Below the pieces are notes generated by a model. That model saw only the letters and a program-made list of their open reading frames with translations, did no database searches and was not told the DNA's origin. Of a DNA stretch of 64,000 bases, positions 1-64,000 are shown in pieces. Each line of letters begins with the position of its first letter. Position 1 is the first letter of the stretch. Location of the stretch: the NCBI GenBank assembly GCA_947561585.1, contig CANNZV010000321.1:186001-250000 (forward strand), in the 5' to 3' direction. This DNA is from Caprella mutica (Eukaryota; Arthropoda; Malacostraca; Amphipoda; Caprellidae). A program made the translations under genes and the position numbers.

Positions 1-34
1 ATTGGAAGTCACAAGCAACAGCAGTGCTAAAATA

Positions 35-3000
35 GCAAGAGTAAAGGTACAGTCTCTTGCAAGAGTAAAGGTACAGTCTCTTGTAAGAGTGAAGGTACAG
101 TCTCTTGTAAGAGTGAAGGTACAGTCTCTTGTAAGAGTGAAGGTACAGTCTCTTGTAAGAGTGAAGGTACAGTCTCTTGTAAGAGTGAAGGTACAGTCTC
201 TTGCAAGAGTAAAGGTACAGTCTCTTGCAAGAGTAAAGGTACAGTCTCTTGCAAGAGTAAAGGTACAGTCTCTTGCAAGAGTAAAGGTACAGTCTCTTGC
301 AAGAGTAAAGGTACAGTCTCTTGCAAGAGTAAAGGTACAGTCTCTTGCAAGAGTAAAGGTACAGTCTCTTGCAAGAGTAAAGGTACAGTCTCTTGCAAGA
401 GTAAAGTACAGTCTCTTGCTAGAGTAAAGGTACAGTCTCTTGCAAGAGTAAAGTACAGTCTCTTGCAAGAGTAAAGGTACAGTCTCTTGCAAGAGTAAAG
501 GTACAGTCTCTTGCAAGAGTAAAGTACAGTCTCTTGCTAGAGTAAAGGTACAGTCTCTTGCAAGAGTAAAGGTACAGTCTCTTGCAAGAGTAAAAGTACA
601 GTCTCTTGCAAGAGTAAAGGTACAGTCTCTTGTAAGAGTAAAGGTACAGTCTCTTGTAAGAGTAAAGGTACAGTCTCTTGTAAGAGTAAAGGTACAGTCT
701 CTTGCAAGAGTAAAGGTACAGTCTCTTGCAAGAGTAAAGGTACAGTCTCTTGTAAGAGTGAAGGTACAGTCTCTTGCAAGAGTAAAGGTACAGTCTCTTG
801 CAAGAGTAAAGGTACAGTCTCTTGTAAGAGTGAAGGTACAGTCTCTTGCAAGAGTAAAGGTACAGTCTCTTGCAAGAGTAAAGGTACAGTCTCTTGTAAG
901 AGTGAAGGTACAGTCTCTTGTAAGAGTAAAGGTACATTCTCTTGCAAGAGTAAAGGTACAGTCTCTTGCAGGAGTAAAGGTACAGTCTCTTGCAAGAGTA
1001 AAGGTACAGTCTCTTGCAAGAGTAAAGGTACAGTCTCTTGTAAGAGTAAAGGTACAGTCTCTTGTAAGAGTAAAGGTACAGTCTCTTGCAAGAGTAAAGG
1101 TACAGTCTCTTGCAAGAGTAAAGGTACAGTCTCTTGCAAGAGTAAAGGTACAGTCTCTTGCAAGAGTAAAGGTACAGTCTCTTGCAAGAGTAAAGGTACA
1201 GTCTCTTGCAAGAGTAAAGGTACAGTCTCTTGCAAGAGTAAAGGTACAGTCTCTTGCAAGAGTAAAGGTACAGTCTCTTGCAAGAGTAAAGGTACAGTCT
1301 CTTGCAAGAGTAAAGGTACAGTCTCTTGTAAGAGTAAAGGTACAGTCTCTTGCAAGAGTAAAGGTACAGTCTCTTGCAAGAGTAAAGGTACAGTCTCTTG
1401 CAAGAGTAAAGGTACAGTCTCTTGCAAGAGTGAAGGTACAGTCTCTTGCAAGAGTAAAGGTACAGTCTCTTGTAAGAGTAAAGGTACAGTCTCTTGCAAG
1501 AGTAAAGGTACAGTCTCTTGCAAGAGTAAAGGTACAGTCTCTTGCAAGAGTAAAGGTACAGTCTCTTGCAAGAGTAAAGGTACAGTCTCTTGCAAGAGTG
1601 AAGGTACAGTCTCTTGCAAGAGTAAAGGTACAGTCTCTTGCAAGAGTAAAGGTACAGTCTCTTGTAAGAGTAAAGGTACAGTCTCTTGCAAGAGTAAAGG
1701 TACAGTCTCTTGCAAGAGTGAAGGTACAGTCTCTTGCAAGAGTAAAGGTACAGTCTCTTGCAAGAGTGAAGGTACAGTCTCTTGCAAGAGTAAAGGTACA
1801 GTCTCTTGCAAGAGTGAAGGTACAGTCTCTTGCAAGAGTAAAGGTACAGTCTCTTGTAAGAGTGAAGGTACAGTCTCTTGTAAGAGTGAAGGTACAGTCT
1901 CTTGTAAGAGTGAAGGTACAGTCTCTTGTAAGAGTGAAGGTACAGTCTCTTGTAAGAGTGAAGGTACAGTCTCTTGCAAGAGTAAAGGTACAGTCTCTTG
2001 CAAGAGTAAAGGTACAGTCTCTTGCAAGAGTAAAGGTACAGTCTCTTGCAAGAGTAAAGGTACAGTCTCTTGCAAGAGTAAAGGTACAGTCTCTTGCAAG
2101 AGTAAAGGTACAGTCTCTTGCAAGAGTAAAGGTACAGTCTCTTGCAAGAGTAAAGGTACAGTCTCTTGCAAGAGTAAAGTACAGTCTCTTGCTAGAGTAA
2201 AGGTACAGTCTCTTGCAAGAGTAAAGTACAGTCTCTTGCAAGAGTAAAGGTACAGTCTCTTGCAAGAGTAAAGGTACAGTCTCTTGCAAGAGTAAAGTAC
2301 AGTCTCTTGCTAGAGTAAAGGTACAGTCTCTTGCAAGAGTAAAGGTACAGTCTCTTGCAAGAGTAAAAGTACAGTCTCTTGCAAGAGTAAAGGTACAGTC
2401 TCTTGTAAGAGTAAAGGTACAGTCTCTTGTAAGAGTAAAGGTACAGTCTCTTGTAAGAGTAAAGGTACAGTCTCTTGCAAGAGTAAAGGTACAGTCTCTT
2501 GCAAGAGTAAAGGTACAGTCTCTTGTAAGAGTGAAGGTACAGTCTCTTGCAAGAGTAAAGGTACAGTCTCTTGCAAGAGTAAAGGTACAGTCTCTTGTAA
2601 GAGTGAAGGTACAGTCTCTTGCAAGAGTAAAGGTACAGTCTCTTGCAAGAGTAAAGGTACAGTCTCTTGTAAGAGTGAAGGTACAGTCTCTTGTAAGAGT
2701 AAAGGTACATTCTCTTGCAAGAGTAAAGGTACAGTCTCTTGCAGGAGTAAAGGTACAGTCTCTTGCAAGAGTAAAGGTACAGTCTCTTGCAAGAGTAAAG
2801 GTACAGTCTCTTGTAAGAGTAAAGGTACAGTCTCTTGTAAGAGTAAAGGTACAGTCTCTTGCAAGAGTAAAGGTACAGTCTCTTGCAAGAGTAAAGGTAC
2901 AGTCTCTTGCAAGAGTAAAGGTACAGTCTCTTGCAAGAGTAAAGGTACAGTCTCTTGCAAGAGTAAAGGTACAGTCTCTTGCAAGAGTAAAGGTACAGTC

Positions 3001-3547
3001 TCTTGCAAGAGTAAAGGTACAGTCTCTTGCAAGAGTAAAGGTACAGTCTCTTGCAAGAGTAAAGGTACAGTCTCTTGCAAGAGTAAAGGTACAGTCTCTT
3101 GTAAGAGTAAAGGTACAGTCTCTTGCAAGAGTAAAGGTACAGTCTCTTGCAAGAGTAAAGGTACAGTCTCTTGCAAGAGTAAAGGTACAGTCTCTTGCAA
3201 GAGTGAAGGTACAGTCTCTTGCAAGAGTAAAGGTACAGTCTCTTGTAAGAGTAAAGGTACAGTCTCTTGCAAGAGTAAAGGTACAGTCTCTTGCAAGAGT
3301 AAAGGTACAGTCTCTTGCAAGAGTAAAGGTACAGTCTCTTGCAAGAGTAAAGGTACAGTCTCTTGCAAGAGTGAAGGTACAGTCTCTTGCAAGAGTAAAG
3401 GTACAGTCTCTTGCAAGAGTAAAGGTACAGTCTCTTGTAAGAGTAAAGGTACAGTCTCTTGCAAGAGTAAAGGTACAGTCTCTTGCAAGAGTGAAGGTAC
3501 AGTCTCTTGCAAGAGTAAAGGTACAGTCTCTTGCAAGAGTGAAGGTA
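35..3547. repeat. 24-bp satellite with 1,773-bp higher-order unit
   Basis: About 146 tandem copies of a 24-bp unit, recognisable by GTCTCTTGCAAGAG followed by TAAAGGTACA. Variants carry TGTAAGAG, GTGAAGG, or a 23-bp form with AAAGTACA and TTGCTAG. The order of variants in 35-1807 repeats in 1808-3546 at an offset of 1,773 bp; for example the TTGCTAG variants at about 415 and 535 recur at about 2188 and 2308. Each unit contains the perfect 12-bp palindrome CTCTTGCAAGAG. Because 24 is divisible by three, long open frames appear on both strands; I do not read them as genes. The array ends abruptly at 3547. Confidence 0.95.
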
Positions 3548-4248
3548 ACATACTGTGTCACAGTGAGGTAAATAATTAATACATTTATTAGTAGCGGTTT
3601 AACGTCTGCTTCAGACCAATATGTCGCTGACGTAAAAAAAAATTAAATACAAGGGACTGGAAGAAGCAGTCAGAAAGGAAAGAGACTCCATGGAAAATGT
3701 CACCTACCACAGTCGGTGACTCTTGGATGCAGAAAAGCTACTCCGTGAATGCAGTCACTAACCAAGGAATGTGATGAAAAGGGACACAAGCATCGGTGGC
3801 TCACTCACAAATGGAAGAGGAAAATGAAGAGGTGATAGTAAATGAAGTCTATGAACCTACCTAACACAAAATCTAAGACCTCGTAGTTGAAGAGCATAAC
3901 CCTAGTGTTATCCTTTCAAAACTGCGAGTAGCGTTAAAAAAAATGATAAAAAGGAAAAAAGACAATTAATAAACAAAATTACAACATTTGTCTAAAAGTT
4001 TTCTATACATGAAATCAAAACATATCTTGTAATCTATATGATAAACTTAAAGTCTTCTATCTAAGAAATAAAGCTTACCTACCTCTTAGTGAATTAAAAT
4101 CTCAATCTATGGCCGTATTTGCCCCCACGAATCAATCAAACGAGAGGGGCAGGTTAGAGACCTTACTAATTGTCACCTGTCACTGTGGCTTATGGCCTTG
4201 CCACCAAATTTCCCTTTCACTACACATAGCAACAAAATAAAAACAATG
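3548..4248. repeat. Dispersed repeat, copy 1
   Basis: No gene is seen. About 3590-3935 is an interspersed repeat. Its GTCTGCTTC...GACGTA start, the segment around CATCGGTGGCTCACTCAC and the AATGGAAGAGGAAAATGAAG block recur at 52,010-52,210. The block around CCTCGTAGTTGAAGAG recurs at 25,590-25,645. The rest is AT-rich sequence with nothing recognisable. Confidence 0.6.
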
Positions 4249-4883
4249 AGTTTATTAGTAACAGTACCACCATATATTAGTTATAGTAGCACAATGTATA
4301 AGTTACAGTACCACCATGTATTAGTTACAGTACCACCATGTATTAGTAACAGTACCACCATGTATTAGTTATAGTAGCACAATGTATAAGTTACAGTACC
4401 ACCATGTATTAGTTACAGTACCACCATGTATCAGTTACAGTACCACCATGTATTAGTTACAGTACCACCATGTATCAGTTACAGTACCACCATGTATTAG
4501 TAACAGTACCACCATATATTAGTTACAGTACCACAATGTATAAGTTACAGTACCACCATGTATTAGTTACAGTACCACCATGTATTAGTAACAGTACCAC
4601 CATGTATTAGTTATAGTAGCACAATGTATAAGTTACAGTACCACCATGTATTAGTTACAGTACCACCATGTATCAGTTACAGTACCACCATGTATTAGTT
4701 ACAGTACCACCATGTATCAGTTACAGTACCACCATGTATTAGTAACAGTACCACCATATATTAGTTACAGTACCACAATGTATAAGTTACAGTACCACCA
4801 TATATTAGTTACAGTACCACCATGTATTAGTTATAGTACCACAATGTATTAGTTACAGTACCACCATGTATTAGTTACAGTAC
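4249..4883. repeat. 22-bp satellite, left part
   Basis: Tandem units of GTTACAGTACCACCATGTATTA with variants such as TATCAG, TAATAG and CAATGTATAA. A block of several units around 4,310-4,520 is repeated at about 4,550-4,770, so there is a second-level duplication of about 240 bp. The array stops at 4883 within a unit and resumes at 15,885, which places an 11-kb insertion inside it. Confidence 0.92.
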
Positions 4884-6121
4884 TATTAAATTGCCCTTTT
4901 CCTATGGGATTGATAGTAAATTATCATCTATTTTCTAAGTAGATGAGGCTTGTTAATAAACTTATCCCATAGGGCAAAATAAGTCTCCGGGTTCTTTAAC
5001 AATTATTTGTATTTCTTAACTTGAAGAGACTTGGAGGTAATTGATTGAATTCTATTAAACTGACAAATGACTAAACGGTAAAAGTTTTTAGGAAGTAAAT
5101 TAAACACAAGGAAGTTTTAAATGGGTGTACTTATATTAAAGTTCGAATAGTACAGAGTTCTAAGACTTACGCACAAGTCTTTAAATAACACAGCACAAGT
5201 TTTAAATAAACTAGCGGTTGAGTAAACTTAAGGGTTTAAAATAAACAAGGGTCTGAGTTGCCAACTCACGAAACCCGTGGATGGACAAGTCCGACCGGAC
5301 TTGGTCCGACCAACCAGTCTTCAAGAGACCATCGCGAACTATGAACACTTTAGTTAGGTGCCAATGGTATTTAAAGGATGGACTGGAGAGTCCAACCTTC
5401 CAGTGAGTGAATAAACTTCTGTTAAGGTACTGATAGTACTTTTCAAAGATGTTTTTCTACTCACTGCAGATAGAAATAACACACAATGCATTATTCAAAT
5501 TTAACACGCTAGTGGTAATGGCTTTCTATACGATTAACATATAGATCGATCAGATTTACTAATAGTTCATTTTAGTGAAACCTGATTTGCTAATAAACAT
5601 CCAAATTTAAGCATACTATTTCAGAGTCCTGTTTAACCTATACATGATCAGAAATGTTACAAGTTCCTAACTATTAATTAAGTATTTCAATTAGGATAAT
5701 TGAAGTACTTACTTAATTCTTTTTAAATTAATTAAGTATTAATTTCAATTCTATCTATAGAAAAGGAACTCAATATTCTAAGTTGTATAACTGATTTACA
5801 AAGTTCATGAAGTTATATAACTTAGTACAAATTATAAAGTTTTATTCTGAATTACAAGTTATAGCTCTGGGTTACAAGTTATAAAGTTATGTTCTGAAGT
5901 TACAAGTTATATTAGCGGCTTACATCAAAGCTATTCGTTTATAATTATATTCGAGCTCCTAGCGAGAATAACATGACCATAAATTTAAATAGCATTTCCT
6001 TCTAATGAACAGTGTACAAGATTAAAAAGATTATGTCTGATTAAATGATTATCAAATTATAGAAATTGAAAGATTAAGTAAAGATACAAGTTCAGCGTAT
6101 TAACAATCTTTCTATTGTTAA
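4884..6121. repeat. Left terminal direct repeat (LTR-like)
   Basis: Nearly identical to 14,645-15,882; the one difference I found is T versus C at about 5,841/15,602. Near its left edge an imperfect inverted repeat pairs TTGCCC/CCTATGGGAT with ATCCCATAGGGCAA (about 4,891-4,977). Near its right edge ATTAACAAT and ATTGTTAA form a short hairpin around CTTTCT. Confidence 0.85.
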
Positions 6122-9100
6122 ATCACTCCCCCCTTCATGTTTCAACCGACTTGTCGGTTGAATTTCAATTTCTAAACCCCTATTATCGAAATCCAATCGA
6201 AAAATATCCTAAGAAATTTCGAACAACACTCGGAAAACATCCTATGAAATTTCTTAAAATTTCTAAGTCCGAAACACAAATTATATCTATTAAAACAAAA
6301 GAAATTTAATCACTCGATTCATGTATTATGAATTTCAGATTAAAATTTGATCTGCTAAATAGATCAGTCTTTTCATCATAAAATTTGTGTGTACAAAAAT
6401 ATGATGACAAGACAGTTCCTATCATATATGTAATCATGAATTCTACCTCTGGTCAAGATATTAAATCAAAATAGAGCAAAAATTTATAAGTTATTCTACT
6501 CATATTCAGAAACATACATCAAAAATATATTTTCATTTTATGGAATTTATTTAACTAATAAAGATATTCAAATATCTAACCTTGTTTATAATTATTCAAA
6601 ATTGAACCTGAAATCCCATTTCATCCAGTTCTAAAATTTCAAAACATGAAACATCAAATTATGAATCTCAAATTCAAGTTGAACAATCATAAAACTTCAA
6701 TCTATAACTGCTAAATTTATATTTTAATTTTTTTTTATAAAAGTAACCATTACCTTTCTAAAAATTAAATATTTATGTTCTCATTTCTTAAACACTTAAA
6801 TGGAAATAGTATCCAGGTGAATGTCTAGTCATTGAAAACACCCTTAAAGTTTTTCTTCAAAATATAAAGTTCGTTTAATACTTTACTGCAATATAGTCCA
6901 ACTATAAACATCTTACTTTCATTCAAGAACCAAAATTATAATGCTTACAATTAAGATTATCAATAAAATCTAAGCATACGATTATAATATATCTACTATT
7001 ATTATATCTTCTACTTCAAGCATAGTAATTTGAAACGTCGGAAATAAAGTTAAGTAATTTTCAAATGAAATTAATTTCAAAACCAATAGAGATTAATTAC
7101 CTTTCATATATCCAATGAATATAATCTGTAATCAATAGAACTTAGTTAACTTTTATATCTCAAATGAATATAATCTATAGTCAATAGAACTTAATTAACT
7201 TTTATATCTCAAATGAATATAATCTTACATCAAAATCGAAACTTCATTATAGTTTATTCTAATTCCAAAATATTCATTTCAAAATATATGAGTATAACTA
7301 AATTCGTTATTACTTATCTTAAACTTCTCTTTTCTTAAACTATGGTTATATATGTTATGTAATATCATATGAGCTATATTATTGGTTAGTATTCATCTAT
7401 ACTATTGTTAGCTTTACATAACTTATTTTTATTCGTATTGAATAAACATATTCAGATTTCGTTTAAAATATTCAATGAAATTAAAAGTTACTTTATCAAA
7501 TGTTCAACTTCGAAATCTGTAAACTATCAAATGAAATCTTAAGTAATCCTTTAAAGAATTAATTTTCAAATAAACATCAATGATTAAATGCTCAAAACCT
7601 GAATGTTTCAATAAGCAATTAATATATAAACTTTCTTTAAAGTAAATTCAAAGTATAGAAATCTAAGATAATTGGACTAAAGTAATAATCCAAAATTTAG
7701 AATAATAAGATCAAGGTGAAATGATCTAAATGTGTCGGTACCATCAGAGAAGACTTCTCAAAGTAGGTACATGAGAGTTGAAGCCCCCATGTTCATTCTC
7801 CTCCTTCAGAATGAATGGTTCCCTCAGGTTATCGGGCATTGGTTTGTGACGTCACCAAGTATGGCTGCGAAGTCGTCACCAAGTATGATTGTGAAGTCAT
7901 CATCAAGTATGACTGTGAAGTCATCATCAAGTATGACTGTGAAGTCATCACCAAGTGTGCTCCACTGCTCAGCCTTCTCGTCACTAGGCGTAGCTCGGCT
8001 TATCCTTTTCGGATCAACAAGTTACTGGTGTTGGATTGTTCCAACATCTGGTTTGTTATTGCTCTGCTCCAGTTTCTCGAAAGATGTTTTTCAAGTTTTG
8101 GGAAAAAATAAATCATTAATTTAAGTATAATTAGGATTACATTTTTACCTAACTATTACTTTTAGACTTACAGTTGAAGGATAATATTACTATTTTACTA
8201 TTGCTAAAACATGATTGTTTTAATTATTTCCAAAATTTTGTACAATGATTCTACAAAATTCTTTAATATTATAGTATTGTTATAATCCTTCAAGTAATAT
8301 TATAGTTTGATAATATATATCTCACATAACATTTATTTCAAAATATACCTCATTCAGTTTACAATACATATTCCTATTATTATAAAACTGTAAAGAAGGG
8401 GTTAGTTTATATATATAACATATTTTTCACTTAAAACTAGGTTCATGAAAATCTTGGACACAATCAAAACTGTTATGTTTCTTTTATTGTTACGTTACTT
8501 TACAAGATTTTCACTTATAGTGATAAATTCATAGTAAAATTAAGTAATTCACCTTCAACCGATGTCTTGCCCATAACGTCAGATCGTCAGATGGATGGGG
8601 TTCATTGCTTTTGGTTAGCCTCCTTTACGTGTGTTTCTGCAATTACAGGTGAACTTTACTAGCTTATACAAGAAACTTACATCTTACATAGATTATTTAT
8701 CTACTATTACATTACATTTCATCAATAATTATAAGTGTTAGTCAACATAATTTTCTTAATTACTCTTAACTTACAAACACACAGTTATTTATATATATTT
8801 TATGTTTCACTAAACATCAATGCATTATATATATATAATTTACATTTCTTTAAACATCAGTGTATATTGTAGTTACCCTTAAGAGTTAATGTTATTGATC
8901 TAACCATTGAAAGAAATTAATTGAACATAAACTATGTCGTTTTTTAGCTATTAATTATATTTCGTTATGTTCCTTTTATAATCATAAATTCTCGTACAGA
9001 ATTAAATCTCATTAATTTTTCCATTTGTTTTAACTCAAGTTTAATGTATTCATTTACTTTTTCAAGTAATAATTTAAATATCATCAAGATTCTTGTTATC

Positions 9101-9749
9101 ATTAAACTCAATACTCAAAAATATTTTCGTAATTCCCATTTATCACTAAAGAGCCTTTTACTCTTATTTCAGTATCATTAAACTTTTCAAACGTTTTCTT
9201 TATTTGAATCCATACATTATTTATTAAATTATATAACTGTCCCTTTTAAACTCAAACTTTTTAATTACATTTAAACTGCTATACTGAGTTTAATTAATAA
9301 ATTCATATACGTAACATGAACGTATTTTACAATTCTCGTTACATTTATTTTTATGAAATAAATCCGTTCTATTCGATCGCTTTTATTATTTACGATTTCA
9401 TTTTAATCCTTTTTATACTCATGTAAAGTCAACTACATTCATTCTTTTATAAATCTGGAAATATTACGGTTCCCCCTTGAAATTTTTCTTTAGAAGAAGA
9501 TTTTCCCTTCAGGGTATTTACTGTACTCTGGTTGACCTTTGAACCTGCAATTACTGTTTTCTCTTAGTAATATTTACCCTTACAGTTTAGAATGAATATT
9601 CTTTATGCATTAGGAATATCCCCTTTTTTCAAATATCAACATATAATTAATTATACATCTTGATTTATAACTTTCTAATATATTTATCTCACAATTCCAT
9701 GTATAATCACACTTAATTACACTTCAATCCATTATTGTAATCTTTTTTG

Positions 9750-9945
9750 GGGTCTAATTTTATTCTTCATTCTGAGAGGAATAAATAGAATGTTCGCCTA
9801 ACTTATGTTTGGAAATTCTTTAGGGTCTATTTTATTCTTCATTCTGAGAGGAATAAATAGAATGTTCGCCTAACTTATGTTTGGAAATTCTTTAGGGTCT
9901 ACTTTATTCTTCATTCTGAGAGGAATAAATAGAATGTTCCCCTTA
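9750..9945. repeat. 72-bp tandem triplet
   Basis: Three near-identical units, each with GGGTCTA, TTTATTCTTCATTCTGAGAG and GAATAAATAGAATGTTC. Units one and two continue into CGCCTAACTTATG, while the third diverges at CCCCTTAAG. They lie in the middle of the LTR-like element. Confidence 0.85.
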
Positions 9946-11874
9946 AGATTGATTCAAACATTTCCTTCATAACAGAATGGTTATATATTTATATATTATC
10001 ATATATAAAAGTTTTAACGAACTATATTTTTCAGCAATTATTTTATATATCATTGTACATAAACATTAGAATTTAAGTACATGTATATTATATTGCATTT
10101 TTTCATTGTTCATTATACATTCAATAATATTCGACTATTTATTTAGAATTCATTTCTAAATTTATATATCAAGAATTCAGTATCTTTATATTAATTAACA
10201 AATACAAACATTTTTATTTATCATCTTGAAAATCAAAAATTCAACATAAAATATTACACTTCTATTATAAATAAAAGAATTCAAATTAAATGTGAAATAA
10301 TATTAATTGAAATATTTGCTTCGTATCTTGTTATCATTCAAATCATTCGTTAAACTCTCCATTTGTTATGGTGTTCCAAATATTAGTTCCTGCCACATCT
10401 TGGATTGTATAACAATACAGTTCATAGAGAACAGTAGATTGAATTACTGCATGTCATTTAATTATAAATAACTATTAATTCTTATTCATACATTGTTCTT
10501 TCAGGTTCTAATTCCCACACAAGTAATAACTTATATTACTGCAGTTCCTCAAATTTATCATATTATTAAATTATGATATTACACTTATTTCATGACATTA
10601 ATTCCATGATTTTATTTCAACGAAGAACCTGTAACTCATTTATTTATCAAACATTACAGTTATCATTAAAAGAAATCATCAAGAGCTCTCTTTCAAACTC
10701 ATTTATTTATCAAATAATTAATTAAATAATTAATTATTATTTCTGAGTAACCTACTGGAATAATCACATTAATTCCTATATCTTTTATTATCCATATAAT
10801 ACTCATTATTTTATTCATATTATATCCTTGCTATCGTCAACTATAGTGTTACTGACTGTACCACCTCGACTAATTTTAATAGCTCTGTTGACAATAACTT
10901 CCCACTTGAAAATTTACATCGCTTCCTTCAAGATTACGTTTAGTCTTGACTTTTTACTAGTCAACTATTATAAAATCAAGTTTCGTTATATTTTTACGTT
11001 AAGTTATATTTTTATATATATAACGTTTGCTATATTTTATACTTTATTAATAGAAAAATAGTCTTACGATAATTGTTTTATCTCTTATACATTTATGTTC
11101 GATTGCTTGCATTTAATTCACTATTCAAATCAAGTCTTACAATTTAATTATAAAATTCAGCAAATCTTTGCTCTTATAGTATTTTCTTTCTCAGAATTAT
11201 CGTCTGACAATACAATTGTCTGAATTCACATCGTTTTTTATACGATTATTTCGTTCATATGAACTAATCACCTATGTGATTATTTTAAGTTATTATTCGT
11301 CACTGGAATAATTACAACAACTTCTTATTTAACGGATAATTATTTATACTCAATATATACTCAATATACGTAAACTGCATTGAATCTTTCTATATCATTG
11401 TTTCTTTCATTATTGAGTTACTGGAGATTTTACGTTAAAGCATATAATTATTTAATTACGTTAAACAATAACCTTTAATCAAATCAATTATTTCTTACTT
11501 TTAATTATTACAGGAATATAGTTTGAAACTAGATCACATATCCCTCTATGTTACCACATATTACCCGATATTACATTAACTATGGTTAAGCAGTATTAAC
11601 CTCTAGGTAACTTTAAATCTCTTCAAAAATATTTAATATACAATATTAATATCAAAATAGTCATTTAAATATTCAAGATATATATATATATCTATATCAT
11701 TCCTTGTCAATCTTTAAATCTGTTTCACTCTTTTTATACTGAGTCATACATCTGAGTTTAATATATTCGTTATATCTTAATCTGACTCGATTATCTTTAA
11801 TCACTGAAACGATTGACAGGTTCTTTTTTCAAACACTGCGATTATTACTATTTGAATAGGAATACATCATAATT

Positions 11875-12305
11875 ATCAATTGACTTCATCCCTGAAAATT
11901 AGGTATGATTCGTTACATATGTACGTTACGTGCATATCATAGGTATTTCCGGTTTACCTGAAACCTTGTTTATTTTTATAAATATAAATTGACATTATAA
12001 TTATCTATTGACTTCATCCCTGAAAATTAGGTATGATTTCGTCATATATGTACAATACATGCACATCTTAGGTATTTGCGGTTTTACCTGAAACCCTTTT
12101 TATATTTTATAATATCACAACTCAATGTTGTATCTTAGGTATTTACGGTTTTACCTGAAACCCTTTTTATATTTTATAATATTACAACTCAATGTTGTAT
12201 CTTAGGTATTTGCGGTTTTACCTGAAACCCTTTTTATATTTTATAATATCACAACTCAATGTTGTATCTTAGGTATTTACGGTTTTACCTGAAACCTCGT
12301 CTATA
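11875..12305. repeat. Nested 115-bp and 67-bp tandem repeats
   Basis: Two units begin with TTGACTTCATCCCTGAAAA (about 11,880 and 12,006) and end in GGTTTACCTGAAACC or GGTTTTACCTGAAACC. From 12,065 the tail alone is amplified with a 67-bp period, each unit carrying ATCTTAGGTATT, GGTTTTACCTGAAACC and ACAACTCAATGTTGT. GGTTTTACCTGAAACC is itself an imperfect inverted repeat. Confidence 0.85.
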
Positions 12306-14644
12306 TTTTATAATATGACAACTCATTTGACTTTCACTGACTTAAAGGATGTTTTGACCCTATAGTCAGATATTCACATTCGTGACTGTACTTTCGGTAT
12401 ATTTCTATATGATATAACCGTTTTTATGATATCAACTTCTCTCGATATCACTTTCTCTTGATATTACCTACTAAACAAAACAGCGTAATTTATAATTTCC
12501 AAAGATTTTTATCGACGTTATTGCTTTTTAAGCCACAAACAATAAATATCATTTCATTAAAATATGCAAAATTAATGAAATACGAGAATGGGTTAATTAC
12601 TTCCATTCCAGTACTAAAAATATGGAAAATTACCTCGTTAATATAAATTAGGTATATCGTTACTTTACCAAATTCACCTTTGGTTATTTACATGACAAAT
12701 TCACAGGTTATAAGACCCATTTAATTTATCATCAACTTGGAATATTTTTATTCTCCTTATCTGTGAATATACAGTTACATATTCCATCTGTATCTCTATT
12801 TATGAGTACACAGGTTACTACTAATATATTTGCAACTATATTAGCTCATTTAAACATTGTTCTAATGTTTTTTTACTTATTACTTTAAAAATTCATACTT
12901 TCAAAATAATATTTTAAGTTCGTTCTCATCATTTGAACTTTCTCTCTTAAGCTTCTTCGAAATTATTATATACGATTTTCTGAATTCCTTTATAATTATT
13001 TATTATAATTATACTTCGCCTTTTATAGGACAACAACAGTTATTTTGTTATATAACGTGCTTTCCACGTTATTTGCAATCTTCGCACATTTATACAACTT
13101 TCACTTTCTGAAACATACGTTCCATTAGTTTTCAATGATTTTACTTATAGAATAATTATGCAAAATAAATTAGATTTAAATGTCGTTCTCAGTCAGATAA
13201 TTATAAAAGTACTGAAATACATGGTATTATTAGCCTGTCAAAATGTAAATAGTTTTCACTATCCCGACACATCTAAAATATTCTATGCAATTAATATATT
13301 CCCAGATTCAATTATATCTGTTAAAAGTTTATTACCTTTAAATGATACACATTGACTAAAATTGTCATATCATCTTACTTTTTACTAACTGCGCTATTTG
13401 AGGCTACTGGTCTTTGACACTACTTTTTACTCCACTATTTTAGACTATGATATAAATCTATCATTCCCCCAGGAATGTAGTGTCATAACTACACTTTATA
13501 TTACTAGGAAGCTTTGCGGCAGGTTGTAACTATTTGTGTCGTATTTTGGTGAAGCCATTCTTTATTACATACTACTTTATCTAACAAACCTTTCAATATA
13601 CACTGTAAAGATTAATAATTAGTAAAGATTAATAAAGACAATATAAAAATTCACAATACAAAAATATAAGTAGACATTATTATATTCCAGACACAAAATT
13701 CATTACAATATATTAACTTTAGGTTAATTAGTTAAATAGCATCACCTAGTAGTTTGCCTTGTTGTTTAGCTGCCTGTTTACGGGAATAGTAGAGCTGCCT
13801 CGTAACTCTCCCTTTTTCTGGAGTCATTCGATTTCTTCTGTTCTCCCGTTTAGATTGTAGATTTCATGAAGTATTGCCTCGTATGCTCTCCTTTTTTCTA
13901 CTTGCGCTGTTTCTTGTCCTCTTCTTACTGCCTTTCCTTCGTAATCCCTTGGGTGATTACCGCCAGGTAAAAGTGAGTTTCTGTCGCGATGTATTTTTGT
14001 CGCTGTTAGTACTTTGTCGCTGTTAGTACTTTGACGTTAGTGCCTAGCCACCTTCACTTAATTTGGCGTATCCGTGCCCAGCTCGAAGTTTGTGTTGCAG
14101 CTTGGATGATTGAGTTTATTTGTACGCACCGCTCGTTTTATACTCAGCTCGAATTTTCTCACCGGTCTTTAGAATATTAATGGTATTCTAGAACAGTTTT
14201 TATAGTTAACTGCTGTTAACTTGAAAAGTATCATTTCAAATGTCATGTGAATCTTTTCTGTTGCTTTTCCTTCCTTTTTTAGGAAGTGCTGCAGGACTTC
14301 CGTATGTGAGTTGAAAGGGTGTGTTCTCCCATATGTGTTGGAAGAGTGTGTTCTCCCATCGGCATTGTAGAGTTGCTCCCGTAATGTCCTTTTATCGGAA
14401 GGAGTGTGATTGGCTAGTTCACTCGCATTACATTCAATGCTTACCTAGTGATTAACACTGTATAACACTAGGGTTTCATAGTTCTGGTTTTGTACCCTCT
14501 TTATCACTGACACTGTCTTTCCAACTTTCCTTTTACTTCTCTAAAAAATCTTTAAACCATTCATATTAAGTCAGTTCTTTTCGTTAATAGATTCTAACCT
14601 CTTTTTTCCTCCCTCTTTTCTTCAAGACCGTTTGAAGATGCCAA

Positions 14645-15882
14645 TATTAAATTGCCCTTTTCCTATGGGATTGATAGTAAATTATCATCTATTTTCTAAG
14701 TAGATGAGGCTTGTTAATAAACTTATCCCATAGGGCAAAATAAGTCTCCGGGTTCTTTAACAATTATTTGTATTTCTTAACTTGAAGAGACTTGGAGGTA
14801 ATTGATTGAATTCTATTAAACTGACAAATGACTAAACGGTAAAAGTTTTTAGGAAGTAAATTAAACACAAGGAAGTTTTAAATGGGTGTACTTATATTAA
14901 AGTTCGAATAGTACAGAGTTCTAAGACTTACGCACAAGTCTTTAAATAACACAGCACAAGTTTTAAATAAACTAGCGGTTGAGTAAACTTAAGGGTTTAA
15001 AATAAACAAGGGTCTGAGTTGCCAACTCACGAAACCCGTGGATGGACAAGTCCGACCGGACTTGGTCCGACCAACCAGTCTTCAAGAGACCATCGCGAAC
15101 TATGAACACTTTAGTTAGGTGCCAATGGTATTTAAAGGATGGACTGGAGAGTCCAACCTTCCAGTGAGTGAATAAACTTCTGTTAAGGTACTGATAGTAC
15201 TTTTCAAAGATGTTTTTCTACTCACTGCAGATAGAAATAACACACAATGCATTATTCAAATTTAACACGCTAGTGGTAATGGCTTTCTATACGATTAACA
15301 TATAGATCGATCAGATTTACTAATAGTTCATTTTAGTGAAACCTGATTTGCTAATAAACATCCAAATTTAAGCATACTATTTCAGAGTCCTGTTTAACCT
15401 ATACATGATCAGAAATGTTACAAGTTCCTAACTATTAATTAAGTATTTCAATTAGGATAATTGAAGTACTTACTTAATTCTTTTTAAATTAATTAAGTAT
15501 TAATTTCAATTCTATCTATAGAAAAGGAACTCAATATTCTAAGTTGTATAACTGATTTACAAAGTTCATGAAGTTATATAACTTAGTACAAATTATAAAG
15601 TCTTATTCTGAATTACAAGTTATAGCTCTGGGTTACAAGTTATAAAGTTATGTTCTGAAGTTACAAGTTATATTAGCGGCTTACATCAAAGCTATTCGTT
15701 TATAATTATATTCGAGCTCCTAGCGAGAATAACATGACCATAAATTTAAATAGCATTTCCTTCTAATGAACAGTGTACAAGATTAAAAAGATTATGTCTG
15801 ATTAAATGATTATCAAATTATAGAAATTGAAAGATTAAGTAAAGATACAAGTTCAGCGTATTAACAATCTTTCTATTGTTAA
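14645..15882. repeat. Right terminal direct repeat (LTR-like)
   Basis: Second copy of the 1.24-kb direct repeat, offset 9,761 bp from the first. The terminal hairpin is complete here (TATTAACAAT / ATTGTTAATA) and ends next to the resumed 22-bp satellite. Confidence 0.85.
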
Positions 15883-15884
15883 TA

Positions 15885-16255
15885 AGTACCACCATGTATT
15901 AGTTACAGTACCACCATGTATTAGTTACAGTACCACCATGTATCAGTTACAGTACCACCATGTATTAGTTACAGTACCACCATGTATTAGTTATAGTACC
16001 ACAATGTATAAGTTACAGTACCACCATGTATTAGTTACAGTACCACCATGTATCAGTTACAGTACCACCATGTATTAGTTACAGTACCACCATGTATCAG
16101 TTACAGTACCACCATGTATTAGTAACAGTACCACCATATATTAGTTACAGTACCACCATGTATTAGTTATAGTACCACAATGTATTAGTTACAGTACCAC
16201 CATGTATTAGTTACAGTACCACCATGTATTAGTTACAGTACCACCATGTAATAGT
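15885..16255. repeat. 22-bp satellite, right part
   Basis: Continuation of the 4,249-4,883 satellite after the 11-kb insertion, with the same unit and the same variants. It ends at about 16,250 in AGTATTAGTTATCACC. Confidence 0.92.
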
Positions 16256-16431
16256 ATTAGTTATCACCTGCATATAGTTTATTTTCTTAATTTCACATCA
16301 ACCTGTAGTTTACTGCTAATCACTTCAATGCAATGCATTCATTTTGCTGCTCTTCCTATTTTAAAATGTCTCCAGAACCTCCAAATTGATACAAAAATTA
16401 AGAAAATAAGTCTATGGAAATTACAACCAGT

Positions 16432-16965
16432 ATTAGACTTACTCTTACTAGACTTACTCTTATTAAACTCACTCTTATTAGACTTACTCTTATTAGACTT
16501 ACTCTTATTAAACTCACTCTTATTAGACTTACTCTTATTAGACTTACTCTTACTAGACTTACTCTTATTAGACTTACTCTTATTAAACTCACTCTTATTA
16601 GACTTACTCTTATTAGACTTACTCTTATTAAACTCACTCTTATTAGACTTACTCTTATTAGACTTACTCTTATTAGACTTACTCTTATTAGACTTACTCT
16701 TATTAGACTTACTCTTATTAGACTTACTCTTACTAGACTTACTCTTACTAGACTTACTCTTACTAGACTTACTCTTACTAGACTTACTCTTATTAGACTT
16801 ACTCTTACTAGACTTACTCTTACTAGACTTACTCTTACTAGACTTACTCTTACTAGACTTACTCTTACTAGACTTACTCTTACTAGACTTACTCTTACTA
16901 GACTTACTCTTACTAGACTTACTCTTACTAGACTTACTCTTACTAGACTTACTCTTACTTTTCTG
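16432..16965. repeat. 15-bp satellite
   Basis: About 35 copies of AGACTTACTCTTATT or AGACTTACTCTTACT. The TTATT form dominates the left half and TTACT the right half, with scattered AAACTCACTC units on the left. The graded change suggests local expansion of subfamilies. The period gives open frames on both strands (Ser-Lys-rich or Leu-rich), which I treat as artefacts. Confidence 0.95.
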
Positions 16966-18660
16966 TTGAAAATCAGGTAGTAAATCTATAGACAAGATGG
17001 GGAAAGGTAAATAAAATATATATGGGATAAGATGATTCGTGAATAATTAAATAACACTTTTATAATTACGAAATAATAAGGAAAAGTCTATAGTTTTTGA
17101 AGAAGGTAAAACAGAGCATTGAATTACAGACTCGTTACTAATGAAAATAGTCAATGGCATTCACAGCTCTAGCAATTCTATCACGTTATTCAGGTCAATG
17201 GAATTGGTGGTGACTCACCGTACATCTGAATAAACTGACTCATTGAGTCTCCTCTTCAAGAAACTTTGTAGTTTAGTACTCATTGTGAGAAGGTGACAGG
17301 TTAAATTAACTACATGGGTTGTCAGGTATCACCCCATCAAATAATATAAACCATCCATTTACCTACAACGCGGTACATTTCTAATGACTATTTCAACAGT
17401 CTGTTAACTACATTAGCAACTTGACAAACTATTCTTCCGTTATTTGACACTATTGCATTGCCATTGCATCACATACTGGAAATTATTAATGTAAAGTTAA
17501 GCACTTACAGCCACTGACACCCTCACTCTGCTAGCGTTAAGAGTGAACTGAATGAAACTACTCACAGAGAGCATGTAAACAAACGCTCTGACCTTACACC
17601 ATGTAAAGAACATACGAACTCTTTCGACGCAATCAGTGGTGGTATGGATTGTCTGCTCATTACTTAGCCGTTCACAAAGAAAGTAACGAAGAAACAATCC
17701 TAAGTTCAACTTATCTAAAACAAACTATTTATTGGAAATGAATAAAAATTTGTTGGATTTTTTTTGTGAATCACCGGTTAATCCTTGCCAGGCCCAATAA
17801 CAATGCAATCACACAATGAATATAATAAAGTTACACATTGAGCATTGAGCTAAACTTACAATATTTTACACTGTAACAATTATTAATTAACTTGCATTTA
17901 TAACAAATTACAACAAAAAGACGTGAATCATTGCACTTTAATTCCCACCCTAATGAGATAAATATAATTTAGAAACTATCGCCCCCTCAGGAGTGGTGGG
18001 TTAACCCTTTATGTCAAGGTGACATGCGTCTCCTCTTCAACTGATGTCTTTGACCATTTTTTTGTTTTTTTTTGAGAGATATTTTGTTTAAGCGACTGGC
18101 TAAAAACATGCGTACTCTTTCCCATGTTAGAACATCTGTGTACGCTTAAATTAGTTAAGCACAAATGTGATTTTTAATTAGCTTTTTATTGTTTAATATG
18201 CTTTCTTTGTCCCTGCAATACAAGAATATCAAATCACACTCACATCAATTTAGGGCTAGATGCTTCATTGGACTCTTCGATCAACAAAAATGAGGGGACA
18301 TTTTTCTCTATTTTCCATCTTGCAAAAGTCTTCACGACAACTGAATCTAATTTCCTTTCAGGGAGCAGAACAATTATTGCATATTTTTATCATTGATTCA
18401 TTTAAAGTTAATTACAAAAATGTTACCGTGGCTATTTAATAAAATCTACCTACGTTTTCTTTGGAGGTATCACAGTGAGAATATAATTCATTTTCCACAC
18501 TTAAGTGCCACTCTGTACAGTAGCAAGTTACTCTAACTCAACATAACACATCTCTCCTCTACTGTGCCTTCATTTGGTCAGTGTAGTTACGGGCTGATTG
18601 TAATAGCAACTAATATTCCCTACATCTACCAGGCAATTAGATGGTAATGAGTTGTATGAT
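16966..18660. other. Intergenic, nothing recognised
   Basis: No exon, repeat array or RNA gene could be supported. A 70-codon minus-strand open frame at 17,497-17,709 resembles no family I know. The sequence is unique-looking and less AT-rich than its surroundings between 17,150 and 17,700. Confidence 0.5.
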
Positions 18661-18667
18661 GGTATTA

Positions 18668-19350
18668 GAGTACTTCACACCAGTAGTACATGGTAAGTAC
18701 TTCACACCAGTAGTGCATGGTAAGTACTTCACACCAGTAGTGCATGGTAAGTACTTCACACCAGTAGTGCATGGTAAGTACTTCACACCAGTAGTACATG
18801 GTAAGTACTTCACACCAGTAGTACATGGTAAGTACTTCACACCAGTAGTGCATGGTAAGTACTTCACACCAGTAGTGCATGGTAAGTACTTCACACCAGT
18901 AGTACATGGTAAGTACTTCACACCAGTAGTACATGGTAAGTACTTCACACCAGTAGTACATGGTAAGTACATCACACCAGTAGTACATGGTAAGTACTTC
19001 ACACCAGTAGTACATGGTAAGTACTTCACACCAGTAATACATGGTAAGTACTTCACACCAGTAGTACATGGTAAGTACTTCACACCAGTAGTACATGGTA
19101 AGTACTTCACACCAGTAGTACATGGTAAGTACTTCACACCAGTAGTACATGGTAAGTACTTCACACCAGTAGTGCATGGTAAGTACTTCACACCAGTAGT
19201 GCATGGTAAGTACTTCACACCAGTAGTACATGGTAAGTACTTCACACCAGTAGTACATGGTAAGTACTTCACACCAGTAGTACATGGTAAGTACTTCACA
19301 CCAGTAGTACATGGTAAGTACTTCACACCAGTAGTACATGGTAAGTACAT
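18668..19350. repeat. 27-bp satellite
   Basis: About 25 copies of the unit GTACTTCACACCAGTAGTRC followed by ATGGTAA. Variation is mostly A/G in AGTACATGG versus AGTGCATGG, and variants occur in runs. The 27-bp period keeps frames open on both strands; these are not read as genes. Confidence 0.95.
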
Positions 19351-19379
19351 CACCCCCATGTTCTCGTACTTACCGTAGA

Positions 19380-21045
19380 AAGTTAGCAGCTTAACTCTAC
19401 CGCCAATCGATTCTTACAAACAGAGTAGAGAAATAGTGGGTGGAGAAATGCTGCCTAGAAGCCAATGCCTTATCATCAGTAATAACACTATAAATTAACG
19501 CAATTGCAAAGTCAATTCATTTAAACAGAATTCGACAAAAGGGTACAAGATTTACCATTCGATTTAATAATGATTAATAGAGAAATTTTAAAATATTTTC
19601 TTCTCATAAATTTGTTTGTTATTTCCATTGACTTTTCATTGCATTAATTCGATGGTGGAAATACAGTGTCAGTGAATCACTGTAGTCTCACCTTAAAATG
19701 ACACTATATACACCGAATTTTTTTAAAATTAAATACAGACAGGAACCCGCTTCTATAAAAGCTGTAATAATTTCGAGGCGTGTCTAAGTCCTTTTAATGG
19801 GACAGTCTCCCTCAAAACTGAAAAAAATAGAGTTATTATTTTTTGTGTGCATGAAATCGTGTCTTATAGTCTCCCGGATAACGTGTTAAAATAATAGAGC
19901 TAAAACAATCTAGAAATACTTCAAAAACAGATGGACAATATTGTAAATTATACCTGTCAGTTCTGTCAAAAAAACCTGTCAGCACAACATCAAATGATTT
20001 GTTGACTAGATGCATCAAAAAGTGGACACAACACCCAAACAAGAGTTTCCACACTAATTTATGGAACAAGAATTATTTGAGTTAGACAACTTAAAAAAAA
20101 TCAGTAAATTGGCTCTCTTGATAAGTACATTTTTTCGACTGCAAAAGGCATCAACTCCTACCTTTTTTGAGCTAGAGACATGGGGTTTGTTTCATTTTCT
20201 TCATAAATGAATTGCTCACAAATTTACAGACGGTTTTTTTTACAAATTTCTTAATGTGTGATGAGGTACAATGAGATATATGACAAAAAATCAATGTTTT
20301 TGGAAACGATTTAGAAAAAATCCTTTAACAATTTTTCTCAGACGAATATGAAAACAATACCTCTGTCACTTTGTGAGCAACATAATTCTCAACAAGATGA
20401 AACCAATCGCATGTATCTAGCTCGAAAATTGTATGAGTTGATGCCTTTTGAAAGTACTCCCCAACTTGGGGGTTTATTGAAGGTGGGGGTGAAGTGGGCA
20501 AAATTGAAAAAAAAAATCATAAATAAAAAATACTCCATTTGAATAGTTGCATTAACCCTGAAAATTTGAATAAAGTTAAGTAATAATTATTATATGTTTC
20601 TTTCTCACCTGTCTGAAAATGTTTCAGTTAGACCGTCAGATAACTCGAAACTTACTTTAGTACAAAAAATATTTTACGATGCATAAAATTACTCTTTGTT
20701 CAATGTTCTACAATTATAATACTCAAACTAATAACTCACCTATATTGAGTGAGAGTTAAGCTACTCTTGTATATTCATTCGCTACTTTGAACTTTCATCA
20801 GCTGATTCTGCAAAAAATAATACGCAATATACGCTAAATCGAACCTTCAAGGCCATTTTCTATCAATCTAATTCATAGAAAATGAAAAGTTACAATTACA
20901 TTAAGGAGTTAGATTTCTAACTTCAAGTTATGTCTCGTTCTTACTGATAAGTTTGAGTCGTGGCTTGCCTCTATTGGTAATAAAATCATCTTTCAAGTTT
21001 TCAACATGAGTAGGTTGTTATTTAGATAAAGATCGCATACATATG
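19380..21045. other. Intergenic with dispersed-repeat fragments
   Basis: No gene is seen. About 20,640-20,990 belongs to a dispersed family whose reverse complement recurs at about 56,210-56,530 and part of which recurs at 22,270-22,420 (shared CAGTGAGAGTTAAGCT or TTGAGTGAGAGTTAAGC and TGTTCAATRTAACACAA blocks). 19,735-19,790 carries an end-like motif (ACAGACAGGAACCCGCTTC) that resembles 21,432 and 56,850-56,871. Confidence 0.5.
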
Positions 21046-21053
21046 CATATGAA

Positions 21054-23571
21054 CAGAGGTGGGCGTTCCGTACAAATGTTCGTGAACCTTTATTCGCAAA
21101 CCGGTTCGGACTGGAAATTGGGTTCGGAGGTTCGAGAGGAACCTCTCCAAAAACGGTTCGGACTTCCATGTTCGGAACGTCTTTTTCGCGAATCCGAACC
21201 TCCGTAACCCGGGAAAAAATGAATTTGCTCATTTTACGTTAGGAACATGTACATACATTTTGTAATGTTCCTAAATAACTTTGAAGGTCCCCGGCCCTCA
21301 CTCTAAATTAAAATTTATATGTAATTGCTTCACATATGTAGAACTAAGGTTATCACACCATTATCATATCAGCGTTAACAGAAAGTAAATGTGATCAAGT
21401 AATCGACTATTCGCATCAAAATTAAATTATTTACAGGCAGGCCCCGCTTTTATAAAACCAGTAATAGTTGCGAGACATGTCTCGATGTTATTACCGTTAG
21501 TAGACATATAAAACGAAAACTATTTTTGAAGTAATTATTTCACAGTAATTACAATAAACATCGAAATTATTATCCATTTGAGGTAATTAGAAACAATTGG
21601 TTGAGAAATTAGTCTATGTGAAAGAAGACGTATTTTACCAGTGACTATATAATACTAGTGTACTTCCCATTAAAATTAATGGGTTATCATTAGTAAAAGA
21701 AAAAAATATATAAATTAAAAATATATATCTATAGAATATATTTCCAAAAATTGATTTAAAAAATTAATGTGAAAAAAAAATTGAATAAAAAAACAATTTG
21801 AGTAGAAAAAAATATGTGGAAAAATTGTGAACAAAAATTTGTGTCGAAAAAAATTGAGTCGAAAAAATTAAAATATAGGTATTAAATGTTGAAGCGTGAC
21901 ATTCTTGCCACGGTTTATTATTTTCATCTCCTGTTCAAGAGATATTGTTGTTCTCATCTTTGAACAATTCTACTGATTTTTAAGTGTATTTTCCCTCTTT
22001 GAAGTCATAATGATGAACAGCAAATAAGACTATTTATACTTCGAGGACTATTCAACAAGTCACATTTTAGGGTAAGTTCCTTGTTATCGCACGGTTTCAT
22101 ATTTTCGGACACGTAAAAATATTATATAATTATCATTATTGAACTATAATTTCAATTGGTATCAATGAAATCAATTAGAATAGAAACTAAATTATAATTA
22201 TTATATTTTCTTTTCTAAAGTGTATTTCATATAAATATTTCTTAGGTGTAAATATTTCACAGAGGATAAAGTTACTGTTTGTTCAATATAACACAATTAT
22301 ATAAATCGAAGTACCTACCTATCTATTAATTACTCACAAATACTCAGTGAGAGTTAAGCTTTGGTTAAAATTTTTAATTCATTCACAGCCTGTAACTTTA
22401 ATCAGAGAGAATGTGTTACGCACAAAATACAGATTTGCCCAATAAACGAGAATGCGCTGCGCAGTTTTAAACCCATTTAACCCTTTAATGGTGGGTGTGT
22501 ATTAATAACTTTATTTTATCTATTATTAAATCAAATAATAATATGTGTGTAATTAAAGTGGTGCGTGTCGCCCCCGAACCCCCCTACCAGGTCATTAACC
22601 AATCATAATGTGTGAATTTTCAACACCGCGGAAAAAAGCTCTTCTTAAAATGTGTTTACACTTGCGTTTTTTTATCGCTGAAGGAAAAATCACATTAAAT
22701 TTTTACTTCACCGATAAAAAAAAAACAAGTGTGAACACATTTTAAAAAGAGCCTTTTTTCCACGGTGTTAAAAATGCAAGTGTGAAGCGAGCCTTAACCA
22801 TGCAATGAACAAGCGAAGAACGAATATTCAGAGTGAAAACTTCAATGAGATCAAAATGTCACTGAAGTTGTTCTGTTTCCAAATAGTTTCCAAGGAAGAA
22901 GTGTAAGCACCCTGTATTATAATGTCTACCATTATAATTTTTTTCCTTTTTTATTCACTGCCTTTTAAGTAAGCAAAATCACGGAGTTAGCTCTAAGAAT
23001 AACCTACGCGCAATGAAAATCACCTTCACTTTTTGGTTACCTGTTCTTAAACTATGTCAATCAGTTCAAAAATGTTTTCACCTGTTAATAGTACAATAAG
23101 AGGCGGAGAAAAAGAGACAAGATACAGTTTTTTCGTTCATTGACTAAAGATTTACAAGTATTTAAAAAGTCGGAAACATTTTTGTGGCCCATACTGTATA
23201 AGAAATTTTCACACTCTATCTTCACGTCTGACCTTTCTAATATATTAAATAGAAGAAAAAGACAACCAAATCAAGTATATTTCGTATTTTCCTATTCAAA
23301 CAAAACGTAAAATGTTTTTAAAATAGCAGTTATTCAAATCGGATAAATTATAAATGTTAAAATATTAATTGTAGGGTCGTAAATAAAGGTGAAGACTGTA
23401 GCTCACTTTCGTTCATTTTTAAAAAAATTCGTTTTAAACTTTAAAAATTACAATATTTTGCGAACAAATGTTCGCACCGAAAATTTCAAAATTGGGCTCG
23501 CTATTCGGAGGTGCGAAACTTAAAATCGACCAAGATTCGGAACCTAAAAAAGGTTCGCGTGCCCAGCTCTG
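21054..23571. mobile_element. Non-autonomous hAT-like element
   Basis: Left end CAGAGGTGGGCGTTCC and right end (reverse complement) CAGAGCTGGGCACGCG are hAT-type terminal inverted repeats. Flanking 8-mers CATATGAA (21,046-21,053) and CAAATGAA (23,572-23,579) match at 7 of 8 positions, the target-duplication length of hATs. Both subterminal regions are rich in TTCG/CGAA words such as GGTTCGGA and TTCGCGAA. No transposase frame is visible. Inside lie a dispersed-repeat copy (22,070-22,440), a C-rich core copy (22,560-22,615) and a palindrome (22,622-22,770). Confidence 0.75.
22622..22770. repeat. Palindromic MITE-like hairpin
   Basis: Arms of about 60 bp pair AACACCGCGGAAAAAAGCTC with GAGCCTTTTTTCCACGGTGT, then continue through AAAATGTGTTTACACTTG / CAAGTGTGAACACATTTT. 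The loop is AT-rich. It is nested in the hAT at 21,054-23,571. Confidence 0.85.
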
Positions 23572-23712
23572 CAAATGAACACTGTCATTTACCTCTTATT
23601 TTAATTACCATGTCATTACCAATTCTCATAAGTATTACAATTTAGAAACTCAATGAAAAGTTGAGGTGGTATGACACGATAGCTTTCTATTGCACTATTA
23701 ATTTCATCATAG

Positions 23713-24415
23713 CAACGTGGTTTAACCAAGCTAAAAAAAACATGGTTAATTTAGTTATGGTTTATTTGTTTTTTCATCCTTTGCATTTCTAAAATAGTTT
23801 TTATTTATCATTAACCATCCATATCATATCGATATCATTTAAAATAGTTTAATTAAATCATTTAAATATATTATGTAGCTATATAAAAAAATTATTGGTT
23901 AACACCTTAGTAGTGTAATTTTTTCAATGGAAGTCATTAAAACCAAAGGAAAATAGAAATATGGACAGGCTTTTCTTCTCACCATATTGTGTTATTATCA
24001 TTTTATAAAGATTTGTGATTTTCATTAGCTAGTTTGTTACATTTTAAGTTAAAACATCTACATTTGAAATGTAAACCAATGCAAATATAAGAATTCAAGA
24101 AATATTCGAATCTAGCTGTTATTTAAAACTTGAGTTTTGAATGTTTGTGAGCTTATTAAAGTAGACTAGCAGCTAAGAATTATTCATAAATTGGTAGTAA
24201 ATTGTTACATAGCATCTGTATTAATTAATTTAAATGATTTATCTCAAATAAATCGACTTTTTTCATAATATATCAAAATATGAAAGATATTTTGTAAAGT
24301 TAACCAGGTATAGTGAAGATTTATGAACATACGAGTGTCTTTATGCACTTTTATGAAATAATTCCAATTATGGAAACCAAATAAACCAACAAAAAAAAAC
24401 ATTTTAACAACCCTG
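23713..24415 (-). mobile_element. hAT-like MITE, copy in reverse orientation
   Basis: Reverse-complement relative of the element at 58,323-59,105. The block TGGTAGTAAATTGTTACATA around 24,190 matches the complement of 58,545-58,570, and the right end CAACCCTG matches the CAGGGTTG start of the other copy. The left end is diverged, and no clean target duplication is visible. Confidence 0.7.
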
Positions 24416-24788
24416 AGTTCACTGAACTGTCAGGGCACTAAACCAAAACAATATTTCCCCAAATCCATTGGGAACATTTTACTGTGTGATTTTGGTGACT
24501 TGAAGATGGTTAAAATAGAAAATAATTTCTCATTTATTGAATGTAATATGAAAAGGAAGGTATGTTTTAATCACCAATGAAATGCACGAATAACTACAAT
24601 AATTGTTCAACAATTAAATGCTTTTTCTATTAGGTATAAGTAATAGAATCATGTACTATGTATAATACAAATAGGCAATGAAAATTTGATATAAAAATAC
24701 TACCACTAAGAATTTTATTGAAGGAATACGATCATAAAATTTGTCATGATGGACCTACAATCTACATTGTACCTTTTTTTATTCCTTA

Positions 24789-25266
24789 AAGGTTCCCTCC
24801 ACTATATTTTTTATTGCTAAAGTTACCGACTACAAAACTGCAAACCATTTCAAACTTGGTTCTATATTTTAATTAGCTATAATATGTAATTAAGTTATTT
24901 TTCTTCTTCCCTCTGAAATGCAAGCGAAAAAATTCCTCTGAATAATTCAAACTACAATAAAACTGATAGGCAAATTATAAGGCCTACACTGTTACCTAAA
25001 TACCATTAGACTGAAAAAACATTAGGTACCTAAGAGTGTTCCTATACAGTATATATACCTAATTACCATTAAATTTACAATAATACAAGATAAATATCAT
25101 CCAGCTTTCTTGTTCTATTCAATTTATTAGAAATGTCGGACAGTGACTGTTATTGTTTCCTAAATAATTAATTACGAAGTGAATACCAGATCAATTTTTC
25201 TTTTCTTTAATTCTACAGATTTAAAGCACTTCTGGTGATATTTAAATTTAAAGTGGAGGGAACCTT
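24789..25266. mobile_element. MITE with AAGGTTCCCTCCACT ends
   Basis: Inverted ends AAGGTTCCCTCCACT (left) and AGTGGAGGGAACCTT (right) bound about 480 bp without coding potential. Related internal blocks such as TACCTAATTACCATTAAAT and GGTTCTATATTTT recur, reversed, at 28,187-28,570, whose left end reads AAAGGTCCTCTCCACT. Confidence 0.75.
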
Positions 25267-25569
25267 CATGATTTTACACAACATCTTTACGATAACCGCA
25301 GACTTGAAGTGTTTCAATTACAGTTGCATGGAAATATTTTAGCCTGCCTCTTTTGGAAAGGAGGGAAATAAGTTGACAGTTGTTTGAACTAACTAATTGG
25401 CCAGACAGTTTCTAGTCACCATCACTACAATAACTTCATGTTTGTCATCAGTACTAACGGGGTACAAAATACTATTAGTCTTTAATAGAAAAATTCATAT
25501 TCTGTGTTTGGATTCACTCTAACAAACTGCTTGACTCAAAGTTTTAATTTCCCGAAATTAAATTAAAGA

Positions 25570-25660
25570 GTAGATGAGGTACAGAAGACCTCGTAGTTGA
25601 AGAGTATAACCCTAGCGCTGTCCTCTGAAACTGTACGTAGGGTTAACAAACACAATCAAT
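25570..25660. repeat. Dispersed repeat fragment
   Basis: The segment with CCTCGTAGTTGAAGAGTATA and CCCTAGCGCTGTCCTCTGAA matches 3,878-3,935. It is a fragment of the interspersed family also seen at 52,000-52,445. Confidence 0.6.
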
Positions 25661-26324
25661 TTCAACAGTGAAAATAAGTGACGTGTCACCTTCTATCCCA
25701 AGAATGAACATCATTGAGCATTGTAACTAACCATGAAAATCTGAATTGAGATTACATTTGGGAAGATGATTTACATAAAAGATTAAGATGAGTTTAGAGG
25801 ACATTGCCCAGTGAGACTCACTTTCTACTCTCTATTTTACACCAATAAACTCATTAAATTAGCGACAGTTGTTAAAAGGAAGATTTGATGAGAGGTGTTA
25901 ATTATCCAGAAAAAACTGAGAATATAAAAATGCATTTAAATTTCCATATTGAGAGATTTTATCCTTAGTAATTTTGTGATATAAATTTGATGAAAAACTT
26001 AGACAAGGAATGTAAAGCTAAAATTTTATTAACAATATAGTTACAGTAGGTAACTAGTCCTTACATCTATTCCATATATGAACAATAGAAAAGTGGGAAC
26101 TGCTGGAAAAACAATACAACATCAATATAGAGATAGGGAAAAATTAGGAGAAGATTAAATAAAAGTGAAAAAATTAAATAAACTTAAGAGCATTAATGAG
26201 TAGATTAATACACATTTCTAAATAGGCCAATAATTCCAATGAAAAAAAAGCTTCAGTATTAAATTACATCCAAGAACTGCCTCCGAAAGTATCTACATGG
26301 TAAACTCAAAGAATCAATAGTTAA

Positions 26325-26330
26325 TTTATT
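26325..26330 (-). other. Possible polyadenylation signal
   Basis: AATAAA on the minus strand, about 110 nt downstream of the SUMO exon's stop codon. A second one lies at 26,025-26,030. In AT-rich DNA such hexamers are common, so this is weak evidence. Confidence 0.25.
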
Positions 26331-26439
26331 CACTAGTAAATGAAAATCTTTTGAGACACAATTCAGAAAATCAAAGACAGGTTGAACACGAGAGAGTATC
26401 AGAATCTAAGACTCATTCTGCTGCAGTGATCCAGACACA

Positions 26440-26865
26440 TCAGGACTTTTCTAAAGGAGGTATATTGCAAAACTCATCTTTTGTAGACAATAATAAGGAA
26501 TAATTTAACTCACAACCATATGACATGAAATAATTTGATCTTGAGATGACAGAAATATTATCATTTGACTTTAAATTCAGTGCTTTAGAAGAGACTGCTA
26601 ATGTATTTATAAGAGTTCCACCTCCAGTCTGCTGCTGGAAAACTTCAATAGTGTCCCCATCCTCCATGTCTAAACCTTTGGGGGTGTCATTCTCAGATAT
26701 GGGCTGCCCATCAAATCTGAACCTGACTGTTGCCTGTGCCATTTTGCTGCGGGCACAATAGGCACTCATGAGCTTCTTCAGGGACGTGTGCTGCTTGATT
26801 TTAAAGTGAACAACTTGTCCATCCTGGCCCAAGACTTTGAGGTTGATATGGTCCACAGAATCTTT
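26440..26865 (-). CDS. SUMO: SUMO (small ubiquitin-like modifier), C-terminal exon
   Basis: This exon encodes 141 residues. It enters after a TTTTACAG acceptor and starts with [19 protein letters not shown], followed by [14 protein letters not shown] and [14 protein letters not shown], and ends its core with [13 protein letters not shown]. That is the SUMO beta-grasp fold through the di-glycine used for conjugation to lysines of target proteins. The amino-terminal exon with the start codon was not found. Two things are odd. Helix-region residues ([13 protein letters not shown]) differ from the usual AYC-R-GLS pattern. In addition, 59 residues follow the GG before the stop, where most SUMOs have 2 to 11. 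The tail could be intron read-through after an unrecognised donor (GAG|GTGGAA), a real extension, or a sign of a diverged paralogue. Family assignment is firm; functional status is less so. Confidence 0.88.
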
Positions 26866-26910
26866 CTGTAAAAGATATTCAAGTGTAAGTTTACACTCCT
26901 TTACTACCAA

Positions 26911-29900
26911 TTAGATATCTTATAATAACACAGCTAGATTTCATCAATAAATAGTGTAATTGGAATATTTAAAATTATAAAAGAATTTACTAAAGTAATG
27001 AAATAAAGAACCGAGAAAGAAAATTACTTTTATATAGCTATAAGGGTATCCAAAATTATACTCAAAATATAATTATTCTAATGCATATTAATTCTTTTAT
27101 TTAGGACAATGTATAATTTATATTTGCAATAAACTTGCCTTATCAACATTCTAAATTGAGTTGTTAATGTCAATAGTATTTATGAGTAGCAGAAGATTAG
27201 AAAGGGGCTACTATGAACTAAAAGGTTAAATAACTGAATGAAGTGGTAGCTACTTCTTCATACTACTAAATTAATATTTCAAGAATGGCCTTTATTCAAT
27301 CACTTTGCTGAAACTAATTCTTTCAAACAGAATACCATGAAATGAATTTAAAAAATAAGACACTTTTATTAATCTGATCAACACAGTTTCATGAAATCTT
27401 CCTTTGGTTGGAATGTTTAATTATAACTATACACAGCATTCATTCATTAATATAGAATGCAAATGCAATAACATAATTATATTTAATTGATTTTATAAGA
27501 ATTTCTTCTATAAATTAAAAATACTGTGCTACTTTAGTATCTTGGATAGGCTAAGATTGCTATTGATAGCAATAAATTCATAGATGATTTAATGACTTAC
27601 AGTTGACTATTAAATAATTTAAAAATCCTCAAACTTAAAAGATTCTAGAGAATTAATAAATTACACAAGAATAAAATTACAAATAATACTTTTAGCCATA
27701 GCAAAAAGTATTTCATCTAAAAGAGAAAATAAGTTTTAATGGAATGCATCATAGAATGTGGCATCATTTAAGTGACAGAGAAAGCATTAGTTAATTTCAT
27801 TAGTACTATTGCAAGTGTAACTCTGATGTCATTACCAATTAATACAATGAGTAACTATCTTCAACAAAAGAAGACCAATCTCTTCAATAATCTTTAGAAA
27901 TTATGTCAATGTTGGACTTTGATCTCATATACTAGTTTGGCTCAACTCATTCATTATAATTTCTGAAAATGACATTAGATATTTTCAGTGGTGGCTTTAG
28001 ATAATAATTACACATATTAGTATTATGAATGATATTAAACATGTCATACAAAAATTCATTAAGAAAAATGTCTAAGTTTACTAATTTATTTCTAATATTT
28101 TACAATAGAAGAATTAAGAGACAATTTGATACAGTTAAATCACTGAAAATATTAATTATTAGCCAATAATTGAAGAGAGCCACATTAAAGGTCCTCTCCA
28201 CTCTTAAAGTAATCTGTTCATAGTTAATTATATAAGAAATATTCACATTCAACTTTCACTCTTTCCAAGATTCAAAAGAAGAATAAGGCTGCATTCTAAC
28301 TTATCACGGGTTATCGTAGATTTAATGGTAATTAGGTATATAGGTTCACTTTTTGGTACCTAATGATTTTTTTAGGGTAATGGTATTTAGATAGCGGTAT
28401 AGGTGTCACAAAGCTTTATTATAGTTTTGAATTTTTCAAGATTTAATGGATCCTTTTTCTTTGCTTAAAATTCTGAGGTTGGAAGTGAAATCACAAAAAT
28501 AACTTGAATTTCATATGATAAAAATATAGAACCAAATTTGAAATGGTGTGCAGTTTTATAATCAGTAACCTTAGCTCTAATGAAGAGAGTAATAAAGAAT
28601 AGAGTTCAGCAGATCTTTTAGTGATTTGAGAGTGATGAGTTTCTAAAGTAATTAGAGAACAGAATTCTACAGTGCAGCTACACTACAAACATTAGGCAAA
28701 TGAATGAATGAGTTCAGTAAATGATGATAAAATAACATTATTCAAAATGAAGAAAACACCAGTTGCTAACTCATAAAATAAAAAAATACACTTATTTAAT
28801 TGCATCACTTTCTAAATAAATATAAGAATCTGCAGATATATTAGATGATTTTAACTGCATTATTTACTATATTTAAGTATGCAATGAACTCTGGTGACTT
28901 TTCAGAATATCTGGAAAGAATAAGAAGACTCTTTCTTTTCCCTAATGTTGCTCATTCTCCATCCTTTTAGTCATTTAACCTCAAAAATCTATATGTAGCT
29001 ATGAGATATTTTGTGAACAGTTATGAATTAATTCCTATGTTAACACCAATTTCATTTGAGATTTTTTTAATTATTACCTTATTAAATTTACATTAATTAT
29101 CTGGAGCAAACTATGGACTATTCCAACCATATGGGAATTTAACATAAAATTCTGGCCTCTGCTACCACACACAGAAACTCAGCTACACATTTATCCTCTG
29201 GTAGTTGGGGGGTAGTCAGTATTTGCACTGTATTGAAAATACTGATAAAGTATTTTCTACATAGTCACTTAATTTAGTTGATTCCCATTTTGTATATGGA
29301 TTTGGGAATAAGTTATCCTAATTATCTCTGGAGTTATTTTCTTTGGAAATAATTATTTCAGCAGAGTGGATTTTTCTTTTTATTTCTTATATTGCAACTG
29401 TCATTGTGTAGCTAATTGGTAAAATGTTGATGGGGCAGCCAAACTATCCCAGCGAGTATGCATTGCACCAACGCATTTAATATAAAACACTTACTCCAGC
29501 TGAACAGCTGAGTGTATCTAATTGGCGTTAGTCACAAAATAAACTTCAAACATCCATGTATTCTTGGTATAATTTACATAAGAAACGGACACCTATGTGA
29601 GATACAGTAATGTGTTGAAATCAATAACTCTCAAATTTTGCAAGTTTCTTAGAAAATATGTACTATTTTTCTATTGTATGTAGGTAAACACGCATTTGTG
29701 ATTGTTCAACGTAATCAACTTACATTTCTTTATTTAAACACATAGAAATAAATGGAACCTACTGTCTCCAAATTCCAATCATGAATAAGCTAAAGTTTAA
29801 TTGAAGATAAATTCAAGAGAATCTATGTAGCTCTAATATAGGTTGTAGACGAGTTTAACAATAGATGCTCTAGCATAAATAATATGCATCTTAAATTAAA

Positions 29901-29930
29901 ATTATTTAAGTATTTATTATTTAACACACG
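26911..29930. other. Non-coding, probable SUMO intron or upstream DNA
   Basis: No exon recognised. The missing first SUMO exon should lie to the right of 26,865, but no convincing short coding exon with a donor was found. 28,187-28,570 is a reversed relative of the MITE at 24,789-25,266. Confidence 0.5.
28187..28575 (-). mobile_element. MITE relative with AAAGGTCCTCTCCACT end
   Basis: Left end AAAGGTCCTCTCCACT. Internal blocks GGTAATTAGGTA, GGTACCTAATG and AAAATATAGAACCAAATTTG are the reverse complement of blocks in 24,789-25,266. The right end is worn (AGTAACCTTAGC). Confidence 0.6.
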
Positions 29931-29934
29931 GTGG

Positions 29935-31618
29935 ACCAGCGGGTCATTTTAACCAGCAAATTATTTTTGATTCGGTAAGATTTCTATGTTAGTGGACCAA
30001 TATGTATGAAATTTACCAACTTTTCATGAATATTCGAGGTCAATATTCATGAGAAATTTAAAATTTGTTCCTAAATTATTTATAGTTATTTTAACTTTTA
30101 CCTCCAAAGCCCAGCAGGTCATTTTAACCAGCTCTCATAAAATTTCATTTTGACGTTAACTTGGGTGCTCCCAAATTGATATAATGAATTGACAAGTCTA
30201 AACAGAGTCTCACAATACTTGTTTGATAATAGTTGAGCACTTGCACACTCATTACAGTTCTGTCTAAACAACCAAACCAGTAAACATATTGTCAAGAACG
30301 CTCACAAATGATGAAATAAATACATTTTTTTGTGGCAACACCTATGAAAAAATCATAAGGCAAGAGTTTTGCAACTATCTTTTCAACAAATTCACGATAT
30401 CAGTTCATCAATACAGGGCTGGTGAACCAAGTAATTCGGAAACAATTAAGGTTACTTGTGATTGAGACGTGCGAATATTTGGTAAATGGTTTCCTCTTTT
30501 GGAAGAGATAGATAGTGGCACAAAGATAAATCATTATCAGTGCGTCATTTATGAACTTATGCTCCTTTTTTCTGGTACAGGACAATAGTCACTAGAGACA
30601 ACCTTTTCTTTCCCCGTCTGTGAGACAAGCGGAGAATTTACTGAAGAAGATAACAGTCATCGGAACTATGTATTGTATTATATAAGAAATTCCCCCTAAT
30701 ATAAAATCACCCAAGGCGCCTCCATATACAACAATGCTACTCAAGAAAAAGAAGAACATATAGAAAAATAATGTTCTCTCTGCTTCATAATGATTCGTCT
30801 ATCTCAATTACTGATCCTAAAATATTTCAGACTCTGCAGAACATTTACTGTGACAAATTATATTTGGAGTAAATGTTGTTCATCAAATGGAAAGAAGATA
30901 GTCAATAAAGGAGTCCCCTGCAAATTTATTATGATGTTGCTACTCAATTTGTCAGATACAATCGTAAAGGTATAAATGTAATATAGATATACAAATTGTG
31001 TTATACTGAGAGGTTAAAGGTACTACAATATATAAGAAATTTCATGGTGAAACAGATCTGACGAGGAAAAATCAGATTTTAACATGGTGCCTTCAACAAC
31101 TTGAAGACTTGTGAACAATTCAGTGATCTACACTTGAAAGTACTGGGACTAAACTAGAAAAACGATGTAGGAGTCTAGGAGATGCAAATGTCCTCCTGCC
31201 TGTGGGAAATGTACTTCACGTATCATAATTATTTGAGATAAATATTAATCAGTATGGTTATCTGAGGTTGTTTTCATATCGCTACGTGCTACATGTAAAA
31301 ATGATGATATTCGTCCATAATATTTATTATGAAACGATGACATTCGGCTTTCATATTTGTGTTTGGTCTACTTGCATTTTAAACTTTAATGTATATACAA
31401 TATTTCACTTGCCATAATAAAATGTATACTAACTATAAACAATGTTTTAACTATAAAAATCTCTGAATATACCATTATCTATTAATGAAACAGTCATATG
31501 CGACAGATAAATCCTTCATTCATCTTATAATTAAGCCTCAATAACTTTTTTTAAAGGTGCGGGTTAAAATGACCCGCACGGTCCACCGAGGAAGTTCGTT
31601 AATGCGGTCCACCTAGTG
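29935..31618. mobile_element. Decayed piggyBac-like element (candidate)
   Basis: Ends read CACACGGTGGACC on the left and, reverse complemented, CACTAGGTGGACC on the right. Inner inverted blocks AGCGGGTCATTTTAACC / GGTTAAAATGACCCGC follow. The left flank is TTAA (29,931-29,934) and the right flank TTCAA, close to the TTAA duplicated by piggyBac elements. A frame near 31,170 reads RRCKCPPACGKCTSR, reminiscent of the cysteine-rich tail of such transposases, but no intact transposase exists. Short open frames inside are fragments. Class assignment rests mainly on TTAA. Confidence 0.5.
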
Positions 31619-32097
31619 TTCAACATTGTCACATCCATTTCCCAATTTTGCAGTAAATATTATACCACTGCTCTGTAAAAAAAATTTAGGTCTGAGGAGA
31701 CTTAGTATATTACTTAGATTTGTCATGATTTGTCTTTATATTTCTTTTTTTTTTTGCAATATATTTTTACAAGACATACCTTAACATTAAATGATCTAAC
31801 CAAAAAATGTGTCATATGATTGATGAACAAATAATGAATGCTTCTTTGATTGTGTTGCATTATAACAAATAAAATCAAAATGGTAAACCAAGAAAATTAA
31901 GAAAATAGTCAAAATAACCAGTCTGAAAAGAAGGTCTTCACAGACCCAGGATTTTTTTTACAGGAATTGGGATTTAGGCTCAGCAAATAACATGGGAACA
32001 ATACGGAACATAGGAATTAACCCTCTACGACCGTATGTGACTAATTCGTCACATAAAAAATAAAGGACTTTGTTGTGCAAAGCCCTGTTACGTCTCT

Positions 32098-32323
32098 GAT
32101 GTGGACACCACCCTTCTCTCCCTTCTTACAAACACAGAATTGGGAGAGCGAACTCGGATCTGTGTGAGTACTGCTCTAAGAATCAGGGGACAATCTTCCA
32201 CATTCTCACACAATGTCCAACACTACAACAACATCTGACCTCACACAACACACATCCACTGGAGCAACTATGGACATACCTTCAGGAAGTCATTGCCTTC
32301 CTGAGGGACATCGGGTTCACTTA
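32098..32323 (+). pseudogene. LINE reverse-transcriptase ORF, C-terminal fragment
   Basis: The frame encodes HRIGRANSDLCEYC, then NQGTIFHILTQCP, and ends in a tag after FLRDIGFT. The C-x2-C, H and C spacing is the C-terminal zinc-knuckle of R1/Jockey-type non-LTR retrotransposon ORF2. An in-frame TGA lies just upstream of the fragment and nothing of the polymerase domain is seen, so this is a 5'-truncated relic. A longer open frame over the same bases (32,213-32,452) is out of phase with it. Confidence 0.7.
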
Positions 32324-32859
32324 GGCCCACACCCCCATCATGTGTCTCAGGTGGTTACTCCTGGGCGCATTCACTCTGTTGCCCCCTGCTCCTTGAGGGT
32401 CGGGAGGAGAGGGAGGGGGGGAGGATGGGGGATAGGCAGTAACACTTGTTAACTTACCATATTCTGGCATCTGCTTTCTGCACGTGTTGACCATACACAG
32501 TACACCTATTAGGTTCTATTGATTAGTTATATGAAGTTCATTAGTTCAAACAGTAAAACTAAGAGAATCTTTTAGCTCTCTCTCACTCTATGAACATCAT
32601 GGCTTCAATTTATAACATGCATTGAATGAATGCACTTCTTTTGATCTATGTTATATAGTTATAGAGTATGTCAGTTAAAGCCAATAAATTGGCTTACATT
32701 TCAAATGGTCAAAACTCAGATATATCATTATATGTCCACTCTGGAAAATCCTTAGGCTAACAGATGAATTTTAGAGACCAAATGTTGTGGATTATACAGT
32801 TCACATTAATTTATTGAGGCATTCCATGACAAGTGAACCAAAAAATATAAATTTAATAG

Positions 32860-33115
32860 GTAAGGAATATTGGTATGAAAGTTGGTACCAAGGGTGCTTG
32901 TGCCCAAACAAACTCAATTTGAGAATCTCAGCTCTCTCACTCTTTTAGGTTAAAAGTTATGACTTAGTGAACTTTTCAAAAAAAGTCAAAATGCCTTGAC
33001 ATCACCTTTATTGAAAAGTCATAACTTTTTATTATTAATCCTAGAACAAAAAGTTTAGCATGTTTTTTGTTCAGAATAAGCTAGGCAATCTTCCTAGGCA
33101 AACTAAATTTTATTT
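32860..33115. repeat. Left arm of large inverted pair
   Basis: Reverse complement of sequence at about 36,062-36,165 and 37,010-37,130. Shared blocks are TTGGTACCAAG, GAGAATCTCAGCTCT, AAAGTTATGAC and AAGTTTAGCAT...CTAGGCAATCCTCCTAG-like. The two arms enclose all elements between 33,160 and 36,050, suggesting one old fold-back element filled by later insertions. Confidence 0.7.
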
Positions 33116-33162
33116 TTTTTAATTTCTAAATAAAAAAAAGACACTTGACCTTTGCCCACAAA

Positions 33163-34153
33163 GGCCCCACCTGACAAAAACATTATTAGAGCTAAAAATG
33201 TAGATAGACTACTTCGCTATAGGTTAGAAATTTAACATTTACTACTATTTATAGGGATTAGGGATATATTTGAGCTCAAACAGGTGCATTACACGAAAAA
33301 AAATGGAAGTAAAAGAAAAAAGATAATCTTGAAAAGTTAAATTGAAGTAGAGTGTCAAAAATTACAAATTTATTAATATTTACTGGTGTTTAATACTGTT
33401 TACTGTTTATTTATGTAACATTGTTTATCAATGTTTACTAATATTAAGTAATGTTTACTAATATTAAGTAATGTTTACTAATATTAAGTAATGTTTACTA
33501 ATATTAAGTAATGTTTGCTAATATTAAGTAATGTTTACTAATATTAAGTAATGTTTACTAATATTAAGTAATGTTTACTAATATTAAGTAAAGTTCACTA
33601 ATATTAAGTAATGTTTACTAATATTAAATAAAGTTTGCTAATATTAAGTAATGTTTAATAATATTAAGTAGCTAATGCTTACTAATATTAAGTAATGCTT
33701 ACTAATACTAAGTAATGTTTACTATTATTTAATAATGCTTACTAATATTAATATTTACTATTATTTCAGATTAGTATATAATATATTTAAAATTGGTAAA
33801 TATTAATAAATAATAGTAATTATTAATAAATAATAGTAATTATTAATAAATAATAGTAAATATTAATAAACAATAGTAACTATTGGTAAAAAAAAGTTAA
33901 TAGTAGTAAATTTGATATTGGTAATTATTAATATCAGTATATTTGTAATTTGTGAAACTCTACTTCAATTTAACTTTTCAAGATTATCATTTTTCTTTTA
34001 CTTTTATAGTTTTTTTTATTTAACGCAACTGTTTGAGCTCAAATATATCTAATCCCTATTAATAGTAATTAGTAGTAAATATTATCTTTCTAACCTATAG
34101 CAAAGTAGTCCATATACATTTTTTTTTCCAATAATTTTTTGTCAGGGGCCAGG
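33163..34153. mobile_element. Palindromic element with 20-bp AT satellite in its loop
   Basis: Arms of about 200 bp: GGCCCCACCTGACAAAAA and ACTACTTCGCTATAGGTTAG on the left pair with CTAACCTATAGCAAAGTAGT and TTTTTTGTCAGGGGCC on the right. TTGAAAAGTTAAATTGAAGT also pairs with its complement near 33,970. The loop holds an array of TATTAAGTAATGTTTACTAA units (33,425-33,760). A second array follows of units of about 20 bp containing AATAATAGTAATTATTAATA (33,795-33,880). Confidence 0.8.
33425..33760. repeat. 20-bp AT-rich tandem array
   Basis: About 15 units of TATTAAGTAATGTTTACTAA with increasing divergence to the right (TTTGCTAA, GCTTACTAA). It forms the loop of the surrounding palindrome. Confidence 0.9.
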
Positions 34154-34410
34154 CCAGTCTGCAGAATATGTTTCTTCTCCCGCAGAGATTTTAATTTGAA
34201 AGAGAGTTACTCTCTGACTTTCAGAAGCAGATTCAGAATCACCCACAGCAAAAATAATGGTAACATAGGAATTAATTCAAAATCTCCCGCAGAAAAATTA
34301 ATGGTAACATAGGAATTAATTAATGATCTCCCGCAGAGATCTCAAAATTTCTAAAATTCAATCAAAAACTCCCACAGAGTCTTGGAAAAAGGTTCCATAT
34401 TCTGCAGACT
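34154..34410. mobile_element. MITE with CAGTCTGCAGAATATG ends
   Basis: Left CAGTCTGCAGAATATG (34,155) and right CATATTCTGCAGACTG (34,395-34,410) are inverted. The interior repeats CCCGCAGAGAT / CCCACAGAG words and a GGTAACATAGGAATTAATT duplication. The same terminal word appears at 38,134 in a 143-bp element. Confidence 0.7.
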
Positions 34411-34877
34411 GCCCAGCCCAGGTAACAAAAAATTATCCCCGGGATATTACGGAGAAATTCCCAGGGATTATTCCCTCAATATCCCCATCGTTATCGAGGG
34501 GATGTCCTATTTTGACGTTTTGGCGATATGGGGATATCCCCAAATGATATAGAGGGAATGATGATGGGATTTAATTAAATTATCCCTGGAATATTCCCTC
34601 AATTACAAGGGAAGGGCAAGGAATACCAAAATTATTATTCCCTCGATAACAAGGGAATAAAATTGAGACAATTGAGATAATTCCCTCAATATCGAGGGGA
34701 TCAAATGGGAATATTCCCTAGATATCTAGAATAGAAGGATATAAAAAAATACCAAAATTAATATTTCCTAGGATATACAGCATTTGTACGTTTGACTCTG
34801 CATGAATTAGTTGAATGATGCATATTGTTATATACAAATTAAATATAAAGAAATGGAGAAAGAAATGAAGTGATGTT

Positions 34878-34946
34878 TCTGGGTCTCAAACCAGCACCTT
34901 GTTGATTTCTGCTTGCGACGCTAACCACTCGACCATCCTGGACACA
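34878..34946 (-). ncRNA. tRNA-derived sequence (SINE head or tRNA pseudogene)
   Basis: On the minus strand GGATGGTCGAGTGGTTAGCG fits an RNA polymerase III A box, and GGTTTGAGACC, about 30 nt on, fits a B box. The layout resembles Leu/Ser-type tRNAs, but the acceptor stem does not pair, so this is not an intact tRNA. A tRNA-derived SINE is the better reading; I saw no second copy. Confidence 0.55.
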
Positions 34947-35094
34947 GTAAAAGTAGGATTTATAATGAACTTTATGCAATATGATAACTCAAGATAATCT
35001 TTAGGTTATCATCAATAAATATAGCTTCATATTTCATTGATTATTTCTTTTTATCTTTTATAATCATTTCTTTTATAATTCTTAGGGGATCAAC

Positions 35095-35905
35095 TATTTT
35101 TCACTAATTCCTGGAATATTCCCTTGATATTGTTAGGGAATCAACTAAATTTCAGTAATTCCTGGAATATTCTTTAGATATCCTTAGGGGATCAACCAAA
35201 TTTCAGTATTTCTTAGAATATTCACTCAATATCGGAAAGAGATCAACTAGTTTTCATTAATTCCTGGAATATTCCCTTGATATCATTAGGGGATCAACTA
35301 ATTTTCATTTATTCCTGGAATATTTCCTCGATATCGTTAGTGGGTGAAGAAATTTTCACTAATCCTTGGAATATTCCCTAGATATTGTTTGGGATCACCT
35401 AATAATCACTAATTCCTGGAATATTCCCTCGATATCGTTAGGGGTTCAACTAATTTCACTAATTCCTGGAATATTCCTTCGATATCGTTAGGGGATAAAC
35501 TAATTTTCAGTAATTCCTTGAATATTCCCTCGATATAGATAGGGTCATAGGGATCAACTAATTTTCACTAATTCCTGGAATATTCCCTCGATATTGATAG
35601 GGACCAACGAATTTTCACTAAATCCTTGAATATTCCCTCGATATCGTAAGGGATCAACTAATTTTCACTAATTCCTTGAATATTCACTCGATATCGTTAG
35701 GGGATCAACTAATTTTCTCCAATTCCTATAATATTCCTTCGATTTCGTTAGGGAATCAACTAATTTTCCCTAATTCCTAGAATATTCTTTCGATATCTTT
35801 AGGAGATCAACTAATTTTCACTAATCCCTTGAATATTCCCTCGATATCAATAGGTGATCAACTCATTTTCACTAATCCCTGGAATATTTCCTCGATATCA
35901 TTTTA
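35095..35905. repeat. 51-bp tandem array
   Basis: GAATATTCC recurs about every 51 bp (near 35,114, 35,164, 35,264, 35,417, 35,576, 35,626, 35,831 and others). Units diverge by 10-25% with occasional indels. The array core of GAATATTCCCTCGATATCG is the complement of the words repeated in the element's ends. Confidence 0.88.
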
Positions 35906-36061
35906 TGATAGCGGATAATGAGGGAGTAAATAATATCGAGGGAATATATAGATATCGAGGGAATATTCCGGGAATATCTCAATGTTACCTGGGAGGGAGG
36001 AACTTTGAGGGAAAGGTCAGAGAAGGTAAGTCCCTTTTTCATTAAGAAAATTGTGTACATC

Positions 36062-37135
36062 TAGGAGGATTGCCTAGCTTATAGTGAACAAAAAAATGCT
36101 AAACTTTTCATTCTAGGAATAATAATAAGAAAGTTATGACCTTTCAAAAGTCATTTGGACCTTTTGAAGGGGACCATCCGTAAATTTTGTAAACAAATTT
36201 ATTAATAAAGCTACGGTTATGAAACTTAGTTCCTAAATATAAAATTGAATAATATTATGTTTTTGTTCTTGGCATTTTTTCGATTAGACGCATAGAAAAC
36301 AAGTTATTCGAATTTTGAACGAATTTCGAACTGGGTATTCAAACATGTACTTCTAATACAGTTTTGTAGCTACGGGTTTGCGGTTTTTTTCATTCGATTC
36401 TCCTGGTGATTCTCTACAAAAGCCTGAGGATCGATTTTTGAATTTCGAATTAGTTTACGAAAAATTATATTTTTCGTGAAAAAACTAAAATTTAAAAAAA
36501 AAATATTATATTTCGAAATTCAAAAATCGATCCTCAGGCTTTTGTAGAGAATTACCAGGAGAATCGAATGAAAAAACCGCAATGCTCTAGCTTCAACCAA
36601 AAAAATGTGCGGGGTTTTGAATTACAAGATTTGTAGATCTCAAAATTAGTAGGAATTTCCTTTCAAAGTTTGATGATCTGACACGGAGCATCCATCCAGT
36701 TCGAAGGTTTAGGGATAACTGAGCAATCTTTCTTTGCATTCATTGGTGTGGGCGTTATATAGTGGTAGGTTAGATACCAGATATAGCGAGATAATTAATT
36801 ATTACGAATTATAATTGGCTGAGAGATGGTTTTTAGAGTACATATTGACTCCCTACCCCCCGGCCCACTTTTCCCTTTCTCCCTCTCCCCAGGGGGTTAG
36901 AGTTATACGAGACTTCTGATATTTTGCACACACTATAAGAAGGTTATAAAGCAACTATTTACACAATAAAAAAAAAAAAAATTGAGATTTCTTCGCGGAC
37001 GGTCCCCTTAAGTCTTTTTCAAAAGTTCACAAAGTCATAACTTTTGACATTTACTTAAGAACTAAAGAGCTGAGATTCTCAAAATCAAGTTTTGGGCAGA
37101 ACTAGAAGCACGCTTCACCTTGGTACCAAGTCACT
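36062..37135. repeat. Right arm of large inverted pair, interrupted
   Basis: The complement of the 32,860-33,115 arm, split at about 36,168 by the element at 36,169-37,012 and resuming at TTAAGTCTTTTTCAAAAG. The last homologous block is CTTGGTACCAAGT near 37,120. Confidence 0.7.
36169..37012. mobile_element. MITE with GGGGACCATCCG ends and internal hairpin
   Basis: Ends GGGGACCATCCG and CGGACGGTCCCC. A second, nearly perfect palindrome lies inside: GCGGTTTTTTTCATTCGATTC and AAAAGCCTGAGGATCGATTT (36,380-36,460) pair with the complement at 36,515-36,585. No coding potential is seen. Confidence 0.75.
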
Positions 37136-37295
37136 ATCATTTTTCATGCAAACCTGAGGGGGTGTGACTGTGGTGTTAACCCTTGGTCCACTTGGTAAAT
37201 TTGAGCTCTAGGTCCCCCACCAATTTTCAATATTTTGACACTTAATATAGGTAAAAGGAGCCATTTTAAGACATTTTTCATATATACCATTTGTG

Positions 37296-37937
37296 GCCCA
37301 ATTGCGAAATAAGACTCCTTTGAAATACAAAAATTCGATCCGACTCCTCTCATGGTAATTAAATCGTATCTCTTCAGTATTCCTACGGGAAGATATTCAG
37401 GGGAGTTGCTTTCCATGACAGCTATATAGAGAGGATATTAAAACAATCCGACTCCTCTTAATTTATATTCAAGTATTAGTTATAAAATCATTTGAATTCA
37501 ATAATAATTAGAATAAATATAAAAGCAAATTTTTGTATCATAGTTACGACAAACTGTACCAATTTATTTATGAGATTGCTTCAAACATTTGATGAAGAAT
37601 ATTTAATTGTATTATAAAGTTTAATAAAGGATATTTCATTGTATTATAAGGTTTAATAAGTTGTACTTAAAAGTTGAAATGAATGGTATAAACATAGAAA
37701 GGCTTTTTGCTTATCAATTGGAGGTAGGTTAGGTTGGTCTTACGTTTTGTATAACATGGGGAGTCGTGTTTTGTGACAGCCATCTCTTTTCAATCACCAA
37801 AATATCACATTTTAAGATTGAGGAGTCGTAAATAATTTTCATATTTGGAAGGTGTCGTATTTCATGAAAGCCGTCATTAAAAACACACAAAAACATTTAT
37901 TATCCATTGGAGGGAGTCGTATTTCACAACTGGGCCC
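37296..37937. mobile_element. Nested element with 9-bp target duplication
   Basis: Inverted ends GCCCAATTGCGAAATAAG / CGTATTTCACAACTGGGC, with subterminal GACTCC/GGAGTC words. CCATTTGTG (37,287-37,295) and CCATTTGTT (37,938-37,946) flank it. The undisturbed host sequence can be read from the inverted arm near 38,430 (CCATTTGTTGAGCAAATGC after complementing), which supports a single insertion. A 9-bp duplication with long inverted ends fits Mutator-like (MULE) elements. Confidence 0.7.
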
Positions 37938-38133
37938 CCATTTGTTGTGCAAATGCTTCGTTTTTGAGATATAGCACACTTCAAAGGTACAATAACATCA
38001 CGAATAAGTATATTGTAGGGCATACCGCCCCGGGGCCCCCCAAACCCCCCTGCCACTTGCCAGGTCTGCAGGTCATTAAACGATCATGATGTGTGCAGTA
38101 CATCAAACTATTAACTAGCAGATACTGAGATAC

Positions 38134-38276
38134 CAGTCTGCAGAATATGGGACATTTTTAACATTTTCTGTGCGAACAATCCTTAATTTCCTCCTATATT
38201 TACATGTATCTTACTGAGAACAGAAGCTAAAATAGAGGATTTCTTGGAGAACAGTTTACCAGTTCCTGCAGTCTGG
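38134..38276. mobile_element. 143-bp MITE, 9-bp target duplication
   Basis: Bounded by CAGTCTGCAG and the inverted CTGCAGTCTGG. CTGAGATAC occurs at 38,125-38,133 and again at 38,277-38,285, an exact 9-bp duplication. The TTACCAGTTCCTGCAGTCTGG end recurs inverted at 38,587-38,607, and a related CCAGACTGCAGGAACT ends the window at 64,000. Confidence 0.7.
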
Positions 38277-38707
38277 CTGAGATACAGTGAACTACATTAA
38301 TAGTTTCATGGCACCCAAATTTCATGTCACAAAAATCTAAAAGGCAGAAAGCCTTGTGTTTTCAACAAACTTAATATTATTCCTACCAAAAACATAATTG
38401 CGCTAGCTATAACTCGATAACAAAGCATTTGCTCAACAAATGGTATTCATGAAAAAATTCTTAAAATGGCTACTTTAGCCTAGGTATGTAAAGTCTCAAA
38501 ATATCAAAAATCCAAAATTGTTGGGGGACCTAAAGAAATAATGTGTTATGTGTTATGTGTACACTTGTACTGGGATCATGGAATGCAATGCCCCCAGACT
38601 GCAGGAACTGGTAAAATGTTCTCCCAGTCTGCAAAAGATGCATGAAGTAGTGAAGTTTATCCGGCGACTATAGAGGCCATGGACATGATATTAGTCTCCG
38701 GAGCAAG

Positions 38708-39225
38708 CATAAGTATCTAAAAGCTGAGCGGCGCACCACATTACGGCGCACTACAATACGGCGCACCACTGTACTTTCTATTAATGACCTCAATGTGAAA
38801 AACTGTTATGTAGTTTGTTGTATCCGCTAGTTTGTTGTTCTGCACACTTCATGATTGTTTAATGACCTGGCAGGGGGGGTCGGGGGGCGGCACAGCCCCC
38901 TGATACATCTACCTAACGGCTAACTGATAAGTTTTTATTTACATCTCAGACTGAAAGTTTACAAAAGTTACCCCATAAAATTACAATTACTGTTTTCTAT
39001 GATGAATTTTATTTTCTATTCCAAATTAAACATCTCAATCAAATAATTAAACTGTGTAGTATAAACATTGGATTCAGGTACCAATTTGATACGACAATTA
39101 CCTATCAAATTCACTCCATTTGTCATTAATCTGTATTCAAATTACCTATCTAATAGAATGTACAGTGGTGCGCCGTAATCTGGTGCGCCGTACTGGTGTG
39201 CGCCGCTCAGCTTTTAGATACATAT
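38708..39225. mobile_element. 518-bp MULE-like element with 70-bp word-built inverted ends and C-rich core
   Basis: The 9-mer CGGAGCAAG flanks both sides (38,699-38,707 and 39,226-39,234). The inverted ends of about 70 bp share TATCTAAAAGCTGAGCGGCG and continue as three tandem words of about 15 bp beginning GGCGCACCA or GGCGCACTA. Inside, on the minus strand, is the core CCCGACCCCCCCTGCCAGG then TCATTAAACAATCATGAAG and TGTGCAG (38,830-38,890). There is no coding frame. Long inverted ends plus a 9-bp duplication point to a non-autonomous Mutator-like element. Confidence 0.8.
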
Positions 39226-39234
39226 CGGAGCAAG

Positions 39235-40470
39235 TAAAGATAACGAACCAGAAACTGACCAATTAAAGTTAGCAAACCAGAAATGAAGCCACAATTAATA
39301 ATTAAAGGACTGCAATTTACCTGTAACCTGTGTGATCCTACCATATTCTACCAAGCCAGATTGGAGAATACACCATTCTAATTAGTAATTAACTAATTAT
39401 GTAGATTACACCGTTAAAGTGGGTAGTACCTAGTAACCTAGATGACAATTAAATTTCTTAAAGATAGAAAATCAACATCAATGTCGCACGACATAGTCAC
39501 GAACTCATATATCTCATTTAGAATGTGTTTAGTTACCTTAGTTTCTTCAGTCATAGTGGGAGAATAAATTTAAGAATTGCAATTAATTGAAAAATTGCAA
39601 ATTTAGCGGCACAAAATATGTGGTGAAATATTTAACAAATCTCGATGGGCACCAGAAGCGTTCACGTTAATGCTTACAGAGAGACAAATGAGAGGGAAGG
39701 CAAGAAACTGTCTTAACAATGACCTACTTTAAAATTGCTCAAATTCTAATACAACAAATATTCTGAGCTTACATTTATAAATTAGAAATAATTTAATCCA
39801 TATTGAGCAAATATTTATGTCAAATTATAATTCTAAATTAAGTATTTATGGAAATTCCAATAGAGCATACATAATTTTTTTTCTCAGTAATGTATGGGAC
39901 AGTATGGCTGGCACTTAATTTCCTACAATTATTATATTGACCAATATGACATATTGCATAATTTATTACAATGGGATAATTCTCGTATCAATGAAATAAT
40001 GCAAACAATGAATTAATAGAGGCTGAACAAAGGAAACTTTCCAGCCCATCACAATGAGGCTATTACAGCTCAATTAGCAGTGTGCCAACATAGACATCTA
40101 CCGCCTACCTCTGTTGAGTTATATCAGTGTTGATGGAACTGTGAAATGATCGCATTGTCTATTTTCAGACTCTGCATAATTATAAACATGATATGATACA
40201 ATGATATTATACCCTATAAACAACGTATATCGATTCGATTGCTGGAATATCGAATCTATGGATTGTTCCATCGAATCGACAGACCGTTGTTTGTAGGATA
40301 TATAGGTACCTACTACCTAGATAATAACATATTTTATAAATATAATATATTATTATGTTTCCTCAATTCATTTGCATGAATCTAAATTATTAATCATTAA
40401 ACATAAAATATTCATTAGAGTTAAAATGATCAATTATCTCCATGTGAAAGTATGCTGAAGAAGTAAATTC
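39235..40470. other. Intergenic, upstream of the receptor gene
   Basis: No coding feature seen. About 40,209-40,311 contains an inverted repeat (CCCTATAAACAACG...ATCGATTCGAT with ATCGAATCGACAGA...CGTTGTTTGTAGG), 160 bp before the first coding exon. I cannot tell whether it is regulatory or a small MITE. Confidence 0.5.
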
Positions 40471-40473
40471 AAG

Positions 40474-40522
40474 ATGCATCTAGCGACATTCCTATTATTG
40501 ACGTGTCATGCACTTTATTATG
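40474..40522 (+). CDS. Receptor exon 1 (signal peptide)
   Basis: Encodes MHLATFLLLTCHALYY and one base of the next codon, before the strong donor GTGAGTAT. This is a hydrophobic secretory signal. The exon is too short for ordinary frame searches; its phase (1) fits exon 2 exactly, giving Glu at the junction. Confidence 0.75.
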
Positions 40523-43500
40523 GTGAGTATATATATTAAAAGATGAACTATGTATATATTGCCGACGTACAAAGAATGAAAATATTTATCAAATTAGTTG
40601 AAATCTTCTTGTGTCGAAAAGTTTTAATTTAATTACCATCGAGAATCTAGCATTACTATTGTAATTATTTATATTATTTTCAGATCTTGCTTAATTTTTA
40701 GCTCATAATACCCTACTTGATTGATTCTGAAAATGGACATCTTTTAATGATAGTGCTGTTATGCAAGATCTCATGGCGTCCAAGAAAGTTTTAACAGTCA
40801 TTCTATTCTGGAAAATTTGGATATCAAAATAATTTCCTTTTAAAAAAAATAAGTATTCTCCCCACAGTATTCAATATATACCTATATTATTTCGATCGCT
40901 ATTAAATTGAAGATGCTTTATATTTTCATCTCCTTGATCATAACTGATTATATTGTTTTTATATTGGAATTGCTAATAGTATTGTAGCTATTTAGTACAT
41001 TCGGCTGCAATGACAAAGAGAAAAAGTGAAGTCAACCCACAAAGTTTACTACATAATACATATACGATCGGAGATTGGTTAGAATTAAATATTGTGAAAT
41101 TATCTGTTAATTAATAGGTAGCTGTTAAACAATAATGAAATTAAGATGGGGAAAGATATATGTAGATATAATTTTGATCCAAGAAGTGCTAAGAAGACAT
41201 TGTAAATTAATAATAAGACATCTTCTGTGAGCCACAATCTTCAGATCGAATCGTTACAGGTTTTTTGGGAGTGTCTTGGAGAAACAATTAATCATTGAAT
41301 CATTCAAATATATTGTAAGAAAGAGAATGATTAGATTTGAAAAGAAGTTGGATTGGAATGCCTCCAGTTAAAAGAAGTTTAAAGTTGCTTTCTTAAATGA
41401 GTAAAGGATAACAAATCATCACACTGGCATTTCTCAATTTCCTATCATACCATTTTTCTTCCATGTAATTCGAAATATCTTCTAAAAGTACTTTTCTTGA
41501 GTTTTAGACATGTTTAGCATCATTATTGGAAATGTGAGGGAAACTATATACTATTCATTATGATTCCAGGACAAAAAAAAGTGCAATAAACCCCCCCCCC
41601 CCCCTCCCCGGACATATACCCCCAAAGCAAAAAAAACCCGGTCGATATAAATAACCTTAACTTTTTTATTACTATATTTAACATCATTCAATGCGAACCG
41701 ATAATTATTACATTTTCGCCAAAAACTTGACAAATTTTTAGCTATATAAGTATACCTATTTATAGCAAAAAAAGTAAAGTATACATTCTGTAACTATCTA
41801 ATCTGGCCGGGGAGGTCAAGACATTCCCCCCCCCCCCCCCCCCAACCGGACAGCTAACCAAACCTAAGGTGCACTATATCTCTTTATATTTATAACATAT
41901 AGTATTTTTAATAATAAAAAATGATTAAAAAAGAATTGTCACCGTTCATCATTATAGAACCTGCTGAGGAGTTCTATTGTCTAACGAATTTCATTGGTTA
42001 ATATTCCCGTCAAGAAAATCCTTGCCGAAATCCTTCTCAAAATTTCTGTCCGCATATAATCCAACACATTTTTTGAATACTTATGTCAAATAATGTCTAG
42101 TCCAATGAAGATTTCACATTACAATATTAATGATTTGGAAAATTTATTACGCATAAAGATATTTATGTAGCGCGATGTGAATTTGCAATATTAATTATTT
42201 CTTCGATTATCTTAATTCCGTTTCTTCGATTCATCTCCAATATATTTAAGTATTTAGTATTCTGTACAATGATTTCAAGCTACTTAAAGGGATAGTAAAG
42301 TCAAAATCAAACAATATTACCAAATTGGTTTTAAATCGATTCAGAATATTCAATTATGTAATATTTGAATCATTGAATGCTCGTTTATTTTTTAAATGTT
42401 CATATAAAAGTATTATAAAATTACCGACACCTAGCGGAAGAACTTGCACTCATTAGTATTTACGTTAGTATGATTTTTGTTTTAATATTAATTTATGTAT
42501 GAAGTAATCAAACTTTGTTTCCGTCAAAATGATGAAAAGATTATGCGAATTCGAAGACAAGAAGGCATAGTTTTAAAAATATAGCCATATCTCTTCACTT
42601 GAGCTAGAATCTAGAGTTCTAGATAGAAACTTCACTCATTTGGTTTATTTACAAGATGATTGTGAATTTCTTATGGCGCCATCTACCGTTAGCACTTGGT
42701 AAGAAATCTTTATTATATAAAATGATATATTTTCATTATTAGATTTTATTGAACATCACCATTCTACAGGAATACTTTATTCTTACTAAGCAATCGTTTG
42801 GCATTAAAATTGCTAAAATAAAAAATGACTGTACTGCCCCTTTAAGAGTGGATTATTTTATCTAAGAATCTAACACATTATAGAAAATAATAAATACAAT
42901 TTTCTAACAAAATATAAACTCCTGAATTGAATTAAAAGAAAGTCTATCATTATTTTTCTGAACCATGTTTAATAAATGCAATTATAGGTGTAAATTTTAC
43001 GAATGATTATTGACCAAGTCTAAATATCAATTCAAAGTATTAGGAAGCAAGACTCGATCCATTGTAGTACATATGTTAAATTGGAAATATGTAAATCTTA
43101 AGCTATAAAAAAATTCAAATTGATAATCAAAACCAAGAGTGCACAATATTTTTCTTCAGCGACAGTTTAGTGAAGTATTAGACATAATATTATAAACTTC
43201 AAAAGCATATACAAAAATATATACTGACTTGAACTTTATGCAGTTTGGAAATTAATGATCCTAGACCTTAGTTTCAAAATATTATGTAATAATTCATTTT
43301 TTTCCCGAAGCAAAGTATAATCACGATTACTATTCATTGGTCCGACGCCTCATTAGTCCGACACTTTTGCATTTTATTTCTGATTCAACATCAAACACAT
43401 GTACATCGAGGGGCGTGTCACCCCCGAACCCCCTGTCACGTCATTAAAGAATCATGAAGTGTGCAGTTCAACAAATGATATACTCGAATGAATGATTGCA

Positions 43501-46500
43501 TCTCACAAATTAATATTTTAAATAAAGTAAAATAAGTGAGGGATTTAAAATTAAAAAAATAGAAAAAAATATATCTTATCAATTGGATTATTTAGTAATT
43601 GAGTATATCTTTTTCATAATATTTTTTGTTTTAATCAAAATAAAAAAGGGAAATAACACAGAAGGGTATTAACTGTCGGACTAATGGGGCGTCGGACTCA
43701 TGAGACGTCCTCATAATCATTATTCAGAGATATTACGAACATCCGCAGATATCGTTTCAAGCGAAGAAATAAGTATCTTGGATACGAGTAATAACCAAGA
43801 TCCAAATAAATATTCTGGATCCTACTTGCATGGATTTGAACTTAACACTGCGTTGCCTCTCTCGGTTTGTCTACGCTTCCAGTTCGAAAGTTTGAACCCA
43901 GTGAACGTGTTTTTTCGGATTCCTGGAACTGGCACGAGACCCGTGCTTCATATTGGTGAGCATTGATAGTAGCAGTATTGAATAATTCAAATACATAGTG
44001 AAATATGAATACTTTACGAAAATAGTTTGTCTTTTTTTTCAGAAATGAGCGTAGATAGATTCAGATATGTTATTGCACATGAATACAAGTATGTACTGTT
44101 GAAAAATTGGTTAATACCTGGCAGTTGGTACTCTGTTTGTTTAACATTTGACATGCAGACAGCATCATTCTATCTTGATGGGGATGTAATAGATGTATAT
44201 AGACTTCAAGTGCAAAATCGTCCCTCGGGAAACCAAATTACAGTTGGATATTACCCAAGTCAAGGAGTTGGTATGTCTTACATTGGAAACCTAACTCAAG
44301 TGAATATTTGGCAGAAGCAACTTTCAGAAGAGACTATCAAGAGTATTCACAGGTGCCATTACAATTTGGAAGGAGACATAGTCAGTTGGTCTAGCCAGTG
44401 GACTGATCAAAACTCAATTCGGCACAAAGATGAGCTTACCAAGTTGTGCACTGGTACTGTCACGTCTAAGTCAATTGAAGTTACGAAGCCAATGACGTTC
44501 ACTGAAGCAACATTGATATGTGAAGGATTTGGTGGAGAGTTAGCTACACCCACTACACATGACGAAGTTAAAACTGTAATAAGCATCGTAAGAGAAAAGG
44601 AACCAAACTGTTCTATTTTTTGGAGTGGGTACTGGGATGAGAACATTGAAGGAAGATGGACGTATCATTTGGGTGGCAAATTGGCCCCAAAGATTCCATG
44701 GGCTCAAAATGAACCCAATGGAATAAATTTTGAAAACTGTGGAGGTATTGACGAAGAAGGAGTTGTAGATGCAGATTGTAATACCAAAAGGTGAAGTAAC
44801 TTGTTCTTTAAAATGAGTTGTTTTGTCATATATCATAAATTCTATTAGAAAATTAATAAAAAGTTCATTTTCAGGTGTCCCATTTGTATTATTGAACATG
44901 GAAAGCCGTGGACACTAAGAGGCTCTTGTGAAACTGTGTCGCATGATATGAAATTTCTCGCGCAGTTCTTACCAACCAAATTTAGAGGATTTGGAGATTA
45001 TTCAATAGAAAAAAGAAACGGTATATGGAAGTGGATGGATGTTCACACTGAAGCAGAGATTGCAGAACTCAATGTTCAACAGTTCTATTATCCAATGGGT
45101 TTGAAATGGTGGAAGATAAAAGAACCAATTTGTGGCCAGTTGTCCGGTATGCGACAGCTTCTCCTGACATCATGCAACGGGAACCAATTTACTTGCAGTG
45201 ATGGCACCTGTGTGGACCATGAAGCGAGGTGTGACCTAGATTTCGACTGTAGAGACCATAGCGACGAGGACAACTGTTTCACTATGATGCTGCCTCATAA
45301 TTATAAGGTTTGATTGCCAGTTTACACCCTTAATTATATTTTAACCCTTTATTGCATGAATTATTTATAGTTTAAATTTAAACATATTTCATATTTACTC
45401 ATATGCGAAAGTGAGGAAAACTTTACATGCCATGATGTAATATTTCATCAAGAGGCTGCAGAGGAAGAGTAACGACTCAATTACCGGATGTTTTCAGTCA
45501 ATATCAAGTTGGCAATGATAGGATAAGCAACATTTTCGACATTCAGATCGGCAGGGGCGTATCTATCTCTTTTCAAAAAATTTCCATGTGTCTGAAAAAA
45601 TCTACGGATTAGTCCTCAGACTTGAAAAAATGTCAGTTATATGATACTTTTAATTGTTTTCAACATGCTTCACTGTAACTGTGTTCCATCAGAAGCGTCC
45701 TGGGGAAGCATCATTTTTAAATTGCGAATTGGGAGAACTTAAAATGATTCAAGCTGTATTATGTATACGTCATTTTTTCATAAGAATGTTTTTTTATCAT
45801 CCCATTAATATTAGCATTAATCTTCAACCTTAAAAATGTTTCTGAATTTCAGAAGAAATGGATCGTCCTGTACTCTGTAGCTTGCTAAAATACTTTCTCC
45901 TTCAACAGTACGTCGAAAATTCATGCTTCAATCCAAGCTAAATGGAAGGGCGGCTAAATCTTACCACACATGAAAAAGTTCACAAGTGTTCGTGGTCTTT
46001 TCAATAAGACTGCATCTGTAATCTATGAATGAAAATAAAACCAAAATGAACAGAAGCAGTGATTCAGGAGGCGTAGAGTTTCTTAGAAGAAACCCCCAGT
46101 TGTTCTCTCAGAAAAGCTTCTCAGTAGATTTCACCCACCAAATCTTCGCTGTGGAGGATCGATATACATGATTTTCGTTTCTGTTTTTATCATTACACCT
46201 ATGATTGAAATGTTAATCATTAGCTGATGTCCACAAAGCACAGAGAAGTCAGTTTTGTCAGTGGATTCTGCAGCAACCTCTGCATCCATCAAAAAACCAC
46301 ACCAAAAAACAACGGAGTGTAGACTAATGAAAATCCTCGAAATATCAACGGAATAAATGATAAGTATGATGCTAAGGCAATATCTTTGTTGCCATTGGAT
46401 CTAATTATATGGATCTAATATTTCATGCATTCCTTGACGACGAAGGTGTAATGGTGTTTCATATCTCGGATTGCTCCAGGACATTATTTGGCCCAGAGAG

Positions 46501-49500
46501 CACCATTCTGCAACTCCTTCTTTACTTTGGTGGATGCAAGACGGCGGCGCTCCACCACATTGCATAAATACAGCTCTAGAATTTCTCAATGAAAAGTTTC
46601 GAGGTTGATTCATTAGCAGAAGAACGGAAAATCTCTACTTTTGTAGGCCTCAGGAGATGTGCCTCATATGATATATGACAATAAATGTTTAATAATAATA
46701 CTTTCTCTTCCATGAAAGTGGTGTATCTATGATGATAATTAATACATTAGAAGTGCTTCTAATTCGCAATTTAAAAATGTCGTTTCTGATGGAACACAAT
46801 GCATGTATTTTATAGTCCATAATATGCTGTATTTAAAGTCCAATAGACTGTTAGTCAATAACTTAATCATAACAGTCAATCATTGGCTGCAGCAAAACTC
46901 ATCAAAACAATATTATTCAGATACGTCATTTTTAAATTGCGAATTAGAAGCACTTAAAATAAGTCAAATGCCATTATAGACACATCACTTTTTATTATTA
47001 TTAAACATTTATTGTCTTATATCATATGAGGCACTCCTTCCGAGGTCCTACCAAAGGGGTTGAAAATGACTCCTTCCAGTATGGATACAAAACGACGCAC
47101 GCTTCAGAACATTCTTGCATACTTTCTTGAGTCTTCTTGTTAGCGAGCTTTGAATACATTGTATAAGAGACTCATTGCAATCTGTTTTTTTATTTAAACT
47201 TGAGTTTTTGAAGCAGCCCATATGCAAAAGTCCAAATGGTTGAGATCTGTACTGTGTGCTGAACAGAAATTTTATTTCCGTACTTCTTCTAATCACTCGA
47301 CCTCGAAACTTTTCCTTGAAAATTCTAGAGTTGCATTTGTGCAATGTGGTCTTGCATCCACCAAAGTGAAGAAGTTGCAGACTGAGCCAAATAATGTGCT
47401 GGAGCAATCAGAGTTTTGAAACACCATTAGCCGATGACAAGTTTCCATATTAGTCAAGGAATGCATGAACAATTGAACCAATTCTATTAGAAATTGCAAC
47501 GAAAATAAAACCTTAGCATCCTACCTATTGTTTGTTTCCACATTTTTCGATGATTTTGATTCGTATTTTTTCGATGTGATTTTGATGGAGGCAAAAGAAC
47601 TTCTCATCTGTCCAATCGATTCAATTGGAAATGTTGGATGATTGCTGCAGAATTCACTGAAAAAACTGCTATTTCTGTGCTTTTCGTTAAAGGTCCCCTC
47701 CAAGCAAATATTTTTATTGCCTTATTCAACGAGGCTAATGTTTCTTATCATTTTGCTGCAAACCGCATCGAATTTGGCAGAATATTTTTAATTATATATG
47801 CTTTTAAAGATTTTTATAATTAAAACTCTACAAAACCTATTTTACTTCCGATTTACTAATTTAAGAAATTTTAAGCCTGAAGAAAAAGAATGTACACCAT
47901 TTGTTTTGATTGCCAACTAGGTATTAGGTTTAATAAATCCATTTAATATTCGAGTAAAGGTATAAAATTGAATGAACTTATAATAGAAACGTTTATATAC
48001 TTTTGGAAACAATTAATATCTAAAATAAATGCCGAAAACGCATGGTTCGTTTATAAAATTCAAATTTGTAATCAAAACAAAGAGTGTACAATCTTCTTCT
48101 TGAGCATCTGATTAGTGATTCGCTCAATTGTTGCTCACAAAGTATTAAAAACTTTAAAAACTAATTATAAGATATATACTGAACAGAATTGTATACGGTT
48201 TGCAGAATAATGATCGTAGACCTTAGTTCTATAATATTATGTTATAAACTCATTTTTTTCCCGGAGCCTGGAGAGGACATTTAATGGTTGAACTGAAGTG
48301 AAGTGTAATGATAAAAACGGAAACCAAGTCAATGTATGACGTTCCTCCACCACGTGGTTTTGGAGGGTGAAATGTTTTGAAAAGCTTTTCTGAGAGAGCA
48401 ACGGGGTTTTTTGTCAAAGAAACTCTTCACCTTCTAAATCACTGCTTCTGTTCTTTTTGGTTTTGTTTTTATTAGCTTTTTTTGTGGATGGAACCAGTCT
48501 TTTTCAGGTGACAAGATTTTACTGCCTTTTCACTTATCTTGAAATGTAGCATGAATTCTCGGCGTATTAATGAAGAAGAAAGTGGTTTAAAAAACTGCAG
48601 GACAATCTATTTCTTCTGAAATTCAGAAAAATGTCAAGGTTGAAAATCAACGCTAATATTAATAGGGTGAATACGACTTGAAGCATTTTAAGTACTACAA
48701 ATTCGCAATTTAAAAATGACGCTTCTGATAGAAAACAGTGTTCATGCATGTTCAAAGCAATTAAAATATAATCAAATAATTGACATTTCGTCAATTTTGA
48801 GAATTAATCCGTATATTTCTATTAATCCGTAGATTTATTTTTAAAAATTTTAGAACTCAAGGGGGGGGGGGCATCTTCTCCAATTGCCCCCCCCCCCCCC
48901 GTGTATACACGCCTGCAGATCAGCTAATGACCTTTTATTAAACGTCTAATTATCCTAAGAAATATTTTAACATGATTTAATGAATAGACATTAATTAGTG
49001 AATAATAAGAATTAATTATTTCGCTGAAATCACTGTATTTTCAGATAAAATAGTGCTTTATTAGTTAACATAATCTTACGCGATCCTCTGATAGATGGCG
49101 TCGTTTATGCAATTTCCCTATAGATGATCATGAATCTTCATTGACGGTTTCAAAATGTCTGAATATCTTCGCAAATAATAAATATTTAATCGAATTTGAG
49201 TTATACATTAATGTAGGTACTACACTAACTAATAAATAAACTAATTCTAGTTATAATTATGAATATTACATTCCGATACACAAAAGTTATTAGCACAACG
49301 TTTTTTTTTTAAAAAACAACAAGAAGTACAAAACAAAATACAATTACTCGCGAAAAACTTTTTACCAAGCCATCAACAATCGTTTATCCAAGTCCTCCAC
49401 AGACATCGCGTGGGTAGCACAATTTTTATCTACAAGACAGATCACACAAAACAGAAGAACTCGGTGGCCATTCTTCTATAGTCAGAAGCATGCAGTGGAA

Positions 49501-52500
49501 CATTGTCATCGGTTTATGACCAAAGAAGAATGGCCACCGAGATCCTTTGCTTTGAATGTTTGTGTGGTCTGTCTTGGAGATAAAGATTGCGCTACCCATA
49601 TGACTTGGATAAACGATTGTTGAAGGCTTGCATAGATAAAAATTTACCAAAATATTTTCCATGCCACGATTCATGATTTTCCTCGCAGATTTAGCGCTTT
49701 TATTAAATCAATAGATCACCAAAGTTCCTTCTTAGATTATCGGCGAAATATTCCTATGTTATTCGTACGGGAGAAAAGTAGGTGGTAAAACATCCCTTAC
49801 AGCTGACTTTACTTACGCTTGGAAAATTCTAAGTCGATTCCTAATATCTAAACGCATTCATTAATAAAAAGTTCATCGTAATGTGTATTCAAATAAAAAA
49901 AGTTAGGAGCAATTTGATTAGAAATAACGTCAATTTAGAGACAAATCCGTAAATTAGGTAACCTGTACAACATATTTTTACGCGAGAAATTTGAAAGATT
50001 GGTTACCAAATAACGTAAAGTTCTACAGTTTTGGGAGTATATCTTATTATTGAAGTAATTTTATTTATTTTATAACTTTTCTATCTTAGAATAGGATTCA
50101 GAAACCTAAGTATTAGGTTTAGGTATGTATTATTACAAGATTAAAGATATAATATAATACAAAATAACTACATAGTTAGTTTCAAAACATGATATCAATC
50201 ATATCACTATCATAATTATATTTATTTTAATTGATATAAGATAAAATAATATATAGTAGGCTAACTAGTTTCAGAATTTTAATTACCTAACTAGGTATAT
50301 TTTATGAGTAACAAAGGTAGGTTCACTGTACCTACTTTCCCCATACCTAGTTCGGTTTCAGAATCCTATCCTATGATAGAAAGGGTATAAAGTAAATAAC
50401 TGAGAGAATTTGATGTAATTTGGTAACCAATCTTTCAAATTTCTCGCGTAAAAATACGTTGTACAGGTTACCTAATTTACGGATTTGTCTCCTAATTGAC
50501 GTTATTTCTAATTAAATTGCTCATAACTTTTTTATTTGAATACACATTTCGATGAACTTTTTATTAATGAATGCGTTTAGATATTAGGTATCGATGTTTT
50601 ACCACCTACTTTTTCTCCCGTACGAATAATATAGTAGTTTTTCACCGATAATCTAAGAAGGAACCCAAATTACTTCACTTTGGTGGTCTATTGTCAATGA
50701 GCGACAATTTCAAATAGAGGATATTTTTTCCATTCGTATTTGCAGAAAAATGGTTTTTGTTTTATTTTTAGTAAATTTATATTTCTTTAACTGTATTTAC
50801 TGAACACCTTGTATAATATAAGATTTAATTTATAGAGTAACGTAGCTCCAAGAGAAAGTGGATCACAATTGCCAGTCACTGCTGTAATAGATGTAAGAGG
50901 CTTGAGAGTGAGCACGGAAGATATGGTGCTGAACATTGCCTTCAATATCACTACGTCGTGGAAGGACAACCGCCTGTCGTACCATAACCTCAAACAAGAT
51001 CAACGACTTAATCCGCTATTCACAAACGGTAGCGTGTGGGTGCCTTACGTAGCGTTTGTGAACACTTTGAACAACGATGGATCAGTGCTAGATGATAAGG
51101 CCTCATTATTTGCTGTCAAGAAGAAGCAGACTGGAAATTCTGTTCCATATCTTCCAGAAGAGGGTGAGCGCTGCATTTCTGAGATAAATATTGTGAATAT
51201 CCTATAGTGTGATATGTAATCAACATATTTAATCTAATTTCAGTCAAGATATATGATGGCACAGAGAATCCAATAGTGAGTCACCGGCAATACCAGTCAA
51301 CATTCACTTGTGATTTCGATCTGTCTCTTTACCCATTCGACGAACAGAATTGCTACATTGAGCTCCATTTGAGAATGATGGGTGCTGCCTATTTCACAGA
51401 CACTAGAGCAGATTACTCAGGCTCTACCAAACTACTTGAGTACACTGTAGGTGAAGTGACGGTAGTAGACACTACGGATAAAACTAGATTAAAGGTAGCT
51501 ACAAAATTATAAAACCTATTATTTTTTGTTGCTCAGTGAAATTAAATTTTTGGTATTAAATGAATCCTACTCATTTTATCTATTAGAAATTCATTGTTAA
51601 TTCCTATTTCTTCTGCATATTAATGATTTACTCTTACACAGATCAGCATTCCCTTGAGCAGACGATACGGCTATGCATTCATTAATATCTACGTACCATC
51701 AATCACAATGCTAACCATCGGTTACCTAACTCTCTTCTTCAACATCACCATCTTCGATGCTAGGGTCATGACTGCACTCACCACTCTACTCGTCATGGCA
51801 ACACTCTTCTCTCAGGTATTGTTGACACTCTTGTTAACATTATATTGAGAAGCACTAAACTTTCTAACTTTTAGAACATCTTCAAAATATGTGGAATATT
51901 TTTTCCAAATCTGTATAATTATATAGTTATAATTTAGTGACATAAATTCATTAATAGGCCATAACAGTGGTTCCTTCACTATTTTCTTGTGGTTATAATT
52001 TATTTGAGGTTTTACGTCTGCTTCGATCATATTGTTGACGTATAAAGGAAATTAAACACAAGGAAGGGACTGCGGCTCAATGAAAAAAATTAACTACCAT
52101 CAGTCAGTGAAAATGCTTATTGATGCAGAAGAATTGCTTACCAAGTAATGTGACGAAAAAGGAAACAATCACCGGTGGCTTCATTTACGGATGGAAGAGG
52201 AAAATGAAGTGTACGAGTCTACCTCGTAGATCTCTACAAAATCTAAGGTCTCCCTGCAGATGTGCCTTCGCTAGGGTAAAATACATGGCAGAATCAAAGG
52301 AAATGGTGGATATGAGTCTGGGCCTTGTGAAGGGTCGGGGTATCACCCCAGAGCAGCGAACTGTCAGCTCTTCCTCCAAAAGAGAGAACGAATAGAGTTT
52401 GCGGCTGACCAGGTTGACTGTGTCACCCCACCTAAGCCAGAAATTCAGAGATATTATTTTCGACCCAAGTAAATAAGTAGGTTTCTAAATGTTAACATTT

Positions 52501-53086
52501 TACATGAAACTTTGATCACCACATATTTTATATCCGGCATAATTTGATATGTTTTACATATGTTACTAATATTGATTCATATAGCTTAAAATAATGTAGC
52601 TCTGATTATTACGTTAATATTGTCAGTTAATTCTTGAAATGTAATTTTGTCTTGTTATCTTAGGTTGCAGCCTCTCTACCCAAAACATCTTACTTCAAGT
52701 CGGTGGACATTTGGCTGCTTTTCTGCATCTTCGTAACGTTCCTCATCATCGTGTTCCACATCCTGATAGATAAGAAGGAGAGTCTGAGTACTGTGGTGAT
52801 AGAGGAGACTAGTGACGAGGCAGAGGAGCAACACAGGAGAAGGGTGAGCGTTCAGCCAATTCACTCAGAGAATGGCTTCGTAGGTCCTGTGTTCCACACA
52901 ATGAGTCACTCCAACTCCACACACAAAGATGATAACAAGAAGAAACTTCTAATGAGAATATTCAAATTGAAGACGAGTAGTGACTATGAATACCTTGGCA
53001 GGATAATAATATCTTCAGTCATTGTCATATTCAATATCATTTACTGGCTCGATATTTTTGTAGTAAGAGATGTAAAAATTAATTAA
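40474..53086 (+). CDS. Cys-loop receptor with pentraxin, C-type lectin and LDLa ectodomains
   Basis: Eight exons (40474-40522, 43728-43955, 44043-44790, 44875-45307, 50836-51163, 51244-51494, 51642-51815, 52664-53086) join at GT-AG borders with matching phases into 2,634 nt, 877 residues. Order: signal peptide (1-16); pentraxin/LamG-like domain (about 45-212, paired Cys in LSVCLRF and YSVCLTF); C-type lectin domain (about 226-350, NEPNG motif); LDLa (442-476, six Cys, DCRDHSDED); Cys-loop receptor ligand-binding domain (487-680, 13 residues between C618 and C632); TM1 690-713, TM2 from 721, TM3 753-771, TM4 849-869. It should act as a pentameric ligand-gated channel at the cell surface; the ligand is unknown. 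The pore start DARV keeps the Ala-Arg of anion channels but has Asp where Pro is usual. The model is mine; transcription was not tested. Confidence 0.88.
41580..41840. repeat. Poly-C tracts in receptor intron 1
   Basis: Runs of C at 41,588-41,602 and 41,825-41,840 bracket an AT-rich stretch with CCGG-containing flanks (CCCCGGACATATACCCCC and CCCCAACCGGACAGC). They resemble the homopolymer tracts at 48,861-48,899 and 55,626-55,638. Exact lengths may be assembly-limited. Confidence 0.6.
42288..42841. mobile_element. 554-bp MITE flanked by TTAA
   Basis: Ends AGGGATAGTAAAGTCA and (reverse complement) AGGGGCAGTACAGTCA. TTAA is present at 42,284-42,287 and 42,842-42,845. It is non-coding and sits in intron 1 of the receptor gene. 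The TTAA duplication suggests a piggyBac-mobilised element. Confidence 0.7.
43090..43320. repeat. Dispersed repeat, copy in intron 1
   Basis: Shares AAATTCAAATT..AATCAAAACCAAGAGTG, TCTTCAGC and GACCTTAGTT..ATAATATTATGTAATAA blocks with 48,050-48,260 and 53,950-54,100. It is a worn copy of the element at 47,689-48,283. Confidence 0.6.
43324..43710. mobile_element. Word-ended element with C-rich core, in intron 1
   Basis: Inverted ends share GTCCGACGCCYCATTAGTCC followed by GACA; the right end has one extra GTCC word. The core CACCCCCGAACCCCCTGTCA, then CATGAAGTGTGCAG, lies at 43,415-43,465. Flanks GTATAATCA and TCATAATCA match at 7 of 9 positions, a possible worn 9-bp duplication. Its right end stops 17 bp before receptor exon 2. 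Confidence 0.6.
43728..43955 (+). CDS. Receptor exon 2 (start of pentraxin-like domain)
   Basis: Acceptor ATTATTCAG, donor GTGAGC. It encodes EILRTSADIVSSEE through GTRPVLHI, including LPLSVCLRFQFESLN, the first strand and first conserved cysteine of a pentraxin fold. The upstream ATG in this open frame lies in the end of an inverted-repeat element and is not the start. Confidence 0.82.
44043..44790 (+). CDS. Receptor exon 3 (pentraxin and C-type lectin domains)
   Basis: Acceptor TTTTTTTTCAG, donor GTGAAG. It encodes the second pentraxin half (WYSVCLTFDMQTASFYLDGD, YIGNLTQVNIWQKQLS) and most of a C-type lectin domain (FTEATLICEGFGGELATPTT, WAQNEPNGINFENCGG). The EPN triplet is the mannose-type calcium site. 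The usual WND partner is replaced by DAD, so sugar binding is uncertain. Confidence 0.88.
44875..45307 (+). CDS. Receptor exon 4 (lectin end and LDLa module)
   Basis: Acceptor TTCATTTTCAG, donor GTTTGA (non-consensus after GT, the weakest border in the model). It completes the lectin domain (RCPICIIEHG) and then encodes a linker and a canonical LDL-receptor class A module with six cysteines and the calcium-binding DCRDHSDED. It ends in phase 0, matching exon 5. Confidence 0.85.
45552..48915. mobile_element. 3.4-kb hAT-like element in receptor intron 4
   Basis: Ends CAGGGGCGTATCTA and (reverse complement) CAGGCGTGTATACA. The flanks CAGATCGG (45,544-45,551) and CAGATCAG (48,916-48,923) match at 7 of 8. 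The interior has several inverted or direct copies of a block around ATTTTTAAATTGCGAATT (45,715, 46,765, 46,930, 48,700), and a large inverted pair (about 46,470-46,610 against 47,300-47,420). Open frames of 60-119 codons inside match nothing I know and carry no transposase motif. Confidence 0.7.
47689..48283. mobile_element. MITE nested in the hAT-like element
   Basis: Ends AAAGGTCCCCTCCAAG and (reverse complement) AAATGTCCTCTCCAGG. Partial relatives lie at 43,090-43,320, 53,820-54,125 (right part) and 56,660-56,830 (left part). The AAAGGTYCYCTCCA end also resembles the MITEs at 24,789 and 28,187. Confidence 0.7.
49372..49642. repeat. Palindrome in receptor intron 4
   Basis: CCATCAACAATCGTTTATCC, then CAAGACAGATCACACAAA and GGTGGCCATTCTTCT, pair with their complements at 49,500-49,630. 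Arms are about 110 bp with a spacer of about 50 bp. An 82-codon minus-strand frame over the right arm is part of the palindrome. Confidence 0.82.
49705..50690. mobile_element. Large palindromic fold-back element in intron 4
   Basis: Arms of about 350-400 bp. TTCCTTCTTAGATTATCGG, GTACGGGAGAAAAGTAGGTG, TAACCTGTACAAC and GAAATTTGAAAGATTGGTTA on the left each have their complement on the right. It ends about 145 bp before receptor exon 5. A single-stranded transcript of this intron could fold into a very long hairpin. Confidence 0.85.
50836..51163 (+). CDS. Receptor exon 5 (ligand-binding domain, first half)
   Basis: Acceptor TAATTTATAG, donor GTGAGCG. It encodes QLPVTAVIDVRGLRVSTED, a W in TTSWKDNRL, and GSVWVPYVAFVN, which occupies the loop A region (WVPY instead of WxPD). 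NITT and NGS are possible N-glycosylation sites. It follows a 5.5-kb intron rich in transposons. Confidence 0.87.
51244..51494 (+). CDS. Receptor exon 6 (Cys-loop)
   Basis: Acceptor TAATTTCAG, donor GTAGCT. It contains the signature loop CDFDLSLYPFDEQNC, with the invariant aromatic-Pro-Phe-Asp and 13 residues between the cysteines, followed by IELHLRMMG. Confidence 0.92.
51642..51815 (+). CDS. Receptor exon 7 (TM1 and TM2)
   Basis: Acceptor CTCTTACACAG, donor GTATTG, 58 codons, phase 0 at both ends. The SRRYGYAFINIYVPS block is typical of the start of TM1. TM2 reads DARVMTALTTLLVMATLFSQ, with the conserved leucine at position 9'. Confidence 0.92.
51990..52445 (+). repeat. Dispersed repeat, copy in receptor intron 7
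   Basis: Homologous to 3,590-3,860 (GTCTGCTTC, CAGTCAGTGA, ATGGAAGAGGAAAATGAAG). A 91-codon frame at 52,120-52,395 is less AT-rich than its surroundings and extends past the homologous part, so this copy preserves more of the element. I recognise no protein family in it. Confidence 0.6.
52664..53086 (+). CDS. Receptor exon 8 (TM3, cytoplasmic loop, TM4, stop)
   Basis: Acceptor GTTATCTTAG. It encodes VAASLPKTSYFKSVDIWLLF (end of TM2, TM3), an acidic then basic cytoplasmic loop of about 75 residues, and TM4 (IISSVIVIFNIIYWLDIF). It stops at TAA after VRDVKIN. The FNIIYW ending resembles anion-type Cys-loop subunits. Confidence 0.92.
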   Translation, partial: VAASLPKTSYFKSVDIWLLFCIFVTFLIIVFHILIDKKESLSTVVIEETSDEAEEQHRRRVSVQPIHSENGFVGPVFHTMSHSNSTHKDDNKKKLLMRIFKLKTSSDYEYLGRIIISSVIVIFNIIYWLDIFVVRDVKIN

Positions 53087-53819
53087 GAAAGAGAAAATTA
53101 AAAAACACTAAAAATCATATAATATAATCAACTTAGAAAGTAGATGTCACTTGTAAGTAATAAATTATACCAAATGAAATTGTTTTATAAATAGAGTGGT
53201 ATTCTATTATTATGATTTAAATTATCCACAAGGAAAATATCTATCCTTACAGTTGGTAGACAAAAAACCCTAACAAGTCCCACATCAGAGATGTAGCAAG
53301 TTCTATTTTGACACCATTATACTAAATCATCATAAAATACTATATTATAGTGGGTTCCAGGAAATTTCGGTCTCAGTTTATAATGGTGTTATTAAAGAAC
53401 AGCAATAGAAAAAGTTGAAATTATGAGCACTAAAATGTGTAGTTTATTTAATAAAAGCGGAAAACATCATTAACCGTTGTTAAATGATACGTAACATTAG
53501 TAATTTTGACATTTATTTATCATGAGTAGGCTTGTGACAATATGCACTAGAAAATAGTGCACATTTAATAATTTGCATATGGATATATTTTCATGCATAT
53601 GCATATAATTTTTTGCATATGCATTTAATTATATGCAATGGATTTTGTGTATGCAGAAATTCAATATGTACATTTGAAACATAACTTTTACATAATTTCT
53701 TCTACAGGAGTGATAAGCAAATTATTGGAAAAAATCTGTTTGTTATATTTAATTATAACATTGTATTTGAGGCAAGTAGAATATTTTCACATGGAATGTA
53801 TTGTTATGTACACTTGTCA

Positions 53820-54125
53820 ACAAGGTTTTAGGTATAATAAATCCATTTAGTTTTTGTGTAAAGGTATAAAATTGGATAAAATAATTATAGAAACGTTTAT
53901 ATACTTTAAAAAACAATTATTATCTCAAACGAAGTCCAAAACGCATTATTTGTTTATAAAATTCAAATTTGAAATCAAAACAAAGAGTGTACAATCTTCT
54001 TCTTCAGCGTCAGGTTTGTGATTCGTACGATTGTTCCACACAAAGTATTAAAACTTTATAGTAGACCTTAGTTCTATAATATTATGTAATAAACTTATTT
54101 TTCTCCGGAGTCTAGAGAGGACCTT
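53820..54125. repeat. Dispersed repeat, copy near 54 kb
   Basis: Closely similar to 47,930-48,283 (TAATAAATCCATTTA, GAAACGTTTATATACTTT, AACAAAGAGTGTACAATCTT, and the AGAGAGGACCTTTA end). Confidence 0.75.
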
Positions 54126-54361
54126 TAAATTCCCGTTCCATGCACGAAGTCTTTTATCTTTGTCCATTCTTTCTATCAGTATTACTATCTTTTGTTTTAT
54201 CTCTGGTGAATGATGGTACTATTTTGTTACCATGAAGTACAGCAATATATATTTTAAATCTTTTACGAAGCACTATACTACTTGCTCTCCACAACTGCAT
54301 ATAATCAAAGGAGCCCCATTAAAGCGACTAACATCAGCTTCGACCCTACTTTCGAATGTAA

Positions 54362-54952
54362 AGCCCGTATTACACTATGGCGCTCGCCATAGCGGTGTTG
54401 TCTCTCTCTACAGATATGGCGCTCACCATACTCAAAATTGCTATTACACTGGAAGAGCCGATATGGCGGTGATCGTGCATTGAAATTTAGGGAAAATTGA
54501 AAAATTTACTATGAAATGAATCGTACCAATAAAATTCGATGTCATCACGAATATATATTCAGTTAATTGTCTTTTTGATAGTTGTGTGAAACAATTCCAT
54601 GCGTATATATTAAAAAGTTTAATTTCATTGATTGTATGGCAACACTGGACACTACACAGAAGCGTTCATTCTTTTTTTGTATCGCGCAGTAGCCGTACAA
54701 AGTCTTAAATAACTTTTAAAATGAAACAAAATACATTTTCCACTACTTCAAATCTCTTTAGCAGGTTTCAGTGACAATTTCATCACCTCTAAAACGGTGG
54801 CGGTGTTCGTTCTATCGCGCAGTGAACGATCTTAATTTCGTGGTGCTCGCCAAGACATTTTTCGCTATTAGAGAGAAAAGGGGCGGAGTTAGAGAGAAAA
54901 ATAACAAAATTGTGGCGACCGCCATAGCGAGCGCCACAGTGTAATACGGGCT
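54362..54952. mobile_element. PIF/Harbinger-like MITE
   Basis: Ends AGCCCGTATTACACTATGGC and (reverse complement) AGCCCGTATTACACTGTGGC, continuing as CGCTCGCCATAGCGG-type words. TAA flanks both sides (54,359-54,361 and 54,953-54,955), the 3-bp duplication of PIF/Harbinger elements. Non-coding. Confidence 0.75.
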
Positions 54953-56197
54953 TAAAGCATGTTGTTAATAATGACTTGTAGCTACGAAATAATATCACTT
55001 TAGACATACACATGATGGCTATGGTAGGTTACGAATTATATGTCATTACTACATCTTCGGTCATAAAAGAAAAAACAATACAAAGATTATCATTATTACA
55101 CAGTGCTATCTAATAACAATTTTTATATAGTTTTTTCTTGTGTCCGAAGATGTAGTACTGACCCATAATTCGGAACTTACCATGTGTTATATATAAAGTA
55201 AGAGTAATTTATAGGTGTTCGTATTTCTAATAAAAGAATTGAACTTAGCTGCACGTCGAAGCAACCCTTCCTCAAAACATAATGAGGAAGAAAGTCTGTT
55301 TCAGTTCATTTTATATTTACTTTCTTCATATCCATATACATTCTTTTGTTAATTTGAATTACTGCACTTATTCATTTCTATTTTAGCAATTATTTTGCAT
55401 ATATACATTTCTATTTGATTTTTTTGAAATGCATATATGCATTTTGAAATGCATATGCAGTTTCTCATTTGCATATGAACTTTTTTATTTGCATATGCAG
55501 TTTCAAATGCATATGCAAGTTTTATATGCATATGCATTATATGCAATGTCACAACCCTAATCATGAGATTTGAGCGGAAATTTTGGTCTCGGGTAAAAGT
55601 AAGACTTATGAATTATATGTATTAGGGGGGGGGGGGGGTTACCACCCCCCAAACCCCCCCTGCCAGGTTTTTAAACAATCAAGAAGTGTGCAGTACAACA
55701 AACTACATAACGGTCATGATGTTGAGAGGTCATTTATAATTCTGAGACAGAAATTTCAAGACCGAATATTCCGAGACCGAAATTTCCGGCCACCATTATA
55801 GTGCTATGAAAATCCTCTAAATTGGTTAATGTATTTATAAACAATGATCAAAACAATAGCTGAAACTAGTACTAATAGAGTTCGAATAACATAATATAAC
55901 TTAGTGTTAATATGTAACAATGCCATCCTCACTTAAGATATGACGCTGCACATTGATACTGAAATACGTTACCACATAAATCATATCTTAACACTTTCAC
56001 TCTCGCCCTACTTTTCAATTTAAGGACAAAAATCACAGACGTCTATACTCGATAGCTTTCCATATTTCACAGAGCATGAAAACGGCGACACGAGAAGAGA
56101 CGTCAGTGACGTTATTGCTTAGGACTATATACGAGGGAATCATCATTCCAAGTTTGTTTAATTTCAAGACTGTTGTGAACCAGCTATAACTGTATAC

Positions 56198-56871
56198 AGG
56201 TAGGCTCCACTTTTATTACCAAAATCAAGACTCAGTCTTATTTCAAATAGTAATAAGAAAGAGACATAACCCGAAGTTATTATATAATTGTAACTCCTCA
56301 AAATTTTCATTTTCTATGAGCTAGATTAAAAGAAAAAGGTTTTGAGATTAAAGTTCAAAGTAGTGAATGAATTAAAAATTATTGAGATTCAACTACAATC
56401 AGTACAGGTGAGTAATTAGTTTGATACTTTGATTTATGAGATTGTGTTACATTGAACAAACAGTATTTTTATGCACTGTCAAATATTTTTGGCAATAGAG
56501 TAATTTCAGAGTTATCGGACGTTTCTATAGTTTTGGACGCATAAAAAACATATAATAATTGTTCTCTACGTTCATTTTAATTTGTGTTCATGATAGCTGC
56601 AAAAACTAAAAAGAAATCAAACTAATTAGTCTATAGTTATACTGATTGAGAGTTAAAGGTGCCATCCAAGTAATTTTTTATGGTTTCATTCAATGAGGCT
56701 TGGCTATGTTTCTTATCGTTTTGCTGTGAATCCCATGAAATTTGGTAGCATATTTATAATTTTATATGGTTTCAAGATTTTTATAATCAAAACTCTGCAA
56801 TTGCTACCCATTATTTTGGGTCACGTCCTGCAATTATTTCAGGTTTTATAAAAGCGGGGCCGTCTGTATTG
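56198..56871. mobile_element. MITE with CAGGTAGGCTCCACTTTTAT ends
   Basis: Left CAGGTAGGCTCCACTTTTAT and right (reverse complement) CAGACGGCCCCGCTTTTATA, each next to TA. This suggests a TA duplication and a Tc1/mariner-type origin. The interior is homologous (reversed) to 20,640-20,990 and to part of 22,070-22,440. The segment 56,660-56,830 is a fragment of the 47,689 family. Confidence 0.55.
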
Positions 56872-57364
56872 CATTCTTCTTTCAACTATAAAATAGAATT
56901 CACCAAGATGCACATTTGTGTCAATTAAGCATGATTGTTATTGGCATCTGCGATCGCGAAAGTGTTAAAGAATTTCTAGTGTAGCACCATTCCAATCAAT
57001 AGAAAACTGATAGCTAGTTAGTTAGTATTTATTCCTGAAGTATATTTCCTCATAAAAATATAGCTATTAAAAATAATATCTTTTAGGTTTAAGTTATAAT
57101 AGCAGTCAAGGTACTAAAAAGTCACGATGTCACCACCACAATGATTCCCTTTCTAATTCAATAAAAAATAATGTTCGATAGAAAATATCATTCACGAACT
57201 ATCTCATTTTAAGACGGTTTTGAATCAATGGACGTTTGCATGAGGATGGTATGAGTATTACTTAAAATATTACACTATCGAAATAGAACATTAAAAAAAT
57301 TAAGTGCATATTTTTCTCTTGCCGTTTTCACGAGAAAAGGAAATCTTAGAACAACCAACTGATA

Positions 57365-58153
57365 TCATTTACCATTAACTGGCAAAAGCCTTGGTTTGGG
57401 AATGATTTCTAATTTCTCACAGCTAATCCATTTTTGTATTTGAAGTGATATTTCATTAGCATCACTCCAATGTATTACTTTAGAAGTTATTTCTTTACCT
57501 ATTGCCTTCTTCAATTCAATTTGTTTAACTAAACTGTAGCCCTGCCTTGCAAAGAGCACATCTGTCTGCTGCAGACAAAGGCCTGGACAGAAGTCGTTTT
57601 TCCCATCCCCAATGTACCCAATGAAACTATACTCTGTCCCTTCACTTGATTTAGCATTCACAAAATTAGTGAGTATTTCACCTTTACACATGTTAATCTC
57701 ACTTAAATTGCACCAGTCCTGCTTGTGAAACATTCGAATATTCAGCAAGCCATCCTCATCAAAGTAGGCCTCATTGGTAAATATTCTATCAAATACATGA
57801 GCACATTTGTTGTGTTCCAAAATGGAGTTAATGAAAATGCTATTTGAATCCGATATTATTAGACAATCTACTCTTTTCTTGTCAATTTGAAGAAGGAATT
57901 CTAACATGCACGGGGTGAAACTCAAATCTTTTAAACAAGATAAATAATCCTCTTCCATACAACCTTCACTGTGTAAGATTTTGAAAATTTCTTGCATATA
58001 TATAGTCCATCCATTATTTTTGTACAAGTCTTCTAAGCCAGGAGGCTTACCACCCTTAAATAATTTATATATGGCAGTGTCGCTGTTAGCATCGATGACT
58101 GTGTGGTCGAAGTCGAAGGCAAGCAGAATTTTCTTGGTATATTCCTCAATATT
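57365..58153 (-). CDS. PHOSPHO1/2-type HAD phosphatase, main exon
   Basis: This minus-strand exon (acceptor TTAATTTACAG) encodes 262 residues to the TAG stop. Near its start is KILLAFDFDHTVIDANSD, HAD motif I with nucleophile and acid aspartates and the DxNSD continuation specific to PHOSPHO1/PHOSPHO2. Motif II is CLIISDSNSIFINSIL, a lysine lies in INMCKGEIL (motif III), and GYIGDGKNDFCPG is motif IV. PHOSPHO1 hydrolyses phosphocholine and phosphoethanolamine, PHOSPHO2 pyridoxal phosphate; the sequence does not decide between them. Human PHOSPHO2 is about 241 residues and starts next to motif I, so this exon covers the whole fold. No ATG precedes motif I here, so a short first exon to the right is missing from my model. 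Confidence 0.9.
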   Translation of the reverse strand, partial: NIEEYTKKILLAFDFDHTVIDANSDTAIYKLFKGGKPPGLEDLYKNNGWTIYMQEIFKILHSEGCMEEDYLSCLKDLSFTPCMLEFLLQIDKKRVDCLIISDSNSIFINSILEHNKCAHVFDRIFTNEAYFDEDGLLNIRMFHKQDWCNLSEINMCKGEILTNFVNAKSSEGTEYSFIGYIGDGKNDFCPGLCLQQTDVLFARQGYSLVKQIELKKAIGKEITSKVIHWSDANEISLQIQKWISCEKLEIIPKPRLLPVNGK

Positions 58154-58322
58154 CTGTAAATTAAAACAACTGTATTATTGCTACATCTCAAGAAGTAAAT
58201 TAATCAAAAGTTAGGTAACTGAATAAGAAGCAGAAAGTTATTTGAAAGGATTACACAATAAATTGATAATTTTAAATCAAATTTATGTAAACTTGAAGTA
58301 GGTAGAGATAATGGTTGTGAAG

Positions 58323-59105
58323 CAGGGTTGTTAAAAACCAATGGTTTTTTTGAAAAAACCCAATAAACCATGGTTTATTTGTTTTTTATATGTAATTATT
58401 TAATAAAAGTGCATATAGATACTTATTAGTTCATAACTGATCACTATACATGATTAACATTACAAGACATCATTCATATTTTGGTAAATTATGGAAAAAA
58501 ATAGATTTATTTGAGATAAATTATGAAAAAATTAATTAATGCAGATGCTATGTAACATTTTACTACCAATTCATGAATAATTCTTAGCTGCTAGTCTACT
58601 TTAAAAAGCTCTTAAAAACTTCAAAGCTCCAGTTTTAAATAACATAACTAGATTCAAAATTCAAATATTTCTTAAATTCTTATATTTCCATTGATTTACA
58701 TTTCTAATGTAGATGTTCAAATTAAAATATAACATATTAGCAAATGAATATCACAGTGTGACTCAAGACTATATTTTGATATTTACTAAATCACTATGTA
58801 AAATATCTTTATAAAATGATAATAATACAATATGGTGAGGAGAAAACCCTGTTCATATTTCCATTTTCCTTTGGTTTTAAATTTTAATGTCTTCCATGAA
58901 AAAATTACACTACTAAGATTAACTAATTATATTTTATATAGCTACATAATATATTTATATGCTTTAATAAAACTATTTTAAATGATATAAATATAATATT
59001 GATGATTTCTAATAAATTAAAAATGATTTTAGAGCTTCAAAAGATAAAAAAAAACAAATAAACCATAAAAACCAAATAAACCATGGTAAAAACCAAACCA
59101 CCCTG
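58323..59105. mobile_element. 783-bp hAT-like MITE
   Basis: Ends CAGGGTTGTTAAAAACC and (reverse complement) CAGGGTGGTTTGGTTTTTAC. Flanks TTGTGAAG (58,315-58,322) and ATGTGAAG (59,106-59,113) match at 7 of 8. Terminal regions are full of AAACCATGGTTTATTTG-type words. The same family lies reversed at 23,713-24,415. Confidence 0.8.
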
Positions 59106-59389
59106 ATGTGAAGATTAAATATTCTCTGAAAATAGCTAATAGCTACATATCTACATTATATCTAAGATCCAATAAATTTTTTGAAAGGAAAAGAGTATTC
59201 TGATGAAAAAAACTATCAAGTAGCTACTAATTATTGTCTTATCTAATATCTAAATAAAATGTAAATATTATCTAAATTCTAGTTCTATTAGCTAGCTACT
59301 TCATGTCTCACCTTATTTACATTTTCAGTTCCTGATGTCATGATTAGGTATACTCTAGTAAGAGAATATCATAGCTATTCAGTAATTAC

Positions 59390-59481
59390 CTCAGTCAGTG
59401 TTTTAAATATTTTTAAAAAACTGAAATAGATAACAGCTATTATAAAACAGAAATCATTAGCAACAGCTGCAATCATGCAAA
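59390..59481 (-). pseudogene. Possible chemoreceptor-like membrane exon
   Basis: Between a CTAG acceptor and a GAG|GTAATT donor the minus strand encodes VCMIAAVANDFCFIIAVIYF and then SFLKIFKTLTE, a membrane helix. The style resembles insect gustatory-receptor exons, but it is a single helix and could be chance or part of an unrelated membrane protein. Confidence 0.15.
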
Positions 59482-59699
59482 CTAGGTACAAACAGAAATT
59501 TTGAGCCCCTCATTTGAACATGGCAAGAAACATATCGTATCTAATTTTCTCTGATGTTGTAATATAAACTTTGAAGTGAATTTATGATAATTTGATCTTC
59601 TTTATGTTTCTGTTTGTATCATACAGGTTATTGTAACCTACATCAGTATCGCATTGATACCAGCACTGAGCTCACCATAAAAATATCTTTATTAACCAA

Positions 59700-60900
59700 A
59701 AAAATTTAAAATCAAATATTGATCAATAACTCATTATTCACATTATATACAATATTTACAAGTTCATTTTTTTCCTCTTCACCAAATACAACTATGTAGT
59801 TTCTTCACTCCCTTAGCCACACCAAACCACTGATCTTTCTCACCAACACCACTCATTCTAAATTCTATTCTCATAACATTCACACACACAAAGTGAAACT
59901 CTCTTTCACTCACACACAACTAACTGTCACAAACATCTCTCCCCACTTTATACATGCCTTAATCCCTGGTCTCACTTTTACACTAATTGCACACAGTAAT
60001 TATACTATTTTGTAATATCTTCTCATTCCACCTCCCGGCAAACAGACTTTTCTCTGCTGGATTTTTCCCCTATGGTCTTTTCCCCAACAGTATAATTACT
60101 ATCTCACGAAAAAGTTAATTGTATGCTAGAAGTTTATATTAATATTTGTATATTCATACAATCTCTATGAATCCTAGAATGCTGTTCCACTTAATCATTA
60201 ATTAAATTATTTGATTTCAATCATAATTGAATTGAATTCTTTAAAACTAACCACATCCATTATTTTACATTATTATCAATGTTGGTACTAATTATCCAAG
60301 TTATTACCAGTGAACCAATCCAATTCACTTCTATGAATATAAAAAATTGAAACATTTAATAGGAAATGTAAATTTAAATAATTAAGGCATGGTAGAAGTC
60401 CTCAATTATGGACCACGTTATGCCTAGTGTTACAGGTTTCATTTTTCAGAACAATAGTTAGCTATATACTTTTAACAACAATAAAGAAGTATCACAATAC
60501 ATATTAATTTTGTTACCAACTCATTGAACCAATTTTGTCTTAGTTAATACTTCGATAATTAGCTTATCTATATCTTAATCGATCTGAAACCTGACTACTT
60601 GAAAATTCTTGATTAAGGATTTCTACACTCTAATTTATGTATGTATTTTCATACTAATGGTTAAACCATTGGAACTTACTTAAGGCATAAATATTAAATA
60701 TGCATATATATTATATAATAGATAAGGGACCTTACAAAAAGAGGTCAATATTAAGTGTGATAAAAAATCTATACAATGTTTAATTGTTTATTAATTTTGT
60801 TGTAAATTTTAATATATTATATTATTTGTCAAATTAATAAAATACAATTATATTTATAAGTATTCTGGAAAAACATAAATTTGAACCAGTAGTAAATAGA
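59700..60900. other. Non-coding, possible LINE 3' region on minus strand
   Basis: No gene found. 59,760-60,070 has an unusual C/A-rich + strand (CACACACA, CACTCACA), the complement of a G/T-rich strand, and could be the 3' untranslated part of the LINE seen at 61.3 kb. The rest is AT-rich. Confidence 0.3.
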
Positions 60901-61299
60901 TCACTATTTTTAATAATAGCTGGCAAAGAAAATAATAGCTTCATGATAAGATTAAGTGTAGAGCTGGAATAAATGAATTAATTGTAGCTGCTTAGAGTAA
61001 CTAGCAACATTTGGTAATTGTAATGTTCAGTACAGATATATTTTTTGTACTTTGTGCATCCCTGAGTTATATGCGAATTCAAAACAACCAATATGGACAC
61101 ATAAGTTACACTTAGTCCACTCACACATATCCTCATACATCACTCACCATTCCTCACATGCTTTTCATAATTCAACATTGACTCCAAATCTCTTGCTCTC
61201 ATACTGGAAGACTCCACCTCACCCTGAAGAGTTACCAGAGGAAATACAGAACAGGAACACAAGCATTCAAATATAAGTTATACTAATTTTTTTAATGCC

Positions 61300-61468
61300 T
61301 TTTTTAAAGTAGATAGAGGTTGGACACCTCAAAGGTGCCCAACAAACCTCAACACAGCATTCTCACATTTTTGCAGTCTCTCAATAGCACTCACATTCTA
61401 TCAAAACACACTACTTCCATACAGCAAACTAGGCATTACCACACTCTTCCAATCAGCAGTTACTCTGT
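61300..61468 (-). pseudogene. LINE ORF2 fragment, thumb region
   Basis: The minus strand reads RVTADWKSVVMPSLLYGSSV, two stops, then SAIERLQKCENAVLRFVGHL. This matches the segment after the reverse-transcriptase fingers/palm of Jockey/CR1-type LINEs (P-SLLYGS...IERLQ..EN..LR). Stops and the absence of the catalytic domain show a dead copy. Confidence 0.6.
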
Positions 61469-61865
61469 TACAGGACTGGTGTATAACAGAGTACGTCATA
61501 TGCTATTCATCCTTCTAGCTCTCATCATAACATTATCTCGTTGCACTTTAAACATTAGTATAACCTTCTTGCATACTGCGAAGGTAATAAAACACCCATC
61601 CCACTTGACACTCTACTTCCTAAATCTTTGCCATTTTACATCATACACTAATAGCTACATTCATTTCATTTATACTTCAAGCATCCATCTTCCTATCCAT
61701 GAGTTGTTGAATACTAACTGTACTAATAAGGTATCCTTATTGTATACTAACTGCATTTTCCAATAAAGATTTTCAATTCAATATTTAACAGAGTCGCTTT
61801 ACATTTACTCTTACCTCTGCATTATTCCTCACAAGCAAACCAATGATTCTTTCAACCTCTCACAC

Positions 61866-62102
61866 CGTTCCCAAAAATGACACCATAATCCAAAACAACA
61901 AATTTGCAGAGTAGTGCCATTTAACTAACTCGCATTGATTTGTCACCTTCATCATAATAACTCCAGTATAAATACCAGATGCAGAGAACACACATGACAT
62001 TGCCACACACCAGTCAAGAAAGCTCACATGTATAAATGGTAAAATTTCGAAATATTTATTTTTATTCTTCGTGCAGAGTTCAAACAACTCTGTCAGTGCC
62101 TC
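61866..62102 (-). CDS. Possible chemoreceptor-like exon (unassigned membrane protein)
   Basis: After a GTATTTTCAG acceptor the minus strand encodes 79 residues in phase 0: EALTELFELCTKNKNKYFEI, then hydrophobic segments LDWCVAMSCVFSASGIYTGV and WHYSANLLFWIMVSFLGT. A possible donor GTGTGAG follows. If the donor is not used, a TGA follows GTV and the frame continues as EVERIIGLLVRNNAE to a better donor (GTAAGAG at 61,814). Two membrane helices after a charged LxxLxxLC..N block is a gustatory-receptor-like pattern, but the family's TYhhhhhQF signature was not found. It may be a pseudogene. Confidence 0.28.
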
Positions 62103-62421
62103 CTGAAAATACAGATTAGTTTTAGCATAAGAATCTAGAGTTTTGTTTTGTAATGGTATGAGAATGTATAGCATAAATAGAATAAACACAGACATGCGTC
62201 TCTAATGATTTTTTTTTCTCAATTATAGAGCAGGGGGAACACAATTATGAATTTGGGAGATTCATTAGGACTGTAATTTAGAATATTATAACCATTTAGG
62301 TAGTACTATCATCTTGTTCTCTTTCTTAACTGTCACTCTTCCCTGACTCTCTCACATTGAATATTCCTATATTTGAATCTTTTTCTCTTTTTCTTCATTA
62401 TGTTTATTGATGACAAAAGAT

Positions 62422-62640
62422 TCAGTGACATATTTTTTTTACTTTATTTGCAATTTTGTCATTCACATCTTTAAACTTTTTTAAAACATCTTTCATATTT
62501 ACAGCTTCATTTTTACATTTCATGCATCGCCATTGAAGTACTTTGTGCTTTTTTAGTAGTTCATATACAGCTTTTGAGATCTTACAGCATTTATAATGAT
62601 GCAACATTTCACACTCATCAGTCATCACACCCAGTCTGCA
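62422..62640 (-). pseudogene. PHD-like zinc finger, probable LINE ORF1 relic
   Basis: The minus-strand frame has DECEMLHHYKCCKISKAVYE, LLKKHKVLQWRCMKCKNE and then a lysine-rich coiled-coil-like tail. C..HH..C...(W)RC..C is the second half of a PHD finger of the kind found in ORF1 of insect LINEs. The first cysteine pair is missing or out of frame just upstream. A cellular PHD gene exon is less likely. Confidence 0.4.
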
Positions 62641-62734
62641 AAGCACGAACAAACTAGATTACGTGCACTCTTTAGAGTGCATACCTTCGCCGCCACTCAT
62701 CCGTTTTCTACCAAAATCTAATAAACTGGTGACT

Positions 62735-63165
62735 GGATAGTGACCAATCGTCCCACCAAGTTTCAGGCAATATGGTTCAATACATTGAGTTATTAAGTTA
62801 TAAATGACCTTGACCTTTGACCAGATTGCTCCCAAAATTCTACCATATGGTTCCTAAACATTGACCAATCATCCCATCAAAATTCAGACAATTTGGTTGA
62901 ATATTTTTCAAGTTATTGAGTTATAAATGGCCTTGACCTTGATCTTTGACCATTGACCTGATCACTCCCAAAATATAACAAAATGGTTCCTGTATATTGA
63001 ACAATCATTTCACCAAGTTCCATGCAATATTGTGCAATACTTTTTGAGTTAAAAATGACATGACCTTGACCTTTGACCAGGTCGCTTTCAAAATTCTACC
63101 AGCAGGTCACTGGAAATTGACCAATCGTTTCACTAAATTTCAGGCAATTTGATTGAAAACTTTTT
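62735..63165. repeat. Tandem repeat of about 128 bp with nuclear-receptor-like half sites
   Basis: Three units and a partial fourth. Each contains GACCAATCRTYYCACYAARTT, TTCAGGCAATWTGGTT and a block TGACCTTGACCTTTGACC (62,805-62,822; 62,929-62,959 with an insertion; 63,060-63,078). The block includes the complement of TCAAGGTCA (FTZ-F1/ERR type) and of AGGTCAAAGGTCA (DR1 type). Confidence 0.75.
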
Positions 63166-63845
63166 CAGTTATGCGAATAACAAGATGACAAATAAATAAT
63201 ATATATGGCCTAAAATTTAAAAATACTCTCCAATAATTACATGTAAACATAGGAATTAATCAGAAAATTATCATCGGATAATTCAGGAGACTAATTTCAA
63301 GGTCCTATATAGTTGCTGGATAAACTTCACAACTGGCATCAGTGAATCACAATGTCACTCACTCACTGTCACTCACTTTCTAATTACATTCTCCACATTA
63401 ACAGGTGGTTTCACCTACTACTAACTTATAAGTTTTGCTAAGGTCCACCCCTCAATTCTTATCTCTAAGTGTTCCCATATTAAACAACAACCCCTTACCG
63501 TACACCAGTACAACCAGCTTCTATACCTTTTTTTTATAAAATTGAAGGGGTATATAGTATATGTCTGTATATACTTTGACCCCTGGATCTACAATATAGA
63601 ATATACCAGTGTTATGTTTATTATTCTTCCCAGATGATTCCCATGTTTTATATTTCAAAGATTTTTTTTTTAAAGTTCTTAAAATTAATACTCACTGTCT
63701 TCTATGTAATGAACCTTACATAAATTTTTAAAACCATATTCTAATTAAAATAATTATCTAATCTAGATGAATAACTATCTTATCTAAACTAAAATACTTA
63801 ACCAGGGACCAGTTGCCGGGCATTCTTTTCGGAACCCACCCTAGT

Positions 63846-63871
63846 CCCCACTGATGTAAATCTCAGTGGGG
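63846..63871. repeat. Short perfect hairpin
   Basis: CCCCACTGA and TCAGTGGGG form a 9-bp stem around TGTAAATC. It lies in a locally GC-richer stretch (63,800-63,905) of unknown nature. Confidence 0.7.
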
Positions 63872-64000
63872 AGTTCGAGTGGGACCTACTGGGAGGCCAG
63901 GATGGAAAAAATAATTCTTTTCTGATTGACTAGTAACTCTGTTAGAGATTCAAAATCAACTATGTGAGAACTCATCCTAAAGATCCAGACTGCAGGAACT

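What the first reader, a model, noticed from the sequence alone, without database searches (positions are those of the whole stretch)
40474..53086. A Cys-loop channel subunit fused to pentraxin, C-type lectin and LDLa domains
Eight exons with compatible phases give an uninterrupted 877-residue protein in which three extracellular recognition modules precede a complete ligand-gated channel. Textbook Cys-loop subunits (nAChR, GABA, glutamate-, histamine- and pH-gated channels) have only a signal peptide before the ligand-binding domain. Lectin or pentraxin modules would suit a channel gated or localised by glycans, lipids, lipoproteins or matrix. I cannot exclude that such fusions are already known in some arthropod lineages.
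Basis: partly seen in the sequence, partly recalled or inferred. Interest (0 to 1): 0.85.

Follow-up and report, generated by a model that had tools for sequence, protein, structure and literature searches.

The report
Lectin-armed ion channel of crustaceans
A whale-louse-like crustacean gene really does join sugar- and microbe-recognition domains to a nerve-type ion channel; it belongs to a large, old family shared with crabs and spiny lobsters, so the fusion is genuine but probably not the first of its kind reported.

Summary
The doubtful junction 45307|50836 holds: gene models of Panulirus, Scylla and Petrolisthes read across it, and in the same genome 15 of 21 LDLa-bearing paralogous frames carry pentraxin, CTLD, LDLa and LBD (E<=0.01) in one open frame. 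By hand count, 48 places hold LDLa plus LBD in one frame. The organism is an amphipod (COI closest to Cyamus ovalis, 94%). The window gene groups with decapod genes rather than its own paralogs. Paralogs are under purifying selection in every module. Classical transmitter-cage residues are missing and the anion-channel PAR motif reads DAR, while the gating machinery is kept. I infer a channel whose sensing has moved to the recognition arm, possibly cation-permeable; ligand and current are untested. From memory, Polinski et al. 2021 reported chimeric pattern-recognition/neurotransmitter receptors in American lobster (paper not held), so I call this a new member of a known kind.

The parts
40474..40522 (+). 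exon 1, start codon and putative signal peptide (MHLATFLLLTCHALYY)
   Evidence: hydrophobic start read by eye, no signal-peptide program run
43728..43955 (+). exon 2, start of pentraxin/laminin-G-like domain
   Evidence: P0002 shows a similar stretch
44043..44790 (+). exon 3, rest of pentraxin-like domain and most of the CTLD
   Evidence: environmental fragments P0131 and P0132 match at 58% and 64% over 28% of the query
44489..44887 (+). C-type lectin domain, residues 242-346 (interrupted by intron 44791-44874); EPN motif at 316-318, Asp but no Asn at the WND position (VVDADC from 333)
44875..45307 (+). exon 4, end of CTLD, unnamed beta domain, LDLa, linker to the LBD
44894..45163 (+). unnamed conserved beta domain, residues 349-438
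   Evidence: no Pfam match there; G10, G32, G69, W73, C94 invariant in 26 rows; model pLDDT 87.1; no clear fold match
45170..45277 (+). LDL-receptor class A domain, residues 441-476
   Evidence: cysteines and D.SDE kept
   Evidence: donor gtttga, acceptor ttatag; protein relatives read across it
50836..51163 (+). exon 5, N-terminal half of the Cys-loop ligand-binding domain
51244..51494 (+). exon 6, Cys-loop CDFDLSLYPFDEQNC (residues 618-632) and rest of LBD with a short loop C
51642..51815 (+). exon 7, M1 and start of M2; positions -2' to 0' read D-A-R (codons 51756-51764)
52664..53086 (+). exon 8, rest of M2, M3, intracellular loop, M4 and stop

Best explanation
This is one intact gene for a chimeric Cys-loop (pentameric) ion-channel subunit of an amphipod crustacean. 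It belongs to a family, found here in one amphipod and three decapods, whose extracellular arm is pentraxin-like domain, CTLD, a small unnamed beta domain and LDLa, set directly before the channel's ligand-binding domain. Shown: the architecture, its conservation between amphipod and decapods, its expansion in the amphipod, and purifying selection on paralogs. Inferred: five subunits assemble as in other Cys-loop channels; the arm stands above the channel as a recognition crown, probably calcium-dependent at least in its LDLa, and binds a multivalent surface or soluble pattern (glycan, microbial or food matter); that binding, rather than a small neurotransmitter in the classical pocket, opens or modulates the pore through the conserved Cys-loop and M2-M3 linkage; and the pore is not a standard chloride pore and may pass cations. 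Likely role: contact chemosensation or immune sensing.
For: One open frame with consistent splice phases. All domains detected. Same module order in Panulirus and Scylla. 15 of 21 LDLa-selected paralogous frames carry Pentaxin, Lectin_C, LDLa and LBD at E<=0.01 (4 of 21 with all four over Pfam's cut-offs), and 20 of 21 carry LDLa plus LBD. 48 places with LDLa and LBD in one frame (hand count over). Window gene grouped with 10 decapod/environmental rows at 100/98. Pooled dN/dS 0.15-0.25 and 0.08-0.37 by module in two paralog groups. Loop D aromatic in 1 of 27 and Arg in 1 of 27 sequences, against Trp in 5 of 5 nicotinic-type receptors of the same genome whose loop D was found. DAR in place of PAR; insect GRD and LCCH3, which lack PAR, form cation channels (PMC2064938, passages). 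Cys-loop, pre-M1 and M2-M3 stretch kept.
Against: No transcript, protein or current was examined. No ligand is known. The CTLD calcium/sugar site is only partly kept in the window (EPN and Asp, no Asn), and EPN is absent from 12 of the 21 paralog frames as the pattern counted it. -1' and 0' still read A-R as in anion channels, so cation permeation is a guess; other paralogs read N-D-R, S-N-K or E-V-R. The loop A count (0 of 18 aromatic at the GABA-type position) has no positive control: the nicotinic control receptors are not aromatic there either, and 5 of the 18 family members (not the window) have Phe two places on, where nicotinic receptors have Tyr. The full-length model (head P0001) is poor in the LBD, so pocket loss rests on sequence alignment alone.
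Confidence: 0.5

Rival explanations
1. The arm does not gate the channel; it anchors or clusters it on matrix, cuticle or synaptic glycans, and this subunit is an accessory one that assembles with partners carrying a normal transmitter site.
For: Loss of cage residues is what one expects of a non-binding accessory subunit. CTLD and LDLa modules are common adhesion modules (general knowledge). The gating apparatus is kept.
Against: At least 48 copies by hand count, in old lines, seem more than an anchoring subunit would need; no partner was sought or identified.
Confidence: 0.3
2. A contact chemoreceptor that still binds small or greasy molecules in a remodelled LBD pocket, like the octopus chemotactile receptors (recalled), with the arm only concentrating ligand.
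For: Family expansion with several copies on C703 and C880; divergent pocket residues.
Against: Arm modules are under purifying selection (dN/dS 0.08-0.37) not far from that on the LBD (0.19 and 0.24), so the arm is not idle. Loop C is shortened.
Confidence: 0.15
3. Two neighbouring genes joined by the reader: a secreted pentraxin-lectin-LDLa protein and a Cys-loop channel.
For: 5.5 kb intron with a weak-looking donor GTTTGA.
Against: Decapod models read across the same point (YK-STVAP, YK-STTAP, YK-TSVAP against YK-SNVAP) and paralogs have both sides in one open frame. The open frame of exon 5 begins at the exon start, after a stop, without a start codon there.
Confidence: 0.02

Closest known systems
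Chimeric pattern-recognition/neurotransmitter receptors of Homarus americanus (Polinski et al. 2021, Sci Adv 7:eabe8290; abstract recalled, paper not held; only its citation was seen)
   Same: As recalled: a recognition module joined to a neurotransmitter-type receptor in a malacostracan crustacean.
   Different: The domain list of the lobster genes could not be checked; the window is from an amphipod.
Uncharacterized proteins of Panulirus ornatus (P0001), Scylla paramamosain (P0002) and Petrolisthes manimaculis (P0130)
   Same: P0001 and P0002: same order of modules by alignment, 38-40% identity over 84-89% of the window protein. P0130: CTLD end, beta domain, LDLa, start of LBD.
   Different: Selectivity stretch D-T-R (P0001) and E-V-P (P0002) against D-A-R. 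Pfam does not reach its Lectin_C cut-off in P0001 and lists no Lectin_C in P0002 at E 0.01; P0002 lacks the last LDLa cysteine; P0130 is a partial model.
Glycine and GABA-A receptor subunits
   Same: Cys-loop channel; best solved-structure matches by sequence (E about 1e-18 to 1e-19).
   Different: No recognition arm; keep cage residues and the PAR motif (GABA-A beta-1 shows A-A-R) that the window lacks.
DeCLIC, bacterial pentameric channel with an extra N-terminal domain (PMC9897478 and PMC12664993, starts of abstracts in the search listing)
   Same: A pentameric channel with an added extracellular domain that modulates it; calcium involved.
   Different: Bacterial; a different added domain (recalled).
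Octopus chemotactile receptors (recalled)
   Same: Expanded Cys-loop family that lost classical transmitter-site residues.
   Different: No lectin, pentraxin or LDLa modules, as far as recalled.

Membership tests
Cys-loop (pentameric) ligand-gated ion channel | Neur_chan_LBD with 13-residue Cys-loop | tested here: met
   Pfam E 4.5e-15; CDFDLSLYPFDEQNC at 618-632
Cys-loop (pentameric) ligand-gated ion channel | four transmembrane segments, M2 pore helix | tested here: met
   Neur_chan_memb 29.2 bits, cut-off 28.1; hydropathy peaks; helices at 640-665, 670-694, 699-735, 813-842 in the model of P0001
Cys-loop (pentameric) ligand-gated ion channel | pentameric assembly and ligand-gated current | not testable with these tools
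   needs expression or structure
Anion-selective (GABA/glycine/GluCl type) branch | PAR motif before M2 | tested here: not met
   DAR in the window; DTR in P0001, EVP in P0002. Note that GABA-A beta-1, an anion channel, itself reads AAR in the alignment, so lack of the Pro alone does not exclude anion selectivity
Classical neurotransmitter receptor | aromatic cage / carboxylate-binding residues in loops A, B, C, D (roles recalled) | tested here: not met
   alignment to GABA-A beta-1; loop D count 1 of 27 against 5 of 5; the loop A count lacks a positive control
C-type lectin domain | Lectin_C profile | tested here: met
   38.9 bits, cut-off 22.6
C-type lectin domain | full calcium/sugar site (EPN plus WND; motifs recalled) | tested here: not met
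   EPN present, WND reads VVD
Pentraxin | Pentaxin profile over its cut-off | tested here: inconclusive
   window 20.2 bits, cut-off 25, but Laminin_G_3 over its cut-off; paralogs L021, L022, L046 and others over the Pentaxin cut-off
LDLa domain | six cysteines and acidic calcium motif | tested here: met
   32.1 bits, cut-off 24.1; D, S, D, E invariant in A1
Lobster chimeric receptors (Polinski 2021) | same domain list | not tested
   paper not held

The most novel reading that the evidence does not exclude
Malacostracan crustaceans carry an old, expanded family of pattern-recognition-gated ion channels: Cys-loop channels that gave up the transmitter pocket and the chloride filter and are opened by binding of multivalent glycans or microbes to a pentraxin-CTLD-(new beta domain)-LDLa crown, turning recognition directly into an electrical signal.
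Probability: 0.3. Interest if true: 0.88.

Novelty: new member of a known kind. Interest (0 to 1): 0.55.

Why it matters
If the arm gates the pore, recognition of a surface pattern would be converted straight into current without a G protein or kinase, linking taste-like or immune recognition to excitability. The family offers many natural variants for testing this, and the conserved beta domain and lost cage residues say where to look. It would also mean that crustacean ligand-gated channel counts may mix true neurotransmitter receptors with this family: the Jonah crab paper counts 374 ligand-gated channels (PMC11708212, passage), and the European lobster paper lists separate expansions of ligand-gated channels, pentaxins and C-type lectins (PMC13286009, section 10), which may in part be this one family (my inference).

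Tried and rejected

Limits of the counts. The 21 frames were picked from fetched loci by an LDLa pattern, so LDLa is there by choice, and near-identical copies (such as L025 and L028) count separately. Of the 15 with all four domains at E<=0.01 only 4 (L022, L025, L026, L028) have all four over Pfam's curated cut-offs. The 48 places are a hand count of rows that reach from the LDLa start to at least 40 residues past its end with no stop; rows with a stop inside (C4374, C883) and rows that end early (C84, C3184) were left out. In one search, 2 of 29 sequences gave no loop D and 11 gave no loop A by the pattern used. In the control 3 of 8 loci had no loop D in reach, all eight are nicotinic-type, and no GABA-type control was run. 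dN/dS: L062 was dropped as a duplicate of L026.

Full report
What is there. The window lies on contig C321 of a 903-Mb assembly. The one COX1-bearing contig that reads only with mitochondrial TGA codons (C5068) has a COI closest to Cyamus ovalis, a whale louse (94%), with named amphipods such as Grandidierella next, so the source is an amphipod, cyamid-like. Eight exons with GT-AG introns and compatible phases give one 877-residue frame. Pfam finds a pentraxin/laminin-G-like domain, a C-type lectin domain, an LDLa, a Cys-loop ligand-binding domain and the channel membrane region. Between CTLD and LDLa lies a further ~90-residue domain with no Pfam match. It is conserved from the window to decapods and to distant paralogs (three glycines, one tryptophan and one cysteine invariant in 26 rows) and is modelled with good confidence as an all-beta domain (pLDDT 87) without a clear known fold.

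Is the fusion real? Two lines settle it. First, gene models of Panulirus ornatus and Scylla paramamosain align with the whole protein at 38-40% identity, and these two plus Petrolisthes read YK-STVAP, YK-STTAP and YK-TSVAP across the point where the window reads YK|SNVAP. Pfam sees the CTLD of P0001 only below its cut-off and does not list it for P0002; the alignment carries it. Environmental fragments P0123-P0125 end or leave alignment just after DYK, as expected of the same intron position. Second, in the same genome many paralogs have LDLa and LBD in one open frame. Of 21 distinct LDLa-bearing frames from fetched loci, 15 hold Pentaxin, Lectin_C, LDLa and LBD at E<=0.01 in one frame (4 of 21 with all four over Pfam's cut-offs), and 20 hold LDLa and LBD; the remaining one (L039) has an LBD-type frame further along the same contig. 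A hand count over searches gives 48 places with LDLa into LBD in one frame without stops, the window gene not included. Four more distant frames that I read (L063-L066) still show pentraxin-like and CTLD-like stretches by eye.

Age and selection. In a tree of 36 proteins the window gene groups with ten decapod or environmental rows (100/98), apart from the nearest same-genome paralogs. If the root lies outside this group, as drawn, the duplications that separated these lines predate the split of amphipods and decapods; the window row is a long branch, so its exact place inside the group is unsure. Within two groups of paralogs (7 and 6 sequences) pooled dN/dS is 0.15-0.25 and 0.08-0.37 by module: every module is kept by selection, LDLa most strongly. 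This was not computed for the window gene itself.

How it may work. The channel half is most like glycine and GABA-A receptors among solved structures. The Cys-loop, the pre-M1 stretch and the M2-M3 region are kept. Residues that hold the transmitter are not: in the alignment to GABA-A beta-1 the loop D tyrosine and glutamine become N and T, the loop A tyrosine becomes A, loop B E-S-Y becomes H-L-R, and loop C is shortened with its aromatics lost (residue roles recalled). Over the family the loop D aromatic is present in 1 of 27 sequences and the arginine in 1 of 27; in nicotinic-type receptors of the same genome the loop D tryptophan is present in 5 of 5 loci where loop D was found, and loop B G-S-W in 8 of 8. 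The GABA-type loop A aromatic is absent in 18 of 18, but the nicotinic controls lack it too, so that count stands without a positive control, and 5 of the 18 have Phe at the nicotinic-type position. Before M2 the anion motif P-A-R reads D-A-R here, D-T-R in Panulirus and E-V-P in Scylla, E-V-R in C1806 and, read across an intron, in C25; C84 reads N-D-R and C965 S-N-K. PAR is described as characteristic of anion channels, and insect GRD and LCCH3, which lack it, form cation channels (PMC2064938, passages). From memory, C. elegans EXP-1, a GABA-gated cation channel, has E-T-R there. Against this, GABA-A beta-1 itself shows A-A-R. I therefore infer that sensing has moved to the arm and that the pore may pass cations; both are untested. 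The CTLD keeps EPN and one acidic residue but not the asparagine of the classical sugar site, and EPN is missing from many paralogs, so ligands probably differ between copies. LDLa keeps its calcium motif.

Rivals. An anchoring or accessory role is the strongest rival: a subunit without a transmitter site may simply ride in heteromers. A remodelled chemoreceptor pocket is possible. Two joined genes are excluded for practical purposes.

Known or new. I recall that the American lobster genome paper (Polinski et al. 2021) announced chimeric receptors coupling pattern recognition and neurotransmitter binding; the paper is not held, so I could not check its domain list. The European lobster paper lists expansions of ligand-gated channels, pentaxins and C-type lectins separately (PMC13286009, section 10). 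I therefore file the gene as a new member of a known kind.

Noticed in passing
window 35-3547: A 24-bp minisatellite of about 147 copies, open in several frames on both strands; further arrays include 4253-4883, 15885-16255, 16431-16957, 18669-19353 and 35082-35899.
   Followed up: no
window 26440-26910 (-): Ubiquitin-like (Rad60-SLD, SUMO-type) open frame of 156 aa, E 2.5e-22, running on past its QTGG.
   Followed up: partly
window 57365-58174 (-): Putative phosphatase in one open frame (Put_Phosphatase, E 7.7e-65), 269 aa.
   Followed up: partly
window 46400-47460 and 49290-49710: Intron 4 holds repeated, partly inverted stretches with broken frames that look by eye like decayed transposon pieces.
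   Followed up: no
G000 contigs C703, C880, C660, C370, C965, C1349: Several contigs hold two or more copies of the chimeric channel; C703 gives seven matches at 88-100% identity to the query copy.
   Followed up: partly
G000:C505: A cluster of at least five nicotinic-type receptor exons with WPHD where other receptors of this genome have FPFD in the Cys-loop.
   Followed up: no
G000 contigs C1, C2, C8, C4109 and others: COX1-like frames open in the standard code suggest bacterial contigs in the assembly; the mitochondrial contig C5068 carries COI twice, about 15.4 kb apart.
   Followed up: no
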